A stretch of 64,000 nucleotides of DNA, from contig NZ_FNGV01000012.1 of the NCBI RefSeq assembly GCF_900103215.1, positions 62,001 through 126,000 of the forward strand, written 5' to 3'. The DNA comes from Kriegella aquimaris. GTDB lineage: Bacteria; Bacteroidota; Bacteroidia; Flavobacteriales; Flavobacteriaceae. The translations under genes were made by a program, and so were the position numbers. Positions 1 to 64,000 of this stretch are shown in pieces (within the stretch, counting starts at the first letter, position 1; every line of letters starts with the position of its first letter). Under the pieces are notes generated by a model, which was not told the origin of the DNA, did no database searches, and was given only the letters and a program-made list of their open reading frames with translations.

Positions 1-2
1 GT

Positions 3-560
3 CTTCCAGGTGAACTCGATGCCTACAGAAACAGATTCGGAGTCCTTTATGGAAAGCGTAATCAATTCAAGGAATTGCTTATAAGCCAAAGATCTATAAT
101 ATTGGCCTTTTTACGAGGCGAAATCTACTATTTCAATCGTAACACATTTGAAAGCACCCCTATATTACATCAAATTATTGACTTTGAGGCTAATTTGGAA
201 ATATTGTTGAATTTAAATAAAACATATCAGTTCGAAGAAGATAGCCTTTTCAACGGAAAGGACGGCCTTAGACAACTGTATGAGAAATATGAAAAATTAT
301 TCAAGGATTTTACAACTTATAAATTCGTCCATCACCAAATAGAGAGTTTTGAAGATGTAATACCAGCCCGGATAGAAAGTTTACACGAGGTGCTCAGATC
401 TAATAATCTATTAAATGGCAATAAAGAGGATTTTATGAAATTCCTTTTAGATGTTCATGGAATTAGGATTACCAAAATTAGAGATTACTCCAATTTGATC
501 AATGACAAACACAGCGAACGGGTTGAATTCTTACAAGAAGAATGGCACAATTTCCCTTAG
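3..560 (+). CDS. Unknown element protein, 5' end outside window
   Basis: The reading frame is open from the first complete codon at position 3, so the start lies left of the window. No known domain is recognised. It resembles the protein at 19703-20497: the segment ILAFLRGEIYYFN followed by a PILHQIIDFEANLEILLNLN-type stretch matches ARFLMGDNRFF and PILDEIVTFEAYLKVLLNLN there. In element 2 that gene directly follows the integrase, so the same order is expected here. It lacks the C-terminal IRYLIDN-type tail of its homologue; a separate small gene at 2263 carries that tail instead. A role in maintenance or excision of the element is only a guess. Confidence 0.75.
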   Translation, partial: LPGELDAYRNRFGVLYGKRNQFKELLISQRSIILAFLRGEIYYFNRNTFESTPILHQIIDFEANLEILLNLNKTYQFEEDSLFNGKDGLRQLYEKYEKLFKDFTTYKFVHHQIESFEDVIPARIESLHEVLRSNNLLNGNKEDFMKFLLDVHGIRITKIRDYSNLINDKHSERVEFLQEEWHNFP

Positions 561-646
561 AATACCTTACCATTAACAATCTGGACAAACTTCCCTAGTT
601 TCAGACAAGAAAAGACAAGCCTCGGACATAAATCGGGACAAGTGTT

Positions 647-681
647 TTTTGGTTAATCGCAGTTACTTGCATTAACCAAAA
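647..681. promoter_or_regulatory. Inverted repeat, probable operator of the RHH gene
   Basis: Perfect 11-bp arms, TTTTGGTTAAT (647-657) and ATTAACCAAAA (671-681), are separated by 13 bp. The right arm ends 8 bp before the start codon of the ribbon-helix-helix gene at 690. Symmetric sites just upstream of RHH genes are typical autoregulatory operators; that function is inferred here. Confidence 0.55.
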
Positions 682-689
682 TTCACAAA

Positions 690-1208
690 ATGAATACAAC
701 GATTAATTTAAGGGTCAGTAATGACCAGAAAACTACTTTACAGAATCTAGCCGAAGACTTTGGCTGCTCATTATCCGATTATATAAGAGATGTAATTACC
801 ACTCACTTGGAGGATTCCTATGAGGAACTGGATGAACCGAGCATTAATTTGGATCTGGAGCCAATAATATTGGATGAAGGGCGGCCTATCCCCGGTTTTG
901 AAAAAAGTTATGAATTTACGACGCTTTTGGCTTGGCTGTTCTATAAATACATGCAGCCAACGGACAACAATTCTATTGAGGCGATTAACGGCATCAAGTA
1001 CAAAGTCGAAAAGACCTTAAAGCGAAGTTCCTTCTCTCAAGACTTAAAGTTGGAATTTTTAAAAGTTCTAAGTGACTTAAACCGCTTCGTAGTAGAACCG
1101 GACTACTCGAACAAGCATTTCACCTTTCCCATTTCGGGCAACGCTCTATCCTTCGATTATTGTTTACTGATCAATGAATTATGGTCACTTGAAAATAAGG
1201 AACTATGA
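690..1208 (+). CDS. Ribbon-helix-helix domain protein
   Basis: 172 aa. Residues 1-42 (INLRVSNDQKTTLQNLAEDF followed by GCSLSDYIRDVI) have the pattern of an Arc/MetJ-type ribbon-helix-helix: a short beta strand and two helices. The remaining 130 residues are not recognised. The stop overlaps the start of the RepA-like gene by 4 bp, so the two are translationally coupled, and an 11-bp inverted repeat lies just upstream. A likely role is a DNA-binding partner and autoregulator of the replication/maintenance operon. The fold call rests on pattern only. Confidence 0.6.
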   Translation: MNTTINLRVSNDQKTTLQNLAEDFGCSLSDYIRDVITTHLEDSYEELDEPSINLDLEPIILDEGRPIPGFEKSYEFTTLLAWLFYKYMQPTDNNSIEAINGIKYKVEKTLKRSSFSQDLKLEFLKVLSDLNRFVVEPDYSNKHFTFPISGNALSFDYCLLINELWSLENKEL

Positions 1209-2263
1209 GCAGTAAACAATCAATTGAAAAAGTCAAGGAGACAATCCGTGAAGACATCAGGTCCAAAGAATCTCAGCTCCTTAAAAAGAAGGCGGACCAA
1301 AATTGTCTGATAGTAAAACCGGTCAACACATGGATAGACGAGGCCAAACGCAGACCGATCCCGAATATGCTATTCAGTGAATTCTGGTATGAATACGAAC
1401 TTGCCATTCTCTATGCGGATACCAATGTCGGGAAGTCGATACTTGCCGTACAAATTGCAGAGAGTATTAGTAGTGGAATCCCTATTGACAACTTCAAGTT
1501 GGAAGCCGAGGCACAAGTGGTAGTATATACGGATTTTGAACTTTCGGATAAACAATTTGAAAATCGTTATTCCAAAGATTATAAGAACCACTATCGGTTT
1601 AGCCAAAATTTCCTTAGAGCGGAAATAAACCCGCTTACCGACATTCCGAAAGAGTATAAGGGAATCGAGGATTATTTATGTGACCAGCTCAAATCTATAA
1701 TCAATAAAAGTGGCGCCAAGGTAGTCATCATCGATAACCTTACTTTCTTGGGAAACGATAATGAAAAGTCCAAACATGCCTTGGAACTGATGAAGAAGTT
1801 GAAAAAAATAACCAAGGAGTCTTCGGTTTCCATTTTGGTCTTGGCACATACTCCGAAAAGGGACGATTCAAAACCTATCAGCAAGAACGATCTGGCAGGC
1901 AGTAAAATGCTTATCAACTTCTGTGATAGTGCCTTCGCCATAGGCTTTAGCCAGAACGACCCTAAGCACCGTTATCTCAAACAGATAAAACAGCGGAATA
2001 CGGAACAAGTTTATCATACTGAAAATGTCATTACATGCTCATTGGAAAAAGATGTAAACTTTTTAGAATTCAGATTTCTCCATTATAACTCCGAATACGA
2101 TCATCTACGATGTAATACAAGTAACGGTAACGGACTTGACGAAAGGGATGAAGCCATGAAATCCCTTATTTCCCAAGGCCTTTCCAATGTCGAAATAGGT
2201 AGGCAATTGGGAATTAATGAGGCTACTGTTCGCAAAAGAAAGAAAACACTGGGTATTGACTAA
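1205..2263 (+). CDS. RepA-like AAA (RecA-fold) ATPase with C-terminal HTH
   Basis: 352 aa. A Walker A variant ADTNVGKS lies near residue 75, a strand ending in YTDFELS near 103, and a Walker B strand KVVIIDNLTFLG near 170. A LAHTPKRDD segment and a DLAGSKMLINFCDSAF segment follow, the order seen in AAA_25/RepA-type hexameric helicases of plasmids and integrative elements. The last 40 residues (SNVEIGRQLGINEATVRKRK) form a clear helix-turn-helix. It overlaps both neighbours by a few bases (ATGA upstream, TAATG downstream), indicating one operon. It probably unwinds DNA during replication or maintenance of the excised element; initiator activity is not shown. Confidence 0.75.
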   Translation: MSSKQSIEKVKETIREDIRSKESQLLKKKADQNCLIVKPVNTWIDEAKRRPIPNMLFSEFWYEYELAILYADTNVGKSILAVQIAESISSGIPIDNFKLEAEAQVVVYTDFELSDKQFENRYSKDYKNHYRFSQNFLRAEINPLTDIPKEYKGIEDYLCDQLKSIINKSGAKVVIIDNLTFLGNDNEKSKHALELMKKLKKITKESSVSILVLAHTPKRDDSKPISKNDLAGSKMLINFCDSAFAIGFSQNDPKHRYLKQIKQRNTEQVYHTENVITCSLEKDVNFLEFRFLHYNSEYDHLRCNTSNGNGLDERDEAMKSLISQGLSNVEIGRQLGINEATVRKRKKTLGID

Positions 2264-2442
2264 TGATAGCATCCGATGTATATAAGATAGCCAAAGCACT
2301 TTCCCTGAAAGAGCAGGAACGGCTATACTATATGCTCGGGCAAGATATTCCCAATAAAACTCCGATCAAGAAAAAGCGGAAGAAACTTCCGGATTTTACG
2401 GTAGAAGATGGTATCAGATACTTAATCGATAACATTATGTAG
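2263..2442 (+). CDS. Small 59-aa protein with IRYLIDN tail
   Basis: The ATG overlaps the TAA of the RepA-like gene by one base, indicating coupled translation. The 59-aa product starts MIASDVYKIAKALSLKEQER, has a lysine-rich linker (KKKRKK) and ends VEDGIRYLIDNIM. The last segment matches the C-terminus of the element 2 protein at 19703-20497 (AEAIRYLIDNVF). The same peptide therefore exists as a stand-alone protein in one element and as a fused tail in another. Function unknown; a helical DNA-binding or adaptor peptide is possible. Confidence 0.65.
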   Translation: MIASDVYKIAKALSLKEQERLYYMLGQDIPNKTPIKKKRKKLPDFTVEDGIRYLIDNIM

Positions 2443-2471
2443 TTAACATCGTGTATTACAATAATATCAAA

Positions 2472-2510
2472 TCGTACCCTCGTACCCCGAATAAAGGTAC
2501 GAGGGTACGA
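2472..2510. repeat. Perfect 15-bp inverted repeat with GGGTACGAG motif
   Basis: TCGTACCCTCGTACC (2472-2486) and its exact complement (2496-2510) are separated by 9 bp. No T run follows, so it is not a typical terminator. It sits between the small gene ending at 2442 and the primase-like gene at 2530. The GGTACGAGGGTACGAG arm resembles the GGGTATGGATAGGGTATGG iterations that follow the equivalent gene in element 2. One TGTATTACA motif (2452-2460) lies just before it. An origin-type or regulatory role is plausible but inferred. Confidence 0.6.
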
Positions 2511-2529
2511 GGTAAAAATTCAATAAGAA

Positions 2530-3405
2530 ATGCAGTACAAATATTCATTGGACAAGTCAAGTAAAAAGTTCCTTTGCCCCAAATGTAACCGGAAATCCTA
2601 TGTACGTTTTTTCGACAATGGGTCCGGTAATTATGCAGGTTATAATTATGGGCGCTGCGACCGCGAAAGCAAATGTGGCTATTTTACATCACCATCGTCC
2701 AATAAACCCTTGAACGATTTAAACTTCGTACCAACACCTAATAAACCCACGTTTTTGAACGAAAGTTTAATAGGTGAATTCGGTGTTGATTATGATCACA
2801 ACCATTTTATATCCTTTTTATTGAAACACTTCGAAGAGGAAGATGTAATACGAGTAATAGAGGAGTATTACATAGGAACTTCTAACCATTGGAATGGGGC
2901 TACGATTTTCTGGCAAATTGATAATGAATTAAGAATCCGTACGGGCAAAGTCATGCTATATGACTGTAATTCAGGAAATAGAGTAAAAAAACCTTACTCA
3001 CATATCAATTGGATGCACAAGGTTTTACGTGTCAAGGACTTTGTATTACAACAGTGTCTTTTTGGATTACACCTACTTGAAAATGACCGGAACAAAAATA
3101 CCGTTTGCATTGTTGAGTCGGAAAAAACGGCCATCATCATGAGCATGGGGTTTCCCTCCTATCATTGGATGGCTACGGGTTCGAAATCAAATCTGAAAAA
3201 ACCATTGTTACAGCCTTTAAAAAACCACAACATTATTCTTTATCCCGATAAGACCGAATTTCTAAAATGGAACGACAAGAAGGAGCTTCTTGAAAAAGAG
3301 GGCTTCGAAATAGAGTGTAGTGATCTTCTTGAAAGAAAAAAGAATATTCGAGATGGATACGATTTAGCGGATTTAATTTTGGCTAAGGAATGTCTAGTAA
3401 CTTAA
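2530..3405 (+). CDS. Zinc-finger/Toprim primase-like protein (DUF6371-like)
   Basis: 291 aa. The N-terminus has a zinc-ribbon pattern, CPKCNRKSYVRF and then CDRESKCGY (residues 16-50), as in DnaG-type primases and mobile-element replication proteins. Around residues 195-240 a strand TVCIVESEKTAIIMSMGF followed by NIILYPDKTEF fits a Toprim fold (a catalytic E and a D). Position after the RepA-like helicase suggests the pair acts in element replication. The DUF6371 assignment is from memory of this arrangement in Bacteroidota elements; the Toprim and zinc-ribbon patterns are visible in the sequence. Confidence 0.65.
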   Translation: MQYKYSLDKSSKKFLCPKCNRKSYVRFFDNGSGNYAGYNYGRCDRESKCGYFTSPSSNKPLNDLNFVPTPNKPTFLNESLIGEFGVDYDHNHFISFLLKHFEEEDVIRVIEEYYIGTSNHWNGATIFWQIDNELRIRTGKVMLYDCNSGNRVKKPYSHINWMHKVLRVKDFVLQQCLFGLHLLENDRNKNTVCIVESEKTAIIMSMGFPSYHWMATGSKSNLKKPLLQPLKNHNIILYPDKTEFLKWNDKKELLEKEGFEIECSDLLERKKNIRDGYDLADLILAKECLVT

Positions 3406-3514
3406 TTAATCCTGCGAGTTGGAGATTGCCACACCTACTACTCTAATTTCGTCACTAAGGAAACGGCAATCAACCATTAAAAGCATCAATCAGATTCTAT
3501 AATTAGAAAAATTA

Positions 3515-3766
3515 TCAAGGAACAGCGACAAGAATTTCCTTTAGCCTCCTTTCGGCTTCCACAACAAACTTATCCTCCAATTGGGCCTCATACTTCATTA
3601 ATCTGTTTTTGATTCCCCTACCACCTTTGAAGACCTCTAATCGGCAGATGTATTTATCACCTTGAAACCTATTATAGCATTCCACTTTAATATGAGTAAG
3701 GCCATACTTTTTCCACCTGAATTTTAAAAGGGTATAAATCAATTTTTCCTGTCTATATAGGCTCAT
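3515..3766 (-). CDS. Hypothetical protein, 83 aa
   Basis: Small basic protein (RQEKLIYTLLKFRWKKYGL at the N-terminus, RRLKEILVA at the C-terminus) with no recognised domain or signal. It lies 5 bp downstream of another small minus-strand gene (3772-4050), so they are probably cotranscribed. Coding status is supported only by the pairing and the open frame. Confidence 0.4.
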   Translation of the reverse strand: MSLYRQEKLIYTLLKFRWKKYGLTHIKVECYNRFQGDKYICRLEVFKGGRGIKNRLMKYEAQLEDKFVVEAERRLKEILVAVP

Positions 3767-3771
3767 TATTT

Positions 3772-4050
3772 CTATTTATTTTCTTTCCTTACCATTATCC
3801 AATTTTCATTCGGCACACTCCAATAACCTAACACGGACATTATAAAAAGTGTTACATGGGACGGGTAGCGGTGGAACAGGCTTAAGTTATTTGTCTTGGT
3901 ATCAAATTCTAAGAAGAATCCGTTCATTGTTATCGGGGGCTGCGTAATCCCTTCATCCATTAGGGCACTGTTATATCTAGCCTCCCCTATCTCTTTTAAA
4001 AGACTTCTAATTGCTTTTGTATCTCGGTTATGGAAGACAATTGTATGCAT
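3772..4050 (-). CDS. Hypothetical protein, 92 aa
   Basis: Starts MHTIVFHNRDTKAIRSLLKE and has an internal FFLEFDTKTNNLSLFHRYPS stretch, so it looks like a small mixed alpha/beta cytoplasmic protein. No domain is recognised and no hydrophobic segment is long enough for a membrane helix. It is the first gene of a two-gene minus-strand unit with 3515-3766, divergent from the small cysteine-rich gene at 4139. Confidence 0.45.
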   Translation of the reverse strand: MHTIVFHNRDTKAIRSLLKEIGEARYNSALMDEGITQPPITMNGFFLEFDTKTNNLSLFHRYPSHVTLFIMSVLGYWSVPNENWIMVRKENK

Positions 4051-4138
4051 TGCAATTATAGAGTATTTGGATTATTTCCAAATTTATGGAATTTGACCAT
4101 ATTCTTTTGTAATTTTAACACATATAATAAAAACTGAT

Positions 4139-4408
4139 ATGGAATCTAATATAAATTTACATTGCAAGTGCGGCGAGGTCTACACTATCGAGAAACCGGA
4201 TGATTTCCCCAATAAGGCGGTTGGTTTGGGATGCAACTTTTGTATGGAGTGTGCGGATGAAAACGAAGATGAATTTGTAGGTTATATGCAGTATTGGCTA
4301 TATGATAATGATATAGTCGTACAAGAGCCTATTGATTCGAACCAATTGAGCTTATTCCCTAGAATAACGAACCCTGTTGATTCAATTCTGAGTAGTCCAC
4401 AAACTTAA
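4139..4408 (+). CDS. Small cysteine-rich, probably zinc-binding protein
   Basis: 89 aa with four clustered cysteines (CKCGE, then CNFCMEC) in the first 40 residues, consistent with a small zinc ribbon, followed by an acidic stretch (DENEDEFVG). The last 50 bp overlap the 3' end of the convergent SRAP gene (4359-5084), so translation or transcription of the two may interfere. No function is assigned. Confidence 0.5.
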   Translation: MESNINLHCKCGEVYTIEKPDDFPNKAVGLGCNFCMECADENEDEFVGYMQYWLYDNDIVVQEPIDSNQLSLFPRITNPVDSILSSPQT

Positions 4409-5084
4409 TTGCCTCCGGTGTATTGCGTTCGTAGTTTGGCTTATATAGATTGCGTGTAACGGAATAGGCCTCGAATTCCTTTGTAGTGAACCCTACCCTC
4501 ATAAGTTCCTCTATATGTGGTCTACTTAGATCGTTCCTTAGCCATTCCTCCTCAAATTCTTCATCAAGCACCAAGGGCATCCGCTTTTTTTTGTTATGTA
4601 CTTCCGCAAAAAAATCGTTGGCCTCTACCGTAATAATCGTACAACTATAGACTTCATCATCAATTTGAGAATACAGTCCCGCGAAACAAAAAATGGAATT
4701 ATCGGTGTAATGGCAAAAGTAAGGGTAGGCAGTATTCTTAAGGTGGTGGGGTTCGAAAAAACCGGAAGCTAGGATCAAACATCTATTGGTTAATGGAAAC
4801 TCTTTATAGGAGCGCTTTTCAAAAATCGTTTCGGCCCTGGCATTGTTCGTATAATTCTTATTCAAGAACTCGCTAATATTACCCTTCATTGCATATTCGG
4901 GAACTAGGCCCCAAACAGCCGGAACGATCTCCTCTTTTTCCTTTTGGGGAACAATATATAGGTTCTCATGGTTAAAGGCAGATTGGTAGTAGTAAGGTCT
5001 GTACTCCAAGGGCACCTTGAACCGTCTTCGGATCCTTGCCTCCACTTCGTCATGTTCCTTGTCCAATGTAGTCGAATAACACAT
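4359..5084 (-). CDS. SOS response-associated peptidase (SRAP, YedK/HMCES family)
   Basis: 241 aa. The family forms a covalent thiazolidine link through Cys2 with abasic sites in single-stranded DNA, shielding them from breakage. Visible family marks are MCYS at the N-terminus (catalytic Cys2 after Met removal), the NARAET motif near residue 80, SGFFEP near 108, and HNKKKRMP near 165 supplying the conserved His. Length is normal for the family. SRAP genes are common on mobile elements, where replication or transfer exposes single-stranded DNA. The upstream region carries several TGTATTACA motifs that could be regulatory sites. Confidence 0.9.
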   Translation of the reverse strand: MCYSTTLDKEHDEVEARIRRRFKVPLEYRPYYYQSAFNHENLYIVPQKEKEEIVPAVWGLVPEYAMKGNISEFLNKNYTNNARAETIFEKRSYKEFPLTNRCLILASGFFEPHHLKNTAYPYFCHYTDNSIFCFAGLYSQIDDEVYSCTIITVEANDFFAEVHNKKKRMPLVLDEEFEEEWLRNDLSRPHIEELMRVGFTTKEFEAYSVTRNLYKPNYERNTPEAIKFVDYSELNQQGSLF

Positions 5085-5158
5085 ACTTAAATATACTAAA
5101 ATCTCATTTATTACATCATTTTTCGATGGACTTAGCGCATTCTATCTATCATTATATC

Positions 5159-5239
5159 TGTAATACAGGAATTTTACCCTTTATACCTTTATTAGGTGGA
5201 AAACAAAGTGTATTACATGGGGTTCCTTTTTGTATTACA
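5159..5239. promoter_or_regulatory. Cluster of TGTATTACA motifs upstream of SRAP and XRE genes
   Basis: The 387-bp gap between the divergent SRAP and XRE genes has TGTATTACA at 5209-5217 and 5231-5239 and the reverse form TGTAATACA at 5159-5167. The same motif occurs at 2452-2460 and 18000-18008, and a near copy at 17978-17986, all in non-coding parts of element 1. The two direct pairs both have a 22-bp period (two helical turns), as expected for a repressor bound on one DNA face. Which protein binds is unknown. Confidence 0.45.
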
Positions 5240-5285
5240 ACAATTTTATAAAACGTCTCAGCAAAAAATCAACTAATATAAAAGT

Positions 5286-5294
5286 GGGGGGGGG
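5286..5294 (+). repeat. Homopolymer of nine G in the XRE/hsd upstream region
   Basis: A run of nine G in an otherwise AT-rich gap, 178 bp before the start of the XRE regulator that heads the type I restriction-modification operon. Such tracts can change length by slippage and vary transcription, but nothing else in the sequence demonstrates that here. Confidence 0.6.
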
Positions 5295-5471
5295 TATTTT
5301 CCAAAAGTTCATGAGGTGCGGGCATTGCGTGAGGGTACGCCACCGAAAAACAAAGGAGCTTAAAAATTTGTATCAAAAGAACCTAAATAATTGAATAAAA
5401 ATATAATGCAATACTTGGTATATATAGTGTAATGTCTATTTTTAATCTCTGTCCCCAAAAACACTTAAAAG

Positions 5472-5669
5472 ATGAATCGTATAAAAGAGGTATTGGAAGA
5501 AAAAGGTATAAAGCAAGTATGGCTAGCGGATAAGCTAGGTAAGAGCTTTAATACTGTGAATGGGTATGTGCAAAACCGTAACCAACCTAGCTTAGAAGTG
5601 CTTTACGAAGTAGCCCATATTTTAAATGTAGATGCAAAAGAACTTTTAGTCTCTAACAAAGAAGAATAA
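5472..5669 (+). CDS. XRE-family HTH regulator of the type I R-M operon
   Basis: 65 aa, almost entirely one Cro/C1-type helix-turn-helix: IKQVWLADKLGKSFNTVNGY spans helices 2-3, followed by PSLEVLYEVAHILNVDAKEL. It ends 13 bp before hsdM in the same direction. Small XRE proteins in this position usually time or limit expression of restriction genes; that role is inferred from context. Confidence 0.85.
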   Translation: MNRIKEVLEEKGIKQVWLADKLGKSFNTVNGYVQNRNQPSLEVLYEVAHILNVDAKELLVSNKEE

Positions 5670-5682
5670 ACTTAAAAAAATA

Positions 5683-8445
5683 ATGAACAAGCAACAACTA
5701 GCCGCCAAAATCTGGGAATCTGCAAACCAAATGCGTTCCAAAATTGAGGCAAATGAATACAAAGATTATATACTTGGCTTCATCTTTTATAAATACCTAT
5801 CGGAAAAGCAAATACAGTTCGCTAAAAATCAAGATTTCACCCAAGAGGATATTGAAGCCTTGAGCGAAGAAGATACCGAAACGGTAGATTTCATTAAAAA
5901 AAACATAGGATACTTTATAGCCTATGATGATTTGTTTAGCACTTGGATCAGTGCTGGTAAAGATTTTGATGTATCAAATGTACGAGAAGCTTTATCTGCT
6001 TTTAGCCGACTAATTAGTCCTAAACACAAAAAGCTTTTTGATGGTATTTTCAATACTTTGGAAACAGGTTTAAGTAAATTAGGTGATACCGCAGCCAAGC
6101 AAACCAAAGCCATTGCAGATTTGCTGCATTTAATTAAGAGCATCCCTATGGATGGCAAACAAGACTATGATGTTCTTGGTTTTATCTATGAATACCTAAT
6201 TGAAAAGTTTGCGGCAAACGCAGGTAAAAAAGCAGGAGAGTTTTATACGCCCCATGAGGTATCTGTACTTATATCAGAAATTATTTCAGACCATTTAAAA
6301 GACCGTAAGCAAATTGAAATTTATGATTCATGTAGTGGTTCTGCCTCATTGCTTATTAACATAGGTAACAGCATTGCGAAGTATATGGATGATGAAAACA
6401 ACATTAAATACTATGCACAGGAGCTAAAGCAAAATACCTATAACCTTACCAGAATGAATTTGGTGATGCGTGGTATTTTACCAACGAACATACAGACTAG
6501 AAATGGTGATACCTTAGAAGACGATTGGCCATTCTTTGATGAGAACGACCCAGTACATACTTATAACACCTTGTATTTAGATGCGGTAGTATCTAACCCA
6601 CCGTATTCACAAAAATGGACCCCAACTAATAAGGAAGCTGATCCTCGTTATGCTCGTTTTGGTCTTGCGCCTAAAACCAAGGCAGATTTTGCCTTTCTAT
6701 TACACGACTTGTACCATTTAAAGCCAGATGGCATTATGAATATTGTACTACCACATGGGGTACTTTTTCGTGGTGGTGAAGAAGGTAAAATACGCAAACA
6801 GCTCATTGAAAAAAACCACATTGATGCCATTATTGGTTTGCCATCGGGTATATTTTTTGGTACGGGCATCCCTACTATTATTATTGTTTTAAAACAAAAA
6901 CGTACCAATACCGATACCTTAATTATTGATGCTTCAAAAGGTTTTCTTAAAGATGGCAAAAACAACAAGTTACGTGCTAGTGATATAAGGCGTATTGCAG
7001 ATGCGGTGCGTGATAGAGCTAACATACATAAATTTTCTAGAACGGTTGAGCGTGATGAAATACGTAACAACGAGTACAACCTAAACATACCGCGCTATGT
7101 AGACTCTTCTGAGCCTGCCGAAAAATGGGATATCTATGCCTCTATGTTTGGTGGTATTCCGGTAAATGAGATAGACGAACTACATAAGTATTGGGATGCG
7201 TTCACAGAGTTACGTGAAGCATTATTTGAAAGAACTACAGCCGTAAATGCTAAGTTGAAAGTAACAGCTATAAAAGAAAGCATTGTAAATCACGCTAATG
7301 TTACTGCTTTTGCGAATGCGTATACCCAGGCGTTTAAGGACTTTGACCAGTACCTAAGCCAGCAATTAGTAAGCAATACAGCTGCTGTTAAGGTAAACAA
7401 AGAGAAAACAATATTAAGCAACGAAATTTTTAAACGTCTAGAGACCATACCGCTTATAGACAAATATGAAGCTTACCAACTGTTAGATGATAACTGGGAA
7501 ACTATAAAGGTAGACCTAGAAATTATACAGACCGAAGGCTTTGATGCTGCACGTGTAGTAGACCCTAATATGGTGATGAAAAAGAAAAACGGTAAAGAAA
7601 CTGAAGTACAAGAAGGTTGGAAGGGTCGTATTATGCCATTTACTCTAGTTCAAGAACGGTATTTGTCAAAGGAGCTTGAAGCGCTCACTATAAATGAAAG
7701 CCGACTTACCGCTATTGCCACGGAGATTGACGAAATTATTGAAGCATTACCAGAAGAAGAAAAAGACAGTAGCCTGCTTAATGATAAAAGTGATGCCTTT
7801 GTAGCCAAGGAGTTAAACGAAGTGGTAAAGGAAGCCTATGCAGAAGTAGAAACTCCAGAAATTAATGCGATTAAAGCCTACCAAGAGTTACTAGACAATA
7901 AAGCACGTAAACTAGAAAAAGAAACTTTTATAAAAGCCAACAAAGCAATACAATGGAGCGCTATGGATGCTAATAAAGATGGCACCTATAGTAAAACTAC
8001 AGTAAACAAATACCTGTCTCAATTGCAGAGTGTTTTTACATTTAAAGAAGACACTTTTGAATACCAAGTAGTAAAAGCAAGCCAATTACTTATAGAGCAA
8101 AAGGACCTAAAAGCAAAAATTAAAAAAGAAGCTGCTGCACTCCACATGCTCACTAAAGAAACTATTGAAAATTTAACCGATGCACAGATAAATGACCTGC
8201 TTGAACATAAATGGGTACAACCATTAGTTAAAGCATTAGAAAATATGCCTGATGCCATTATAGATACGCTTTCTCGAAAGTTACAGCAACTAACAGATAA
8301 ATATGCTACTACCTATAGTGATGTAGCCAAAGATATTAAGCAAGCTGAAAACGAACTTGCAGGGCTATTGGGCAACCTTACAGGAAACGAGCACGATTTA
8401 AAAGCACTAAGCGAGTTTAAGTACCTACTAAAAACTAATATTTAA
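5683..8445 (+). CDS. hsdM: Type I restriction-modification methyltransferase subunit, long form
   Basis: 920 aa. N-terminal HsdM helical domain (AKIWESANQMRSKIEANEYK, then FIFYKYLSEKQ), then the N6-adenine methyltransferase domain: AGEFYTPHEV near 185, motif I DSCSGSASLL near 214, and catalytic motif IV NPPY near 304. With HsdS it methylates adenine in the recognition site. The protein is about 400 residues longer than common HsdM (about 500 aa). The extra C-terminal part (from about residue 490) is charged, helical and probably coiled-coil, with no recognised domain. hsdS starts 2 bp after the stop, so the genes form one operon. Confidence 0.92.
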   Translation: MNKQQLAAKIWESANQMRSKIEANEYKDYILGFIFYKYLSEKQIQFAKNQDFTQEDIEALSEEDTETVDFIKKNIGYFIAYDDLFSTWISAGKDFDVSNVREALSAFSRLISPKHKKLFDGIFNTLETGLSKLGDTAAKQTKAIADLLHLIKSIPMDGKQDYDVLGFIYEYLIEKFAANAGKKAGEFYTPHEVSVLISEIISDHLKDRKQIEIYDSCSGSASLLINIGNSIAKYMDDENNIKYYAQELKQNTYNLTRMNLVMRGILPTNIQTRNGDTLEDDWPFFDENDPVHTYNTLYLDAVVSNPPYSQKWTPTNKEADPRYARFGLAPKTKADFAFLLHDLYHLKPDGIMNIVLPHGVLFRGGEEGKIRKQLIEKNHIDAIIGLPSGIFFGTGIPTIIIVLKQKRTNTDTLIIDASKGFLKDGKNNKLRASDIRRIADAVRDRANIHKFSRTVERDEIRNNEYNLNIPRYVDSSEPAEKWDIYASMFGGIPVNEIDELHKYWDAFTELREALFERTTAVNAKLKVTAIKESIVNHANVTAFANAYTQAFKDFDQYLSQQLVSNTAAVKVNKEKTILSNEIFKRLETIPLIDKYEAYQLLDDNWETIKVDLEIIQTEGFDAARVVDPNMVMKKKNGKETEVQEGWKGRIMPFTLVQERYLSKELEALTINESRLTAIATEIDEIIEALPEEEKDSSLLNDKSDAFVAKELNEVVKEAYAEVETPEINAIKAYQELLDNKARKLEKETFIKANKAIQWSAMDANKDGTYSKTTVNKYLSQLQSVFTFKEDTFEYQVVKASQLLIEQKDLKAKIKKEAAALHMLTKETIENLTDAQINDLLEHKWVQPLVKALENMPDAIIDTLSRKLQQLTDKYATTYSDVAKDIKQAENELAGLLGNLTGNEHDLKALSEFKYLLKTNI

Positions 8446-8446
8446 T

Positions 8447-9676
8447 ATGGCAACAGAAAATAAAAGCCCAGAAGTGCGGTTTGAGGGTTTTAATGACAAA
8501 TGGAAAAAAAACTATCTTGAAGATGAAATTGATTTCTATAGTGGATTAACTTATTCACCGCTAGACGTACAAAAAGGTGAAGGAACATTTGTGATACGCT
8601 CATCTAATGTAAAAAACAGTGAACTTGTTAATGCTGATGATGTCTTTGTAAATCCCGAGATTGTAAATTGTCTAAATGTTGAAAAAGGTGATATTGCTGT
8701 AGTAGTAAGAAATGGTTCACGTTCACTAATTGGCAAACATGCTCAAATAAAGGAAATTTTAAAAAATACAGTCATAGGTGCTTTTATGACCGGACTAAGA
8801 CCTAAGAATAATTCTGATTTTATAAATGCTTTACTGGATACTCAAACCTTTCAAAAAGAAATTCAAAAAAATCTAGGAGCAACAATTAATCAAATTACAA
8901 CTGGTCCCTTTAAGAAAATGGAATTCTTCTTTCCTAATATAGAAGAACAGAAAGTTGTTGGTGATTTTTTTAAAAATTTAAATAAATCAATATCTGTATC
9001 TAAGATTAAACTCACAAAACTTAAAAACCTAAAAAAAGCAATGCTAGTTAAGATGTTTCCACAAGAGGGCGCTACAATCCCAGAGATACGTTTTAAAGGC
9101 TTTGATGGGGAGTGGGAAGATTCTACTTTAGACAATGAAGTTCATTTTTTCAGTGGTTTAACATATTCACCTCTTGATGTAGATAGTAAGGCAGATACGC
9201 TGGTTTTGCGCTCCTCAAATGTCAAACGAGATGAAATTATTGATGCCGATAACGTATATGTTGATTCAAGTGTTATTAATTGTACATATGTGGAAGTTGG
9301 AGATATAGTAGTTGTAGTTAGAAATGGTTCAAGAAACTTAATTGGTAAGCATGCACAAGTAAAAAGAGCAATGAATAATACGGTAATAGGTGCATTTATG
9401 ACAGGAATTCGAGCTAAAGTACCATCCTTTTTAAATGCTATGTTAAGTACTCTATTATTTCAAAAGCAAGTCGAAGAAAACCTAGGAGCGACAATAAATC
9501 AAATAACAACAGGAGTATTTAAAAATATGGTTTTCAAGTTTCCTATTGAAAATGAACAAATAAAAATAGGCCAGTATTTTGAAAACCTTGATAACCTAAT
9601 TTTAAATCACAATGAGCAACTGAAAAAACTTAACAGCATTAAAAAAGCCTGCCTTAGTAAAATGTTTGTCGCTTAA
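8447..9676 (+). CDS. hsdS: Type I restriction-modification specificity subunit with duplicated TRDs
   Basis: 409 aa with two target recognition domains, each followed by a helical conserved region. The halves are clearly paralogous: both contain FSGLTYSPLDV-like, RSSNVK, VVVRNGSR, IGKHAQ, NTVIGAFMTG and NLGATINQITTG segments at matching spacing (about residues 8-200 and 210-400). Each TRD reads one half of the bipartite target, so near-identical TRDs predict a palindromic, interrupted recognition sequence. No recombinase or inverted partial hsdS is adjacent. Confidence 0.92.
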   Translation: MATENKSPEVRFEGFNDKWKKNYLEDEIDFYSGLTYSPLDVQKGEGTFVIRSSNVKNSELVNADDVFVNPEIVNCLNVEKGDIAVVVRNGSRSLIGKHAQIKEILKNTVIGAFMTGLRPKNNSDFINALLDTQTFQKEIQKNLGATINQITTGPFKKMEFFFPNIEEQKVVGDFFKNLNKSISVSKIKLTKLKNLKKAMLVKMFPQEGATIPEIRFKGFDGEWEDSTLDNEVHFFSGLTYSPLDVDSKADTLVLRSSNVKRDEIIDADNVYVDSSVINCTYVEVGDIVVVVRNGSRNLIGKHAQVKRAMNNTVIGAFMTGIRAKVPSFLNAMLSTLLFQKQVEENLGATINQITTGVFKNMVFKFPIENEQIKIGQYFENLDNLILNHNEQLKKLNSIKKACLSKMFVA

Positions 9677-9705
9677 AACCAACCCAACTAGTACCGTTTA
9701 TAAAT

Positions 9706-12700
9706 ATGATTTTTAATAAAGAAAGTGATTTTGAAGAAGCCGTTATAGAAGCCTTATCGCATAAAGGTTGGGAAAGTGAGGTCATTAAAAAACCTACAGA
9801 AAAAGACTTACTAGATAACTGGGCAAATATACTTTTTGAGAACAACCGCGATATAGACCGCCTTAATGACCACCCACTTACGGAGGGTGAGATGCAGCAA
9901 ATACTAGAGCAGGTAAACACCTTACGTACACCACTTAAGCTTAATGGTTTTATAAATGGTAAGACGGTAGCCATTACAAGAGATAACGAAAAGGACACTT
10001 TGCATTTTGGTAAAGAAGTAAGTCTTAAAATTTATGACCGCCACGAAATTGCTGCTGGGCAAAGTAGGTATCAAATAGCACAGCAACCACAATACAAAAG
10101 CAAGTCTAACATACTAGGCGACCGTCGTGGAGATTTAATATTGCTTATAAACGGTATGCCGCTTATACACATAGAGCTTAAAAAAAGTAATGTTCCAGTA
10201 AGTCAAGCATACCATCAGATAGAAAAGTACGCACGTGCTGGTGTCTTTACAGGCTTGTTTTCTTTAGTACAAGTTTTTGTAGCCATGGAGCCTAACGAAA
10301 CAAGGTACTTTGCAAACCCTGGTCCAGATGGTATATTCAACAAAGACTATTATTTTCAATGGGCAGACTTTAATAACGAACCCTTAAACTTATGGAGTGA
10401 TGTAGTTACTTATTTACTCTCTATACCTATGGCGCACCAGCTTATAGGGTTTTACACCGTACCAGATACGAGTGATGGCGTTCTTAAAGTAATGCGTAGC
10501 TATCAATACTATGCAGCAAGTGCTATAAGTGATAAAGTAGCAAAAACAGATTGGAAGAGTAGACAAGCACTAGGCGGGTATGTATGGCACACTACAGGCT
10601 CTGGCAAAACAATGACCAGTTTTAAAAGTGCACAGCTAATAGCCAACTCAAAAGATGCGGACAAAGTAATCTTCTTAATGGACAGAATAGAGCTTGGCAC
10701 ACAATCTTTAAAAGAATACCGTGGCTTTAGTGATGACAATGAAGATGTACAAGCAACGGAGAACACTGGCGTTTTAGTGACGAAGTTAAAAAGTGACGAC
10801 CCAGCAAATACTTTGATTGTCACCTCTATTCAAAAAATGAGTCTTATTACCGAGGAGGAAGGAACTAAAGGTGCAGACATAGCCATGATGAACAATAAGC
10901 GTATTGTCTTTATTGTAGATGAGGCACATCGTAGCACCTTTGGCGATATGCTAATTACTATAAAAAAGACCTTTCCTTGGGCTATATTTTTCGGCTTTAC
11001 AGGTACGCCCATACAAGATGAAAACCAAAAGAAACTTAATACCACCGCTACTGTTTTTGGAGACGAGCTACACCGTTATAGCATTGCAGACGGTATACGA
11101 GATGGCAACGTATTAGGGTTTGACCCATACAAGGTTCTTACTTATAAAGATAAAGACCTGCGCAAGGCGGTGGCCTTAGAAAAATCTAAAGCATCTAGTG
11201 TAGAAGATGCCTTGGGCGATACAAAAAAGAAGAAGATATTTCTAAAGTACTTGAACGATGTGCCTATGGCAGGTTCATATAATGATGCAGGCACCTATGA
11301 AACAGGTATAGAAGACCATTTATCCAATGCCCAATACGACCGTGAGCAACACATCTCAAAAGTAGTAGAAGATATTTTGGGCAACTGGCTCATTTTGAGC
11401 CAGAATGGAAAATTCCACGCCATATTTGCTACCAGTAGTATACCCATGGCTGTGCGCTATTACAGAACATTAAAGCGTGTAAAACCCGACTTAAAAATTA
11501 CAACACTCTTTGACCCTACTATTGATAATAACGGCAATTCTGAATATAAAGAAGATGCACTTATAGAAATTATAGAAGACTACAATGCGCAATATGAACA
11601 AGATTTTAAGTTAGCGAACTACGCTAAAATGAAAAAAGATATTGCTTCTAGAATGTCTCATAAAGCACCATACCTAAGAATAGAGAAAGAACCCGAGAAG
11701 CAATTGGACATTTTAATTGTAGTAGACCAAATGCTCACAGGTTTTGACAGCAAGTGGGTAAACACTTTGTATATGGACAAGAAGATGGAGTATGAAAACA
11801 TCATACAAGCATTTTCACGTACCAACCGTCTCTTTAAACGTGATGAAAAACCACACGGCACCATACGTTATTACCGTAAGCCACACACCATGGAGCGCAA
11901 TATAAACGCAGCCATAAAATTATATTCTGGTGATAAAGTAACCGGCTTGTTTGTGGAGCGTTTACCCCACAATTTAAAAGCAATAAATGCCGTGTATGAT
12001 GAGATTGCACAACTATTTGAACTTGCAGGAGTTGCCAATTTTGAAAAGTTACCAGATGACCTAACGGAACGTGGTCGTTTTGCCAAGTTGTTTAATGCCT
12101 TCAATATGTACTTAGAAGCAGCTAAAGTACAACGCTTTGTGTGGGAAAAATTAGAATACACTTTCGGAGAAGGTAGAAAGAAAGAAAATATTACGCTAGC
12201 TTTAGATAAACATACCTATGATATTTTAGTTTTGCGTTATAAAGAGCTTTCAGGCTCGGGTGAAGGAGCAATGGGTTCTGGTGTTCCATACGAGATAGAA
12301 GGATATATCACAGAGATTGATACAGGGAAAATTGATGCTGACTATATGAATTCTCGTTTTGAGAAGTATCTAAAAAAACTACAAGATGAGGCTGTAAGGA
12401 AAGAAGATGTGCAACAAACACTGAATGAACTTCACAAGTCTTTTGCAAGCCTTACCCAAGAGCATCAGAAGTATGCTAATTTATTCCTGCATGATGTACA
12501 GCGTGGTAATGTAAAACTAGAAGCGGGCAGAACACTTAAAGACTACATTACACTATACCAGTACAATGCTAAAAATGACCAAATACGCAAAATAGCTACA
12601 GTGTTGGGTTTAGATGAAGCTCGTCTGCGTAGTATGATGGAATCAGGTCTTAGTGCAAAAAGCATCAACGAGTACGGTAGGTTCTCAGACCTTAAAAATA

Positions 12701-12870
12701 CTGTAGACAAAGAAAAAGCCAAAATCTACTTTGGAGAATTGGAGGGTAAAAAGCTGCCTCAGTTTAAAGTTAATATACGTGTAGACAACTTGTTACAGAA
12801 GTTTATTTTGGAAGGTGGGTTTGAACTACCGAAAAGTCCAAATCTACCAAAAAATAGATATGGAAGTTGA
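9706..12870 (+). CDS. hsdR: Type I restriction-modification restriction/translocase subunit
   Basis: 1054 aa, normal for the family. PD-(D/E)XK nuclease near residues 142-162 (GDLILLINGMPLIHIELKKS: the D, then E-x-K). SF2 translocase domain: Walker A TTGSGKT near 296, DEAH near 404, FTGTP near 428, and a later FSRTNR motif VI-type segment. It translocates DNA and cuts unmodified DNA with the HsdM/HsdS complex. It starts 29 bp after hsdS, completing the operon XRE-hsdM-hsdS-hsdR with all key motifs intact. Confidence 0.94.
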   Translation: MIFNKESDFEEAVIEALSHKGWESEVIKKPTEKDLLDNWANILFENNRDIDRLNDHPLTEGEMQQILEQVNTLRTPLKLNGFINGKTVAITRDNEKDTLHFGKEVSLKIYDRHEIAAGQSRYQIAQQPQYKSKSNILGDRRGDLILLINGMPLIHIELKKSNVPVSQAYHQIEKYARAGVFTGLFSLVQVFVAMEPNETRYFANPGPDGIFNKDYYFQWADFNNEPLNLWSDVVTYLLSIPMAHQLIGFYTVPDTSDGVLKVMRSYQYYAASAISDKVAKTDWKSRQALGGYVWHTTGSGKTMTSFKSAQLIANSKDADKVIFLMDRIELGTQSLKEYRGFSDDNEDVQATENTGVLVTKLKSDDPANTLIVTSIQKMSLITEEEGTKGADIAMMNNKRIVFIVDEAHRSTFGDMLITIKKTFPWAIFFGFTGTPIQDENQKKLNTTATVFGDELHRYSIADGIRDGNVLGFDPYKVLTYKDKDLRKAVALEKSKASSVEDALGDTKKKKIFLKYLNDVPMAGSYNDAGTYETGIEDHLSNAQYDREQHISKVVEDILGNWLILSQNGKFHAIFATSSIPMAVRYYRTLKRVKPDLKITTLFDPTIDNNGNSEYKEDALIEIIEDYNAQYEQDFKLANYAKMKKDIASRMSHKAPYLRIEKEPEKQLDILIVVDQMLTGFDSKWVNTLYMDKKMEYENIIQAFSRTNRLFKRDEKPHGTIRYYRKPHTMERNINAAIKLYSGDKVTGLFVERLPHNLKAINAVYDEIAQLFELAGVANFEKLPDDLTERGRFAKLFNAFNMYLEAAKVQRFVWEKLEYTFGEGRKKENITLALDKHTYDILVLRYKELSGSGEGAMGSGVPYEIEGYITEIDTGKIDADYMNSRFEKYLKKLQDEAVRKEDVQQTLNELHKSFASLTQEHQKYANLFLHDVQRGNVKLEAGRTLKDYITLYQYNAKNDQIRKIATVLGLDEARLRSMMESGLSAKSINEYGRFSDLKNTVDKEKAKIYFGELEGKKLPQFKVNIRVDNLLQKFILEGGFELPKSPNLPKNRYGS

Positions 12871-12910
12871 GGATACTAATAACAAAAAAATTGCATTTTG
12901 CAATGCCCGA

Positions 12911-12943
12911 AAACGGGTAAGGCTACAAAACGGGTAAGGCTAC
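12911..12943 (+). repeat. Two tandem copies of a 17-bp repeat
   Basis: AAACGGGTAAGGCTAC occurs at 12911-12926 and 12928-12943, a 17-bp period. Related repeats with the same period occur at 15967-16028, and an inverted form near 17360-17394. The gap between hsdR and the lipoprotein gene (12871-13357) otherwise holds only the IS21-like end at 13010-13072. A short hairpin near 12890 has its T run on the minus strand. Confidence 0.7.
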
Positions 12944-13009
12944 AATTAGCCATCGTCATTTTATCAAAAAAACACCGTTGGCTTTTTACAAATAGAATCG
13001 ACTTTTTCA

Positions 13010-13072
13010 GTGGTTCATTTTCGACCGACGCACGTGGTTCACTTTGACTAGTTTTGGGTGGCTCAGTTTAAC
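13010..13072 (+). repeat. Three direct repeats with 24-bp period, IS21-like end
   Basis: GTGGTTCATTTTCGA (13010), GTGGTTCACTTTGAC (13034) and GTGGCTCAGTTTAAC (13058) recur every 24 bp. Multiple short repeats at each terminus are typical of IS21-family elements. The middle copy with its flank CGCACGTG is found inverted at 15446-15466, on the far side of the lipoprotein gene. No istA or istB gene lies between, so this is a remnant or a non-autonomous derivative. Confidence 0.6.
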
Positions 13073-13357
13073 GCGGCGAGAGTGGTATACTATCACCGAT
13101 TTTTGCAACTTATTGAATTGTCTTGATAGTATAAATGTGATAACCACAACATAATCATATGTACGTCAAAATGAGTTAATTATACAGAATTAACCTACAA
13201 CTATACATTGGTACATTATAATTTTCTGATAGATTATATTTTTACAATCAATTCTTGATTACATCATTCTACGCAATATGAAAACTTTGATTTGGCTATA
13301 CTATATTCTTATGCGGAATGAAATGTTAAAAAACCTAACCTAGCTAAAATAAGCATT

Positions 13358-15295
13358 ATGAATACAAATAAAATATGGTTCGTATTAATAGCAACAATTT
13401 TCCTTATTTCATGTGATTTGTCTAAAGAAAAGAATGATTACAAAAGTATTGTAGAGAAAACAAAAATCAATTCTGCATTCGAAATGCAACCTCCAATTGC
13501 TAAGGAAATAAAAATAGAAATTCTGGAAAGCCCAACTTCGGAAAATGAAAATATTAGATTGGTAGCAACTTTCGAAAAAAACGAAATCCAATCAAGCTAT
13601 CTAGCATTATTAATTGATAATCAAAAAGTGGTTTTAAGAGATGATGGTAAAGGAGCAGATAATAATGCTCATGATGGTAATTTCTCAATTTTAATTAAAG
13701 AAAATATCAAAAAACTTCAATCCGAATTATTGAATCGACAGAAACAGATTATTAAAAATGATAGCTTGGTTACATTTGATAGAAGAAGAATGAAATTTCA
13801 CCCAATAGAAGATATTAAGAAATTTCAATTTGGAATATTTACAAAAAACGAAGAAATTTCAATTCCGATCGGATTACTACCCTTGAACCGTCCCCCACGT
13901 ACATTGTCGCAGCGAAAACAATACCTATTAATAGTAGATACAAAGGTCGTAGAAGATCCTACTCGAACTTTTAATCCATGTGCAACGTCGGGTAATCAAG
14001 GAAATCCAAACGGAGTATGGACTTTCGGAGAGTTAATGAGGCAGTTGGCATCTCCTTCTCCAAATTTAATTGCTAATGATGCTCAAGTGTCCGCTTTTGT
14101 TAGAGATTGGCTTTCTACTTGGACATCACAACAAACTATTAATGGTGAAACTGTTGCCGCAAGAAATATATCTAACGTGCTCAGCGAATGGGAAGATAGA
14201 AGCGGATTACCGCCTTCTGGAGTAGGAGTATTAGATATGAAATTCGCACCAATGAAGCTAACCGCGATAGTAAATAGGTTAGATTTGAGAGGGAACTCAG
14301 GATATGGGTTTTCTAATGCAGGTGAAGGAAGATTCGTATTCACGGTTCTAGATAACTGTCACTTCCTTGGAAAAGAATTCAATATTATTTTAGAATATGG
14401 AATTAATAAAACCAATTGTACGGATCTTGTTGCATATGCTCAAGAGTGGGAAAATTTGAATAACTTAACAATAGGAACACCGGCATATAATGCGGCATTA
14501 GAGAATATTACAAATCAGTTCACTCAATGTGGCACAAACACCAGCAAACCCAATGAAAGCTCTTTAAATCAACTTAGAACAAATGAAATTGCGCTTAACT
14601 CACCTTGGGAACTACGCGAGTTTGTTCTTACGAATACAGGATTGTCACCTACAACTGTAAAACAGGAACCAGCAGTAAAATATAATAATAAATTTCCAAT
14701 AAATGCCGATGTTCAAAGGCTTGAAAGGTATATTAACTCATTCGCATTCTTGATAAAAAGAAATAAGCATACAGTTCCTGAAAAATTTGAAGGAGAAGAT
14801 TTTTTAGGTGGGAAAGCCCATACAGAATTTCCACCTGTCGGCAATCACCCATCTTACTATGGAACAAGAGATTCCAGAACTCAAATTAACGACCACGAAG
14901 CTTTAAGGAGTTTTTCTGAAAACACATGCTCAGGATGTCATGCCGGTTCAACTCAAACCGCTTTTACACATGTTGACCCTGCAGGCTACGGCCAAGAAGC
15001 AGCTTTATCTGGGTTCTTAACTGGAATTGCGGGCTCGAGAGGATTCCCGATAGGCGGTATTGGCGGGGATTTTCCAACTGATGACGATGGAAATATTTCA
15101 AATAACATTATGACTGTTCTAGACCCATTTCACAATATTTTTACATATACATCGCATGCAGATATGGTTACAGAGTATAATGATTTGTTAAGAAGAGAAA
15201 TGGATTTAAACAATCTACTGAACAATAACTGTACTATAGGAGTAATTGAATTAGCTGCAAAATTGACTTTTGATCCGTTAAGAATGACTCATTAA
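13358..15295 (+). CDS. Lipoprotein with CxxCH motif, cargo gene of unknown function
   Basis: 645 aa. Signal peptide with lipobox LISC (Cys19), so the product is likely an outer-membrane or periplasmic lipoprotein. Near residues 88-102 DDGKGADNNAHDGNFS resembles the Ca-binding-like turn of choice-of-anchor X type domains. Near residue 525 a CSGCH motif could bind heme c or metal. The middle is not recognised. The gene stands alone and is bracketed by inverted IS21-like ends (13010-13072 and 15446-15483), suggesting it was moved as cargo. An extracellular redox or binding function is possible but unsupported. Confidence 0.75.
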   Translation: MNTNKIWFVLIATIFLISCDLSKEKNDYKSIVEKTKINSAFEMQPPIAKEIKIEILESPTSENENIRLVATFEKNEIQSSYLALLIDNQKVVLRDDGKGADNNAHDGNFSILIKENIKKLQSELLNRQKQIIKNDSLVTFDRRRMKFHPIEDIKKFQFGIFTKNEEISIPIGLLPLNRPPRTLSQRKQYLLIVDTKVVEDPTRTFNPCATSGNQGNPNGVWTFGELMRQLASPSPNLIANDAQVSAFVRDWLSTWTSQQTINGETVAARNISNVLSEWEDRSGLPPSGVGVLDMKFAPMKLTAIVNRLDLRGNSGYGFSNAGEGRFVFTVLDNCHFLGKEFNIILEYGINKTNCTDLVAYAQEWENLNNLTIGTPAYNAALENITNQFTQCGTNTSKPNESSLNQLRTNEIALNSPWELREFVLTNTGLSPTTVKQEPAVKYNNKFPINADVQRLERYINSFAFLIKRNKHTVPEKFEGEDFLGGKAHTEFPPVGNHPSYYGTRDSRTQINDHEALRSFSENTCSGCHAGSTQTAFTHVDPAGYGQEAALSGFLTGIAGSRGFPIGGIGGDFPTDDDGNISNNIMTVLDPFHNIFTYTSHADMVTEYNDLLRREMDLNNLLNNNCTIGVIELAAKLTFDPLRMTH

Positions 15296-15445
15296 ATGGA
15301 CCGCATTAATCCTATATCACCTGAATTCCTTTAAATCTATAACAAAAAAGTATTCGACTACAACAATTTACTATTTAGATAACTTTCCATTTAAGTTGAA
15401 ATCAACTTAAATAAACGTACCAAGGTACGCATAGTGGATGAGCCG

Positions 15446-15483
15446 GTCAAAGTGAACCACGTGCGCCGGATGAAAGTGAGCAT
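15446..15483 (-). repeat. Inverted IS21-like end
   Basis: GTCAAAGTGAACCAC (15446-15460) followed by GTGCG is the complement of the sequence at 13029-13048 with its flank, differing at one base over 24. A degenerate second copy (15469-15483) follows at about 23-24 bp. Together with 13010-13072 it brackets the lipoprotein gene as an inverted pair about 2.4 kb apart. Confidence 0.55.
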
Positions 15484-15536
15484 AGCAATATTTATTGCAA
15501 ACCCTTTTACAACATAACCTTAAACTATTTTTTATA

Positions 15537-15575
15537 GTGGTTCAAAAAAATCCGTTTTAAGTGGTTCACTTTGAC
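15537..15575 (+). repeat. Second IS21-like end, direct orientation
   Basis: GTGGTTCAAAAAAAT (15537) and GTGGTTCACTTTGAC (15561) are again 24 bp apart, in the orientation of the copy at 13010. This suggests the edge of another, deleted IS. Apart from the two repeat ends, the 423-bp gap 15296-15718 shows no convincing gene. Confidence 0.5.
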
Positions 15576-15718
15576 CGTTTTTTGCACCCATTCATCCAAT
15601 GGTAGGTTGTATCTATCCACTTTCATAATCCTACAAGAAACCAAAGGATATTGACAAACTAAGAAAGTACAGAATCGCGTGTTCTCTAAATATAAACCAG
15701 TTATATTCACAGGACTAT

Positions 15719-15967
15719 TTGCTTTCAATATTCAAATCTCCAGCATACTTATCCACTAAAGATCGGGGGATGCTCACAGGTCCTTTTGATTTCTCTTTTT
15801 TCGATCCTGATTTTCGCCTAATAGTCAACAGGCACAGAAAAGTATTAAGACAGAAATTCAAAGATATCTACGCCGTTTTATCTCGACTACCCCAAGGAGT
15901 AAGGTCGAACATTTGTAGCCAGATTAGAAACAGTAATGACATTGAAGCAATTTGTCAAGTGTTTTAG
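15719..15967 (+). CDS. Hypothetical protein, 82 aa, low support
   Basis: Basic small protein (VNRHRKVLRQKFKDIYAVLS) without recognised domain. It lies in a repeat-rich, IS-scarred region and its stop codon abuts the 17-bp repeat array. It could be a fragment of a decayed gene rather than a functional one. Confidence 0.25.
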   Translation: MLSIFKSPAYLSTKDRGMLTGPFDFSFFDPDFRLIVNRHRKVLRQKFKDIYAVLSRLPQGVRSNICSQIRNSNDIEAICQVF

Positions 15968-16028
15968 GGAAGCCTACAAAAAGGGGAAGCCTACAAAAAG
16001 GGGAAGCCAACAAAACGGGAAGGCTACA
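15967..16028 (+). repeat. Four tandem 17-bp repeats (GGGAAGCCTACAAAAAG)
   Basis: Copies begin at 15967, 15984, 16001 and 16018, the last two with small changes (GGGAAGCCAAC, GGGAAGGCTAC). Same period and related sequence as 12911-12943; inverted relatives occur at 17360-17394. The copies here and there bracket the gene 16223-17296 as an inverted pair. The repeat type is not recognised. Confidence 0.75.
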
Positions 16029-16222
16029 CCCGTTAGTCAGAAATAACGAAATCCACTTCAAGTAAGAAAATTAACACACACATTTTAAAAACATAAGGTT
16101 CCATTTCTTACATTTATATTATTGCTTCAGAGTTCAATTTCTTAACAAATCTGAATTATAATTGCAGCAATTATGGGAAAGCCTCCGCAATCCAATTAGA
16201 ATTAATTAAAAAGCCTAATAAT

Positions 16223-17296
16223 ATGAAAAAGTATATTTTAAGTGGATTTATGATTTTTGGAGTATTACTTTCTAATGCCCAACAAATACTAGACGAGAGA
16301 CCTGATTCAATCAGACGTGCCGAATTGAACGATTTTATTGGAAAAATAGTAGGTACAAATACAGAAACTCCCATAACCAGTTTCGTCTTTGACATAACAC
16401 AAAGCCCTGAATTAAAGTTTAACATACCTTTAAACAATGGAGTCTTTAATCAATTTTATATTGACGGAAAAATAGGGTCTTCTAATGATTATACACCCTT
16501 AGTTAAAAAAGGTGAATGGTTACCTGACTTAGGAATAAATTTTAATTTCACGAAGTTTTTAACTACAACTACTAAATTTTATACATCAGATATTAATAGT
16601 CTATTCGGAGGAAATGTTGAAAATGGAACTATAAATGAAGCTTCTCAATTATTTTGGTCGTGGGTAAATTTTAAAGCAGGTTATAATTATTCAACATTGG
16701 AAACTTATAATAGAGATTTAACACTTTTAAATAAAGATAAGTTTTCAGAACAAAACCTAAATAGTTTAATTTTGAAATCAGACGTTAACTTTTTCTTCTA
16801 CCCTTCTAAGAACATCACAAATTGGCTTTCTTTTAACGGTAAATTAGGCTTTGAATTCAAAACAAATGACAACAATTATTCTTCATTAAAATCAGTTAAC
16901 ATCCGTGAAATTGAATCGATAACTGATGCAAACGGTAATATCATAGAAGTTTCATCAGACGAAAAAAAGATTAAACAAGGAGAGATAATAACAAAGAACA
17001 CATCCAACATTAATTACAATTTAATGGCATTGATATCCCCTTCTAAAGACTTTTATGTTGGATTAAGTACATATGGAAAACAAACACTTACTAAAGAATT
17101 AAAATCGACTGACATTGGTTTCGGAATAACAATTCCAATTACTAAGAAAAAGGGAACAGATAAAACACTTGCCAGTTTCACTTTAAAATATGAAATTCCT
17201 GATATTAAGAATAAGCTAAGTCCACTTACTTTAAAAGAAAAAGGAGCACTTGGATTTTCAATAGGTTTGCCAATCAACATCTTTGGAAAAATCTAA
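16223..17296 (+). CDS. Secreted, outer-membrane beta-barrel-like protein
   Basis: 357 aa. N-terminal signal peptide MKKYILSGFMIFGVLLSNAQ with cleavage after NAQ. The rest alternates aromatic and polar residues in short strands (WLPDLGINFNFTKF, FWSWVNFKAGYNYS, LGFEFKTNDNNYSS, ALGFSIGLPINIFGKI), a pattern of outer-membrane beta-barrels, with a hydrophobic final strand. No family is recognised. It stands alone between 17-bp repeat arrays of opposite orientation. Strand count and topology cannot be fixed by eye. Confidence 0.65.
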   Translation: MKKYILSGFMIFGVLLSNAQQILDERPDSIRRAELNDFIGKIVGTNTETPITSFVFDITQSPELKFNIPLNNGVFNQFYIDGKIGSSNDYTPLVKKGEWLPDLGINFNFTKFLTTTTKFYTSDINSLFGGNVENGTINEASQLFWSWVNFKAGYNYSTLETYNRDLTLLNKDKFSEQNLNSLILKSDVNFFFYPSKNITNWLSFNGKLGFEFKTNDNNYSSLKSVNIREIESITDANGNIIEVSSDEKKIKQGEIITKNTSNINYNLMALISPSKDFYVGLSTYGKQTLTKELKSTDIGFGITIPITKKKGTDKTLASFTLKYEIPDIKNKLSPLTLKEKGALGFSIGLPINIFGKI

Positions 17297-17351
17297 AGTT
17301 AACAATTGTAACGGTTGTAAATTCCGTTAATTCAGCAAAGGACAGATCCAT

Positions 17352-17983
17352 TCAAGCCACTTTGTAGCCTTCCCTAAAAATGTGTAAGCTCCCCTTAATG
17401 GATGAGCCGGTTTGAGATAATATTACCTTTTTACGCAATAGGTCAAAGCAAGCCCTGCCATACATTTGTCTTTTTATACTCTTTATCCTGTTTACATGTC
17501 CTTCTACAGCACCAATGCTCCAGGGCATATTAATCCCATTTTTAACGGCTTTAATATCCCTTAGCAAACCATTGGCAAAAGTCGTCAATCCTGCCATCTT
17601 GTATTTTGAGCGTTTAATAAATTCGATCCATCGGTTTATATTACCGCGTCCTGTTCTTAACATCGTTCTGAAAATCTGTACCAATTTTTGAATTACCTGC
17701 AGTTCCGAGATATTATCCAATAGTGTTTGTAAATACCTTCGCTCATCGGGATCCTTGATAACAGTTGGACAGGATCCAATATATTTAGCGAGCTTCCTTG
17801 AGCTTAAGGGTTTTATATAGGGAATTCTCGCCTTTTGAATTTGTGCAAAATCCGGCGTGTATATTTCAGATTTTTCCTTTATGATATTTATATTGTGATA
17901 GGCCTGTGAAGATTCCCCAAAGTTTAGGACAGGTACTCTACATACAATTATTCTCAGTTTTTCAGGATGCTCTGATATGTATT
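17352..17983 (-). pseudogene. ISL3-family transposase, C-terminal fragment
   Basis: The minus-strand frame is open from an upstream stop at about 17985 down to 17352, roughly 210 codons. The core FANGLLRDIKAVKNGINMPW then SIGAVEGHVNRIKSIKRQMY, GRACFDLL is the highly conserved end of ISL3-type DDE transposases, including the last catalytic Glu (in VEGH). The N-terminal half with the first catalytic Asp residues is missing and no good ATG is present, so this is a truncated remnant. It lies just inside the right end of element 1. Confidence 0.8.
17360..17394 (-). repeat. Inverted relatives of the 17-bp repeat
   Basis: On the minus strand GGGAAGGCTACAAAG (17374-17360) and GGGGAGCTTACACA (17394-17381) resemble the 17-bp repeats at 15967-16028. 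A TGGATGAGCCGGT stretch shared with 15435 follows at about 17399. The copies overlap the very end of the transposase fragment. Confidence 0.5.
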
Positions 17984-18008
17984 ACGGCAATGATGAATAT
18001 GTATTACA
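17978..18008 (+). promoter_or_regulatory. Pair of TGTATTAC(A/G) motifs with 22-bp period
   Basis: TGTATTACG (17978-17986) and TGTATTACA (18000-18008) repeat the spacing seen at 5209/5231. They lie near the right end of element 1, about 120 bp before the att core. They may bind the same element-encoded regulator. Confidence 0.4.
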
Positions 18009-18056
18009 ATCAAAATATTAACCTATATTTGAATTCAGATGAATATTAATCAACGC

Positions 18057-18075
18057 ATACGATTCCGAATACGAT
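18057..18075 (+). other. Putative integrase arm sites, right end of element 1
   Basis: ATACGAT at 18057-18063 and 18069-18075, a direct pair with 12-bp period, 68 bp before the att core. The right end of element 2 has the same geometry with a different motif (GTACACG, 70 bp before its core). The ATACGA motif recurs just inside the element 3 remnant. Confidence 0.6.
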
Positions 18076-18124
18076 TTAGTTAAAAAATAGGGGGAAATAG
18101 GCCATTTTGAGTCATATTTTCAAA

Positions 18125-18169
18125 CTCATAACCCGAAGGTCGCTGGTTCGAGTCCAGTCCCCGCTACTA
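18125..18169 (+). other. att site: 3' part of a CAT-anticodon tRNA
   Basis: The 45 bp run from the anticodon loop (CTCATAA) through the variable loop and T arm (GCTGG-TTCGAGT-CCAGT) to the acceptor strand CCCCGCT and discriminator A. The 5' half of the tRNA is absent, so this is a recombination scar and not a functional tRNA gene. An identical copy lies at 60838-60882. The parent gene would be tRNA-Met or the CAT-type tRNA-Ile. Confidence 0.88.
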
Positions 18170-18190
18170 GGCCAAAGGCTAATTAATTCA

Positions 18191-18220
18191 ACGGTTTGTG
18201 TTCCCACAGACCGTTTTTTT
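18191..18220 (+). terminator. Intrinsic terminator carried with the att site
   Basis: A 10-bp stem ACGGTTTGTG/CACAGACCGT (one G-U pair) with a TTCC loop and seven T. It follows the tRNA fragment by about 20 bp, as a tRNA terminator would. The same ACGG stem design recurs after the second att copy (60904-60933). Confidence 0.85.
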
Positions 18221-18250
18221 ATGCCCGCTATTTCCGTACTTTTACAGAAC

Positions 18251-18269
18251 GTACACGAAAACGTACACG
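18251..18269 (+). other. Putative integrase arm sites, left end of element 2
   Basis: GTACACG at 18251-18257 and 18263-18269, a direct pair with 12-bp period, 126 bp from the start of the att core and just before the integrase ATG. The same pair lies at 60768-60786 near the other end. Binding here could also repress the integrase gene. Confidence 0.65.
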
Positions 18270-18277
18270 TTTTTTCA

Positions 18278-19681
18278 ATGAAATTGAACTATTCCGAACC
18301 CAAAATCTATACCGGTGGAGTCGATGTCGACAACTGGTCGAAGCTATCGAAAAAGGAACGGACCGAGGCACTGCAAAAGGATTGGTACGTCTATTTTTCC
18401 TTTAGGGATTCCGAAACGGGAAAACTTAAACGACTTCCTAATATCAAGGCAGGTGCCAATCGGTACAAGACCAAGACCAAACGATTACAGTTCCTGAAGA
18501 CCCTACAGCGCAACCTGCTCCTATTGCTCGAGTACGGGTTCGACCCTTATAAGGACAACTCGGAACTGGAGGCCAAATTTTTTGGTAAAACAGTTAAACA
18601 AGAGGAAACAAAAATTCAGGATCCAGAAACCGTTATTACCCAAGAACCGGAACCACGACCAGTCGTAAAAGAAAAGCCCTCTCCCCTGCCCCAGGCCGCA
18701 CCCTCTGAAACGGGTGTCGGGACACCCCAAACACCCGTGCAGGGCGAAGAAGCTGAACAGGAGGAAAAAGTTTCGGTCAAGGAAGCTTTCGAGATCGGGC
18801 TACGTATCAAAAAAAGCATCCTTAACGAGAATTCCTATCCGAAATACAAGAGCCATATCCTAAAGTTCCAACGTTGGCTGGAAGAAAATATGGATGACAC
18901 CTCCGATATCACCAAGATCGATAAAAAGACCGTTATCCAATACCTGAACGCCATTCTCGAAAAAACAAGTCCGCGCAACCGCAATAATGCCCGTGGCGCG
19001 TTGAGCTCGTTCTTTACCACCTTGGAGGACAACGAACAGATTACGGAAAACTTTATCCTGAAAATAAACGTGCTGAAATCCGTTCCAGAACGGAACAAAA
19101 CGTATAGACCCAAACAGGTCGAGGAAATCGATCTGTATTTGAAGAAGAACGACCCGGTGCTCCGCCTGTTCATACAGTTCATTTCCTATAATTTTTTACG
19201 GCCCATCGAGGTATGTCGACTAAAAGTAGGCGACCTCGATATAGAAGACGGTAAATTATATGTACGCGCCAAGAACAAAGCGGTCAAAATAAAGATCATC
19301 CCCGAGATCCTATTGGACGAACTGCCCGACCTGTCGAAAATGGACCGGGAACATTCCCTCTTCACCCCTGAAAGAATCGGGGGCGTTTGGGACACCGCCG
19401 AAATGAACAAGCGTACCTATTTTACAAGTCGGTTCAAAGAGGTCAAAGAGCACTTTGGACTTGGGAAGGATTACGGGCTCTATAGTTTCAGGCATACTTA
19501 TATCACCAAGCTCTATCGTGAAATGGAAAAGACCATGACTCCCCTAGAGGTAAAGAGCAATTTGATGCTCATCACTGGCCATACGACACAGACGGCACTC
19601 GAAAAATATTTAAGGGACATCGATGCGGTGCTGCCCCAGGATTATTCCGCACTTTTTAGATCGAGGGAAGTCGACAACTAA
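18278..19681 (+). CDS. int: Tyrosine recombinase, integrase of element 2
   Basis: 467 aa from the ATG at 18278 (MKLNYSEPKIYTGG). Longer starts would run translation through the terminator and tRNA scar. N-terminal arm-binding-type region (residues 1-90), a charged proline-rich linker (about 105-160), a SAM-like core-binding domain (SVKEAFEIGLRIKK, then YKSHILKFQRWLEEN), and a catalytic domain with Arg in LRPIEVCRL near 307, SFRHTYITK near 404, TGH near 427 and the nucleophile Tyr in ALEKYL near 443. It should insert and excise the element at the tRNA 3' end. The broken integrase at 60934 is a relative. Confidence 0.92.
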   Translation: MKLNYSEPKIYTGGVDVDNWSKLSKKERTEALQKDWYVYFSFRDSETGKLKRLPNIKAGANRYKTKTKRLQFLKTLQRNLLLLLEYGFDPYKDNSELEAKFFGKTVKQEETKIQDPETVITQEPEPRPVVKEKPSPLPQAAPSETGVGTPQTPVQGEEAEQEEKVSVKEAFEIGLRIKKSILNENSYPKYKSHILKFQRWLEENMDDTSDITKIDKKTVIQYLNAILEKTSPRNRNNARGALSSFFTTLEDNEQITENFILKINVLKSVPERNKTYRPKQVEEIDLYLKKNDPVLRLFIQFISYNFLRPIEVCRLKVGDLDIEDGKLYVRAKNKAVKIKIIPEILLDELPDLSKMDREHSLFTPERIGGVWDTAEMNKRTYFTSRFKEVKEHFGLGKDYGLYSFRHTYITKLYREMEKTMTPLEVKSNLMLITGHTTQTALEKYLRDIDAVLPQDYSALFRSREVDN

Positions 19682-19702
19682 ACAACTATATTTAAAACTC
19701 GT

Positions 19703-20497
19703 ATGGATTATTTCGGACTTTTGGCAAAAACGGACCTCCTTTCACTTTCGCAGGAAGAACGTATCGCTTTTTATGTAGCCAAGGGGCTCTACCATTCGAC
19801 AGATGTGATATCCATACCGTTGGACGGCACCCCCATCGCCATCACCAAAGCCAACAGCAGAAAGGTAACTGAGCCCCGTAAAGAACTTATGGATGCATTC
19901 TATAACTTCATTGTCTCGAACTATGCGGATCTGATCACCAATATGTTCATCGATTTCTTCTATAATTATAACAGGCAAACGACCCTTTTGGAACCAATGG
20001 AGGTCAAAAAGGTCGCCCGCGGCCATTACCTGTATATTGCGGAAAAAATACTTCAGGACCGTATCGATATGATCCGGATGCACAAAGGCCCGAACGGACG
20101 CCAACGGGTAAGCAATACTGAAAAGATGGAGCTCTTGGAAATACGACGTGACGTACTGCCCCAAAATTTGATCGTGAATTTCCCCGAAGGGCTGGCCCGT
20201 TTCCTTATGGGCGACAACCGCTTTTTCGCCAATGCCCTTCTTTTGGCGGTTCCGATACTGGACGAGATCGTTACTTTCGAGGCGTATCTAAAGGTCTTGC
20301 TCAACCTCAACGACGAATTCGGGTTCGAAAGGAACCGGGATATCGATACCGAGGCTACCAAAACACCCGAAGCGGATCCTGTTAAAAAGGAAACGGTGAA
20401 TCCCAAACAAAAATCCGACAAGAAAAAAAGACCGGTATTGACCGATGCCGAAGCCATTCGATATCTAATCGACAACGTCTTTAAAAGAGCAACTTAA
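19703..20497 (+). CDS. Unknown element protein with IRYLIDN tail
   Basis: 264 aa, no known domain, 21 bp after the integrase and probably cotranscribed. The middle (ARFLMGDNRFF, then VPILDEIVTFEAYLKVLLNL) is homologous to the partial protein at the left edge of the window. The lysine-rich linker and final AEAIRYLIDNVF resemble the 59-aa protein at 2263-2442. The iteron-like array begins 3 bp after the stop codon. Conservation of int followed by this gene in two elements suggests a function in element maintenance, excision or copy control, but this is inference. Confidence 0.75.
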   Translation: MDYFGLLAKTDLLSLSQEERIAFYVAKGLYHSTDVISIPLDGTPIAITKANSRKVTEPRKELMDAFYNFIVSNYADLITNMFIDFFYNYNRQTTLLEPMEVKKVARGHYLYIAEKILQDRIDMIRMHKGPNGRQRVSNTEKMELLEIRRDVLPQNLIVNFPEGLARFLMGDNRFFANALLLAVPILDEIVTFEAYLKVLLNLNDEFGFERNRDIDTEATKTPEADPVKKETVNPKQKSDKKKRPVLTDAEAIRYLIDNVFKRAT

Positions 20498-20500
20498 AAT

Positions 20501-21470
20501 CTGTAAATAATTCAGATAGGGTATGCGAAAAACCGATAGGGTATAGCATAGGGTATGGATAGGGTATGGATAGGCTATAAAATAGGGTACGGATAGGGTA
20601 TGATAATTTTATATTACTCAAAATCAATACTATACATGATTTACAAATAGGGTATGATCATACCCTATTCACATAATTAGGGTGCACTAGGGTGTCGTAG
20701 CACCCGAATCAGGTTTTGAGGTTGAGTTGTCAAAAACGTTTTTATAAAACATCGAAGGATATCTGTAAATAATTCAGTTAGGGTATGCGAAAAACCGATA
20801 GGTTAACCATAGGGTACGGATAGGGTATGGAATAGGGTGCACTAGGGTGCCGTAACACCCGAATCCTGTCTTGATGTTGACTTGTCAAAACCGGTGTTAT
20901 AAAACAATGCAGGATATCTGTAAATAATTCAGATAGGGTATGTGAAAAAACGATCGGGTATTTGATAGGGTATGGAAAGGGTACGGCATAGGGTACGGCA
21001 TAGGGTACGGATAGGGTATAATAATTTTATATTGCTGATTATCAACGCTATACATGATTTAAAAATAGGGTATGGTCATACCCTATTGATGTAATTAGGG
21101 TGCAACAGGGTGTCGTAACACCCGAATCCTGTCTTGATGTTGACTTGTCAAAACCGGTGTTATAAAACAACGCAGGATATCTGTAAATAATTCAGATAGG
21201 GTATGCGAAAAAACGATAGGGTATCCATAGGGTATGGCATAGGGTACGGATAGGGTATAGAATAGGGTATGATAATTTTATGTTACTGATTACCAATACC
21301 ATATATAGTTAACAAATAGGGTATGATCATACCTTATTCGTATAATTAGGGTGCACTAGGATGTCGTAACACCCGAATCCTGCCTTGATGTTGACTTATC
21401 AAAACCGTTTTATAAAACACCGAAGGATATCTGCAAATAATTAAGATAGGGTATGGATAGGGTAAAATTA
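20501..21470 (+). repeat. Iteron-like long repeat array
   Basis: Five repeats begin with CTGTAAATAATTCAG or a close variant at 20501, 20763, 20918, 21181 and 21431 (spacing 262, 155, 263, 250 bp). Each has a variable run of ATAGGGTA(T/C)GG units. Three contain a 24-bp palindrome around AATAGGGTATGA (20646-20669 perfect; 21064-21087 and 21315-21338 nearly so). Each complete unit also contains a GGGTGT-CGTA-ACACCC type hairpin. There are no long reading frames. Dense short iterations, palindromes and hairpins next to a maintenance-type gene suggest a replication origin, a partition site or a transfer origin. Confidence 0.85.
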
Positions 21471-22140
21471 TTTTGTACATATTAATATCAACCATTTACA
21501 AAGTAAAAGCTTTGTGCAAAGTATTAACCTAACCGAAAACAAGTTACTTCAATATCTGATATAGTCGCAAATGAAGATTGATAAGAACAGAAATCCATAT
21601 ACAGTTCTGAAGAAAAATTTCCAATACCCTATCTGTGCCGTTTTAATTTAGGAGAAACAGCAAACATGAATCGAGAATCTTTGTATTGTTTGCCATAGAA
21701 TAAAAAATCCCATAAATTTTTAGGATTACACAAATCCGTATTGTACTCACATTGCTTTTTTAGTAATTTGTTAAAATACCCCGTGACATTTTATTGGAAA
21801 TCGATATATTTAGAGGTTCAAGCTACTAACCAGTAACAACAAGTGAACAAATCATCGTAAAACAAACTGGCATCTTTTATTTGGCCCATTGTAGACGATT
21901 GCCGAAAAGACCTTTACATATATGCAAAAAGATTGAGGTCTTTAAATTCGTTCATTTATCGAAGCTTAGATTGGCATTTGGAGGCCACTCAAGAAGTTGC
22001 ACTTTAAGGGAACGAAGCAAATGAATTTTAAATAAAACAAATAACATTGGAAACCGATGAATCGAATTAAGTAAATACTTATTGAAATTGCCAAAGTTTT
22101 AAGGTTTGTTCACAAGCACCAATTACACCAACATAGAATA
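21471..22140. other. Non-coding gap before the defence locus
   Basis: 670 bp of AT-rich sequence with no convincing gene. It includes two short inverted repeats (ACAAAG/CTTTGT near 21500; GCAAAC/GTTTGC near 21660-21693) of doubtful meaning. The promoter of hsdM at 22141 presumably lies in its last part, but no clear Bacteroidota -33/-7 pair can be fixed by eye. Confidence 0.5.
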
Positions 22141-23622
22141 ATGACCAAAGATAAAATCACTCTCTCCCAATTAGAACAATATTTATCAAAAGCCGCATGG
22201 ATATTAAAAGGACCTGTAGACGCTTCAGATTTTAAGGTATACATTTTTCCATTATTGTTCTTTAAGCGGCTATCTGATGTTTATGATGAAGAATACCGCA
22301 TTGCTCTTGAAGAATCTGATGGAGATACAGAGTACGCTAATTTACCGGAATTCCATCGTTTTGTAATTCCTGAAGGGTGCCATTGGAAAGATGTTCGGGA
22401 AACTACCACCAACGTCGGACTTGCCATTGAAAAGGCATTACGAGGCATTGAGCAAGCCAATCAGGAGTTTCTATATGGCATTTTTGGCGATGCGCAATGG
22501 AGTAACAAAAACAAACTTTCTGATCGTTTGTTGATAGACCTTATTGAGCATTTCTCTCAATACGACTTATGGAATAGCAATGTGGATTCCGATTTACTGG
22601 GTACCTCTTATGAATACCTGATAAAGCACTTTGCCGATCTTACCAACAAAAAAGCAGGTGAATTTTATACACCGCGATCGGTGGTCCATTTACTAGGTTT
22701 GATCCTAGACCCACATGAGGGCGAAACCATTTATGACCCTGCATGTGGAACGGGCGGGATGCTTTTGGAATGTGTAGACCATCTTAAACATAACAACGAA
22801 GACTACCGAACATTAAAACTTTTTGGGCAGGAAAAAAACCTCACTTCAAGTTCCATTGCCCGAATGAACATGTTCTTGCATGGAATTGAGGATTTTCAAA
22901 TAGTTCGTGGCGACACCCTTCGTAACCCTGCCTTTTTCGAAGTAGATGGTTTAAAAACGTTTGATTGTGTCATTGCAAATCCGCCGTTTTCATTGAAGGA
23001 ATGGGGAGCAGAAAATTGGGCCAATGATCCTTACGGAAGAAACATCGCCGGCGTACCCCCCAAAGGGAATGGAGATATGGCCTGGGTACAGCACATGATC
23101 AAGTCTATGAACAGTACCGGTCGTATGACCGTGGTGTTGCCTCATGGAGCTCTGTTTAGAAAAGGAGCAGAAGGCAAAATTAGAAAAGCATTATTGGAGC
23201 AAGATATGTTGGAGGCGGTTATTGGCCTAGGACCAAATATTTTTTATGGCACCCAATTGGCGGCCTGTGTAATGGTTTTCAAACAGGCTAAAGAAACAGA
23301 GAAGAAAGGCAAAGTTATTTTTATTGATGCTTCCGAACAAGTGCGTGTAGGACGTGCACAAAATTTTTTGGAGCCGGAGCATGTAACCCAAATTTTTGAA
23401 TGGTTCAAAACATATAAAGATGTTGAGAATTATGTAAAAGTAGCTACCAAAGAAGACTTACTCCAAAATGATTACAATCTAAATATCCCACTATATGTAG
23501 AAAAAATTATAGAGGACAATTTGCCGTCTGTAGATGAAGCTTTAGCTGATTTAAAAAAGGCCTGGAACAGAAGTTTAGTAGCAGAAGAAAAGTTCAAAAC
23601 AATATTAAACGAATTTTTATAA
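22141..23622 (+). CDS. hsdM: Type I methyltransferase subunit, first of two HsdM
   Basis: 493 aa, normal length. Helical N-terminus (QLEQYLSKAAWILKGPVDAS), KKAGEFYTPRSVVHLLG near 178, motif I DPACGTGG near 198, and catalytic NPPF near 279. It is a clear paralogue of the HsdM at 26293 but distinct along its whole length (NPPF against NPPY; FYTPRSVVHLL against FYTNRTVVKLM). No hsdS follows directly. A DUF262/DUF1524 gene starts 3 bp after the stop. It may share the single HsdS at 27759 with the second HsdM, or serve as a modification partner of the DUF262 protein. Confidence 0.9.
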   Translation: MTKDKITLSQLEQYLSKAAWILKGPVDASDFKVYIFPLLFFKRLSDVYDEEYRIALEESDGDTEYANLPEFHRFVIPEGCHWKDVRETTTNVGLAIEKALRGIEQANQEFLYGIFGDAQWSNKNKLSDRLLIDLIEHFSQYDLWNSNVDSDLLGTSYEYLIKHFADLTNKKAGEFYTPRSVVHLLGLILDPHEGETIYDPACGTGGMLLECVDHLKHNNEDYRTLKLFGQEKNLTSSSIARMNMFLHGIEDFQIVRGDTLRNPAFFEVDGLKTFDCVIANPPFSLKEWGAENWANDPYGRNIAGVPPKGNGDMAWVQHMIKSMNSTGRMTVVLPHGALFRKGAEGKIRKALLEQDMLEAVIGLGPNIFYGTQLAACVMVFKQAKETEKKGKVIFIDASEQVRVGRAQNFLEPEHVTQIFEWFKTYKDVENYVKVATKEDLLQNDYNLNIPLYVEKIIEDNLPSVDEALADLKKAWNRSLVAEEKFKTILNEFL

Positions 23623-23625
23623 AAT

Positions 23626-25509
23626 ATGAATTCAAGAAAAATGCCTTCTAGCAATGCCCAAGATAGACCAATCTCTGTTTGGTTTCAAAAAATTGAAAAT
23701 GGTGAAATTAAGTTACCAAGATTTCAACGTCATCAAGCTTGGGACAGAAGACGGATAGCCAGTCTATTAGATACAGTAGTGCAAAATTTACCTTTGGGAG
23801 TAACTTTATTACTTAATGTGGACAAGGAGCAATTTATCTCTAGATACCTTGTTACAGCACCTCAAACAGGAGCAAGAGTAACAGAACATTTATTGGACGG
23901 ACAACAAAGGTTAACCGCGTTATGGAGAGCTTTACACAATAATTATAAAAGTGAAACCTTTTTTATTTATTTGAGCGACTACGATGACACATTGGAGGAA
24001 GGTGATGATTGTTATGAAGATTATACAGTGTTCTACCTAGGTAGATGGATTGATAAAAAGGAAAGATTAAAACCATTATGGGTAGATATACCTAACGAAA
24101 CATTGTCTCGCGGCTACATTCCCATGAATTTATTTAGGCCTGGAGATATTGCAGAAGAATATGAGAGTTGGGTCGAAAAGGCTATGTTACAGTATAAACC
24201 AATGAATTCGGAAGATGATTATGAGAGTTTGTTAATGGATTGGATGACCGGCAAGCAAAAACTTCTTAATATCATTAGAGATGTACGTGAAACAATTGCC
24301 CATTTTAATTTACCCTATTTAGCTCTTCCATCAGCAACCTCAAAAGACACAGCTTTACAAGTATTCATAAATATGAATACAAACAGCAAACCTTTATCAC
24401 AGTACGACATTATTAGAGCTGAGATTGAGGGAGTAAAAGGAGTTTCACTTGATGACTATCAAAATAATCTAAACTCTAAGCATACAAATATTCAACATTA
24501 TTTTGAACTCCCTTTTTTAATACTTGCAACCTCGGCTTTAATTCAAGAAAAATTACCAAACCAGCGGGGAATGTGGGATATGGAGAAAGATACTATGATT
24601 GCCAATTGGGATTCGATGGCAGATGGATTATCCAAAATGGCTAACTTCTTAGAAAGTCAAGGTATATATGATAAAAAAAGATTGCCCACCAATGCCGTCT
24701 TAGCGGTTATTGCTGCTCTTTACACCCATATTCCAGAAATTCTTGATGCACGGGGACAAGCGGAAATTCTTCTAAGAAAATATCTATGGTCCAGTTTCTT
24801 TACAAATCGTTATGAAAATTCTGCCGCCACACATGCTTATAACGATTTTGTAGCTCTAAAAAACCAGATAAAAAAATCGAAAGAGATTGTGATTTTATCC
24901 AAAGAAAGTGATGTTCCAGTTTTAAATAGAAATAAATATCCATTGTCAACCTTAGAAGAATTAATGCAAGTTGGTTGGCCCAACCGAGAAAATATTAGAG
25001 CTAGAGGGATTATGGCAATTTTCAATAAGTTAGGAGCAATAGACTTTGCAGATGGCTCACAAATCAACAGACAGCAGCTTATAGACAACAAAAGACATTA
25101 TCATCATGTGTTTCCTCGAGATATTCTGAAAAAGGCTGATATAGAAACGGATCTTGCTTTAAATTGTGCTCTAATCACAGACAAAACAAATCTTAACATA
25201 AGCAATAAGGAGCCTTTTACTTACTTGAAGGATCGGTATGATTGGACAAGTGAGGACATTGTTAATACCCGTTTAAAATCACATCTTATTCCAATTGAAG
25301 AATTAAAAAATGGTGGATACGAAAACTTAACTTCTGAAATGAAAAAAGAGAAGATCAAAGCAGATTTTAACGCTTTCATTAAAAAACGTGGACAATTTGT
25401 AATTGCGGCTATAGAACAACTAACGAAAGGCAATGACATTAGTGCCAACGATATAATTAACTCAGTTTTGAAAACCATAGAGACTAAAACAAAAAATGAG
25501 TTTGTTTAA
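23626..25509 (+). CDS. DUF262/DUF1524 protein, single-chain GmrSD-like
   Basis: 627 aa. N-terminal DUF262 (ParB-like) domain: ENGEIKLPRFQRHQAWDRRR near 20-40 and the hallmark DGQQRLTALWR near 90. C-terminal DUF1524 His-Me/HNH-type domain: HHVFPRDIL near 492 and a downstream LITDKTNLNISNKEP segment supplying the Asn. The GmrS and GmrD domains in one chain define type IV enzymes that cut glucosylated or otherwise modified phage DNA using nucleotides. Here the gene is tightly coupled to an HsdM (3-bp gap), which is unusual for a modification-dependent enzyme. Confidence 0.85.
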   Translation: MNSRKMPSSNAQDRPISVWFQKIENGEIKLPRFQRHQAWDRRRIASLLDTVVQNLPLGVTLLLNVDKEQFISRYLVTAPQTGARVTEHLLDGQQRLTALWRALHNNYKSETFFIYLSDYDDTLEEGDDCYEDYTVFYLGRWIDKKERLKPLWVDIPNETLSRGYIPMNLFRPGDIAEEYESWVEKAMLQYKPMNSEDDYESLLMDWMTGKQKLLNIIRDVRETIAHFNLPYLALPSATSKDTALQVFINMNTNSKPLSQYDIIRAEIEGVKGVSLDDYQNNLNSKHTNIQHYFELPFLILATSALIQEKLPNQRGMWDMEKDTMIANWDSMADGLSKMANFLESQGIYDKKRLPTNAVLAVIAALYTHIPEILDARGQAEILLRKYLWSSFFTNRYENSAATHAYNDFVALKNQIKKSKEIVILSKESDVPVLNRNKYPLSTLEELMQVGWPNRENIRARGIMAIFNKLGAIDFADGSQINRQQLIDNKRHYHHVFPRDILKKADIETDLALNCALITDKTNLNISNKEPFTYLKDRYDWTSEDIVNTRLKSHLIPIEELKNGGYENLTSEMKKEKIKADFNAFIKKRGQFVIAAIEQLTKGNDISANDIINSVLKTIETKTKNEFV

Positions 25510-25669
25510 ATCTTAAATATAGCAATATGTCATTAATACCTATTGCCCTGGTGTTAAAACTGGGATGTAGAATAATTCTGTCAATTTGATATGGTTTCCT
25601 CCGTAAATAGTGCACTGACAATATTTGTAAAACTAATGAGCGTATTAATAATTAAGAAGAGTTTCTCAG

Positions 25670-26296
25670 ATGACCGAAATAGATTTTATCGATAAAGTGA
25701 AGTGCATTTCAAAAGATTCTAAAAATCTAATTTATAATGATGGTGGTTATACCATTCAGAGAGGAATGGCCCATTCGATATCGGGACATGTGGAGGATTT
25801 ATTTGCCTTATACGTTGCAAAAAAAATAAATAGTACCGAGCTCACTTATTATGTTGACAAGGTTATTTCTTTTAGAGAAATGGACGGATCCAAGGCCATT
25901 TCTTTTAAGCCAGATTTAATGATAGTCAATAATGAAAATGTTATGACCCATTATTTTGATTTGAAAACAGACCTAGGTTGGAACCGTTATTTAAAAGATT
26001 ACGTGACCAAGAAACATAATTTTATTGAGAAACTGAAGCAAAGAAATAAAGCTTGGATAAACCTAAAAAATCAAAAAGCAAGGGACGTGGTTGTTTCCGA
26101 TACTTTAAAATATCATATGGTCGTAGTCTATGGCGGCAACATTAATGCTAAGACTATGCAAGAAAACAACCAAATAGTTATGGCGTTAGACAATGTTAAA
26201 TTAGATGTTCTTTATCATGATATAGAAGGTAAAGGTTTTGAAGTAGACCACACATCATTTAAAAACATTCACACCTCCATTATAGAGACAATATGA
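25670..26296 (+). CDS. Putative PD-(D/E)XK nuclease-like protein
   Basis: 208 aa, not assigned to a named family. An acidic helix (SGHVEDLFALYVAKKI, Glu near 41), then SFKPDLMIVNNE (Asp near 80) and a strand THYFDLKTDLGWN (D-x-K near 96) fit the order E, D, D/E-x-K of the restriction endonuclease fold. It overlaps the second hsdM by 4 bp, so it belongs to that operon. It could be an additional nuclease working with the type I complex. A catalytic role is inferred from motif order only. Confidence 0.5.
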   Translation: MTEIDFIDKVKCISKDSKNLIYNDGGYTIQRGMAHSISGHVEDLFALYVAKKINSTELTYYVDKVISFREMDGSKAISFKPDLMIVNNENVMTHYFDLKTDLGWNRYLKDYVTKKHNFIEKLKQRNKAWINLKNQKARDVVVSDTLKYHMVVVYGGNINAKTMQENNQIVMALDNVKLDVLYHDIEGKGFEVDHTSFKNIHTSIIETI

Positions 26297-27759
26297 CCCA
26301 ACAACAACTAGAAAAATACCTTTGGGGGGCGGCCACCCAATTACGGGGCACCATAGATGCCGGAGATTATAAACAATACATTTTTCCGTTGTTGTTTTTT
26401 AAGCGTATCTGCGATGTGTATGACGAGGAGTTTGAAGTTGCCCTTAAAGAAAGTGATGGCGATTTGGAATATGCCTCCTTTGCGGAGCACCACCATTTTC
26501 AGGTACCAAAGGACGCCCATTGGAACGATGTTCGCGAAACTACCGTAAATGTGGGCTTGGCACTGCAAAATGCCATGCGCGAAATTGAAAAGGCCAACCC
26601 CGATACCTTGTACGGTATTTTTGGCGATGCCAGCTGGACGAACAAAAACCGATTGAGCGATGAAACCCTCACCAACCTAATTGAGCATTACTCCCAGCAC
26701 AAACTAAGTTTAAGCAATATTCCCGACGATAAACTGGGCAATGCCTACGAATACCTGATTAAGGAATTTGCCGACGACAGCGGCCATACTGCGGCCGAGT
26801 TTTACACCAACCGCACCGTGGTAAAGCTAATGACCATGATTATGGACCCGCAAGCCGGGGAAAGTGTATACGACCCTACTTGCGGAAGTGGTGGACTGCT
26901 ATTGAACTGTGCCCTGCATTTGAAGGAAGAAGGCAAAGAATACCGCACGCTAAAGTTATATGGGCAAGAGATCAATCTCATTACCTCTGCCATTGCCCGT
27001 ATGAACATGTTTATGCACGGCATAGAAGAGTTTAGCATTGTACGTGGCGACACCTTGGCCCGACCCGCTTTTTTGCATAACGATGAACTGAAGACCTTCA
27101 ATGTAATTCTCTCCAACCCACCATATTCTATAAAAGCCTGGGACCGTAAAAGTTTTGAAAGTGATCCTTATGGCCGTAACCTTTGGGGCGTGCCTCCCCA
27201 GAGTTGTGCAGATTATGCTTTTCAACAGCATATACAGAAGAGTTTAGATTTAGAAAATGGCCGTTCCATATCCCTTTGGCCTCATGGTGTTTTATTTAGA
27301 GACGCTGAAGCCGGCATGCGCAGAAAAATGATTGAGGACGATTTAGTAGAATGCGTTATAGGCCTTGGCCCCAATTTGTTTTATAACTCTCCTATGGAAG
27401 CCTGCTTATTGATAACCAAGACCAATAAGCCTGTAGACAAGAAAGGTAAAATTCTTTTTATTAATGCCGTAGAAGAAGTCAAACAAGAAAAAACAATTGG
27501 TTTTCTCGAAGAGAAGCACATCAATAAAATATTTGATGCCCATCAAAAGTTTAAAAGTCAAGAACATTTTGCAGCATTGGTAAAGATTGAAGATGTTCTT
27601 GCCAATAATGCCAATATGGCAATAAGTCTTTACGTACAGCCGGAGAAGAGTAAAAAAAATCGGGTATTACCTTTTGAAACGGCTTATGAAAACTGGAATG
27701 ATGCAGGAAAAAAACTGAAATCATCAATGAATGAACTATTTGAAATACTGGAAAGTTAA
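26293..27759 (+). CDS. hsdM: Type I methyltransferase subunit, second HsdM
   Basis: 488 aa. N-terminal helical domain (LEKYLWGAATQLRGTIDAGD), motif I DPTCGSGG near 193, and NPPY near 274. It overlaps the upstream nuclease-like gene by 4 bp and its stop touches the hsdS start at 27759, as in a canonical hsdMS pair. Composition is visibly GC-richer (GCCGACGACAGCGGCC-type stretches) than the genes from mid-hsdS to 33.0 kb. Confidence 0.93.
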   Translation: MTQQQLEKYLWGAATQLRGTIDAGDYKQYIFPLLFFKRICDVYDEEFEVALKESDGDLEYASFAEHHHFQVPKDAHWNDVRETTVNVGLALQNAMREIEKANPDTLYGIFGDASWTNKNRLSDETLTNLIEHYSQHKLSLSNIPDDKLGNAYEYLIKEFADDSGHTAAEFYTNRTVVKLMTMIMDPQAGESVYDPTCGSGGLLLNCALHLKEEGKEYRTLKLYGQEINLITSAIARMNMFMHGIEEFSIVRGDTLARPAFLHNDELKTFNVILSNPPYSIKAWDRKSFESDPYGRNLWGVPPQSCADYAFQQHIQKSLDLENGRSISLWPHGVLFRDAEAGMRRKMIEDDLVECVIGLGPNLFYNSPMEACLLITKTNKPVDKKGKILFINAVEEVKQEKTIGFLEEKHINKIFDAHQKFKSQEHFAALVKIEDVLANNANMAISLYVQPEKSKKNRVLPFETAYENWNDAGKKLKSSMNELFEILES

Positions 27760-28973
27760 TGGAGGCGTTGTTAGAAGAAAGATTATCAATAGACAAAACA
27801 AGATGGACTCTTGTGAAGTTCGGCGACGTCGTTTTTGAACCTAAAGAATCTACTAAAAACCCCATTGCTGACGGTATTGAGCATGTAGTTGGCTTAGAGC
27901 ATATTGAATCGGAAGATATTCACTTACGAAATTCGGCAACCTTGGAAGAAGCCACTACTTTTACTAAACGCTTCTCAAAAGGTGATGTACTGTTTGGTAG
28001 AAGAAGGGCCTATCTTAAGAAAGCCGCACAAGCTTCATTTAGTGGAATTTGTTCAGGAGATATTACGGTTTTTAGAGCTAAAGAGAACTTGCTACCAGAA
28101 TTGTTGCCCTTTGTAGTTCAGAATGAAAAATTCTTTGATTATGCTATAAAACATTCCGCGGGTGGCCTCTCTCCAAGAGTAAAATTTAAAGACCTGGCCA
28201 ACTACGAATTCCTCCTCCCCCCAAAAGACCAACAGGCCAAACTTGCTAAATTACTTTGGGCTATGGATGAGGTGATTGAGAGGGAGAATGATGCTTTAAA
28301 AAAATTAGAATCTACTTTAAATTCAAATATTGAGAATGAAATTCATGGTATTTCAATTAAAGGTAAGGTGATTCGCGAGATTTTAGAAGAATATTCTAAA
28401 ATAGGAGAACTTATTCCATTAATTAATTTAGGAGAATTACTAAAAGGTAAAGGAATCCCAAAAACAGCTGTTAAAGAAGAAGGTTTTCCTTGTGTTAGAT
28501 ATGGAGAATTATACACAAAACACCATAGAATAATTAGAGAATTTAATTCATTTATCTCTCAAGAGGATAAATCAAAAAGTCTACTACTTAAAAAGGATGA
28601 TGTTCTTTTTGCAGGTTCTGGTGAAACTATAACAGAAATAGGAAAATCTGCTTCTTTTGTAGATAATATAGAAGCTTATGCAGGAAGCGATACTCTTATA
28701 TTTAGGCCATATGATATGAATGGATATTATCTAGGTTACCTAATGAACTCTCAATTTGTTAGACAGCAATTGAATAAATATGGAACAGGAGCCACAGTCA
28801 TGCATATTTATAATTCTGATTTAGCCAAGGTCAAAGTACCTAAAATTGATAAAAATAAACAGATTGAAATAGCAAAAAAGCTAGAATCAATTTCCAAAAA
28901 CATATTTGGTTTAGAATCCAAAAAATCAAGCTCCAAAGCCTTACAAAAGAGTTTAATTAATCAGGTGTTTTAG
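27759..28973 (+). CDS. hsdS: Type I specificity subunit
   Basis: 404 aa. TRD1 (about residues 15-165, with FSKGDVLFGRRRAYLKKAA) ends in the conserved helix LPPKDQQAKLAKLLWAMDEV. TRD2 (about 215-370, with LLLKKDDVLFAGSGETITEI) is unrelated to TRD1 in detail, so an asymmetric target is expected, unlike the first system. From about 28290 onward composition becomes more AT-rich and stays so through the next three genes, suggesting that TRD2 and what follows were acquired together. Confidence 0.9.
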   Translation: MEALLEERLSIDKTRWTLVKFGDVVFEPKESTKNPIADGIEHVVGLEHIESEDIHLRNSATLEEATTFTKRFSKGDVLFGRRRAYLKKAAQASFSGICSGDITVFRAKENLLPELLPFVVQNEKFFDYAIKHSAGGLSPRVKFKDLANYEFLLPPKDQQAKLAKLLWAMDEVIERENDALKKLESTLNSNIENEIHGISIKGKVIREILEEYSKIGELIPLINLGELLKGKGIPKTAVKEEGFPCVRYGELYTKHHRIIREFNSFISQEDKSKSLLLKKDDVLFAGSGETITEIGKSASFVDNIEAYAGSDTLIFRPYDMNGYYLGYLMNSQFVRQQLNKYGTGATVMHIYNSDLAKVKVPKIDKNKQIEIAKKLESISKNIFGLESKKSSSKALQKSLINQVF

Positions 28974-28976
28974 GGT

Positions 28977-29933
28977 ATGAATTGGTATAAACCTGATGAT
29001 AGATGGAAGATATGGAATATAAAATCTAAAGATGATTTTGTTGAAAAATTTGTCGTAGAAGGAAAATTTCATTCTAAAGTACCAAGTGATATAGTAGAAG
29101 CTTTTAAAACAGCAACTTATCTAATGGCACATGCCTTCTTCTATTATCCCATTTACGACGAGGCTATGAGTAAGATATTACTTGTAATGGAAATGGCTGT
29201 AAAATTAAAAGCAAAGGAATTAGAAATTGATTTAAAATCACCTCCCAATAAGAAAGGAGATGTCTACGATAAAAAACTTTACAAAGTTATAGAAGAAATC
29301 TGTGAACGCAAATATCTAACTTTTTTACAACCCGAGTTTGATAGAGCCAGGGTTATGCGAAACTCTAGGATGCACCCTAATGAACATACTATTATGGGTG
29401 CTATGGGATTTACTAATGGGAATGCTATGCTTTTTGTCAACATTATTAATAAGCTTTTTTTAAGCGAGGAAGATTTAAATTATAATATGATTAAATACGA
29501 TGAGCTAAGTGCAAAAATTTCAAAATTTAAACAGGGTTTATTTAGATTAGATTTTGAATTTGGACCTATTCTAATAACTACAATTTATGATTTTAAATAT
29601 TTAAAACATAAAGAGTCTGAGATTTTGCTGCTTTATGTCCAACCTATATTGAACAATTTTAAGGAGAATATTGAAAACTACAATTATGAAGTTTTAGTGC
29701 TCGCTTTAAAAGAATTTGAATTAAAAGGCCATAAGTTAAAAGGGATGGGCATAAATAATAAACCTATAAATATCTATCCAAATCAAAAGCAGGAAAACAT
29801 TGTTGTTTGGGAGAGTTTTTTGCAGGAATATGACAAAGTCAATTCTGATAACATAACGCAGTTTCAAATTCAAACGTCAAGAATGGCTCTTTGGCGCTAT
29901 GAAGAACTTATTTACGAAAATTTTTGGGATTGA
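28977..29933 (+). CDS. HEPN-like domain protein, unknown role
   Basis: 318 aa, not assigned to a named family. Residues 38-80 are helical (AFKTATYLMAHAFF, ILLVMEMAVKLKAKELEI). At 128-133 the sequence RNSRMHP has the R-x4-H arrangement of HEPN ribonucleases and resembles the R-N-x-x-x-H of DUF4145-type HEPN proteins. It starts 3 bp after hsdS. HEPN proteins in defence loci often act as RNases or toxins. That is only a hypothesis here, since the rest of the protein is unknown. Confidence 0.5.
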   Translation: MNWYKPDDRWKIWNIKSKDDFVEKFVVEGKFHSKVPSDIVEAFKTATYLMAHAFFYYPIYDEAMSKILLVMEMAVKLKAKELEIDLKSPPNKKGDVYDKKLYKVIEEICERKYLTFLQPEFDRARVMRNSRMHPNEHTIMGAMGFTNGNAMLFVNIINKLFLSEEDLNYNMIKYDELSAKISKFKQGLFRLDFEFGPILITTIYDFKYLKHKESEILLLYVQPILNNFKENIENYNYEVLVLALKEFELKGHKLKGMGINNKPINIYPNQKQENIVVWESFLQEYDKVNSDNITQFQIQTSRMALWRYEELIYENFWD

Positions 29934-29970
29934 AAAATCATATTGATTAGGGTATTTAAAAATTAGAATT

Positions 29971-32169
29971 ATGAATTTCTTTGTAGTTAGTGCAGGCAAA
30001 CCAGGGTCAGATTATATAGAAGATAATTTCACGGACATTATTGAGACCAACGAATTTGCTTTACACCCTGACACCCAGCAAAAGGGCACTTATTATTCAA
30101 TTGAATCTAATGATATTTTAATAATAAAATATGAGCGAAAACTAGTTGCTTTTGGAATTGTTAGCAAAGTTTATGAAGATAAATCTAAAGATTTTTCTCT
30201 TAGGGTAAAGGTGAAAGAATGGGTTTTACACATCCGTGACAATCCAAAATTAGGAGTTTCAAGATATGGAATACAAAAAGCGACCATCGGCGGTGGAAGA
30301 TATGGAACTGTTAAAACCGTAAGACCCAATTTTGGTCTTGATAAAATTAAGGAAATCAATGCAACACACGCATCAATTGATATTATCCAGAAAAGATATG
30401 ATGAAAGTGAATCCAACCTAGAAAAAGAAGGTGATTATTTTAAGCTACACGAAGAGATATTTAATTACTTATTAGAAAAATCAGAAACTTTTCTCGATTT
30501 ACATTTTGTTGTTAGAGCCTCTAACAATAAAGGTAATCTTGATAAGGGCTATTGGTTTTATGGAGAAGAAACTGTAGCCATTTCCTTCTGGACAGGTATG
30601 GACTATAAAAAAGATAGACCAGCAATTTCTTTTTTAATCAACCCTAATGAACCTTGCAAACTCATTATACAATCAGACATCTATGAACGATTAAGAAACT
30701 TTCTGGTAAATAATGAGTTTTGGACGAACAAACTCGAATTAATTAAAGACGATAATGGTAAAAGTTTTTATAAAAATTATAATTACCCACTTATCGACTA
30801 TATAAATTCTTTAGATAAATTTTTAAATAACGACTATCGCTATATCAATAATATTATTGAAACAATTAATAAAAGTGAAAATGAAGGATATCAGATTGAT
30901 GAGAACATTATCAAATTCCCTGCAAAAGAATTTAATGAAAGAATAAATAATTTATTTAGGTTCCGCCAAAGTGAATCTGCCGAACTTACATTATACTCTG
31001 TAGAAGACGAAAATAGAGCTGACATACTTAATAAAATCGCTATTAAGGATTACGGGTTAATTAAAAATGAAGAGCTAATTTTCAGTGATTCAAATTGGGT
31101 ATTTATAACTGGGGAAAATGGTTCTGGAAAAACAATGCTATTAAGAGCGATTGGTACCACTTTAGGTAACAGAACTCTATCCCCTCAAGAATTAAGAGAT
31201 AAAAACTTTACCGTTAACGCAGAACTTTCATCATTAAGGCGAACAATACCTTTTAGCAGATTTGGTAACGAAAATGTTAAGCTTAAAAGAGCTATAGTCT
31301 CTAGAGGGTTGGCCATGTATGGACCTTATAGATTACAACAAACTTCTGGGAAAATAGAAGATCAAACATTTAAAAAAGCGCTAAGTAAAAAGGGTTCATT
31401 CCAATCTCTATTTGAAGATGGTTCTAAACTTCTAAGTTTTGACAAACAACTAGAATTATGGGACCGGGAAGGTAACAGAAGAAATTATAATTTAGATTCT
31501 AGAATGAATCAAATTGCATCTCTTTTGCCTCGTTTGATTCCTGACTTACGAACTATTAAATATAAAAGGAAAGGACGAGGTAAATTTGATATTGAATATC
31601 TAATCCATACTAAAGGTAGCGAAGAATTAACACCTTTAAAATGGAATGAATTATCGTCAGGTAATAAGAATATTTTAAATTTAGTTTCAGATATAATTAT
31701 CAGATTATTTTACCAGCAACCAAAAATTTCAGACCCATCAGAATTACGAGGAATCGTATTGATAGATGAAATTGATTTACATCTTCATCCTAAGGCCCAA
31801 AGAGACTTAGTAATTACCCTTTCAGAAACATTTCCGCTTTTACAATTTATTGTTACCACTCACAGTCCAATTCCATTACTGGGAGCTCCTGAAGATTCAG
31901 CATTTTTTGTTGTCAATAGAGATTGTGATAAGGGCGTTTATACAACGAGACTTTATGATTTAGAAGAAAATTTTAAAAATCTTTTACCTAATGCATTATT
32001 AACCTCAGATTTATTTGATTTAGAAGAAATCACCCATAAAGACGTTAATGTTTTAGAAGTAAATACTTTAGATAGTTTTGATAAATATGAATTAGATATT
32101 GAACTTAACGAACAATTGAATATTCTAAAAGCTAAAGATGATGAAACCTTTAATGACTTCATTAAATAA
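29971..32169 (+). CDS. ptuA: Septu-type PtuA-like ATPase with EVE-like N-terminal domain
   Basis: 732 aa. Residues 1-130 look like a PUA/EVE-type reader (FVVSAGKPGSDYI, SNDILIIKYERKLVAFGIVS), the fold used to sense modified bases. A middle region (about 165-300) is unassigned. The ATPase follows: Walker A GENGSGKT (381-388), LSSGNKN signature near 561, Walker B IVLIDEID (595-602), LHLHP, and H-loop TTHS (629-632), as in AAA_15/21 and OLD-like ATPases. An HNH gene starts 8 bp downstream, the PtuA-PtuB order of Septu. The usual PtuA is shorter and lacks the N-terminal reader. Confidence 0.75.
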   Translation: MNFFVVSAGKPGSDYIEDNFTDIIETNEFALHPDTQQKGTYYSIESNDILIIKYERKLVAFGIVSKVYEDKSKDFSLRVKVKEWVLHIRDNPKLGVSRYGIQKATIGGGRYGTVKTVRPNFGLDKIKEINATHASIDIIQKRYDESESNLEKEGDYFKLHEEIFNYLLEKSETFLDLHFVVRASNNKGNLDKGYWFYGEETVAISFWTGMDYKKDRPAISFLINPNEPCKLIIQSDIYERLRNFLVNNEFWTNKLELIKDDNGKSFYKNYNYPLIDYINSLDKFLNNDYRYINNIIETINKSENEGYQIDENIIKFPAKEFNERINNLFRFRQSESAELTLYSVEDENRADILNKIAIKDYGLIKNEELIFSDSNWVFITGENGSGKTMLLRAIGTTLGNRTLSPQELRDKNFTVNAELSSLRRTIPFSRFGNENVKLKRAIVSRGLAMYGPYRLQQTSGKIEDQTFKKALSKKGSFQSLFEDGSKLLSFDKQLELWDREGNRRNYNLDSRMNQIASLLPRLIPDLRTIKYKRKGRGKFDIEYLIHTKGSEELTPLKWNELSSGNKNILNLVSDIIIRLFYQQPKISDPSELRGIVLIDEIDLHLHPKAQRDLVITLSETFPLLQFIVTTHSPIPLLGAPEDSAFFVVNRDCDKGVYTTRLYDLEENFKNLLPNALLTSDLFDLEEITHKDVNVLEVNTLDSFDKYELDIELNEQLNILKAKDDETFNDFIK

Positions 32170-32177
32170 ATCTTAGA

Positions 32178-33044
32178 ATGAAAAAAGTCACAAAAGATTT
32201 TATAAATATACCTTCATCTCTTACCTCTAATAATTGTAGGAGTAAAGTAATAAAATCATTATCTGAAAAAGGAAAGCATCAGTTTAGTACCCCATATTAC
32301 GCCAGTAGCATTATTAAAACTAAGTTATCTCAGATATATAATAATAAATGTGCTTTTTGTGAGAATGACACTACAGCAGGAGCATCTTTACAAGTGGAAC
32401 ACTACAGACCAAAAGCTAAAGTTACAGAGGAGGCAAATCATCCAGGTTATTATTGGTTAGGTTATGAGTGGTCAAACCTGCTATATTCATGTTCCAAATG
32501 TAATAGATCAAAAGCAAATTTTTTCCCAATAAAATCAACTGGAACTAGAATAAATAATCCTTCAATCATATCATCAGGAGAACTTAACTTCAGCAAGCTA
32601 AGGAGTTATTATGTGGATTATTTAAATGAAGGTCCCTTAATTATTAATCCAGAAGTAACTTGTCCAAGAAAACATATTACATTTTTGCCTTCCGGAAAAA
32701 TAAAGGGCAATACGGATGAGGGAAAAGAAACCATTTTGAAATGTAAATTATATAGAAACCCACTAGTAATTGCTCGTAAAAAGTTAATAAGTGATGTTTT
32801 GTTTGAACTTAAAAAAGTTGTTAATGATTTCAACAAGAATAATGTAGGTAAGGAAACTGTTCGATACGTAGTAAAAAATGAAGTTTTGAAACTTTTAAAG
32901 TTATATAATAACAATCAGTCTTTTTCGGAACTAGCGAGAACAGCCTTATTAAATTTTGAGTATTACTTTATTAGAAGGTTTGGTTTACAAAAAAATCAAG
33001 CCTTACTAAGAAAATATTTTGAAGAAATAAAGCTTAGCATATAA
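32178..33044 (+). CDS. ptuB: Septu-type PtuB-like HNH endonuclease
   Basis: 288 aa. KCAFCEND near 57, VEHYRPKAKV near 74, WLGYEWSNLLYSCSKCNRSK near 95-112, and ANFFPI: two CxxC pairs around an E-H-Y-R-P core, the hallmark of the TIGR02646-type HNH proteins that partner Septu and some retron ATPases. The nuclease core is intact. Its ATPase partner is directly upstream. The two genes are AT-rich like their neighbours from mid-hsdS. Confidence 0.85.
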   Translation: MKKVTKDFINIPSSLTSNNCRSKVIKSLSEKGKHQFSTPYYASSIIKTKLSQIYNNKCAFCENDTTAGASLQVEHYRPKAKVTEEANHPGYYWLGYEWSNLLYSCSKCNRSKANFFPIKSTGTRINNPSIISSGELNFSKLRSYYVDYLNEGPLIINPEVTCPRKHITFLPSGKIKGNTDEGKETILKCKLYRNPLVIARKKLISDVLFELKKVVNDFNKNNVGKETVRYVVKNEVLKLLKLYNNNQSFSELARTALLNFEYYFIRRFGLQKNQALLRKYFEEIKLSI

Positions 33045-33150
33045 TAAGGGGATGTAAACAAATCTTCATATTCTGATAAAGAATATTATTGTGAGTCAAG
33101 AAGAGATTCCCAAGTTGTTAATTACGAAAAATTTGATTAAATACAGGTAA

Positions 33151-33239
33151 TATCGCATATCGCGATATGCGATAATTTTATATAATAAATTGTATATATG
33201 TATGTTATGTATTATTATTGCATATCGCGATATACGATA
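33151..33239. promoter_or_regulatory. Two palindromic operators of the HTH gene
   Basis: A perfect 24-bp palindrome with half-site TATCGCATATCG lies at 33151-33174. A second copy at 33216-33239 differs at two positions. The second ends 3 bp before the chosen ATG at 33243. Two strong symmetric sites flanking a probable promoter indicate dimer binding and autoregulation, most simply by the HTH protein encoded next. Confidence 0.75.
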
Positions 33240-33242
33240 ATT

Positions 33243-33761
33243 ATGAAAAAAAACAATTTACACCAAATGAAACCACAAGATATCGTGGTGTTGGCAAAGT
33301 TAATTTCTTTAAACGACCCTGCGTATACACAAATAGACTTGGCGTTAAGCCTAGAGATGAGTCAATCAGAAATAAGCAGTTCTTTATCTAGATCTACATA
33401 CTCAGGTCTTTTAATTAACAATGGAAAGGAAATCAATCGAAAACTATTTTTTGACTTTATAAAGTATGGATTGGCAGTCTCATTTCCACAACACCCAGGT
33501 CCTATCGTTCGAGGTACTGTAACTGCTCATAGTGCTCCTCCATTAGATTTGGAGTTCATAAGTGATGAAAAATATGTTTGGCCTTACGCCAAAGGGCAAT
33601 CTAGAGGTCAAAGTATTGCTCCGCTATACCCAACCGTACCACAAGCAGTCATTCTAGATACAGATCTTCATGAATTATTGGCGCTCTTTGATGCCGTTCG
33701 TGTTGGTCGTGCTCGTGAGAAAAACAGGGCTTTAGCGATTCTAGAACAACGTTTATGCTAA
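33243..33761 (+). CDS. Winged-HTH type regulator/antitoxin-like protein
   Basis: 172 aa from ATG at 33243. A longer start at 33198 would place the second operator inside the gene. N-terminal HTH: DIVVLAKLISLNDPAYTQID then LALSLEMSQSEISSSLSRST. The C-terminal half (PLYPTVPQAVILDTDLHELL) is not recognised. It overlaps the nucleotidyltransferase gene by 7 bp. A DNA-binding protein coupled to an AbiEii-like nucleotidyltransferase resembles an AbiE-type toxin-antitoxin arrangement, but sequence identity to AbiEi is not evident. Confidence 0.7.
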   Translation: MKKNNLHQMKPQDIVVLAKLISLNDPAYTQIDLALSLEMSQSEISSSLSRSTYSGLLINNGKEINRKLFFDFIKYGLAVSFPQHPGPIVRGTVTAHSAPPLDLEFISDEKYVWPYAKGQSRGQSIAPLYPTVPQAVILDTDLHELLALFDAVRVGRAREKNRALAILEQRLC

Positions 33762-34450
33762 AAAATACTTTGACAAATAGGTTAGCTACTATGAAAGTAG
33801 CATTGGCCTTAGGTGAATTAAACGAACAAGTAGTTTATGTAGGTGGTGCAATGGTAAGCCTTTATATAGATGATGATGCTGCAGAAGATATTCGGCCTAC
33901 CAAAGATATTGACCTTACCTTTCAAATTGCGACCTATGCAAAATTGGAACAACTTCGAGAAGACTTAGTGGCAAAAGGATTTTCTCAAAGTGCGGAGGAC
34001 ACCGTTACCTGTAGATTTCATTACGATGATTTATTAATTGATGTAATGGCTACCGAAACCGTTGGATGGGCCCCTTCCAACCCCTGGTTTGAGAAAGGGT
34101 TCGATAAGGCCATAGCTGTAGCTTTAGAGGATATCATCATAAAAGTTTTACCACTACCCTATTTTTTGGCCACCAAAATGGAAGCTTTTTTTGACCGAGG
34201 TATCAAAGACATTTATGCAAGCCATGATTTGGAAGATTTAGTGTACTTATTTAACTACACCACTGATATTGAAACGCAAGTATTGGCATCTGATGAAGAG
34301 CTAAAATTGTATTTGTCCGAGAAACTCGAAAACCTTACAGAAAACCGTACAATCATGACAGCAATTAGAGGTAGCTTGTATTATGAACAGGCAGATGAGC
34401 GTATGGAAATAATTAAAGAAAGATTTCAAAATATTATTGATGGCATTTAA
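33755..34450 (+). CDS. Nucleotidyltransferase-like protein, AbiEii-related fold
   Basis: 231 aa. YVGGAMVSLYIDDDAAEDIR followed by PTKDIDLTF supplies the GG...D-x-D signature of the polymerase-beta nucleotidyltransferase fold (near residues 28-55). A third acidic position may be in LLIDVMATE near 100. A LATKMEAFFDRGIKDIYASH segment near 155 resembles the post-core helix of AbiEii/DUF1814 proteins. It overlaps the HTH gene upstream and hsdR downstream, so the pair sits inside the hsdR transcript. Confidence 0.75.
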   Translation: MLKNTLTNRLATMKVALALGELNEQVVYVGGAMVSLYIDDDAAEDIRPTKDIDLTFQIATYAKLEQLREDLVAKGFSQSAEDTVTCRFHYDDLLIDVMATETVGWAPSNPWFEKGFDKAIAVALEDIIIKVLPLPYFLATKMEAFFDRGIKDIYASHDLEDLVYLFNYTTDIETQVLASDEELKLYLSEKLENLTENRTIMTAIRGSLYYEQADERMEIIKERFQNIIDGI

Positions 34451-37406
34451 CGAACTTAATAGCGTAGAACATTACATCATACACCAACTTACTGGGGTAA
34501 ACTTAAATAAAGGCGATGTTCAAGAGCCTACTCCAAATTATACTCAAAATTGGGGATTTGTATTAGCCAAAGAACAACAACGAGGCGTTAATGAGGTCTT
34601 GGTAGAATCGGAACTAAAAGCCGCCTTGACAAGGCTAAATCCAGAGATTAGTAAGAATCCAGATTTAGCAGATGAAGTCATTTACAAATTAAGGGCAATT
34701 CTGTTGGCAGTAAACCAAGTAGGTTTGGTAAAGGCCAATGAAGAATTTTTCAAATGGATGACCGGTGAAAAAACTATGCCTTTTGGGGAGAACAATCGTC
34801 ATGTGCCAATCCGGCTAATAGATTTTGAAAATCTTTCAAATAATCAATATACAGTTACCAACCAATTCCGTATTCATCATCGAGAAACAAAAATTCCGGA
34901 TATCGTAATGCTGATTAACGGTATTCCAGTTGTAGTGGGAGAAGCAAAAACCCCAATTCGTCCTTCGGTAAGTTGGTTGGATGGTGCGCATGAAGTACAT
35001 GATATTTATGAGAATGCCGTTCCACAATTATTTGTGCCTAACATACTTTCATTCGCTACAGAAGGAAAAGAACTGTATTACGGTGCTATAAGATGTCCGT
35101 TAGAATATTGGGCGCCCTGGCGGTTGGAAAATGATGAGGACGCACTATCCAAAAGACTGGGCCTGGGAGAAATTGGGAAAGAATTATCGCATTTACTAAA
35201 CCCAGTTCGATTGTTGGATATTCTACGGAATTTTTCATTATTCTCTACAGATAAAAAGAAGCGCAGAATAAAGATAATTCCCCGTTTTCAACAATATGAA
35301 GGGGCCAATAAAATTGTAGAACGCGTAAAGGAAGGACGTATTAAGAAAGGGTTGATCTGGCACTTTCAAGGATCGGGAAAATCATTCTTAATGGTGTTTG
35401 CCGCGCAAAAACTAAGGCGGGATCCGGAACTCAAAAGTCCAACGGTAATCATACTCGTAGACCGTACTGATTTGGACACCCAAATATCAGGGACTTTTAA
35501 TGCTGCAGATATTGCCAATGTAGAAACTACCGATAGCATCAAGGAACTACAGGGCATGTTGGAAAGAGATACTCGAAAGATTATCGTATCCATGATATTT
35601 AAGTTTCGTGATGCCAAGCCCAATATGAACACACGCGAGAACATCATAGTTCTAGTAGATGAAGCACACAGGACTCAAGAAGGTGATCTGGGGAGACAAA
35701 TGCGCGCAGCCTTACCCAATGCATTCCTTTTTGGTCTTACGGGCACTCCGGTGAACAAGGCTGACAAAAATACCTTTTGGGCCTTTGGTTCAGAAGATGA
35801 TACCGGCGGTTACATGTCTCGTTATACCTTCCAAGATTCTATTAGGGACGACGCAACCTTGCCGTTGCATTTTGAACCTAGATTGTTAGATGTGCATGTT
35901 GACAAGGAAAACATAGATAAGGCATTCAAGGAGTTTAAAGAAAGTACGGCCCTAACTGATGAGGAGGCGGATGCTTTGAACAAGAAATCGGCAAAAATGG
36001 CGGCCTTTTTAAAATCGCCTGAACGTGTTTCCAAAATAGTAGCCGATATCGCAATCCATTTTAAAGAAAAGGTCAATCCGCATGGTTTTAAAGCAATGAT
36101 TGTAACCCCGGACCGTTATGCCTGCGTTCAATACAAGGAAGAATTGGACAACTATTTTTCAACGGAAGCCAGTAGGGTGGTTATTTCCACTTCTGCCAAT
36201 GATGCATTAGAATTCAAGCAGAAGTGGGGAATGGACAAGGGCCAACAAGAAAAAATGGTGGATGAATTCAATGACCCACAATCCGATTTAAAGTTTATTA
36301 TAGTTACCGCCAAACTACTTACGGGATTCGATGCTCCGATCTTACAGACCATGTATTTAGACAAATCTTTAAAAGACCATACGCTTTTACAAGCCATTTG
36401 TCGTACTAATCGTCTATTTCCCAGCAAGTCATTTGGTAGAATTGTAGATTATTTCGGAGTATTTGATGATGCGGCCAAAGCACTGCAATTTGATGAAGAA
36501 AGTGTGAAAACAGTTATAACCAATTTATCAAATTTAAGGGAAAAACTACCTAAGGCCATGCTTGAAGCGCTTAGCCATTTTAAAGAAACTGATAGAACCC
36601 TATCTGGTTTTGAAGGTTTGGAAGCAGCTCAGAATGCGATTAACACCGATGAAAAGAAAGATGCCTTTGCCAAAGATTATAAGTACCTGTCCAAACTTTG
36701 GGAATCCTTATCTCCAGATAATATACTGGATATTTATAATGAAGATTACAAATGGCTTTCCCAAGTTTTCGAATCTGTAAGACCAGCAAGTGATAATCTA
36801 GGAAAACTACTTTGGTTTTCTCTTGGAGCGCAAACTACCAAATTGATACACGAAAACATTCACGTTGGCAACGTACACCAATTAGATGAGTTTATTTTGG
36901 ATGCCGATGTAATAGAGGGAATATTCAATAATCCAGACCCTAAGAATGCAAAAAAGCTGGAAAAAATTTTAGTAAAGAGATTTAAAAAGCATGCTGGCAA
37001 CCCAAAATTCAAAAAGTTGAGTGAGCGCTTGGAAGAATTGCGGGATAAAGCGGAACAAGGTTTAATAAGTTCCATTGAGTTTGTCAAAGAACTCTGTAAA
37101 CTGGCCAAGGAAACGGTCCAAGCAGAAAAAGAATTGGCAGACCTCGTTCAGGAAAAAACACCCCAAGCTGCATTGACCGAATTGTTTCTGGAATTAAAAA
37201 CAGATAAGACGCCTGCCGTTGTCGAAAGAATTGTCACTGATATTGATACCATTGTTCGAATGGTAAGCTTTCCTGGTTGGCAACAATCCAATCAGGGGGA
37301 ACGTGAAGTACAAAGCTCACTCAGAAAGATTCTTTGGGCCAAATATAAAATCAAGGACCAGACATTATTTGATAGGGCCTATGCCTATATTAAGGAGTAT
37401 TATTAA
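34440..37406 (+). CDS. hsdR: Type I restriction/translocase subunit of the second system
   Basis: 988 aa from ATG at 34440. PD-(D/E)XK motif near 153-172 (PDIVMLINGIPVVVGEAKTP), Walker A GSGKS near 310, DEAH near 406 (LVDEAHRTQEG), LTGTPVNK near 430, and ICRTNRLFPS as motif VI. Length is normal. It is the only HsdR in the 22-37 kb locus and presumably serves the HsdM/HsdS encoded 7-12 kb upstream, from which it is separated by HEPN, Septu and HTH/nucleotidyltransferase genes. Confidence 0.93.
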   Translation: MAFNELNSVEHYIIHQLTGVNLNKGDVQEPTPNYTQNWGFVLAKEQQRGVNEVLVESELKAALTRLNPEISKNPDLADEVIYKLRAILLAVNQVGLVKANEEFFKWMTGEKTMPFGENNRHVPIRLIDFENLSNNQYTVTNQFRIHHRETKIPDIVMLINGIPVVVGEAKTPIRPSVSWLDGAHEVHDIYENAVPQLFVPNILSFATEGKELYYGAIRCPLEYWAPWRLENDEDALSKRLGLGEIGKELSHLLNPVRLLDILRNFSLFSTDKKKRRIKIIPRFQQYEGANKIVERVKEGRIKKGLIWHFQGSGKSFLMVFAAQKLRRDPELKSPTVIILVDRTDLDTQISGTFNAADIANVETTDSIKELQGMLERDTRKIIVSMIFKFRDAKPNMNTRENIIVLVDEAHRTQEGDLGRQMRAALPNAFLFGLTGTPVNKADKNTFWAFGSEDDTGGYMSRYTFQDSIRDDATLPLHFEPRLLDVHVDKENIDKAFKEFKESTALTDEEADALNKKSAKMAAFLKSPERVSKIVADIAIHFKEKVNPHGFKAMIVTPDRYACVQYKEELDNYFSTEASRVVISTSANDALEFKQKWGMDKGQQEKMVDEFNDPQSDLKFIIVTAKLLTGFDAPILQTMYLDKSLKDHTLLQAICRTNRLFPSKSFGRIVDYFGVFDDAAKALQFDEESVKTVITNLSNLREKLPKAMLEALSHFKETDRTLSGFEGLEAAQNAINTDEKKDAFAKDYKYLSKLWESLSPDNILDIYNEDYKWLSQVFESVRPASDNLGKLLWFSLGAQTTKLIHENIHVGNVHQLDEFILDADVIEGIFNNPDPKNAKKLEKILVKRFKKHAGNPKFKKLSERLEELRDKAEQGLISSIEFVKELCKLAKETVQAEKELADLVQEKTPQAALTELFLELKTDKTPAVVERIVTDIDTIVRMVSFPGWQQSNQGEREVQSSLRKILWAKYKIKDQTLFDRAYAYIKEYY

Positions 37407-37506
37407 GAATTTTGGAACAACACGATTCTAAAGTAAAAACAATTTATGTATGTTATAACCGCTGTACGAAAAGGGGCATGCCTTCATTCTAACAAGTAAC
37501 AATATT

Positions 37507-40500
37507 ATGTTTGAAAAAGTCAATAAGAATCACATCATAAAAGGAATTCTCGATTACAATGAAAGAGGCCTACCCAATGGCTTTGGCCCATCATCTACAT
37601 ACGACTTAATTTATGAAGGGGATACTTTTCCACCAAAAGCTATTATGGCTTATGCCAACTTTCACGCCGTCGGCAGGAAAATTGAGCGTTATTTTGCAGG
37701 GGGAGTCGATACAGACTGCTTTAAGGCATTTAAAAAAAATGGTTTTGACATAGTTCCTAAAAATCTAGCAGTGCAAAAATTGAATATGAAACAAGAATTC
37801 GCTAAATGGTTACTTAAAAAAGCCCCCATATCATATAAATCATATTTAGGTAAAACTGTTGATTCGGTAATCTCAAGGTTAGATGAAATAAATGAATTTT
37901 TTCCAGAGAGAGATCTGTTTTTAGTCGATGCGGAAAATTACAAGGGATTGATCAATTATATAAAATCTAAAAACGCTAAAAAAGAACGCTTAAAGAACAA
38001 AGGTTTTTACGATTATGATAGAAAGCATAGTAAAGGTATTCCCATTGCTATTTTAGGAAAGGAAAATTATTTCAAGTTTTTAGAAGGGTTTGATTTTGAA
38101 AGTGGTGTTTACAATATGGATTTAAAAAAAGCATTACAACCCTACATAAAAAAATATAAAGAATTAATTACGAGCTCAGGGGAGTACGATGAAATATACA
38201 AATGGGAGGCCATACAAAACTTTCAAAAGCATTGGAATCCAGAAGCGGATGATTTTGTGGCGATGTTGGAAGCTTCTTTTCCGGGAAATGAAAATTTGTG
38301 GGCCGGAAGTCATTTCCTGCCAATAAATACCCTTAAAGAATTTGCCTTGATCAATCAGAACGCAGTGGTTGGAGCCTTAAAGAACTTGCTAGATGAAGAC
38401 AAGGACATAGAACAGCGAATTCCAGAGTATATTTCGGTGATGGACCGTTTACTCGTTGACTATAACAAGTCATCGGGAAGGGATGATAAGATGCATTACC
38501 AAGATGCAAGAGCTATAAGTATATTGCTTGGTTTTAAGTACCCTGCTAAATATTCCTTGTTCAAACACAGTGTACTTAAAAGGTTTTGTGAAGAATTCGA
38601 ACTAGAGCCCCCAAAGGCCGGGCAAGTAGTAAAACAAATATTGATTAACAATAGTATTAACCAACAAGTAAAGCAAATTATATCCAGCGACCAAGAATTA
38701 ATTAAACTTCATCAAAATAGATTAACAGCCGATTCTTATAGGGAAGATGATAATAACATCTTGACTCAAGATTTTATTTATTCAATTTTCGCTTACGCAT
38801 CGAAAGAGCCAAGCTATTGGTTATATGCGCCAGGAGAAAATTCGAAGGAATGGGAAAATTTTTATGCCAATAAAATGATGGCATTGGGCTGGGATGACCT
38901 AGGAGATTTGACAAAATACAGTTCAAAGAAAGAAATGGTCAAGGCTCTCCAAAATTTGTTCCAGACAGATAGTTCAAAAAAGAATGATGCTACAGCAAAC
39001 TACGAGTTTATGTCCGAAATGAATATTGGAGACATTGTATTTGTTAAAAAGGGAACCTCGAAGCTTTTAGGTTACGGAGAAATCGCATCAGATTATTATT
39101 ACGAAGAAAATGACGAGAATTACAAAAGTCGTCGAAAAGTAAATTGGAAAAAGAAAGGAAGTTGGGATACCGGAGAATTGAATTTAGTATTGAAAACGCT
39201 TACAAATGTTACCAACTATAAATCAGAACACCCTGATTACGATAACTATTATGAACGCTTATTCGGTATTATGGAAAACAAAGACGTTACAAAGGCAATG
39301 GACTTTCCGCTTAATCAAATTTTATATGGTCCCCCAGGTACTGGTAAGACCTATAAAACAATAAATAGATCATTGGAACTTTTAGGTGAGTCGGTTGATT
39401 ACCTTGAACGAGCAGATGTCAAAAACTTGTTCGAAAACAAAGTTAATGAAGGCCGAATTATTTTTACCACGTTTCATCAGAGCATGGCCTATGAGGACTT
39501 TATCGAAGGCATTAAACCAGTTGTCCCTGAAAAAGAAGGAGATCCCGTTGTTTATCGTATTGAGGAAGGTATTTTCGCTAGATTATGCATCAATGCCTCT
39601 TTCGCAATGGTAAAACAAAACGAATCGCAAGAAATTGAAAACGTACTTGATTTTTCGCTGGCCTTTGACAATTTTGTTCAAGAACTGGAAGAAAAATTGG
39701 CTACCCAGGAAATCGTTGAATTGGATACAAAAACTGGCGGCAAAGTGATTGTCGATAGTATTTCCCAAAACGGGAATATTATTGTGAAGCATCACGGTGG
39801 CTCTAGAACATATACAGTTTCCAAAGACAGAGCCTCTAAACTACAAAAAGCCATTACCGATTTAAACGAGCTTAACAATATTAACGACCAGTTCAGATCA
39901 ATAATTGGAGGTAGCAATTCTACTACCTTTTGGGCGGTTCTAAATGCAATTCGAAATAAGAAACAACTTTCTAAATCGCCAAAAAATGAGGAAAGGAACT
40001 ACACCTTCGAAGAAAAAATAGAGGTGGTAAGGGCCCTCAAGAATCAAGATTACAAGGATAGAAACGGAGAATCCTTTGTTATGATTATCGATGAAATAAA
40101 CCGAGGCAATGTCTCACAAATTTTCGGTGAACTAATTACCCTCTTAGAAACTGACAAACGTTTAGGAAAACCGGAAGCACTCCAAGTACAACTGCCATAT
40201 AGCAAACTACCGTTCGGTGTACCCCCGAACATTCATATTATCGGCACCATGAACACGGCCGATAGAAGTGTTGAAGCCCTTGATACCGCTTTAAGAAGAC
40301 GATTTGTGTTCGAGGAGGTACTGCCGAAACCAGGTTTATTGGAGCATATAAGCTATGATGGTTTCAATTTAATGCAAGTATTGGAAACGATAAACGCTCG
40401 CATAGAAGCTCTATTGGATAGAGATCATACCATTGGCCATTCATACTTTATAAAATTAAAGAGTGGCGATACGAAAGCGCTTGCAAATGTTTTTAAAAAC

Positions 40501-40722
40501 AATATTATTCCCTTGTTGCAAGAGTACTTTTATAACGACTATGAAAAAATTGCATTGGTTTTGGGTGAGGGTTTTGTCGAGGTAAAAGACTCTAAAAAAG
40601 TTGAGTTCGCACAATTCAAAAATATAGAAGTACCCGAGACAGATATAATCTACAATCTCATTTCTCCAATTGTTGATATAGAAAAAGCAATAAAATTGTT
40701 ACTTGGCATTTCAAATGAGTAA
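37507..40722 (+). CDS. mcrB: McrB-type AAA GTPase with DNA-reader domains
   Basis: 1071 aa. Residues 1-90 (GPSSTYDLIYEGDTFPPKAI, then FAGGVDTDCFKAFKKNGF) resemble the N-terminal head of ScoMcrA-like modification-dependent enzymes. Residues about 436-545 (YWLYAPGENSKEW, GDIVFVKKGTSKLLGYGEI) form an EVE-like domain. The McrB motor follows: Walker A GPPGTGKT near 608, MIIDEINRGNVSQIFGE near 859, and the McrB signature GTMNTADRSVEALDTALRRR near 912. It powers cleavage of modified DNA with McrC. Two reader-type domains suggest broad or combined modification sensing. Confidence 0.9.
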   Translation: MFEKVNKNHIIKGILDYNERGLPNGFGPSSTYDLIYEGDTFPPKAIMAYANFHAVGRKIERYFAGGVDTDCFKAFKKNGFDIVPKNLAVQKLNMKQEFAKWLLKKAPISYKSYLGKTVDSVISRLDEINEFFPERDLFLVDAENYKGLINYIKSKNAKKERLKNKGFYDYDRKHSKGIPIAILGKENYFKFLEGFDFESGVYNMDLKKALQPYIKKYKELITSSGEYDEIYKWEAIQNFQKHWNPEADDFVAMLEASFPGNENLWAGSHFLPINTLKEFALINQNAVVGALKNLLDEDKDIEQRIPEYISVMDRLLVDYNKSSGRDDKMHYQDARAISILLGFKYPAKYSLFKHSVLKRFCEEFELEPPKAGQVVKQILINNSINQQVKQIISSDQELIKLHQNRLTADSYREDDNNILTQDFIYSIFAYASKEPSYWLYAPGENSKEWENFYANKMMALGWDDLGDLTKYSSKKEMVKALQNLFQTDSSKKNDATANYEFMSEMNIGDIVFVKKGTSKLLGYGEIASDYYYEENDENYKSRRKVNWKKKGSWDTGELNLVLKTLTNVTNYKSEHPDYDNYYERLFGIMENKDVTKAMDFPLNQILYGPPGTGKTYKTINRSLELLGESVDYLERADVKNLFENKVNEGRIIFTTFHQSMAYEDFIEGIKPVVPEKEGDPVVYRIEEGIFARLCINASFAMVKQNESQEIENVLDFSLAFDNFVQELEEKLATQEIVELDTKTGGKVIVDSISQNGNIIVKHHGGSRTYTVSKDRASKLQKAITDLNELNNINDQFRSIIGGSNSTTFWAVLNAIRNKKQLSKSPKNEERNYTFEEKIEVVRALKNQDYKDRNGESFVMIIDEINRGNVSQIFGELITLLETDKRLGKPEALQVQLPYSKLPFGVPPNIHIIGTMNTADRSVEALDTALRRRFVFEEVLPKPGLLEHISYDGFNLMQVLETINARIEALLDRDHTIGHSYFIKLKSGDTKALANVFKNNIIPLLQEYFYNDYEKIALVLGEGFVEVKDSKKVEFAQFKNIEVPETDIIYNLISPIVDIEKAIKLLLGISNE

Positions 40723-41947
40723 GCGCAATTGCATATTGCAAGTTTTTGAGCATAGCACACTATACTATGGTCGTCAGTATAATGACGTTAAGTTTGAGGA
40801 AAAACACTTTAACGCCCTAGCGAAGCTGAATCAACTTCATAACAATCAATATTTCACCTTACTGCATAGAGGAATTAAATTCTCTCAATATGTCGGCGTC
40901 ATTAAGTTAGACGGATTGACAATCGAGATTTTACCAAAAATAGACGGAGGTTCTTCGGATGAAGAATTATGGCAAAAAGTATTGATTAATATGCTACGTG
41001 CTACAAAGCGATTAAAAGTCAATAAAGTGGGCCAGGCCAATGTGAATAAACAGCAAATTCATTTGTTGGACATTTATTTCGAATGGTTTCTAAACGAGAT
41101 ACAGTTATTGGTTCGACAAGGTTTAATAAAACAATATCGTACCAAAATAGGTAATGTCAAGGCCTTAAAAGGCAAATTGGAGTTTGCAGCCCATATAAAC
41201 CAAAATCTGATCCACAAAGAACGTTTCCATACCTCACATCAGATTTACGATCATGACCATCAAATCCATCAAATTTTATCCTTGGCAATGGATATTATCG
41301 GTCAGTTTTCAGCGGGAACGTACCTCTATTCAAAATGTAAACGGGTTCAGGCCGATTTTCCAGCAGTTTCCCAGGTTACTGTGAATGCCAATACTTTTAA
41401 GAAGCTGACCGTCAACAGAAAGACCCAACCGTACAAAACGGCCCTGGAAATTGCACGCCTCATTATATTGAATTTTGCCCCGAACATATCCAGTGGAAAG
41501 GAAAAGATGCTCGCCTTGCTTTTTGACATGAATGATTTATGGGAAGAGTATGTTTTATCAAAGCTCAAAACTGTCCACATGGAAGGCTTGTTAGTCAAAG
41601 GCCAGGAATCAAAATCCTTTTGGAACGGCATAAAAATCAGACCTGATATCGTAATACGGAAATCGGACAAAACATATGTTATTGATACAAAATGGAAAAA
41701 TATAGGAGTCGGTAAACCGTCTGCCAATGATTTGCGCCAAATGTTCGTTTACAATAGATATTGGAATTCCTACCGAGCACTATTACTTTATCCTTCACTT
41801 TGGACAAGAAAACCGGAATTTATTCCTTTTGAAGGAGATGAAGACCAACAATGTGCTATCGGCAAATTAAATGTTTTGGATGATGGGATTTTAAAGGATA
41901 ATTGTGGCGTAGAGATTTTGGAATGGTTTTTTTTATCTAGCTATTAA
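40715..41947 (+). CDS. mcrC: McrC-type nuclease subunit
   Basis: 410 aa from ATG at 40715 (MSKRNCILQVFEH), overlapping mcrB by 8 bp. N-terminal DUF2357-like region (YVGVIKLDGLTIEILPKID, KVGQANVNKQQIHLLD), and a C-terminal PD-(D/E)XK nuclease: IRPDIVIRKSDKTYVIDTKW near 310-330 (D, then D-x-K). It should cut modified DNA when activated by McrB translocation. Motifs are intact. Confidence 0.9.
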   Translation: MSKRNCILQVFEHSTLYYGRQYNDVKFEEKHFNALAKLNQLHNNQYFTLLHRGIKFSQYVGVIKLDGLTIEILPKIDGGSSDEELWQKVLINMLRATKRLKVNKVGQANVNKQQIHLLDIYFEWFLNEIQLLVRQGLIKQYRTKIGNVKALKGKLEFAAHINQNLIHKERFHTSHQIYDHDHQIHQILSLAMDIIGQFSAGTYLYSKCKRVQADFPAVSQVTVNANTFKKLTVNRKTQPYKTALEIARLIILNFAPNISSGKEKMLALLFDMNDLWEEYVLSKLKTVHMEGLLVKGQESKSFWNGIKIRPDIVIRKSDKTYVIDTKWKNIGVGKPSANDLRQMFVYNRYWNSYRALLLYPSLWTRKPEFIPFEGDEDQQCAIGKLNVLDDGILKDNCGVEILEWFFLSSY

Positions 41948-42060
41948 AATTTATAGTTGAAAAATTCTAATTTTAAGCTGTCCGGTTTGCCGGAAGGAAG
42001 TCAACTAATCTTACAAAGGATTATTATAAGCCTTTAAAAATCAACCCTATCGTACAAAGC

Positions 42061-42816
42061 ATGAAAAGTCTTACTGATGTATCCTCTTTGATTTTTTTTC
42101 CTTCGACGGACCAGAGCTGCCCAGATGGATTTAAAGTAATAAGAGATAAACAATTAGAATTTCTATTTCAGGATAATGGTTCCGATAAGACAATTATCTG
42201 CTTTCATGGAAATGGTGAATCCGCATATGAGTTTTGGAATGCGTATAAAAATTTGTTTGAAATAATCAAGTCTAATTATATAATATATGAATATAGAGGC
42301 TTTGGAACTAGACAGGGCAATCAAGATTTAATCAATTTACTTGAAGATCTCCAATATTTTCAAGAAATAGACATTCTCAAAAACCAAAAGACAATAGTGT
42401 TCGGTAGGTCTTTTGGGTCATTACCCGCCATAGAGCTTGCAAGCAAAATTCAGGCGAAAACAATGATAATTGAGAATGGAATCCTTGATACTGTTGCATG
42501 GATAAAAAGAGTCATTGTAGAAGATCAAATGATTCACGGTGGACATAGTTTTATAAATACAAATGAACTAACCCTTGGTTTAAATGAATTCTATAACAAT
42601 GAAGCTAAGCTTAATAGTTTTGCCGGGCAAATATTGTTATTTTACAATACGGACGCTAGATTCCCTAATTCAGCCAAACAATTCAACATACTCAATAATA
42701 GATACAATGGAGAAAAGACAAGGTATCACCTTTTGAAGTATGGAGACCATAACTGCATCCTGGATGCTAATTTTACAGAATATTCTTCAATCTTTAAAAA
42801 AGTAATCTTAGGATAA
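42061..42816 (+). CDS. Alpha/beta hydrolase
   Basis: 251 aa. Oxyanion-type CFHGNGES near 46, nucleophile elbow GRSFGS near 117, a probable acid Asp in LLFYNTDAR near 198 and catalytic His in KYGDHNCIL near 238. No signal peptide, so cytoplasmic. It belongs to the serine hydrolase family that includes BAAT/dienelactone-type enzymes. Its substrate cannot be predicted and its link to the defence genes is only positional. Confidence 0.8.
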   Translation: MKSLTDVSSLIFFPSTDQSCPDGFKVIRDKQLEFLFQDNGSDKTIICFHGNGESAYEFWNAYKNLFEIIKSNYIIYEYRGFGTRQGNQDLINLLEDLQYFQEIDILKNQKTIVFGRSFGSLPAIELASKIQAKTMIIENGILDTVAWIKRVIVEDQMIHGGHSFINTNELTLGLNEFYNNEAKLNSFAGQILLFYNTDARFPNSAKQFNILNNRYNGEKTRYHLLKYGDHNCILDANFTEYSSIFKKVILG

Positions 42817-43380
42817 ATGGAAATAGACTATAATTTAATTATTGGAGCCATAGCCGTTATAATTAGTTTAATTGCTTTATTGTACACAAAATCGTCAATA
42901 AAACTACAGAAACTACACAACGAGAAATCGCTCAAGCCTCTACCGATGATTGAAACTGGAGATTATGAAATAGATATTTATATAAAATTTATAAATAAGG
43001 GAAATGGTCCACTTATAATTAACTCTATTGAATTTATATCGGGTAATAAAAAATCAGAGTCGATTGTAAATCTCATGAATGATGATCTCAAATTTGAATA
43101 CTGGAACACTTTCTATGTCCGAAACAATAAGGAAATTCTTCAATCGACTGATGAGATTACTTTGTTGCAAAAAAAACTTAAATCAGGAGTTAGTGCTAGT
43201 GAGAAGGAATTTTTATTTAATCTCCGTACTTTTTTATCGCAAGTGAGTGTCATAGTCGAATTTGAAGATATTTACAATAACAAATCCATTTTTAAAGAGT
43301 CCTTGAATAGGTTTTCAAGAAGGCTAAAAGACAAAACAGCAATCTCAAGAGTAGATGAAGTTGGCATTAGAGAGAAATGA
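42817..43380 (+). CDS. Membrane-anchored protein of unknown function
   Basis: 187 aa. One N-terminal transmembrane helix (LIIGAIAVIISLIALLYT) followed by a soluble domain with beta-rich segments (IYIKFINKGNGPLIINSIEF). It starts directly after the hydrolase stop codon, so the two form a unit. The soluble part resembles small membrane-tethered beta-sandwich proteins in general; no family is assigned. Confidence 0.6.
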   Translation: MEIDYNLIIGAIAVIISLIALLYTKSSIKLQKLHNEKSLKPLPMIETGDYEIDIYIKFINKGNGPLIINSIEFISGNKKSESIVNLMNDDLKFEYWNTFYVRNNKEILQSTDEITLLQKKLKSGVSASEKEFLFNLRTFLSQVSVIVEFEDIYNNKSIFKESLNRFSRRLKDKTAISRVDEVGIREK

Positions 43381-43468
43381 TAACAAATGACAACTACGGA
43401 AGGGGGACTTTGAATTAAACAATCTTACACACTGTAGGAGATAGTCCCTAAGTTGGTACTGCGAACTG

Positions 43469-44416
43469 CTACTTTTTTTCCATATTAAACAAAACATTAG
43501 TAACACTTTTCCATTCATTCCCCTTATTAACCGAAATAGAGTTTTCATAGACAACATTTCGATAATATTTATTGTAATTCGGCACGTCCCAAACGAACTG
43601 AATTGCCGAGTCGTTGTTAATACTAAATTCACTAGTAACTATTGCAGAAGTGCCGTTGGTCTCATTCCAAATATAAATCGTGCTATTCTTATCGTTTATT
43701 TTCCTTCCGGATAATCGATCCAATTTATATTTCTTTGAAATATCTGATTGGCAAAACTCACCCATATCGGTGGCTATCGAGGATATGGACATATAGCCAA
43801 TAGCAATACAACTTTGTTTTTGCCAAATAATTCGATTTGTGGTTTTGTAGCCACTATTCCTAAAAGTTGATGTTTTCGAATGCACTCCCTCAACTTCATC
43901 ATTAATATAATCCGTTTGTCCATTCTTTTTGGTCACATAGGTTAATGATTTTTGCTCATAGCTAAATTCGGTACAGGGCTTTAAAGAAAAGCCCTTAGAC
44001 AATTCTATTTCAGACAATGCCCGGCCGTCTATAAAAAAATCGACTTCAGTCAACCTTTCATCACCATGCCAACCTCCTGTAAAGTCTATTGCGTCTAAAG
44101 TTTTATAAACGAATTCCGATTCCCCAGTGGCCAGTGCTTCCAGACCAGTTAAACGCATCCCTCGACCATCAAACTCATATATACTGGCTTTTTGAAGTCG
44201 ATATTGATTAGTATTAATCAATAGTGAGGTGTCTACTTCATGAGAAATCTCGAAACCATAATAGTAAATAGGGTTCACCTCATCCCTGACATAAACTATG
44301 AATTTTTCATGTCCTTTAAAACCATTCTTTTGATAGGTCACGAAACATTTTTCCTTAGTACTCCCCATCAAAGAAATACTAACTAGGCCTAAAATAATTA
44401 AGACTGCTTTAATCAT
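43469..44416 (-). CDS. Secreted protein of unknown function, last gene of NamZ/MurQ locus
   Basis: 315 aa with an N-terminal signal sequence (MIKAVLIILGLVSISLMGS). The mature part is beta-rich (FTGGWHGDERLTEVDFFIDG, NSTIYIWNETNGTSAIVTSE) with tryptophans and aromatic residues, as in carbohydrate-binding or lyase-type beta-sandwich proteins. No family is recognised. It lies 104 bp downstream of the NamZ lipoprotein gene on the same strand. Confidence 0.6.
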   Translation of the reverse strand: MIKAVLIILGLVSISLMGSTKEKCFVTYQKNGFKGHEKFIVYVRDEVNPIYYYGFEISHEVDTSLLINTNQYRLQKASIYEFDGRGMRLTGLEALATGESEFVYKTLDAIDFTGGWHGDERLTEVDFFIDGRALSEIELSKGFSLKPCTEFSYEQKSLTYVTKKNGQTDYINDEVEGVHSKTSTFRNSGYKTTNRIIWQKQSCIAIGYMSISSIATDMGEFCQSDISKKYKLDRLSGRKINDKNSTIYIWNETNGTSAIVTSEFSINNDSAIQFVWDVPNYNKYYRNVVYENSISVNKGNEWKSVTNVLFNMEKK

Positions 44417-44519
44417 ATATGAGCATTTTATTTAGCTTCAATAGGATAGCAAATGTCAGCGTGTCCAAAGCAATTCATTACAATTCAAACAAAATCAGAA
44501 TTTTTCATGATATGAAAGT

Positions 44520-45761
44520 TTATTCATAGATCAAATATTTCTTGCGTACATTCTTGAATTCGTCTAACCCACTTTTCCAAGTTGCTTTAATTTCTGCGAG
44601 AGTTTTTCCCTGCTCAATTTGTTCTCTTAGCTTTTCTGAACCGGCCAACCTGTCAAAATGCTTATATCGTTTAAAGAAGTTTTCCTTGTTGGTCGTTAAG
44701 TTATAGGCATCTAAAAGCCATGAAAAGTTCAAGCTATCCAAGTCTTGTGTTTTTGACAAATCAAGTCCATAACATTCTTCCCCTAAATGCTTAGGAGTTT
44801 TGGCTCCGAAATTGGGTTCAGGCACAAAAGTGTGGTCATATGAAGCTTGAGGAAGAAATGGTGAGCCAAAAATTTGAAACTGCTTCTCTGTCCCCCTACC
44901 ACTGTTGACATCAGTACCTTCAAACAAACATAAACTGGGATATAAGTTTATGGATTTATCATTTGGCAAGTTCGGAGAGGGTCTCAAAGGAAGGCTATAA
45001 GCAGTATTATGGGTGTAATTTTCCAAAGGCACAACCGTTAAATCACATTGTACCCCATTTTTAAGCCACTTCTCACCATTAATCATTTTTGCATACTCCC
45101 CGATGGTCATTCCATAAACAATAGGTACAGGGTGTAAACTGACAAAACTTTCATTCCCATTTTCCACCATTGGTCCATCAATATAATGGCCATTGGGATT
45201 AGGCCTATCCAAAACAATAACAGGTATATCATTTTCTGCGCAGGCTTCCATAACATAATGCATTGTCGATAAATAGGTATAAAAACGCGCCCCGACATCT
45301 TGTATATCAAAAACAACTATGTCAATACCGTCTAACTGATCTGCAGACGGCTTATAATTGCTACCATAAAGAGAAACCACTGATATATTCGTTTGACTGT
45401 CCTTTGAATCCTTAATTTTTTCCCCGGCATCGGCATCACCTCTAAAACCATGTTCTGGAGCAAAAACCTTGGATATATTAATACCACTTGACATAAGCGA
45501 ATCAACGAGATGTGTATAGCGCTCTCCTCCGTTACCAGTTTTAAATATTACTGATGTATTATTCCCTACTACAGCTACGTTTTTATTTCTTAAAAGCTCT
45601 AAATATTCTTCGGTTTGATTTGCACCGACTACAATACCCTTCTCCTCGACAATTGTTTCTTTTTTAGAGGTTTTGGACCCTTGTCCGCAACTCAATATCG
45701 AAACAAATAATAACAGCATACAAGGTGCTGCAAACATGGTCAATTTGATAGTCTTCTTCAT
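44520..45761 (-). CDS. namZ: NamZ-type exo-beta-N-acetylmuramidase, lipoprotein (GH171)
   Basis: 413 aa. Lipobox SILSC (Cys25) predicts an outer-membrane or periplasmic lipoprotein. DUF1343/GH171 marks are complete: FAPEHGFRG (Glu103), VVFDIQDVGARFYTYLSTM, VLDRPNP, HGMTIGE-like YGMTIGEY, PSPNLP, and FEGTDVNSGRGTEKQFQ. NamZ releases non-reducing terminal MurNAc from peptidoglycan fragments. Of the three paralogues here only this one keeps the PEHG glutamate, so it is the best candidate for the active enzyme. Confidence 0.88.
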   Translation of the reverse strand: MKKTIKLTMFAAPCMLLLFVSILSCGQGSKTSKKETIVEEKGIVVGANQTEEYLELLRNKNVAVVGNNTSVIFKTGNGGERYTHLVDSLMSSGINISKVFAPEHGFRGDADAGEKIKDSKDSQTNISVVSLYGSNYKPSADQLDGIDIVVFDIQDVGARFYTYLSTMHYVMEACAENDIPVIVLDRPNPNGHYIDGPMVENGNESFVSLHPVPIVYGMTIGEYAKMINGEKWLKNGVQCDLTVVPLENYTHNTAYSLPLRPSPNLPNDKSINLYPSLCLFEGTDVNSGRGTEKQFQIFGSPFLPQASYDHTFVPEPNFGAKTPKHLGEECYGLDLSKTQDLDSLNFSWLLDAYNLTTNKENFFKRYKHFDRLAGSEKLREQIEQGKTLAEIKATWKSGLDEFKNVRKKYLIYE

Positions 45762-45849
45762 ATTTATTTATTTTTAGACGAATAGTGTATTTATATAATT
45801 TTTCTTTAAAATCTCAATAAATGAAGTTCGTAATTATAAAAACTAATCC

Positions 45850-46677
45850 CTACTCTTCAGGATTAAGCTTATGTTCCTCTAATATCTTTCTAACACTTTT
45901 GTGTTTCTCCAATAGTATCAATGCAATTTTTTCATCGATGTTCAATTCGTCCACAAGCATTTTAACTCCACGATTAACCAGTTTCTTATTAGATAATTGC
46001 ATATCTACCATTTTATTCCCCATCACCCTGCCCAACTTTATCATCACGGCCGTTGAAATCATATTCAAAACCAATTTTTGCGCCGTACCTGCCTTCATTC
46101 TAGTACTACCGGTAACAAACTCAGGACCTACTATTAATTCTATTGGATAATCCGCTTCGAAAGATAATGGACTGCCTTCGTTACAGGATATACTTCCTGT
46201 GATTACATTATTTCTCTTTGCTTCTTTTAAACCGCCAATTACATAGGGAGTTGTCCCGGAAGCGGCAATGCCTAACAACACATCTTTATGGTTAATATCA
46301 AATTCTTCTAAGTCCTTCCAAGCCTGATTCACATCGTCCTCTGCATTTTCAACAGCCTTTCTTAATGCTTTATCACCCCCGGCAATCAATCCTATTATCC
46401 AATTATCGGAAACTCCAAAAGTAGGAGGGCATTCAGAAGCATCTAACACGCCTAACCTACCACTTGTACCTGCCCCAATATAAAATAACCTACCACCATC
46501 CTGCATTTTTACAACAGCAGTACTCACGAATTCATCTATCTGGGGTATTGCTTTTTCTATCGCTAGCGGAACAGATTTGTCCTCCTTATTAATGTTATTT
46601 AATAATTCTCGGATACTCATTTTTTCGAGGTTGTCATATTTGGAAGGTTGTTCCGTTATAAGTTTCACTTTGTGCAT
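45850..46677 (-). CDS. murQ: N-acetylmuramic acid 6-phosphate etherase
   Basis: 275 aa, cytoplasmic SIS-fold enzyme that removes the D-lactyl ether of MurNAc-6-phosphate to give GlcNAc-6-phosphate. GAGTSGRLGVLDASECPPTF carries the catalytic Glu82 and ENAEDD the second Glu113, one residue offset from the E. coli numbering (83, 114). SGTTPYVIGGLKEA and TGSTRMKAGTAQKLVLNM are also typical. It starts 4 bp after the transporter gene. Its substrate requires a MurNAc kinase or PTS, not visible in the window. Confidence 0.93.
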   Translation of the reverse strand: MHKVKLITEQPSKYDNLEKMSIRELLNNINKEDKSVPLAIEKAIPQIDEFVSTAVVKMQDGGRLFYIGAGTSGRLGVLDASECPPTFGVSDNWIIGLIAGGDKALRKAVENAEDDVNQAWKDLEEFDINHKDVLLGIAASGTTPYVIGGLKEAKRNNVITGSISCNEGSPLSFEADYPIELIVGPEFVTGSTRMKAGTAQKLVLNMISTAVMIKLGRVMGNKMVDMQLSNKKLVNRGVKMLVDELNIDEKIALILLEKHKSVRKILEEHKLNPEE

Positions 46678-46681
46678 CTTT

Positions 46682-48133
46682 TCATTTCTTTTTAATAATT
46701 AACAGTCCCATTATCGTTAGTAAACCATTCACGGCAATATTTATAAATCCAAAATCAAAACCCCAGTTATTTGTCAATAACATACTTAATAAATAGGTTG
46801 CTATCGGGGCCATCACGCAAATTAACGGCACCCATTTATCCCAGATTACAATTTTGGTAAACATTCCGAATAAGTAAAGTCCTAAAAGCGGACCATAAGT
46901 ATAACCTGCTACTTTGAATATGAGCGAAATCACATCTCCCCTACTGTTTGAAAACAACATGATGATGACAAAAATCACACCTGAAAAACCTACTAGGACC
47001 CAATTTTTTAATTTTCTTTTCTCTTTACTAGATTTATGCGAAATATCAAGGAAATCATACGTAAACGATGTAGTAAGGGCGGTCAATGCAGAATCTACGC
47101 TTGAAAAGGAAGCGGCTATTATACCTAATAAAAAAAACATTCCAGCAATTAGGCCAAGATGGTTCAATGCTAAATCAGGAAATAATGTATCCGTGTCCAA
47201 AAATTGACCCTTATCACCGATGGGCAGAGAAATTCCTTTATTCTCAGCATAGAGATATAACAAAACTCCCAAACCCATGAAAAGAAACTGCGTAACGGCC
47301 AAGATCAAACTATAGGTCAGTGTATTCTTTTGCGCATCCCATTTGTTTTTACAGGTTAGCGTTTTTTGCATCATATTTTGATCTAAACCGATCATAGCGA
47401 TGGCTACGAGAATACCAGCAATAAACTGTTTGTAAAAATTATTGCTTGACTTGCCATCCCAATTGAAGATTTCAAAGTATTTGTGATTTACTATTTCTTG
47501 AACTGACTGACCGACAGAGAGATTCAATGAAGACATTATGGTATAAATCGTAATAACAGCTCCCAGAATCAGAAAAGTAGTTTGCATGGTATCTGTCCAT
47601 ACAATCGTTTTTATACCCGATTTGTTGGTATATAACCACACCAATAATAAGATGATAATAACTGTTAAGAAAAAAGGAATATTAAATTTATCGAAAAGAG
47701 CAAATTGAAGAATTTTAGCTGCCAACAATAATCGTAATGCAGCACCAAAAGATTGGGATACTAAAAAAAACAACGAACCTGTTTTGTAAGTTTTGTTTCC
47801 AAACCTTTCTTGGAGATAAGAATAGACCGACACTAATCTTAATCGATAATAAAGTGGTATCAAAACAAATGTAATGAACAGGTAACCGACTACATTACCT
47901 AGAATAAATTGATAAAAATAGAAATTGTTATTCCCCACCATACCAGGTAGTGAAACGAATGTAACACCAGACAGGCCGGCTCCAACCATACCGAATGCCA
48001 CCAAAAACCAAGGAGATTGTCGATCTCCTGTAAAATAGGTTTCATCACTTCTACCCTTTGACGTAAAATAGGATATCGTCATTAGCAAAACGAAGTAAAT
48101 CACAATGGCAGAAAGCACTAATATTGGATTCAA
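46682..48133 (-). CDS. SSS-family sodium:solute symporter, likely MurNAc transporter
   Basis: 483 aa, about 13 hydrophobic segments. Family marks: SDETYFTGDRQSPWFLVAFG with the following MVGAGLSGVTFVSLPG near 33-70, a conserved VYSYLQERFG, and the middle DTMQTTFLILGAV. It lies in the inner membrane. Sandwiched between NamZ and MurQ genes, it probably imports MurNAc, as the SSS transporter MurT does in Tannerella forsythia. Substrate is inferred from context. Confidence 0.85.
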   Translation of the reverse strand: MNPILVLSAIVIYFVLLMTISYFTSKGRSDETYFTGDRQSPWFLVAFGMVGAGLSGVTFVSLPGMVGNNNFYFYQFILGNVVGYLFITFVLIPLYYRLRLVSVYSYLQERFGNKTYKTGSLFFLVSQSFGAALRLLLAAKILQFALFDKFNIPFFLTVIIILLLVWLYTNKSGIKTIVWTDTMQTTFLILGAVITIYTIMSSLNLSVGQSVQEIVNHKYFEIFNWDGKSSNNFYKQFIAGILVAIAMIGLDQNMMQKTLTCKNKWDAQKNTLTYSLILAVTQFLFMGLGVLLYLYAENKGISLPIGDKGQFLDTDTLFPDLALNHLGLIAGMFFLLGIIAASFSSVDSALTALTTSFTYDFLDISHKSSKEKRKLKNWVLVGFSGVIFVIIMLFSNSRGDVISLIFKVAGYTYGPLLGLYLFGMFTKIVIWDKWVPLICVMAPIATYLLSMLLTNNWGFDFGFINIAVNGLLTIMGLLIIKKK

Positions 48134-48160
48134 ACGACTATTTTTTATTAATTATAATTA

Positions 48161-49339
48161 CTAGTAAATTTTTATGGAATCGAGCTGATTTTTGTATCCC
48201 TCTAAATTTTCAAAAGAATCAAGCATTTCTATAGCGTCATTCTCTTGCACCCAGTTTCTTAATTTGTCAGATCCGTTGATAATATCTATTGGCTCATTCT
48301 TGTGATTGTACTCATAAGGTGGTTTTAACCATTCGAAATCATCTTTTAAATGATGAAACAGCTCTCTCAGAAGCAGTTGACCAACTCGCCAAGGTTTTAT
48401 TTTCTTCTTATCAGTTACATGTATTTGAAACCCACCACACACAACATCCTTATATTTATGGAATGTTGGAAGGAATGTGATAGGCCTAAAAACAAACCCC
48501 TCGAGACGACTTCTCTTGACAGCTTCCTTTAAATGATTATTATAAAAACCGAAGGGTTCAATGTTCGGATGCCCTATTATTTCCAAAGGCTGCGTAGTAC
48601 CCCTACCTTCACTTAAGTTAGTTCCTTCAAAAAGAACTGCTCCTGGAAAGGTAAAAGCACTTTCAGCTCTTGAAAGGTTGGGAGAAGGTAATAGCCATGG
48701 CAAGTATGTATCCACAAAAGTCATTTCCCTTTCCCATCCATTCATTTTGATGATTTTTAAATCAACTTTTTCCCTGGCCCAATATTTTTGATGCATTAGG
48801 GCAACCTCACCAATTGTCATACCATGTCTGACCGGTATGGGATGCCTGCCTATAAATGACTCAAAATCAAGTTCAAGAATATTTCCCTCAATATCTACCC
48901 CATTTATAGGGTTTGGACGATCCAACACCAATATCTCAATATCCTTATCATTACATTTTTCAAGTAAAAGTGTAAGTGTATATATGTATGTATACATTCT
49001 ACAACCGACGTCTTGAAGGTCTATAAAGAGATGGTCTATATCTTCAAGCATTTCATCCGTAGGCACCCGCGTCTCAGAGTAAAGAGAGTATACCGGGATT
49101 TTAAAATAAGGATGTATTGCGTGGTCCGTCTCAATCATATTGTCCTGCGCATCAGTTGAAAAACCATGTTGCGGACCAAAAATTTTTATGAACCTGGCAC
49201 CGAATACTTCTTTGAATATAAAGGTAGCATGCTTACAATTGGAATCAACAGAAGCATTGTGACATAATAATGCCACATTCCCTTTAAAACGGGAATATTC
49301 CCCTTTCAAAACTTCAAGACCGGTAATTACCTTTTTCAT
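48161..49339 (-). CDS. NamZ-like protein without signal peptide (DUF1343/GH171)
   Basis: 392 aa from ATG at 49339 (MKKVITGLEVL); the ORF extends 11 codons upstream but those residues look non-coding. There is no signal peptide, so the protein appears cytoplasmic. Family motifs DLQDVGCRMYTYIYT, VLDRPNP, RHGMTIGE, LPSPNLSRAESA and FEGTNLSEGRGTTQPLE are present. The conserved PEHG glutamate is glutamine here (GPQHGF, Gln57). It may act on imported muramyl sugars, or be altered in activity. Confidence 0.8.
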   Translation of the reverse strand: MKKVITGLEVLKGEYSRFKGNVALLCHNASVDSNCKHATFIFKEVFGARFIKIFGPQHGFSTDAQDNMIETDHAIHPYFKIPVYSLYSETRVPTDEMLEDIDHLFIDLQDVGCRMYTYIYTLTLLLEKCNDKDIEILVLDRPNPINGVDIEGNILELDFESFIGRHPIPVRHGMTIGEVALMHQKYWAREKVDLKIIKMNGWEREMTFVDTYLPWLLPSPNLSRAESAFTFPGAVLFEGTNLSEGRGTTQPLEIIGHPNIEPFGFYNNHLKEAVKRSRLEGFVFRPITFLPTFHKYKDVVCGGFQIHVTDKKKIKPWRVGQLLLRELFHHLKDDFEWLKPPYEYNHKNEPIDIINGSDKLRNWVQENDAIEMLDSFENLEGYKNQLDSIKIY

Positions 49340-49432
49340 CTGTATAATTTTAGGTAGAAGTAATGCATGCAATAAAAAGCTTCCTATAGTTCACGAGCAC
49401 TCTTCTCTCAAACCTGTCATTTTTGTGTTGGA

Positions 49433-51715
49433 TTATGAAGAAGGCACAACTTCAATAAAACTTACTTCCCTCGGTGATAATTCATAATTTATTTGAATAT
49501 CCCCTTCGCTAAAGTCAAACAGTAATTCCCTACCCTCTTTATTGGTAATAAAAACTTTTCCTTTGCTTGGAAGTTTATAATCTTCCTTGTTAATGGTAAA
49601 ATTTAAATCGATGCTTTTTTCACTAATACTAGCCAATGGTATGCCAATATTCCCATCATCAGCCTTCCAAGCACCTACATAGACTAAAGGGTGTTCCTTT
49701 TTATACGCAGTAACACCTTTCCCTTTTCTTCCAGCATATATTGATAGTTTGGAAATATTCAATTCTTCTTCAGGAATTTTAATTTTAGGCGCCCTCAAGA
49801 ATTTTCCATAAAGCATATATTTTAATCCTTTGTATCTAACACGGGCTATATCCATTAAATAATCTATTTCCTCTTTTCGTTTGGAAGCTAAAAAACTATG
49901 GTAATTTGAAATAGTTGGTTGCATACCCCATACAAAAGACCTTGCCTGCTCCATCAGAAACTGCTTATTGAATTTCGGATCTAACGGCCGCTCTAAATTA
50001 TCAGGTCTAAATTCCTCGGGCCAAAGGGCGTCATAGGGCGGTGTTACTAAGGATGAATAATTACCGTAAGTAATCGCATATTGATGATAAACAGCCTGAA
50101 AGAACGGTATAGTTTCCCATCGGCTTACTCCTGCGTATCTCTCTCTACTGACCTGCAGTGTTAGAAAGGCATTTAAATATGGCATCCAGCCTTCGGCACC
50201 GCCTTCACCTGCCAAAATAGATGGCTTCTCTTCAGAAAATTTAGACCGAATTTGATTGGTAAGTTTTCCAAAGTTCTTTAGCCAATAATTGCCTCCCCCA
50301 AGCGGATGATTGTGGTTGCTATCATAACAAGCTCTATTCATACAGGCTTGATCCATATACACCCCGCTCGTCCCGTACGTATTTACCACATCATCGGATA
50401 AAGATGTATATTTATCTTGCCAAAACTGTGTTGCCATACACATGTTTGTCAAAGAATTGCCTGTAAAAATATTATAAGAATGGGTTCTCATATTGCCATT
50501 AATATCTTTTACGGCATATTCTGAAGCATTTTCGGTTTTCCAACTTTCGGTAGAATTTCCCCATTGAAATGAATTCATATAAACAATAGCGTTAATATCC
50601 TTATCGCGGGCAGTCTTCATCGCCTGCACAAAAGATTCTTTCCCTTCACGAGGTGGCAAATATTCCGGGAAACCTTCGTCGTAAGAGCACCCGTGCCACC
50701 AATGCCAAAAAACGTTCACAGGCAGCCCCAATCGTTGCTTTAAATCAGCTGCTGGTACCAGAACATTTTCCGAATACCCCCTGTTCCACACCCATAGGGC
50801 CGTTTCTTCCAGCCATTTTGGATTCAAACCCTTTTCAAACCTGCTTTCCAATGACCATTTCTGGGCGCCCCCCCATTCTCTATATTGTTCGGCAGCCGTA
50901 ATCCAATCTCCCTTAAATGATCCGATTACCCCTTCATAGGAGGGTGCATACAAGTTGACCTCTTTATCAAAGGAGGGATAGTTCAACATTCGGTACGTCA
51001 AATTATTTGACTTGTCAAGTGTGAACGAAAAGCTCTTTCTAAATGTTTCGGTATCATTGGCCGCAGTATAGAGACCTACTTTATCTGGATTGTATAACGC
51101 CAAGCATTGTAATGATAAAGGCCCAGGATATTCCCATGCCATTTTCTTTTCGTCTTTGGTGCTTTGTGAAAGATATTCCCTGGGGTCATCTAAAATTTGC
51201 CCCATCCATGTGGGAACCGCTAATTTTTCTTCTCCCATGTTCTTTAACCCTGATATTTTAGGAAATACAACACTATTGATTTGCTTACCATGAGTTCCGT
51301 CGAGGGATATTTTCCAATACGACAGCGCTTTTTCTTCATCCAGAGTTACTTCTGCCGTAATACCGAAATCCTTATGGGTTTCTCCTTTAAAGCCGCTCCA
51401 TTTTAAAATTACTTTAAGAGGTCCCGATTTTGAATAGGTGAAATTTGCGGGAGCCGCCGTTAAAGAATCTTGGGATTCATTAAAATTGACCTCCCAAGGC
51501 AGTTCCAATGTCCCTGTATCGTCTAAAAATTCATAGTCATGGATTAAATCCTGGAAATCAACCAGCGAGCCATTTTCTGTACTAAAACTTAATTTTAATT
51601 TACCGTTGTCAATTGACAAATCCTCTCCTACATCGTTGGAACCACAAGAGACTAGGGATCCTAACATGATGAAGCACACAAGTAGACAGTAATATTTTTT
51701 GATTGTTTTCATCAC
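49433..51715 (-). CDS. Putative glycoside hydrolase lipoprotein (DUF6259-like)
   Basis: 760 aa. Lipobox LVSC (Cys24). N-terminal beta-sandwich (about 35-290), then a TIM-barrel-like central part: LPVNVFWHWWHGCSYDEGFP, INAIVYMNSFQWGN, YGTSGVYMDQACMNRACYDS and KPSILAGEGGAEGW, which provide candidate Asp and Glu catalytic residues. A C-terminal beta domain ends the protein. The assignment to DUF6259 comes from overall layout. It is cotranscribed with the GH42-like gene upstream (20-bp gap). Substrate unknown, presumably a surface glycan handled by this locus. Confidence 0.65.
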   Translation of the reverse strand: MMKTIKKYYCLLVCFIMLGSLVSCGSNDVGEDLSIDNGKLKLSFSTENGSLVDFQDLIHDYEFLDDTGTLELPWEVNFNESQDSLTAAPANFTYSKSGPLKVILKWSGFKGETHKDFGITAEVTLDEEKALSYWKISLDGTHGKQINSVVFPKISGLKNMGEEKLAVPTWMGQILDDPREYLSQSTKDEKKMAWEYPGPLSLQCLALYNPDKVGLYTAANDTETFRKSFSFTLDKSNNLTYRMLNYPSFDKEVNLYAPSYEGVIGSFKGDWITAAEQYREWGGAQKWSLESRFEKGLNPKWLEETALWVWNRGYSENVLVPAADLKQRLGLPVNVFWHWWHGCSYDEGFPEYLPPREGKESFVQAMKTARDKDINAIVYMNSFQWGNSTESWKTENASEYAVKDINGNMRTHSYNIFTGNSLTNMCMATQFWQDKYTSLSDDVVNTYGTSGVYMDQACMNRACYDSNHNHPLGGGNYWLKNFGKLTNQIRSKFSEEKPSILAGEGGAEGWMPYLNAFLTLQVSRERYAGVSRWETIPFFQAVYHQYAITYGNYSSLVTPPYDALWPEEFRPDNLERPLDPKFNKQFLMEQARSFVWGMQPTISNYHSFLASKRKEEIDYLMDIARVRYKGLKYMLYGKFLRAPKIKIPEEELNISKLSIYAGRKGKGVTAYKKEHPLVYVGAWKADDGNIGIPLASISEKSIDLNFTINKEDYKLPSKGKVFITNKEGRELLFDFSEGDIQINYELSPREVSFIEVVPSS

Positions 51716-51735
51716 TATTTGTTTTAGATTATATT

Positions 51736-53730
51736 TTAGTCTTCTAAAGGGTTCACTCTTAAAAGCACCGTTGATTTTGGTTTCAAAGTCAAATTGAACT
51801 GTCTGGTGGAATCGTATAATATTTTATTCTCCAATGGATCTATCACTTGGGCGTTAAATGGAAAATTGATGGTTCGTTCACCGCCTTCAATGGTATGGAT
51901 ACCCATCCAGTTTCGGCCTATATAGAATACATCATCGGTATCTATATACCTATGTACACCTGCTTTATCCCATATCCCTGCCAATTCCGGGGCAGACCAT
52001 TTAAGTTTTCCTTCCATAAAAAAATCATCAGCATTTGGACTAAAGATTTCGGTTCCTTTACCATTCGTCCACAATACAGTTACACCCTGTTTGTTCCACT
52101 TTTTTATACTAGATTTTTCCTTTGCACTTAGCTCAAGTAAGCCCATAAGCCAAACTACCTTATATTGGGATGTTGGCATGCTTTCTAGATCTGTTCGAAG
52201 AAAAAGATCATAAGAGGTTCCTGTTTTCGCCAATGGATACCGGTTGGATAAAATATTCTCAGTAAGATGGCCATAAGTTGGGTCCCAAAAAGAAATTTCT
52301 TCATCCACCACTATCCCTATTTGTGGTTTCATCCTTATTCCCGGTGACAGTGAGAAATTGGTATATAATTGTTGAGTTTTCTCTAAAACATTCAATAGTT
52401 CAGGATGACTGAACCATCCTCCCCACATATCGAACCACCAGCCACCATAACCATAAGCAAGCATTCTTGCGGTATTTTTCCACAAAAACGATACAGATGT
52501 ATCCATATCCTCTGGGCCTAGCCATACCCCGCTCTCATACTGCCCCGGAGGGGCTATGCCGTTTGAACGATCTTTTAACAAGGTGGTTATGGACGTCCTG
52601 GTATCGTTTTCCGTAAGCCATAATTTACCATGGAGGTGAACTGAATTTATCGCCGCCATAGCCGGCCAGTCCTCCCCTATCACACGATGATAGACATTGG
52701 GACTCGACAGATAGTCAAGATCCGGACAATCCAACAACTTTGCGAGGGCACCGTGTCCACGCCTAGCATCCCCTACATAATAATGGTATCCAGAAAAGGC
52801 TCCCGTTAAAAGATTACCATTGCTTTTTTCTTTAACGATTTTGCAGAAATAGGCAATATTATCGACCAAGACCTCTGCATGGAAGCGATATGTATCAATA
52901 TAATTTTGATCCTGGTCGGGATTCCTCCATTCCTTTCTTATTACCGGTTCATCGACATTGGACAATTGGGCATTTTCAAAAGTAACTGAAGGCATGTTCC
53001 ATGCCTTTCGCAAGGCACCATTGTTCCTATATTTATCTTTTAACCATTGCCTAAAAGCGTGTAATCGAACAGGGTTTTGATCTTGGTATTGTTTGGGATG
53101 ATAAAACCATTCCTCGGTTAGTCCGCTGGCCACATGTATTCCCGCGAGATTTGTGTTATACGATGATTTTTGCAGCCATTCGATAAAATCTTCAAGCACT
53201 TTGCCCGTTTTGGCTTTCCATATTTCAGAAGAATAACACTGGCGAAAGGTACTTCCGTCAGGCAAATGGGCCGAAGCTTCGGGGTGCAATCTTTCCCACC
53301 ACAATGGTGGATCCAGATAGAGGCGCACGATCACTTTGGCATGCGGATCCGCTGCTATGACTTTATCAAAATCGTCAATTACACTGGAAAAATCATACTC
53401 GTTCTCGCCAACCCAAATGGGTTTTCGAAAAGCTCCTATACCCGAAATTGAATTGATACCCCTATCAGCAAGGTAGGCAGGAATATTATAAATATGGATG
53501 CCTGCATCGGCGACCTCTTTATAATATTTTTCCTCCCCCAGGTATGACATATACGCGAAAGGCGGATAGGTTTTTCCGTCTATAATGAGTGATGGTCCAC
53601 CCTCCGTCAATTTTACTTCTGCGTGGGTTTGGGCCTTGGTTATAATGGTTTGAAAGAAGAAAGAGCATACAACACCTATAAAGACCGCTCTTTGATTGAG
53701 TACATCTAGTAAATTATTTGTCATCCTCAT
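51736..53730 (-). CDS. Clan GH-A (GH42-like) glycoside hydrolase
   Basis: 664 aa with an N-terminal hydrophobic signal (GVVCSFFFQTIITKAQTHA). TIM-barrel pattern: VIVRLYLDPPLWWERLHPE, GIHVASGLTEEWFYH (candidate acid/base Glu) and KLWLTENDTRTS (candidate nucleophile Glu), as in clan GH-A. A Rossmann-like part (TSYDLFLRTDLESMPTSQYK then VVWLMGLLELS) resembles the GH42 trimerisation domain. The closest match is beta-galactosidase-like enzymes, but the real sugar specificity cannot be told by eye. It follows susD after 157 bp. Confidence 0.72.
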   Translation of the reverse strand: MRMTNNLLDVLNQRAVFIGVVCSFFFQTIITKAQTHAEVKLTEGGPSLIIDGKTYPPFAYMSYLGEEKYYKEVADAGIHIYNIPAYLADRGINSISGIGAFRKPIWVGENEYDFSSVIDDFDKVIAADPHAKVIVRLYLDPPLWWERLHPEASAHLPDGSTFRQCYSSEIWKAKTGKVLEDFIEWLQKSSYNTNLAGIHVASGLTEEWFYHPKQYQDQNPVRLHAFRQWLKDKYRNNGALRKAWNMPSVTFENAQLSNVDEPVIRKEWRNPDQDQNYIDTYRFHAEVLVDNIAYFCKIVKEKSNGNLLTGAFSGYHYYVGDARRGHGALAKLLDCPDLDYLSSPNVYHRVIGEDWPAMAAINSVHLHGKLWLTENDTRTSITTLLKDRSNGIAPPGQYESGVWLGPEDMDTSVSFLWKNTARMLAYGYGGWWFDMWGGWFSHPELLNVLEKTQQLYTNFSLSPGIRMKPQIGIVVDEEISFWDPTYGHLTENILSNRYPLAKTGTSYDLFLRTDLESMPTSQYKVVWLMGLLELSAKEKSSIKKWNKQGVTVLWTNGKGTEIFSPNADDFFMEGKLKWSAPELAGIWDKAGVHRYIDTDDVFYIGRNWMGIHTIEGGERTINFPFNAQVIDPLENKILYDSTRQFNLTLKPKSTVLLRVNPLED

Positions 53731-53887
53731 TTATTTGAGCATTCCTTTTTAGAAATTACATTAACGCTCCTACAATCAACAATACATTACTATCCTATCA
53801 TTATAATCGCAAAAACTTAGTGGACATTTTTCAATTTAGGGAAAACAGTATACGCCATTTTCCCAAATGGATTTTTATATCTTAATA

Positions 53888-55330
53888 CTAATAGCCAGGG
53901 TTTTGATCTTCCTGTCCAATTTCTGGATTGGTATCAATCTCTTGTTGCGGTATTGGCCACAGTAAATGCACATCACTAACCGTTTTACCCGTGTTTGCTA
54001 GAATCAACTCCTTTACCTTGCCGGAGCGCTTAAGATCAAACCAGCGTTTGCCTTCCATATACAACTCATATGCCCGCTCTTGCAACACTGCATCTCTAAA
54101 AGAATCGGGTGTCCAGCCACTAGCCGGAAAATCAACCGGAGAAATTGCATTTGAAGGGTACCCATAACCCCTACGTTTAATCTTGTTCAAAGATTCCAAG
54201 GCCAGATCAGAAACTGAATTTTCGTCCATAACAGCTGCTTCAGCATAGATAAGCAGCACATCGGCATATCTTAAAATAGGGTAATCATTTGCATGTCCTT
54301 CCCTCTCCGGGGAATCAGGGTCTCTGAATTTGCTACAAAGTATTGGTGTTGAGGAAGGCAATGTCTCTAACTCTCCGGTATCTCTATTGATGTATTCGGT
54401 AAACACATTCCATTCTTTCCGCAAATCATCATCATTCCAATTATCAAAAAATGGTCCTGGAACAGAATAGATAACATAATTTCCAAAGGGAGAATATGTT
54501 GTTTCACTCCATAGAAGATTCATTGGCCAACCCCAACCATCCTGATGATTAAATTTCAAATAGAATATCTCTTCACTCGTACCATTTGCCGAGGGGCCAA
54601 AAATATTATTAAAATCTCCGGCAGCACTTATCTCTACCAAAGAAAATGCCCCGGAATCAATTACCTCTTTGGCCTTTGTTTTTGCCAAGCCCCATTCCCC
54701 AATTGTCAAATAAACTTCAGCAAGCAATGCCTTTGCCGACCACTTGGTCGGGCGGCCGAATTGAGTCGGAGAAGCAGGTAAATAACTTTCCCCATTTTCC
54801 AGATCAGAAATTATTGCCCCGTACAATTCAGCAGAAGTTTTCTTACTGGTATCTAGGTTTTCTGTATCAAGATACAACGGAGCACCATCCCAATGCCGCA
54901 CTATATGATAATAACAGTAGGCTCGAAGAAATCGGGCTTCCCCAATTAAGGCATTCTTACTAGCTTCATCTATATCTATAAAATCAATCTGCTCAATGGC
55001 TATGTTTGCATTTCTGATACTTTGATAAAACCGACCCCACATCGTTTCCGCTCTGTTGATATTTGTTTGGTCAAACCCTTCGTATGCGCCCAATGGTTGA
55101 GTGGAGCCCCTTCCATCAGCATAGTCGGCCTGAATGTCCAACATCAACATATAAAGAGATCTAAAGTTATCTCTCATAGGCGAATAAATTGCATCTACAG
55201 AAGCAATGGCATCGTCCATATTTTGATAAAAGTTTGCTTCTGAAATTCGATCGTTAGGAACTTCTTCCAAAAAATCACTACACGATACAATTGGAAGTAT
55301 AATTAGTATTGATAATAGTATTCTTCTCAT
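53888..55330 (-). CDS. susD: SusD-family outer-membrane glycan-binding lipoprotein
   Basis: 480 aa. Signal with lipobox IVSC (Cys17) and FLEEVPNDRISEANFYQN, typical of mature SusD starts. TPR-like middle (RFLRAYCYYHIVRHWDGAPL), and the C-terminal ERAYELYMEGKRWFDLKRSG plus YPILRYADVLLIYAEA signatures. It caps the SusC channel and binds the substrate at the cell surface. It lies 29 bp downstream of susC. Confidence 0.94.
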   Translation of the reverse strand: MRRILLSILIILPIVSCSDFLEEVPNDRISEANFYQNMDDAIASVDAIYSPMRDNFRSLYMLMLDIQADYADGRGSTQPLGAYEGFDQTNINRAETMWGRFYQSIRNANIAIEQIDFIDIDEASKNALIGEARFLRAYCYYHIVRHWDGAPLYLDTENLDTSKKTSAELYGAIISDLENGESYLPASPTQFGRPTKWSAKALLAEVYLTIGEWGLAKTKAKEVIDSGAFSLVEISAAGDFNNIFGPSANGTSEEIFYLKFNHQDGWGWPMNLLWSETTYSPFGNYVIYSVPGPFFDNWNDDDLRKEWNVFTEYINRDTGELETLPSSTPILCSKFRDPDSPEREGHANDYPILRYADVLLIYAEAAVMDENSVSDLALESLNKIKRRGYGYPSNAISPVDFPASGWTPDSFRDAVLQERAYELYMEGKRWFDLKRSGKVKELILANTGKTVSDVHLLWPIPQQEIDTNPEIGQEDQNPGY

Positions 55331-55359
55331 GACAGTTTATTATACGTTAATGGTAAAAT

Positions 55360-58335
55360 TTAAAAACTTGCTTGGATTCCAAGCATGAATGTTCTGGTAT
55401 CGGGATATCCAAATTGATCAATACCTTTTGAAATTCCTCCACCTCGGGTATTTGTTGCCGGAGAATAAAAGGAATAATCAGTAAATGTTGCCAAGTTCTG
55501 CGCATTTACATATATCTGAGCATTTGTAAAGGGCAAAAATTTAAAATCATCTCCTTTCAATGAGTAAGAAAGTTTGATATTTTTTATTTGAACGTAAGAA
55601 CCGTCCTCAATGAACCTGTCAGATCCCTCATATCTGGTATTCTTACTGATTTTAGGATATTTAGCATTGGGGTCAGGATTCTCCGGTGTCCAATAATTCC
55701 CCAAAACATCACTGACCTGGTTAATACCAAAACTAAAACCATCCGCCACATTGGCTAAATTATAATTTAAAATATCATTGCCCTGAACTCCATTTATCAG
55801 AATGTCTAAGCCAAAATTTTTGTAATTCAAACTAGAATTCAAGCCAAATACAAAATCGGGATTAGGATCACCAATAATTTGGCGGTCTAGACTATTGATC
55901 TCCCCGTTAACATCGGTGTCAACATAGTTAATTGCTCCATCATCGGTAAGACCATCCTCAACCAAACCATAAAAAACACCAACTGGGTACCCTTCTCTCA
56001 CCAAGCTCATTGCTGGCAGAGCAGTGAAGCCAACGCCAAAAATATCTCCACCTCCCGGCAAAGAAAGCACCTCATTACGATTTACAGAGAAATTACCCCC
56101 TAAATCCCATTTAAATGCCCCGTCAAGAATCGTAGAATTCAAAGAAAGTTCAAACCCTTTGTTTTCCATATCACCCAAATTAGTGACTTGTGTAGAATAT
56201 CCAGAAGACAAAACAACAGGTATTGAAGCCAATAAATCTTCTGTTTTTTTGATATAATAATCAAAAGTAAAAAGCAAGCGATTTTTAAACAGTCCAAGAT
56301 CAATCCCCAAGTCGACTTGGGCAGTAGTCTCCCATTTCAAATCAGGATTGGATCTCGTGCTACCTGGTGCGTACCCTATATTCAAATTATCATCAAATAC
56401 TGTCTGAACACTCGATAGAATTGATAGCGACTGATAGGGAGAAACAGCAGTATTACCTGTCTTACCCCAACTTGCCCTCAATTTCAAACTACTGATATCA
56501 TCACTATTGTTCAAAAATTCCTCTTCACTCACACGCCAAGCAATTGCGGCAGACGGGAAATAACCCCATTTATTAGATTTACCAAAAACAGAAGAACCAT
56601 CAGCTCGCATACTTGCTGTAAACAAATATCGTCCCTTGTAACCGTAATTCAATCTACCCAACCCAGAGAGAATAGAATATTCGCTATCTGCCGAACGTGG
56701 AGTACCTGGAGTATTTCCTGACTGAAGGCTGTAATTCTCGAGAACATCCGAAAGAAACCCGGTCGAACTAGCATTTAGAGATTGACTTGTAGTCTTTTGA
56801 GAGGTGATTCCACCTAAAAGCTTAAAATCATGATCCTCTCCTATCACATTTGTGTAGGTTAAGAGATTCTCGTTAATTATGTCTGTTAATTCACTATAGG
56901 ATATGGACGCCGACCCAGTTGCAGAGGGTTGAAAAATCGAAGGGGAATAATTATCGCCCCTAGAACTATCGTGTTGAGCCCCTACAAAAGTATTAAAAAC
57001 CAAGTGTTTCGTTAATTTCCCTTCTAAGTTTAAATTTAACAGTAATGAATTCTTAGTCACCAGCTGCTTTCTTTCCAAAGCCATAGCCACTGGATGTTCT
57101 AAAATATCAGGGCTAAACGAGTATTGTCTGACATTTGAATAATTACCCTCACTATCATAGACAGGTACAGTCGGAGGAGCAATCAATGCCCCACTTAAAA
57201 CTCCGGCACCCCTCTCGGTATTATTACTAAAAATACTATTGCTTTTACTCCTATTAATGATATTACTTAAAGATACTTTCCACTTGGAATTAATTTTATG
57301 CTCGATACTGGTACTTAATTGCAGATATTTATATCCTGAATTCAAAATTATCCCATCTTGACTAAAATAATTACCTGAAATATTAAATAAGGTTTTATCA
57401 TTCCCTCCTGAAACGGTTACCGAATGGTTTTGTATTATAGCTTCTTGAAAAACTTCATCCTGCCAATCGGTACCCTGTCCAAATGAAGCTATTTCAGAAT
57501 CGGTGAAGAAGGCAGCGTCACCATCATTTGCAGCTCTAAGATTTGCAAGTGTTGCAAATTCTTTGGCATTTAACATATCAATAGTTTTACTCACTTTTTG
57601 AAATCCCGTGTAACCACTGTATTCAATTACTGTCTTTCCTTCTTTACCCCTTTTAGTAGAAACTATAATCACACCATTGGCTCCTCTGGATCCATATATG
57701 GCGGTTGAAGAAGCATCTTTCAATACTTCTATTGATACAATATCATTTGGATTGATTGAGCTAATATCCCCGATAATCGGAAAGCCATCAACAACATACA
57801 AAGGGCTGTTTCCCCCGAGTAGGGAATTTCCACCTCTTATCAGAACACTCAGATTACTCCCAGGCTGACCCGATTCCTGAAGAACCTGCACACCACTTGT
57901 AGTCCCTGCAAGTCCTTGTACAGGGTTGCCCACTGCTTGTAGACTGATATCTTCTCCCTTTATTGAAGAAACAGAACCTGTTAAATCACTTTTCTTGACT
58001 TGACCATAACCTACGACCACAACTTCTTCCAAGCTAGCCGCATCTTGAACCATATCGATTACCAGATTTGATTGACCGTTTACTGTCACTTCTTTAGTTA
58101 AATACCCCAAATAGGAGACAACCAAAACTCCGTTGTCCTCAACATTAATTGAGAAGTTCCCGTCAAAATCGGAGACCACACCTGTAGAGGTGCCCTTAAC
58201 TACGATACTAGCTCCAGGAAGAGGAACCCCAACATCATCTTTTATAGTCCCGGACACACTGGGATTTTGAGCGGCAAGGATTTGTGCAAAAAACACCAAC
58301 AGAAGAGTTGGCATTAGGTAAAACGTTCTTTTCAT
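55360..58335 (-). CDS. susC: SusC-family TonB-dependent outer-membrane transporter
   Basis: 991 aa from ATG at 58335 (MKRTFYLMPTLLL, a proper signal peptide); the open frame upstream is not believable as coding. CarboxypepD_reg-like domain (SGTIKDDVGVPLPGASIVVK, GVVSDFDGNFSI), TonB box/plug start EEVVVVGYGQVKKSDLTGSV, plug motifs LRG-type SVLIRGGNSLLGG and VLKDASSTAIYGSRGANGVI, and a C-terminal barrel ending MLGIQASF. It is the first gene of the minus-strand operon, importing oligosaccharide or muropeptide fragments. Confidence 0.95.
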   Translation of the reverse strand: MKRTFYLMPTLLLVFFAQILAAQNPSVSGTIKDDVGVPLPGASIVVKGTSTGVVSDFDGNFSINVEDNGVLVVSYLGYLTKEVTVNGQSNLVIDMVQDAASLEEVVVVGYGQVKKSDLTGSVSSIKGEDISLQAVGNPVQGLAGTTSGVQVLQESGQPGSNLSVLIRGGNSLLGGNSPLYVVDGFPIIGDISSINPNDIVSIEVLKDASSTAIYGSRGANGVIIVSTKRGKEGKTVIEYSGYTGFQKVSKTIDMLNAKEFATLANLRAANDGDAAFFTDSEIASFGQGTDWQDEVFQEAIIQNHSVTVSGGNDKTLFNISGNYFSQDGIILNSGYKYLQLSTSIEHKINSKWKVSLSNIINRSKSNSIFSNNTERGAGVLSGALIAPPTVPVYDSEGNYSNVRQYSFSPDILEHPVAMALERKQLVTKNSLLLNLNLEGKLTKHLVFNTFVGAQHDSSRGDNYSPSIFQPSATGSASISYSELTDIINENLLTYTNVIGEDHDFKLLGGITSQKTTSQSLNASSTGFLSDVLENYSLQSGNTPGTPRSADSEYSILSGLGRLNYGYKGRYLFTASMRADGSSVFGKSNKWGYFPSAAIAWRVSEEEFLNNSDDISSLKLRASWGKTGNTAVSPYQSLSILSSVQTVFDDNLNIGYAPGSTRSNPDLKWETTAQVDLGIDLGLFKNRLLFTFDYYIKKTEDLLASIPVVLSSGYSTQVTNLGDMENKGFELSLNSTILDGAFKWDLGGNFSVNRNEVLSLPGGGDIFGVGFTALPAMSLVREGYPVGVFYGLVEDGLTDDGAINYVDTDVNGEINSLDRQIIGDPNPDFVFGLNSSLNYKNFGLDILINGVQGNDILNYNLANVADGFSFGINQVSDVLGNYWTPENPDPNAKYPKISKNTRYEGSDRFIEDGSYVQIKNIKLSYSLKGDDFKFLPFTNAQIYVNAQNLATFTDYSFYSPATNTRGGGISKGIDQFGYPDTRTFMLGIQASF

Positions 58336-58389
58336 AATAGTGCGTTTTTGAAAGGTTTTGAACAAACATATCAATATAATTTTAAATAA

Positions 58390-58450
58390 TGCAATAATAT
58401 ATTGCAGGATACTAAGCATATTTTAACCTTTTGCAATTTTTTTATGCAAT
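58390..58450. promoter_or_regulatory. TGCAATA inverted repeats between susC and the DeoR gene
   Basis: TGCAATA-ATA-TATTGCA, a perfect inverted repeat (58390-58406), and a second TTGCAAT...ATGCAAT site (58431-58450) lie in the 163-bp divergent gap. The position suits operators by which the DeoR protein controls the PUL and itself. Binding is inferred. Confidence 0.5.
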
Positions 58451-58498
58451 TATTGATTTTTTTGCTTTATTTTATCGCATGCTCAAAACTAACTAACA

Positions 58499-59254
58499 TT
58501 GGAAAAGAAAAAACGACATCAAATAATTCTTAATGAAGTACATATTCATAATCGTGTTTTACTAACAGATTTGGCCGACATTTTAAATGTTTCTATGGAT
58601 ACAGTCCGTAGAGACGTCAAAGAACTCGACATAGCAAAGAAACTGCGAAAAGTCCACGGAGGAGCGGTGTCCAATGGGTTCAACATTTATACAGATCGAA
58701 CTAGGGAAATTTATGACCTTGGTAATAAGTCCATTATTGCTCAAAAAGCAATTTCTCTACTGAAAGATGGTGATGTAATATTGATAAGCGGAGGATCAAC
58801 CAATTTAGAATTTGCAAAATTACTTCCCCAAAAACTTGATTTGACTTTTTTCACCCCCAGCCTACCCATGGCGATTGAACTAACTAGCAGGGAATCAAAA
58901 CGTAACGAGGTTTATTTTATTGGCGGAAAGTTGTCATGGGATTCACAATTAGCGGTAGGGGGAAGTGCCATTAACACATTGAATGATATTAAAGCAGATA
59001 TTTGTTTTTTAGGAGCCGGATACCTTGATTTGGAAAAAGGAATTACTGAAGTTGACTGGGAAATTGCTCAAATGAAACGAGCCATGATCAATGCTTCCAA
59101 ACGATTTGTCTCCCTCTCCATATCAGAAAAACTCAATACATCCAATCGATACAAAATTTGCGAAATTCACGCTCTAGATACCTTAGTAACGGAACTAGAC
59201 CCCAAAGACTCAATCCTCAGTGAATACCGAAAAAAAGGTATAAACTTACTTTAG
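58499..59254 (+). CDS. DeoR-family transcriptional regulator of the PUL
   Basis: 251 aa. N-terminal DeoR HTH (LLTDLADILNVSMDTVRRDV, ELDIAKKLRKVHGGA) and a C-terminal sugar-phosphate-sensing DeoRC domain (VILISGGSTNLEFAKLLPQ, FFTPSLPMAIEL, YFIGGKL). The start appears to be TTG at 58499: the next ATG falls inside the recognition helix. DeoR proteins respond to phosphosugars, so MurNAc-6-P or GlcNAc-6-P are natural candidate inducers. It is divergent from susC. Confidence 0.9.
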   Translation: MEKKKRHQIILNEVHIHNRVLLTDLADILNVSMDTVRRDVKELDIAKKLRKVHGGAVSNGFNIYTDRTREIYDLGNKSIIAQKAISLLKDGDVILISGGSTNLEFAKLLPQKLDLTFFTPSLPMAIELTSRESKRNEVYFIGGKLSWDSQLAVGGSAINTLNDIKADICFLGAGYLDLEKGITEVDWEIAQMKRAMINASKRFVSLSISEKLNTSNRYKICEIHALDTLVTELDPKDSILSEYRKKGINLL

Positions 59255-59296
59255 ATATAAAATAGGTTTAAATAATAATTAAAAGAATATATCACT

Positions 59297-60616
59297 ATGC
59301 AAATTACAGGCCAATCAATCCAATATTTACAAAAGAAAACCCAAGCTTTTCTTATTATATTAGTCTTTATTTTCACGTCTACATTTGCACACGATTTTTT
59401 AATGGAAGAACCTCTTTCTTCCCTCTCAACGTCCAAAGGACCGGTCAAAGTTGGTGCTGACAGATTATTTTCTGAATATGCCCATCTCATAAAAGGGAAA
59501 AAATTAGCCTTAGTTTCAAATCATACAGGGCGGCTGTCAAACGGAGTACACCTCGCCGACAGCCTTTTTAATTACCCCCATTCTGAACTGATCGCCCTTT
59601 TTGGAATGCATTTCAATATCCGGACCAACGATTATTCAATACCAAAAGACAAAGAAGTAGATATAGATGTGGAAACCGGGCTCCCCAAATATTCACTTTA
59701 TGGATCGCATCATAAACCAACACCCCAAATGCTAAAAGATGTTCAAGTCATAATATTTGACATACAAGAAGTAGGTGCACGGTTTTATGAACATGTCAAT
59801 ATTCTTGGTTTCGTAATGGAAGCTGCTGCTGAAAACGATATTGAAGTGGTAGTATTGGATAGACCTAATCCCATTACCGGGGTGAAAATGGATGGTTTTT
59901 TAACAGGTAAACAATTCCTATTTGGATTTGGTGCTTTTGGTAAAATTCCTGTCATTCATGGTATGACAATAGGTGAACTGGCTAATCTTTATAATGGAGA
60001 AAATATGCTCAGAGGTAGAAAAAAAGCCAAGCTCCATGTAATCGAAATGTTGGGATGGAAGCGTTCGATGTGGTTAGATCAGACGGGGCTAAAATGGGTT
60101 AAACCATCACCAAATCTTCCCTCTTTGGAATCGTTGATTGCCTATACTGGAACTTGCCTTTTCGAGGGGCTTAACATATCAGCCGGGAGAGGCACTGAAA
60201 AACCTTTTCAATATATTGGCGCTCCTTGGATTAATAATGACCGAGTCGTAGAATTATTAAATAATCTAAAGCTAAAAGGTGTTCAATTTGATACTGTCAC
60301 ATTCACACCGAAAAAAATGAGCTTTCACGGCAGCACCCCATATCTCGGAGGAGAAGTCTGCAAAGGCATATATGTCAACATAACAAACCGAGATTTTTTC
60401 GAATCATATAAAGCAGGCATTGCAATGGTTTGGGCAATTCACAAAGTTCATCCTGATCAAATGGAATGGAACAAGAAGGTTATGGACAGACTTATATCTA
60501 CAAAACGATTAGAAGATATGATATACGGAGATGCCCACCCATATGAGATTTTTGCTTCATGGCAGCCAGAACTGTCCGAATTTAAAGAAATTGGGAAAAA
60601 CTATTTTCTATACTAA
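59297..60616 (+). CDS. NamZ-like secreted protein with altered active-site motif (DUF1343/GH171)
   Basis: 439 aa, N-terminal signal (AFLIILVFIFTSTFA). Family motifs FDIQEVGARFYEH, VLDRPNP, HGMTIGELANLY, PSPNLP and FEGLNISAGRGTEKPFQ are kept. The segment that is PEHGFRG in active NamZ reads LFGMHFNIR, replacing the Glu by Met104 and losing the glycine. Activity may be lost or changed; a binding role is possible. It is 42 bp after the DeoR gene and the last gene of element 2. Confidence 0.8.
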   Translation: MQITGQSIQYLQKKTQAFLIILVFIFTSTFAHDFLMEEPLSSLSTSKGPVKVGADRLFSEYAHLIKGKKLALVSNHTGRLSNGVHLADSLFNYPHSELIALFGMHFNIRTNDYSIPKDKEVDIDVETGLPKYSLYGSHHKPTPQMLKDVQVIIFDIQEVGARFYEHVNILGFVMEAAAENDIEVVVLDRPNPITGVKMDGFLTGKQFLFGFGAFGKIPVIHGMTIGELANLYNGENMLRGRKKAKLHVIEMLGWKRSMWLDQTGLKWVKPSPNLPSLESLIAYTGTCLFEGLNISAGRGTEKPFQYIGAPWINNDRVVELLNNLKLKGVQFDTVTFTPKKMSFHGSTPYLGGEVCKGIYVNITNRDFFESYKAGIAMVWAIHKVHPDQMEWNKKVMDRLISTKRLEDMIYGDAHPYEIFASWQPELSEFKEIGKNYFLY

Positions 60617-60767
60617 TATTAAGTGTATCCAATTGAGCATCCTTCAATGCTTGGCTTATACTTACCAAATGTGAACATGCTTACGGGTTATGTACCCCAA
60701 CAATAAAGAGTACTTAATATGGTGAAAATTTTAATGTATATTTGAGTGAAATTTATTTCTAATCAGG

Positions 60768-60786
60768 GTACACGTTCTCGTACACG
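60768..60786 (+). other. Putative integrase arm sites, right end of element 2
   Basis: GTACACG at 60768-60774 and 60780-60786, 12-bp period, starting 70 bp before the att core at 60838. Identical 7-mers with the same period lie at the left end (18251, 18263). Confidence 0.65.
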
Positions 60787-60837
60787 ATTAATTAGAATAA
60801 CGGTATAAATAGCATAAAAATTCGGGATTTTTTCAAG

Positions 60838-60882
60838 CTCATAACCCGAAGGTCGCTGGTTCGAGTCCAGTCCCCGCTACTA
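60838..60882 (+). other. att site: second copy of the tRNA 3' part
   Basis: Identical over 45 bp to 18125-18169. The upstream sequence again lacks the tRNA 5' half, so this is not a tRNA gene. It marks the right end of element 2 and the left end of the element 3 remnant. Confidence 0.88.
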
Positions 60883-60903
60883 AGAGTAAAATATTTAAAA
60901 ACA

Positions 60904-60933
60904 ACGGTTTAGTTTTCGCTAAGCCGTTTTTTT
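60904..60933 (+). terminator. Intrinsic terminator after the second att copy
   Basis: Stem ACGGTTTAG/CTAAGCCGT (one G-U pair), loop TTTTCG, then seven T ending at the ATG of the integrase remnant. It is the counterpart of the hairpin at 18191-18220. Confidence 0.85.
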
Positions 60934-61142
60934 ATGACTAATTTTAACGAACTTGTTGCCCTTGAATACGAAAGTGCATACGATTTGCCCGCAAGGAAAA
61001 AATATAAAGCCCGACGACCAAAAGAGGCTATGAGAACAAAATCAAGAATTTTCTCAAATGGCTCAAAACAAACCGTCCCGAAATAGTGAACATCACCGAT
61101 TGTGATAAGAAGGATGTTACTTCATTTTTAAACGATATTCTG
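60934..61142 (+). pseudogene. Broken tyrosine integrase of element 3
   Basis: The frame from ATG 60934 stops after about 50 codons. A shifted frame from 61044 reads KNFLKWLKTNRPEIVNITDC then DKKDVTSFLNDIL. This matches the core-binding domain of the element 2 integrase (LKFQRWLEENMDDTSDITKI then DKKTVIQYLNAIL). A frameshift and loss of the catalytic domain make it non-functional. Confidence 0.8.
60966..60984 (+). other. Putative integrase arm sites, left end of element 3
   Basis: ATACGAA (60966-60972) and ATACGAT (60978-60984), 12-bp period, 128 bp after the start of the att core, against 126 bp in element 2. The motif matches the right end of element 1 (18057, 18069), not element 2. They fall within the integrase reading frame. 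Confidence 0.5.
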
Positions 61143-61170
61143 TACTGTTCTACTTTTTCAAACTTCAAGG

Positions 61171-61320
61171 GTTTTGTTGGTAGTTTTGGTCGTTAACGCA
61201 ATAGCTATTTATGTGCTTATTCTTGCTCCTGTTTTTTGGGTACTGGTATCAGAGATTTTCCCCAATCGTATTAGAGGCAAGGCACAAGTATACTCAAACC
61301 CACCTTACTCAGATTTCTAA
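61171..61320 (+). pseudogene. MFS sugar transporter fragment
   Basis: A 50-codon stretch reads a hydrophobic segment then LAPVFWVLVSEIFPNRIRGK, the conserved SEIFPNRIRG signature late in sugar-porter MFS proteins. It stops soon after at 61318. Nothing else of the gene is present, so this is a scar from the deletion that removed element 3. The rest of the 817-bp gap 60617-61433 holds only the att, terminator and arm-site features and no intact gene. Confidence 0.75.
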
Positions 61321-61433
61321 ACCACTTAATTTTTTAACTCCTAATATTTTGTTCTGTGTACGGTAGTATTTCTTCTTTTTGGTTAGGAAACTCTATTAAA
61401 TTTCATGTGTTATCTTAGATACAAAGATGCATT

Positions 61434-63818
61434 TTACGGTTTCCAAGTGTAGGATTCCCCACGTTTTAAATCCAATTCTATAAATTGATTTTGATATCGT
61501 AAAACCACAGGTCGGCCGGTTTTGGAGGTTACTTTGGCCTCTATGTTTTTATTTTCTTTCCACCGAATATTCACTTCAAACCCTCCCCTAGCCAGTAACC
61601 CTTTTATTTCGCCTTCGGCCCATTCCGAGGGCAGGGCCGGTAGCAAGTGAAGTATCGGCGTATCGGCGGCGCTCTTCAATTTTTGAACGTTAATGTCTTT
61701 CGCGGTAAGATGCGATTGAAAAAGCATTTCGGTCACACCTGCACACATTCCGGTGTTTCCGTCCAGTTCGTACACATTGGATTGCGCCCCTGCAGTTGGT
61801 GGATGGATGACCATCAAATTGTCCTCCGTAAGTAATCTGAGCATATCGGTCAAGTTCTCATAGGCCGCCTCAGGTTTCCATAAACGTGCGGAATTCAATA
61901 GAAGCATCGATCTGGCCCAACCAGTATCCTCCCAGTTTTCTTTGGGTGTTTTTCGGAGCAAGACCGATTTCCAAGCGGCATCGGCAAATTCAGGTGTAAC
62001 CTCGGGCGTAATGGAAGCGTACGGAAAAACACCCAACAAATGGGTCATATGCCTATGGTTGGGCAGCGCTTCTTCATAATCGAAATACCATTCTTGAAGC
62101 TGCCCTTTGGAGCCAATCTGATACGGAGGCATTTCCTCTAGATACTTCTCTAAACGGCCAGCGAATTCTTTATCGATTCCCAAAATTTTTGCGCTCTTGA
62201 TACAGGTTTTTAGTATTTTCCTAATTACCACAAGGTCAGAAGTCGGCATTCGGCCCAATGCGAACCGTTCGCCATCGATTAAAAATTTATTTTCGGGGGA
62301 ATAGGAAGGCCCGGTCATACAATGTCCGGTTTCAGAATCAAGAAACATATAATCCATAAAGAACTCCGCACTACCTTTAAGAACCGGATAAGCGCGATCT
62401 CTAAGGAAGGCAACATCCCCCGTAAAGGCATAGTGATCCCACAGATGCGAAGCAACCCATGCCCCTCCGGTCGGGTGTAGACCCCAGCCCGTATCCCAAC
62501 CGGGAGCCGTAAACCCCCACGGATTAGATACTGTATGGGCTACCCATCCATTTGCGCCATACACTCCTTTTGCAGTTTTTTCACCAGAAGGCACCAAGGT
62601 ATTCTCGATCCAAGAAAACAAGGGCGTAGCGCATTCCTGTAGGTTCGTGGTCTCGGTAAGCCAATAATTCATTTGGGTATTCACATCCAAGTGCATATCG
62701 CAGGTCCAGCCGATTTGGCAAGCGATGTTGTCATTCCAGATACCTTGAAGGTGGCTAGGTAAAACCGAATTTTCCCTACTGCTCGCAATTGTCAAATAAC
62801 GGGCATATTGATACATTAGGGGAATGAGTCCGGTATCCGTTCCGCCAGCGGCAACTTTTTTCACCCGCTCATCGGTAGGCACTTCCGTTTGTAAATCCGA
62901 GCCTAATGCAAAACTCATCCTGTGGAAAAGTTTTCGGTAATCTTCTTCATGTGATTTTTTCAGCTGTTGGAATGATTTCTTTTTCGCCAAGGCCATTTTT
63001 TCGGAAATGTACTTTTTGGAGTCATTACCCATAAAAGAAGTGGCCATCGTAGGCACCACGGTAACATTGGAAGCCTTGGAAATAAGTAGTTTTCCATTTT
63101 CATAGGAAGTCGTGCCATCGTTTTCGGTAACCGAAATGGCACCATGGCCATCTACTCCCGTTCGCCCATCACTATGTTTTTTTTCCCACGCCTTACAGGT
63201 AAAAAACAAATTGCTGCCATCGCTCGAAACCTCCAAGGGGCGCTCGTAACCGTCCAGTTCCAAAGTAAAATTCAAGGCTTCTTTTTTATTAGCTGTAAAG
63301 CGGATGGCAATGACACCATCGGGGTTGGAGGCCAAATATTCCCGAGTATACGTAACGTTCCCTATATTATAATTAATCCTTACTGCGGCATTATTTAGAC
63401 TTAAGGAACGCTTATAACCTTTTACATTTTCACCGTGTTCAAAACCAATTTTAAGGTTTGCCATGGGCAAATTGGTGCCGTAATTTGACTTCTCTCCCAA
63501 AATATTCTTGGAAAGGGTTTCCACGGTTTGGTGGTCATTTGACAATAAAGCCTTTCGAATCTTCGGCATATAGCCCGAGGCACCTTTTTGGATGTTCTGC
63601 GAAACCTCACCCGAATAATAGGTGTTTTCAGTAAGTGCTAATTGTTCTTCCTTTATTCCACCATAAACCATAGCTCCCTGCATGCCGTTTCCAATGGGTA
63701 GCGCCTCGAACCAACGTTCTGCCGGAGCGGAAAACCATAATTCATTTTGACCATTCACGTCCTGCATCGCGCAACAGAATATTACAAGCGAAAGAAATAC
63801 TCTATAAATATTACTCAT
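61434..63818 (-). CDS. GH95 alpha-L-fucosidase, secreted
   Basis: 794 aa. Signal peptide ending VNGQ. N-terminal domain start LPIGNGMQGAMVYGGIKEEQ, LALTENTYYSGE is the GH95 hallmark. Catalytic (alpha/alpha)6 domain: HLDVNTQMNYWLTETTNL, TGPSYSPENKF with the general acid Glu, and YELDGNTGMCAGVTEMLFQS with the conserved Asp. It acts on alpha-1,2-linked L-fucose, or L-galactose in some members. Length and motifs are complete. It probably belongs to chromosome flanking the islands or to a neighbouring PUL, and shares no operon with the NamZ locus. Confidence 0.92.
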   Translation of the reverse strand: MSNIYRVFLSLVIFCCAMQDVNGQNELWFSAPAERWFEALPIGNGMQGAMVYGGIKEEQLALTENTYYSGEVSQNIQKGASGYMPKIRKALLSNDHQTVETLSKNILGEKSNYGTNLPMANLKIGFEHGENVKGYKRSLSLNNAAVRINYNIGNVTYTREYLASNPDGVIAIRFTANKKEALNFTLELDGYERPLEVSSDGSNLFFTCKAWEKKHSDGRTGVDGHGAISVTENDGTTSYENGKLLISKASNVTVVPTMATSFMGNDSKKYISEKMALAKKKSFQQLKKSHEEDYRKLFHRMSFALGSDLQTEVPTDERVKKVAAGGTDTGLIPLMYQYARYLTIASSRENSVLPSHLQGIWNDNIACQIGWTCDMHLDVNTQMNYWLTETTNLQECATPLFSWIENTLVPSGEKTAKGVYGANGWVAHTVSNPWGFTAPGWDTGWGLHPTGGAWVASHLWDHYAFTGDVAFLRDRAYPVLKGSAEFFMDYMFLDSETGHCMTGPSYSPENKFLIDGERFALGRMPTSDLVVIRKILKTCIKSAKILGIDKEFAGRLEKYLEEMPPYQIGSKGQLQEWYFDYEEALPNHRHMTHLLGVFPYASITPEVTPEFADAAWKSVLLRKTPKENWEDTGWARSMLLLNSARLWKPEAAYENLTDMLRLLTEDNLMVIHPPTAGAQSNVYELDGNTGMCAGVTEMLFQSHLTAKDINVQKLKSAADTPILHLLPALPSEWAEGEIKGLLARGGFEVNIRWKENKNIEAKVTSKTGRPVVLRYQNQFIELDLKRGESYTWKP

Positions 63819-63879
63819 AAATCGATTTTTATTTATTTGACAATAACTTCTGCGATTCGCAGGGAAATAGTAAATAAAA

Positions 63880-63906
63880 CCCCTAAAAAAATGGGGGCGT
63901 TTTTTA
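63880..63906. terminator. Probable terminator hairpin upstream of the GH95 gene
   Basis: CCCC (63880-63883) and GGGG(G) (63893-63897) enclose an A-rich loop, with CGTTTTTT after on the plus strand and a T-rich stretch after on the minus strand. It would end transcription of a gene entering from the right of the window. The stem is short. The last 180 bp contain no visible gene. Confidence 0.45.
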
Positions 63907-64000
63907 TTGCGGATAGACTTCGCGTTTTCATAAAACTTCTAATTTTTTATGGATGGAATGTATTCTTTGAATTAGTGCTCTATTGTATTGTCGACCGAAT

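Follow-up and report, generated by a model that had tools for sequence, protein, structure and literature searches.

The 970-bp repeat array that follows an integrase-linked gene in Kriegella aquimaris is, on our tentative reading, an array of protein-binding sites specific to its own element, one of a family of Flavobacteriaceae islands that integrate at tRNA-Met genes; the role that appears most likely is that of replication origin (oriV) or copy-control locus of the excised island. Taken by itself, the sequence is compatible with an origin, a partition site or an operator, all of them possible. The array recurs in related islands with a fixed geometry and a variable sequence, which is more interesting than a single array. 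Narrow queries of a collection of open-access full texts returned no description of the island or array family, a weak sign that it has yet to be published. The window mentioned below is the whole stretch of 64,000 nucleotides that was analyzed. The features that define the island in it are the following:

18125-18169, + strand: left att copy, a 45-bp 3′ fragment of tRNA-Met, exactly repeated with two copies in the window
18221-19681, + strand: tyrosine recombinase (int; PF00589, E 1e-7; PHROG integrase, E 8e-29), with the start placed by alignment with relatives
18250-18269, + strand: a pair of CGTACACG sequences at a distance of 12 bp within the 5′ end of int, candidate arm-type sites for the integrase
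19703-20497, + strand: 264-aa protein whose family has no name; its C-terminal tail is a homologue of the separate small protein (about 65 aa) of related elements
60838-60882, + strand: right att copy, 45 bp, the right boundary of the island

Since the exact 45-bp 3′ end of tRNA-Met occurs at both ends, it bounds an island of 42.7 kb, which thus has what marks an integrated mobile element: an integrase gene, direct att repeats at both ends and a tRNA gene as the site. The arm-type role of CGTACACG, of which a further copy lies at 60779-60786, is suggested by location, the number of matches in the window being near chance (7 versus 4.1 expected; 10 of 100 shuffles reach 7). An intact tRNA-Met is found further left, at 14146-14219 of locus L034, adjoining a second integrase of the same family, so the left part of the window belongs to a sister element inserted in tandem at that tRNA-Met gene. 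The latter (window 1-3405; L034 14146-17209) contains int, a 312-aa gene, and genes for a ribbon-helix-helix (RHH) protein, a DnaB-like ATPase, the small protein and a DUF6371 protein, beyond which lie type I restriction genes of its own (window 5683-12870), and carries only a small repeat cluster. To the right of the island, the att copy is followed immediately by mere fragments of a third integrase of this family (60884-61200), the remains of a decayed element. The defence cargo of the island comprises two HsdM, HsdS, a GmrSD-like protein, Septu PtuA/PtuB, AbiEii, HsdR and McrBC. This defence-rich island also holds metabolic cargo at 44520-60616 (three NamZ, a SIS domain, a sodium symporter and SusCD-type genes). 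Elsewhere in the window, two short 17-bp tandem repeats were seen at 12910-12945 and 15967-16028. The island ORFs of at least 120 aa included none recognisable as a replicative helicase, primase or loader.

The array itself starts 3 bp past the end of the 264-aa gene (20497), as originally predicted, and is composed as follows:

20501-21470, + strand: repeat array, 970 bp, directly after the 264-aa gene
20501-20762, + strand: unit 1, 262 bp, with palindrome at 20646-20669 and hairpin at 20690-20705
20763-20917, + strand: unit 2, 155 bp, shortened, without the 24-bp palindrome, with hairpin at 20845-20860
20918-21180, + strand: unit 3, 263 bp, with palindrome at 21064-21087 and hairpin at 21108-21123
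21181-21430, + strand: unit 4, 250 bp, with palindrome at 21315-21338 and hairpin at 21359-21374
21431-21470, + strand: stub of a fifth unit, about 40 bp
21497-21516, + strand: hairpin TACAAAGT-AAAA-GCTTTGTG, just 3′ of the array

The original prediction had counted five units of about 260 bp, one of them shortened to 155 bp, each with a constant start, a 24-bp palindrome and a small hairpin. The array is real and so is the 155-bp unit, but there are only four real units, the fifth being the stub. Their pairwise identity is 85-90% along the whole aligned length, and the TRF period is 251 bp. The constant start, CTG[T/C]AAATAATT[C/A]AG, does occur in five copies. Every unit opens with CTGTAAATAATTCAG, continued by direct sites of the type ATAGGGTAYGG, many of them 11-12 bp apart. 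The hairpin (GG[G/A]TG...CACCC), together with a TTGAC-type palindrome, is present in four of the four units, while the 24-bp palindrome, which consists of two opposed sites and comes after an AT-rich stretch, is present in three and is missing from the shortened one.

The regularity is beyond chance, as had been claimed. With up to 2 mismatches, ATAGGGTAYGG occurs 61 times in the window versus 22.5 expected, a number reached by 0 of 100 shuffles, and 29 of the 61 sites fall inside the 970 bp of the array. The commonest 8-mer has 27 copies in the 1643 bp 3′ of the 264-aa gene (the shuffled maximum averages 3.6), and GGGT is present 34 times in the forward and 6 times in the reverse direction. 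As single-stranded DNA, unit 3 folds better than 199 of 200 shuffles (z -2.9). The claims that the array is non-coding and fits neither an IS nor a CRISPR pattern were also borne out: no ORF of at least 60 aa is listed inside it; a CRISPR is ruled out by the lack of unique spacers, the units being 85-90% identical throughout; an IS or a general repeat is ruled out because the array DNA occurs once in its own genome. An RNA gene was likewise discarded, since Rfam gave nothing above the gathering score in the window.

Concerning the occurrence of the array elsewhere, a distinction has to be made between its sequence and its architecture. In a comparison of 60 genomes (its own included) that scored at most 7 candidate places per genome, the array DNA gave a single other match of 43 bp (84% identical, E 2e-4); hence the exact unit, proposed for a search in related islands, was not found in the 59 other genomes, but the architecture did recur: many related islands have short direct repeats just behind int or behind the neighbouring homologue of the 264-aa gene. 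The refuting condition named in the original prediction, absence of the array from every other copy of the island family, therefore does not hold for the architecture. The integrase was found in 45 of 299 genomes of the bacterial family (E ≤ 1e-60), and ARAGORN detected tRNA-Met in 12 of the 16 loci fetched. The 88 loci compared are the best 80 of 299 contig stretches confirmed with the integrase, plus the window and seven whole-genome loci; they include near copies (L022/L024, L037/L039, L041/L043 and L053/L056, and in Psychroflexus L058/L065/L066/L071/L072). A second sample of 40 integrase loci, mostly from a more distant subfamily, was reduced to 30 by dropping 10 duplicates, with two near-copy pairs remaining.

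The gene for the 264-aa protein or its 312-aa counterpart (264/312 gene) was found in 42 of the 88 loci (E < 1e-10). At least three identical 6-mers on the same strand occur in the first 150 bp after it in 27 of 41 loci (the reverse-strand L094 was left out of this count), versus 19 of 149 control gene ends (Fisher, 6e-11); taken singly against their own shuffles, 7 of the 41 loci reach p < 0.05. The repeated word varies by element (ATAGGG, AGGGTA, ACCATA, TTACCC, ATTCAC, AGACAT, TGACAT, GTCGCT and others), while the spacing follows the DNA helix: among 70 spacings of up to 30 bp in 27 of the 42 loci, counted with hand-picked words and with 22 of the 70 supplied by the window and L041 alone, 40 are of 10-12 bp and 26 of 20-24 bp. 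A word-free self-match test of the regions between int and the small gene was positive at lag 10 in 12 of 12, lag 20 in 10 of 12, lag 30 in 10 of 12 and lag 40 in 9 of 12, versus 11-20% of 276 controls overall (12% at lag 10, 20% at lag 20); the 12 at lag 10 are not independent cases because several are near copies. In the 264/312-gene regions, with L024 and L094 left out, a self-match at lag 10 or 11 was obtained in 19 of 40 versus 66 of 276 controls. Phased chains of at least four sites near the expected place were seen in 15 of the 88 loci (class a, 3 of 23; class b, 7 of 19; without the gene, 5 of 46; the classes are defined below), with 16 elsewhere in 1.61 Mb, some of the latter being the same kind of array further away. 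Several class-a loci, such as L037, L093 and L114, have no clear repeats. Only 6 of the 30 loci of the second sample have phased chains, two of these six away from the expected place; the phased array is thus chiefly a feature of the nearer integrase subfamily. In one distant relative (L211, 1310-1900 in int orientation), two blocks of TCGAACTGTACA-type repeats follow the zinc-finger gene.

The helical phasing seen in iteron origins is thus present in the family, without being strict in every member. The island of Pareuzebyella sediminis (L045) has an independent array of units of about 285 bp at the same position, with copies whose spacing is not strictly helical, and it can be said that large array expansions arose more than once. 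In that island (as L027), the ORF at 15058-16539 in int orientation encodes an HsdM with a start very like that of the HsdM after the present array. Zobellia russellii has 8 perfect 11-bp copies at a contig end. A hairpin CACCTAGCTAA-ATCTTA-TTAGCTAGGTG, with variants, was found by pattern search after the repeats of the class-b loci L048, L061, L063, L070 and L074, and one of the same type in L193. Between int and the small gene of L052 there is a perfect, telomere-like run of 40 AACCT (11919-12118).

The 264-aa gene starts 21 bp after int and has matches in 12 of the 299 genomes, its own included. Its product matched nothing in Pfam, PHROG, PADLOC or NCBIfam. By tblastn the gene had no match (E ≤ 1e-5) in 72,556 plasmid and 50,697 phage records, by which a phage or plasmid origin was ruled out. 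Two classes were distinguished. Class a (23 loci, this island included) has proteins of about 235-331 aa, counted from the longest start codon, typically with a lysine-rich linker and a tail like LTDAEAIRYLIDNVF; L026 and L105 were counted here on account of the tail, and L106 by length alone, despite its RHH gene and separate small protein. Class b (19 loci) has proteins of about 307-355 aa with a longer helical C-terminus in place of the class-a tail, and its small protein is encoded between the helicase-like and DUF6371 genes. The tail matches the HMM of the small protein in 14 of the 23 class-a loci, that of the 264-aa protein with E 2e-7. A viral scan with the small protein found no relative, and that with int gave 19 loci. 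The predicted folds had pLDDT values of 85.7 (264-aa protein, AF2) and 89.2 (class b). With a limit of E ≤ 0.001, Foldseek matched neither class in PDB, nor class a in BFVD. The class-b model did not reach a Z of 5 in VIA-align, a result that carries no weight either way. As the family spans acidic to basic proteins (pI 4.9-9.6, with 6.9 for the 264-aa protein), charge gives no argument for DNA binding. An identity as RteC (PF09357) was considered and appears doubtful. It was not among the Pfam matches with E ≤ 1 for 33 family members; whole-length hhalign gave E 0.076 with the alignment led by class b and 0.53 with a second one; the class-b C-terminal part alone gave E 0.0035 (score 20.9; shuffled maximum 14.2 of 40), a weak similarity of a part that is absent in class a.

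One argument for an origin comes from the replication genes beside the repeats in class b and in L088; none was recognised in this island. Class-b islands have an RHH gene in 14 of 19 loci (NikA-like, DUF6290, located after the repeats), an AAA_25/DnaB-like ATPase in 15 of 19, the small protein, and a DUF6371 protein with a zinc ribbon. The DnaB-like helicase ORF lies downstream of the repeats. For the ATPase, matches were obtained with a DnaB-like helicase PHROG (E 2e-15) and, weakly, with T7 helicase chains (E 0.003). In L088, DnaD/O-like and DnaC-like genes come after the repeats. None of the 23 class-a loci showed the class-b ATPase or DUF6371 within the sequence available, which extends for less than 4 kb downstream in L041 and L106. 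DnaA-box-like sites, defined with the E. coli consensus, were not enriched (14 of 86 loci versus 16.7% expected). So, the proposal of an iteron-like array of an excised element is plausible and has partial support: it is favoured by the two att copies, the helical phasing, the architecture of related islands and the replication genes of the relatives, while the DnaA-box result and the island's lack of a recognised replicative helicase or primase speak against its origin part.

As to the protein that would bind the repeats, a comparison of 39 loci (Mantel tests without L024, L094, L106 and loci with less than 200 bp after the gene) showed that the repeats are more alike where the 264/312 proteins are more nearly identical (rho 0.20, p 0.001; partial 0.21), with no such relation for int identity (-0.02). 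The correlation was weaker in a 6-mer version (rho 0.10, p 0.02), was not significant within class a (p 0.18) or class b (p 0.14) alone, and was not significant in a control shifted 1200 bp (motif versus protein, p 0.08); physical linkage of gene and array would yield the same result. Many elements, L088 among them, lack the 264/312 gene; typically, such elements have int and the small protein, often along with a zinc-finger protein. Because phased repeats are present in such elements too, the 264/312 protein is not the sole candidate binder, and another protein must bind there.

The strongest rival, in our view rather unlikely, is an operator or promoter region, in which the phased sites would bind a regulator of the element, switch the downstream operon and couple it to excision. 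In class-b and minimal elements the repeats do lie directly before RHH/helicase or small-protein genes, and operator-like sites are indeed in use in this family. In 15 of the 30 second-sample loci, and in 13 of the 88, the zinc-finger gene is closely preceded by a conserved palindrome, CGTMAA...ACGT...ACG (for instance in L057, 351-374 bp after int); the zinc-finger start itself was recognised in 14 and 12 of them, respectively. However, the palindrome proved to be a separate site, which weakens the operator reading: it coexists with phased repeats in L057, L058, L065, L066, L071 and L110. Since these six loci carry it in addition to their phased repeats, which lie between int and the small gene, the palindrome was also ruled out as a replacement of the array. 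Furthermore, 29 sites over 970 bp in units of about 260 bp far exceed the usual operator, the first gene 3′ of the array is 670 bp away and belongs to the cargo, and promoter-like sites are at chance level (12 versus 9.8 expected in 19400-22400).

A partition (centromere-like) site, at which RHH or similar adaptors would bind direct repeats of about 11 bp, seems improbable. Centromeres of the ParR/parC type use clustered direct repeats of about 11 bp, and the present repeats of 10-12 bp are similarly clustered, with an RHH gene after them in the 14 class-b loci mentioned. The difference is that no ParM-, ParA- or TubZ-type motor was recognised among the Pfam-scanned ORFs of the island and the few genes of relatives scanned, that the RHH gene is lacking from the available DNA of 22 of the 23 class-a loci (L106 has one), and that repeats occur without it. 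A set of recombination accessory sites, that is, arm-type or excisionase sites for the integrase, is considered quite improbable. Phased direct sites do suit the cooperative binding of an excisionase or of an integrase arm, and int is present in all loci, as follows from their selection, but 2.3 kb separate the array from the att core, the att ends have a different pair of sites nearby (CGNAYACG type), and the similarity of the repeats does not track int identity. Finally, a selfish or neutral satellite expansion of a once-small site, with no present function here, would agree with the expansion in few loci, the small cluster of the neighbouring island and the lack of recognised replication enzymes in this one, but it is very improbable, as the sites keep core and spacing across diverged units and the array of Pareuzebyella expanded independently at the same position.

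Returning to a binding array for replication or copy control, several known systems offer partial parallels. Plasmid iterons are usually about two helical turns long and bound by winged-helix Rep proteins. Those of P1, RK2 and R6K are described as mostly direct repeats, replicon-specific in sequence and helix-phased (PMC5043065), and the present array resembles them in its direct repeats, element-specific sequence and helix phase. The difference lies in the adjacent protein, which matches no Rep by family or fold search. In replication of the RSF1010 type, RepC iterons act with the RepA helicase and the RepB′ primase. Class-b relatives similarly pair repeats with a DnaB/T7-like helicase and the zinc-ribbon DUF6371 protein, but neither enzyme was found in class a, this island included, and a primase role of DUF6371 and homology to RepC are only putative. 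SGI1 (Salmonella genomic island 1) is likewise an integrated island, and its direct repeats of the iteron type come right behind a replication gene: its account places an iteron oriV just after rep, with the repeats in the xis-S003 intergenic region, and has this origin used after excision (PMC7433901). Yet the iterons of SGI1 are reported to be 17 bp long and four in number, and to be accompanied by a putative DnaA box and a recognisable Rep (PMC7433901), whereas here there are phased sites of about 11 bp in units of about 260 bp, no DnaA-box enrichment, and a protein without matched fold or family name. In SCC, a helicase is described that binds an iteron-bearing site near its own gene (PMC7581432).

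It seems reasonable to propose the following mechanism. The adjacent gene would supply a protein (264 aa in this island, about 310-330 aa in others) that occupies the repeats cooperatively, along a single face of the helix; in this island the repeat cluster has been duplicated into four units of up to about 260 bp. On the excised circle, the nucleoprotein complex would open the neighbouring AT-rich DNA or recruit a helicase; class-b elements would use their own, and here it may come from the host or the sister island. The extra units may titrate the initiator, lower its free level and so limit copy number, like plasmid or SGI1 iterons. The C-terminal tail of the 264-aa protein would contact the replication machinery, a task that in elements with their own helicase would fall to a separate small protein. 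A further proposal, which we regard as doubtful, is that these islands use a rapidly re-coded address system, with a helical geometry that is fixed and a sequence that is re-invented in almost every element and read by a fast-evolving protein without a matched fold, so that sister islands stacked at the same tRNA-Met are kept independent as to replication or maintenance; this would make the 264-aa protein an initiator of a new type, with a helicase-contact tail fused to it.

Bacterial defence genes travel on islands, and little is known of how these are maintained. Should the array prove to be an origin, the tRNA-Met islands of this family would be replicating elements, and the adjacent protein would be an initiator or regulator without a matched fold. 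In that case, the combination of fixed geometry and variable sequence would constitute a natural experiment on DNA-binding specificity and on the divergence of incompatibility at one insertion site.
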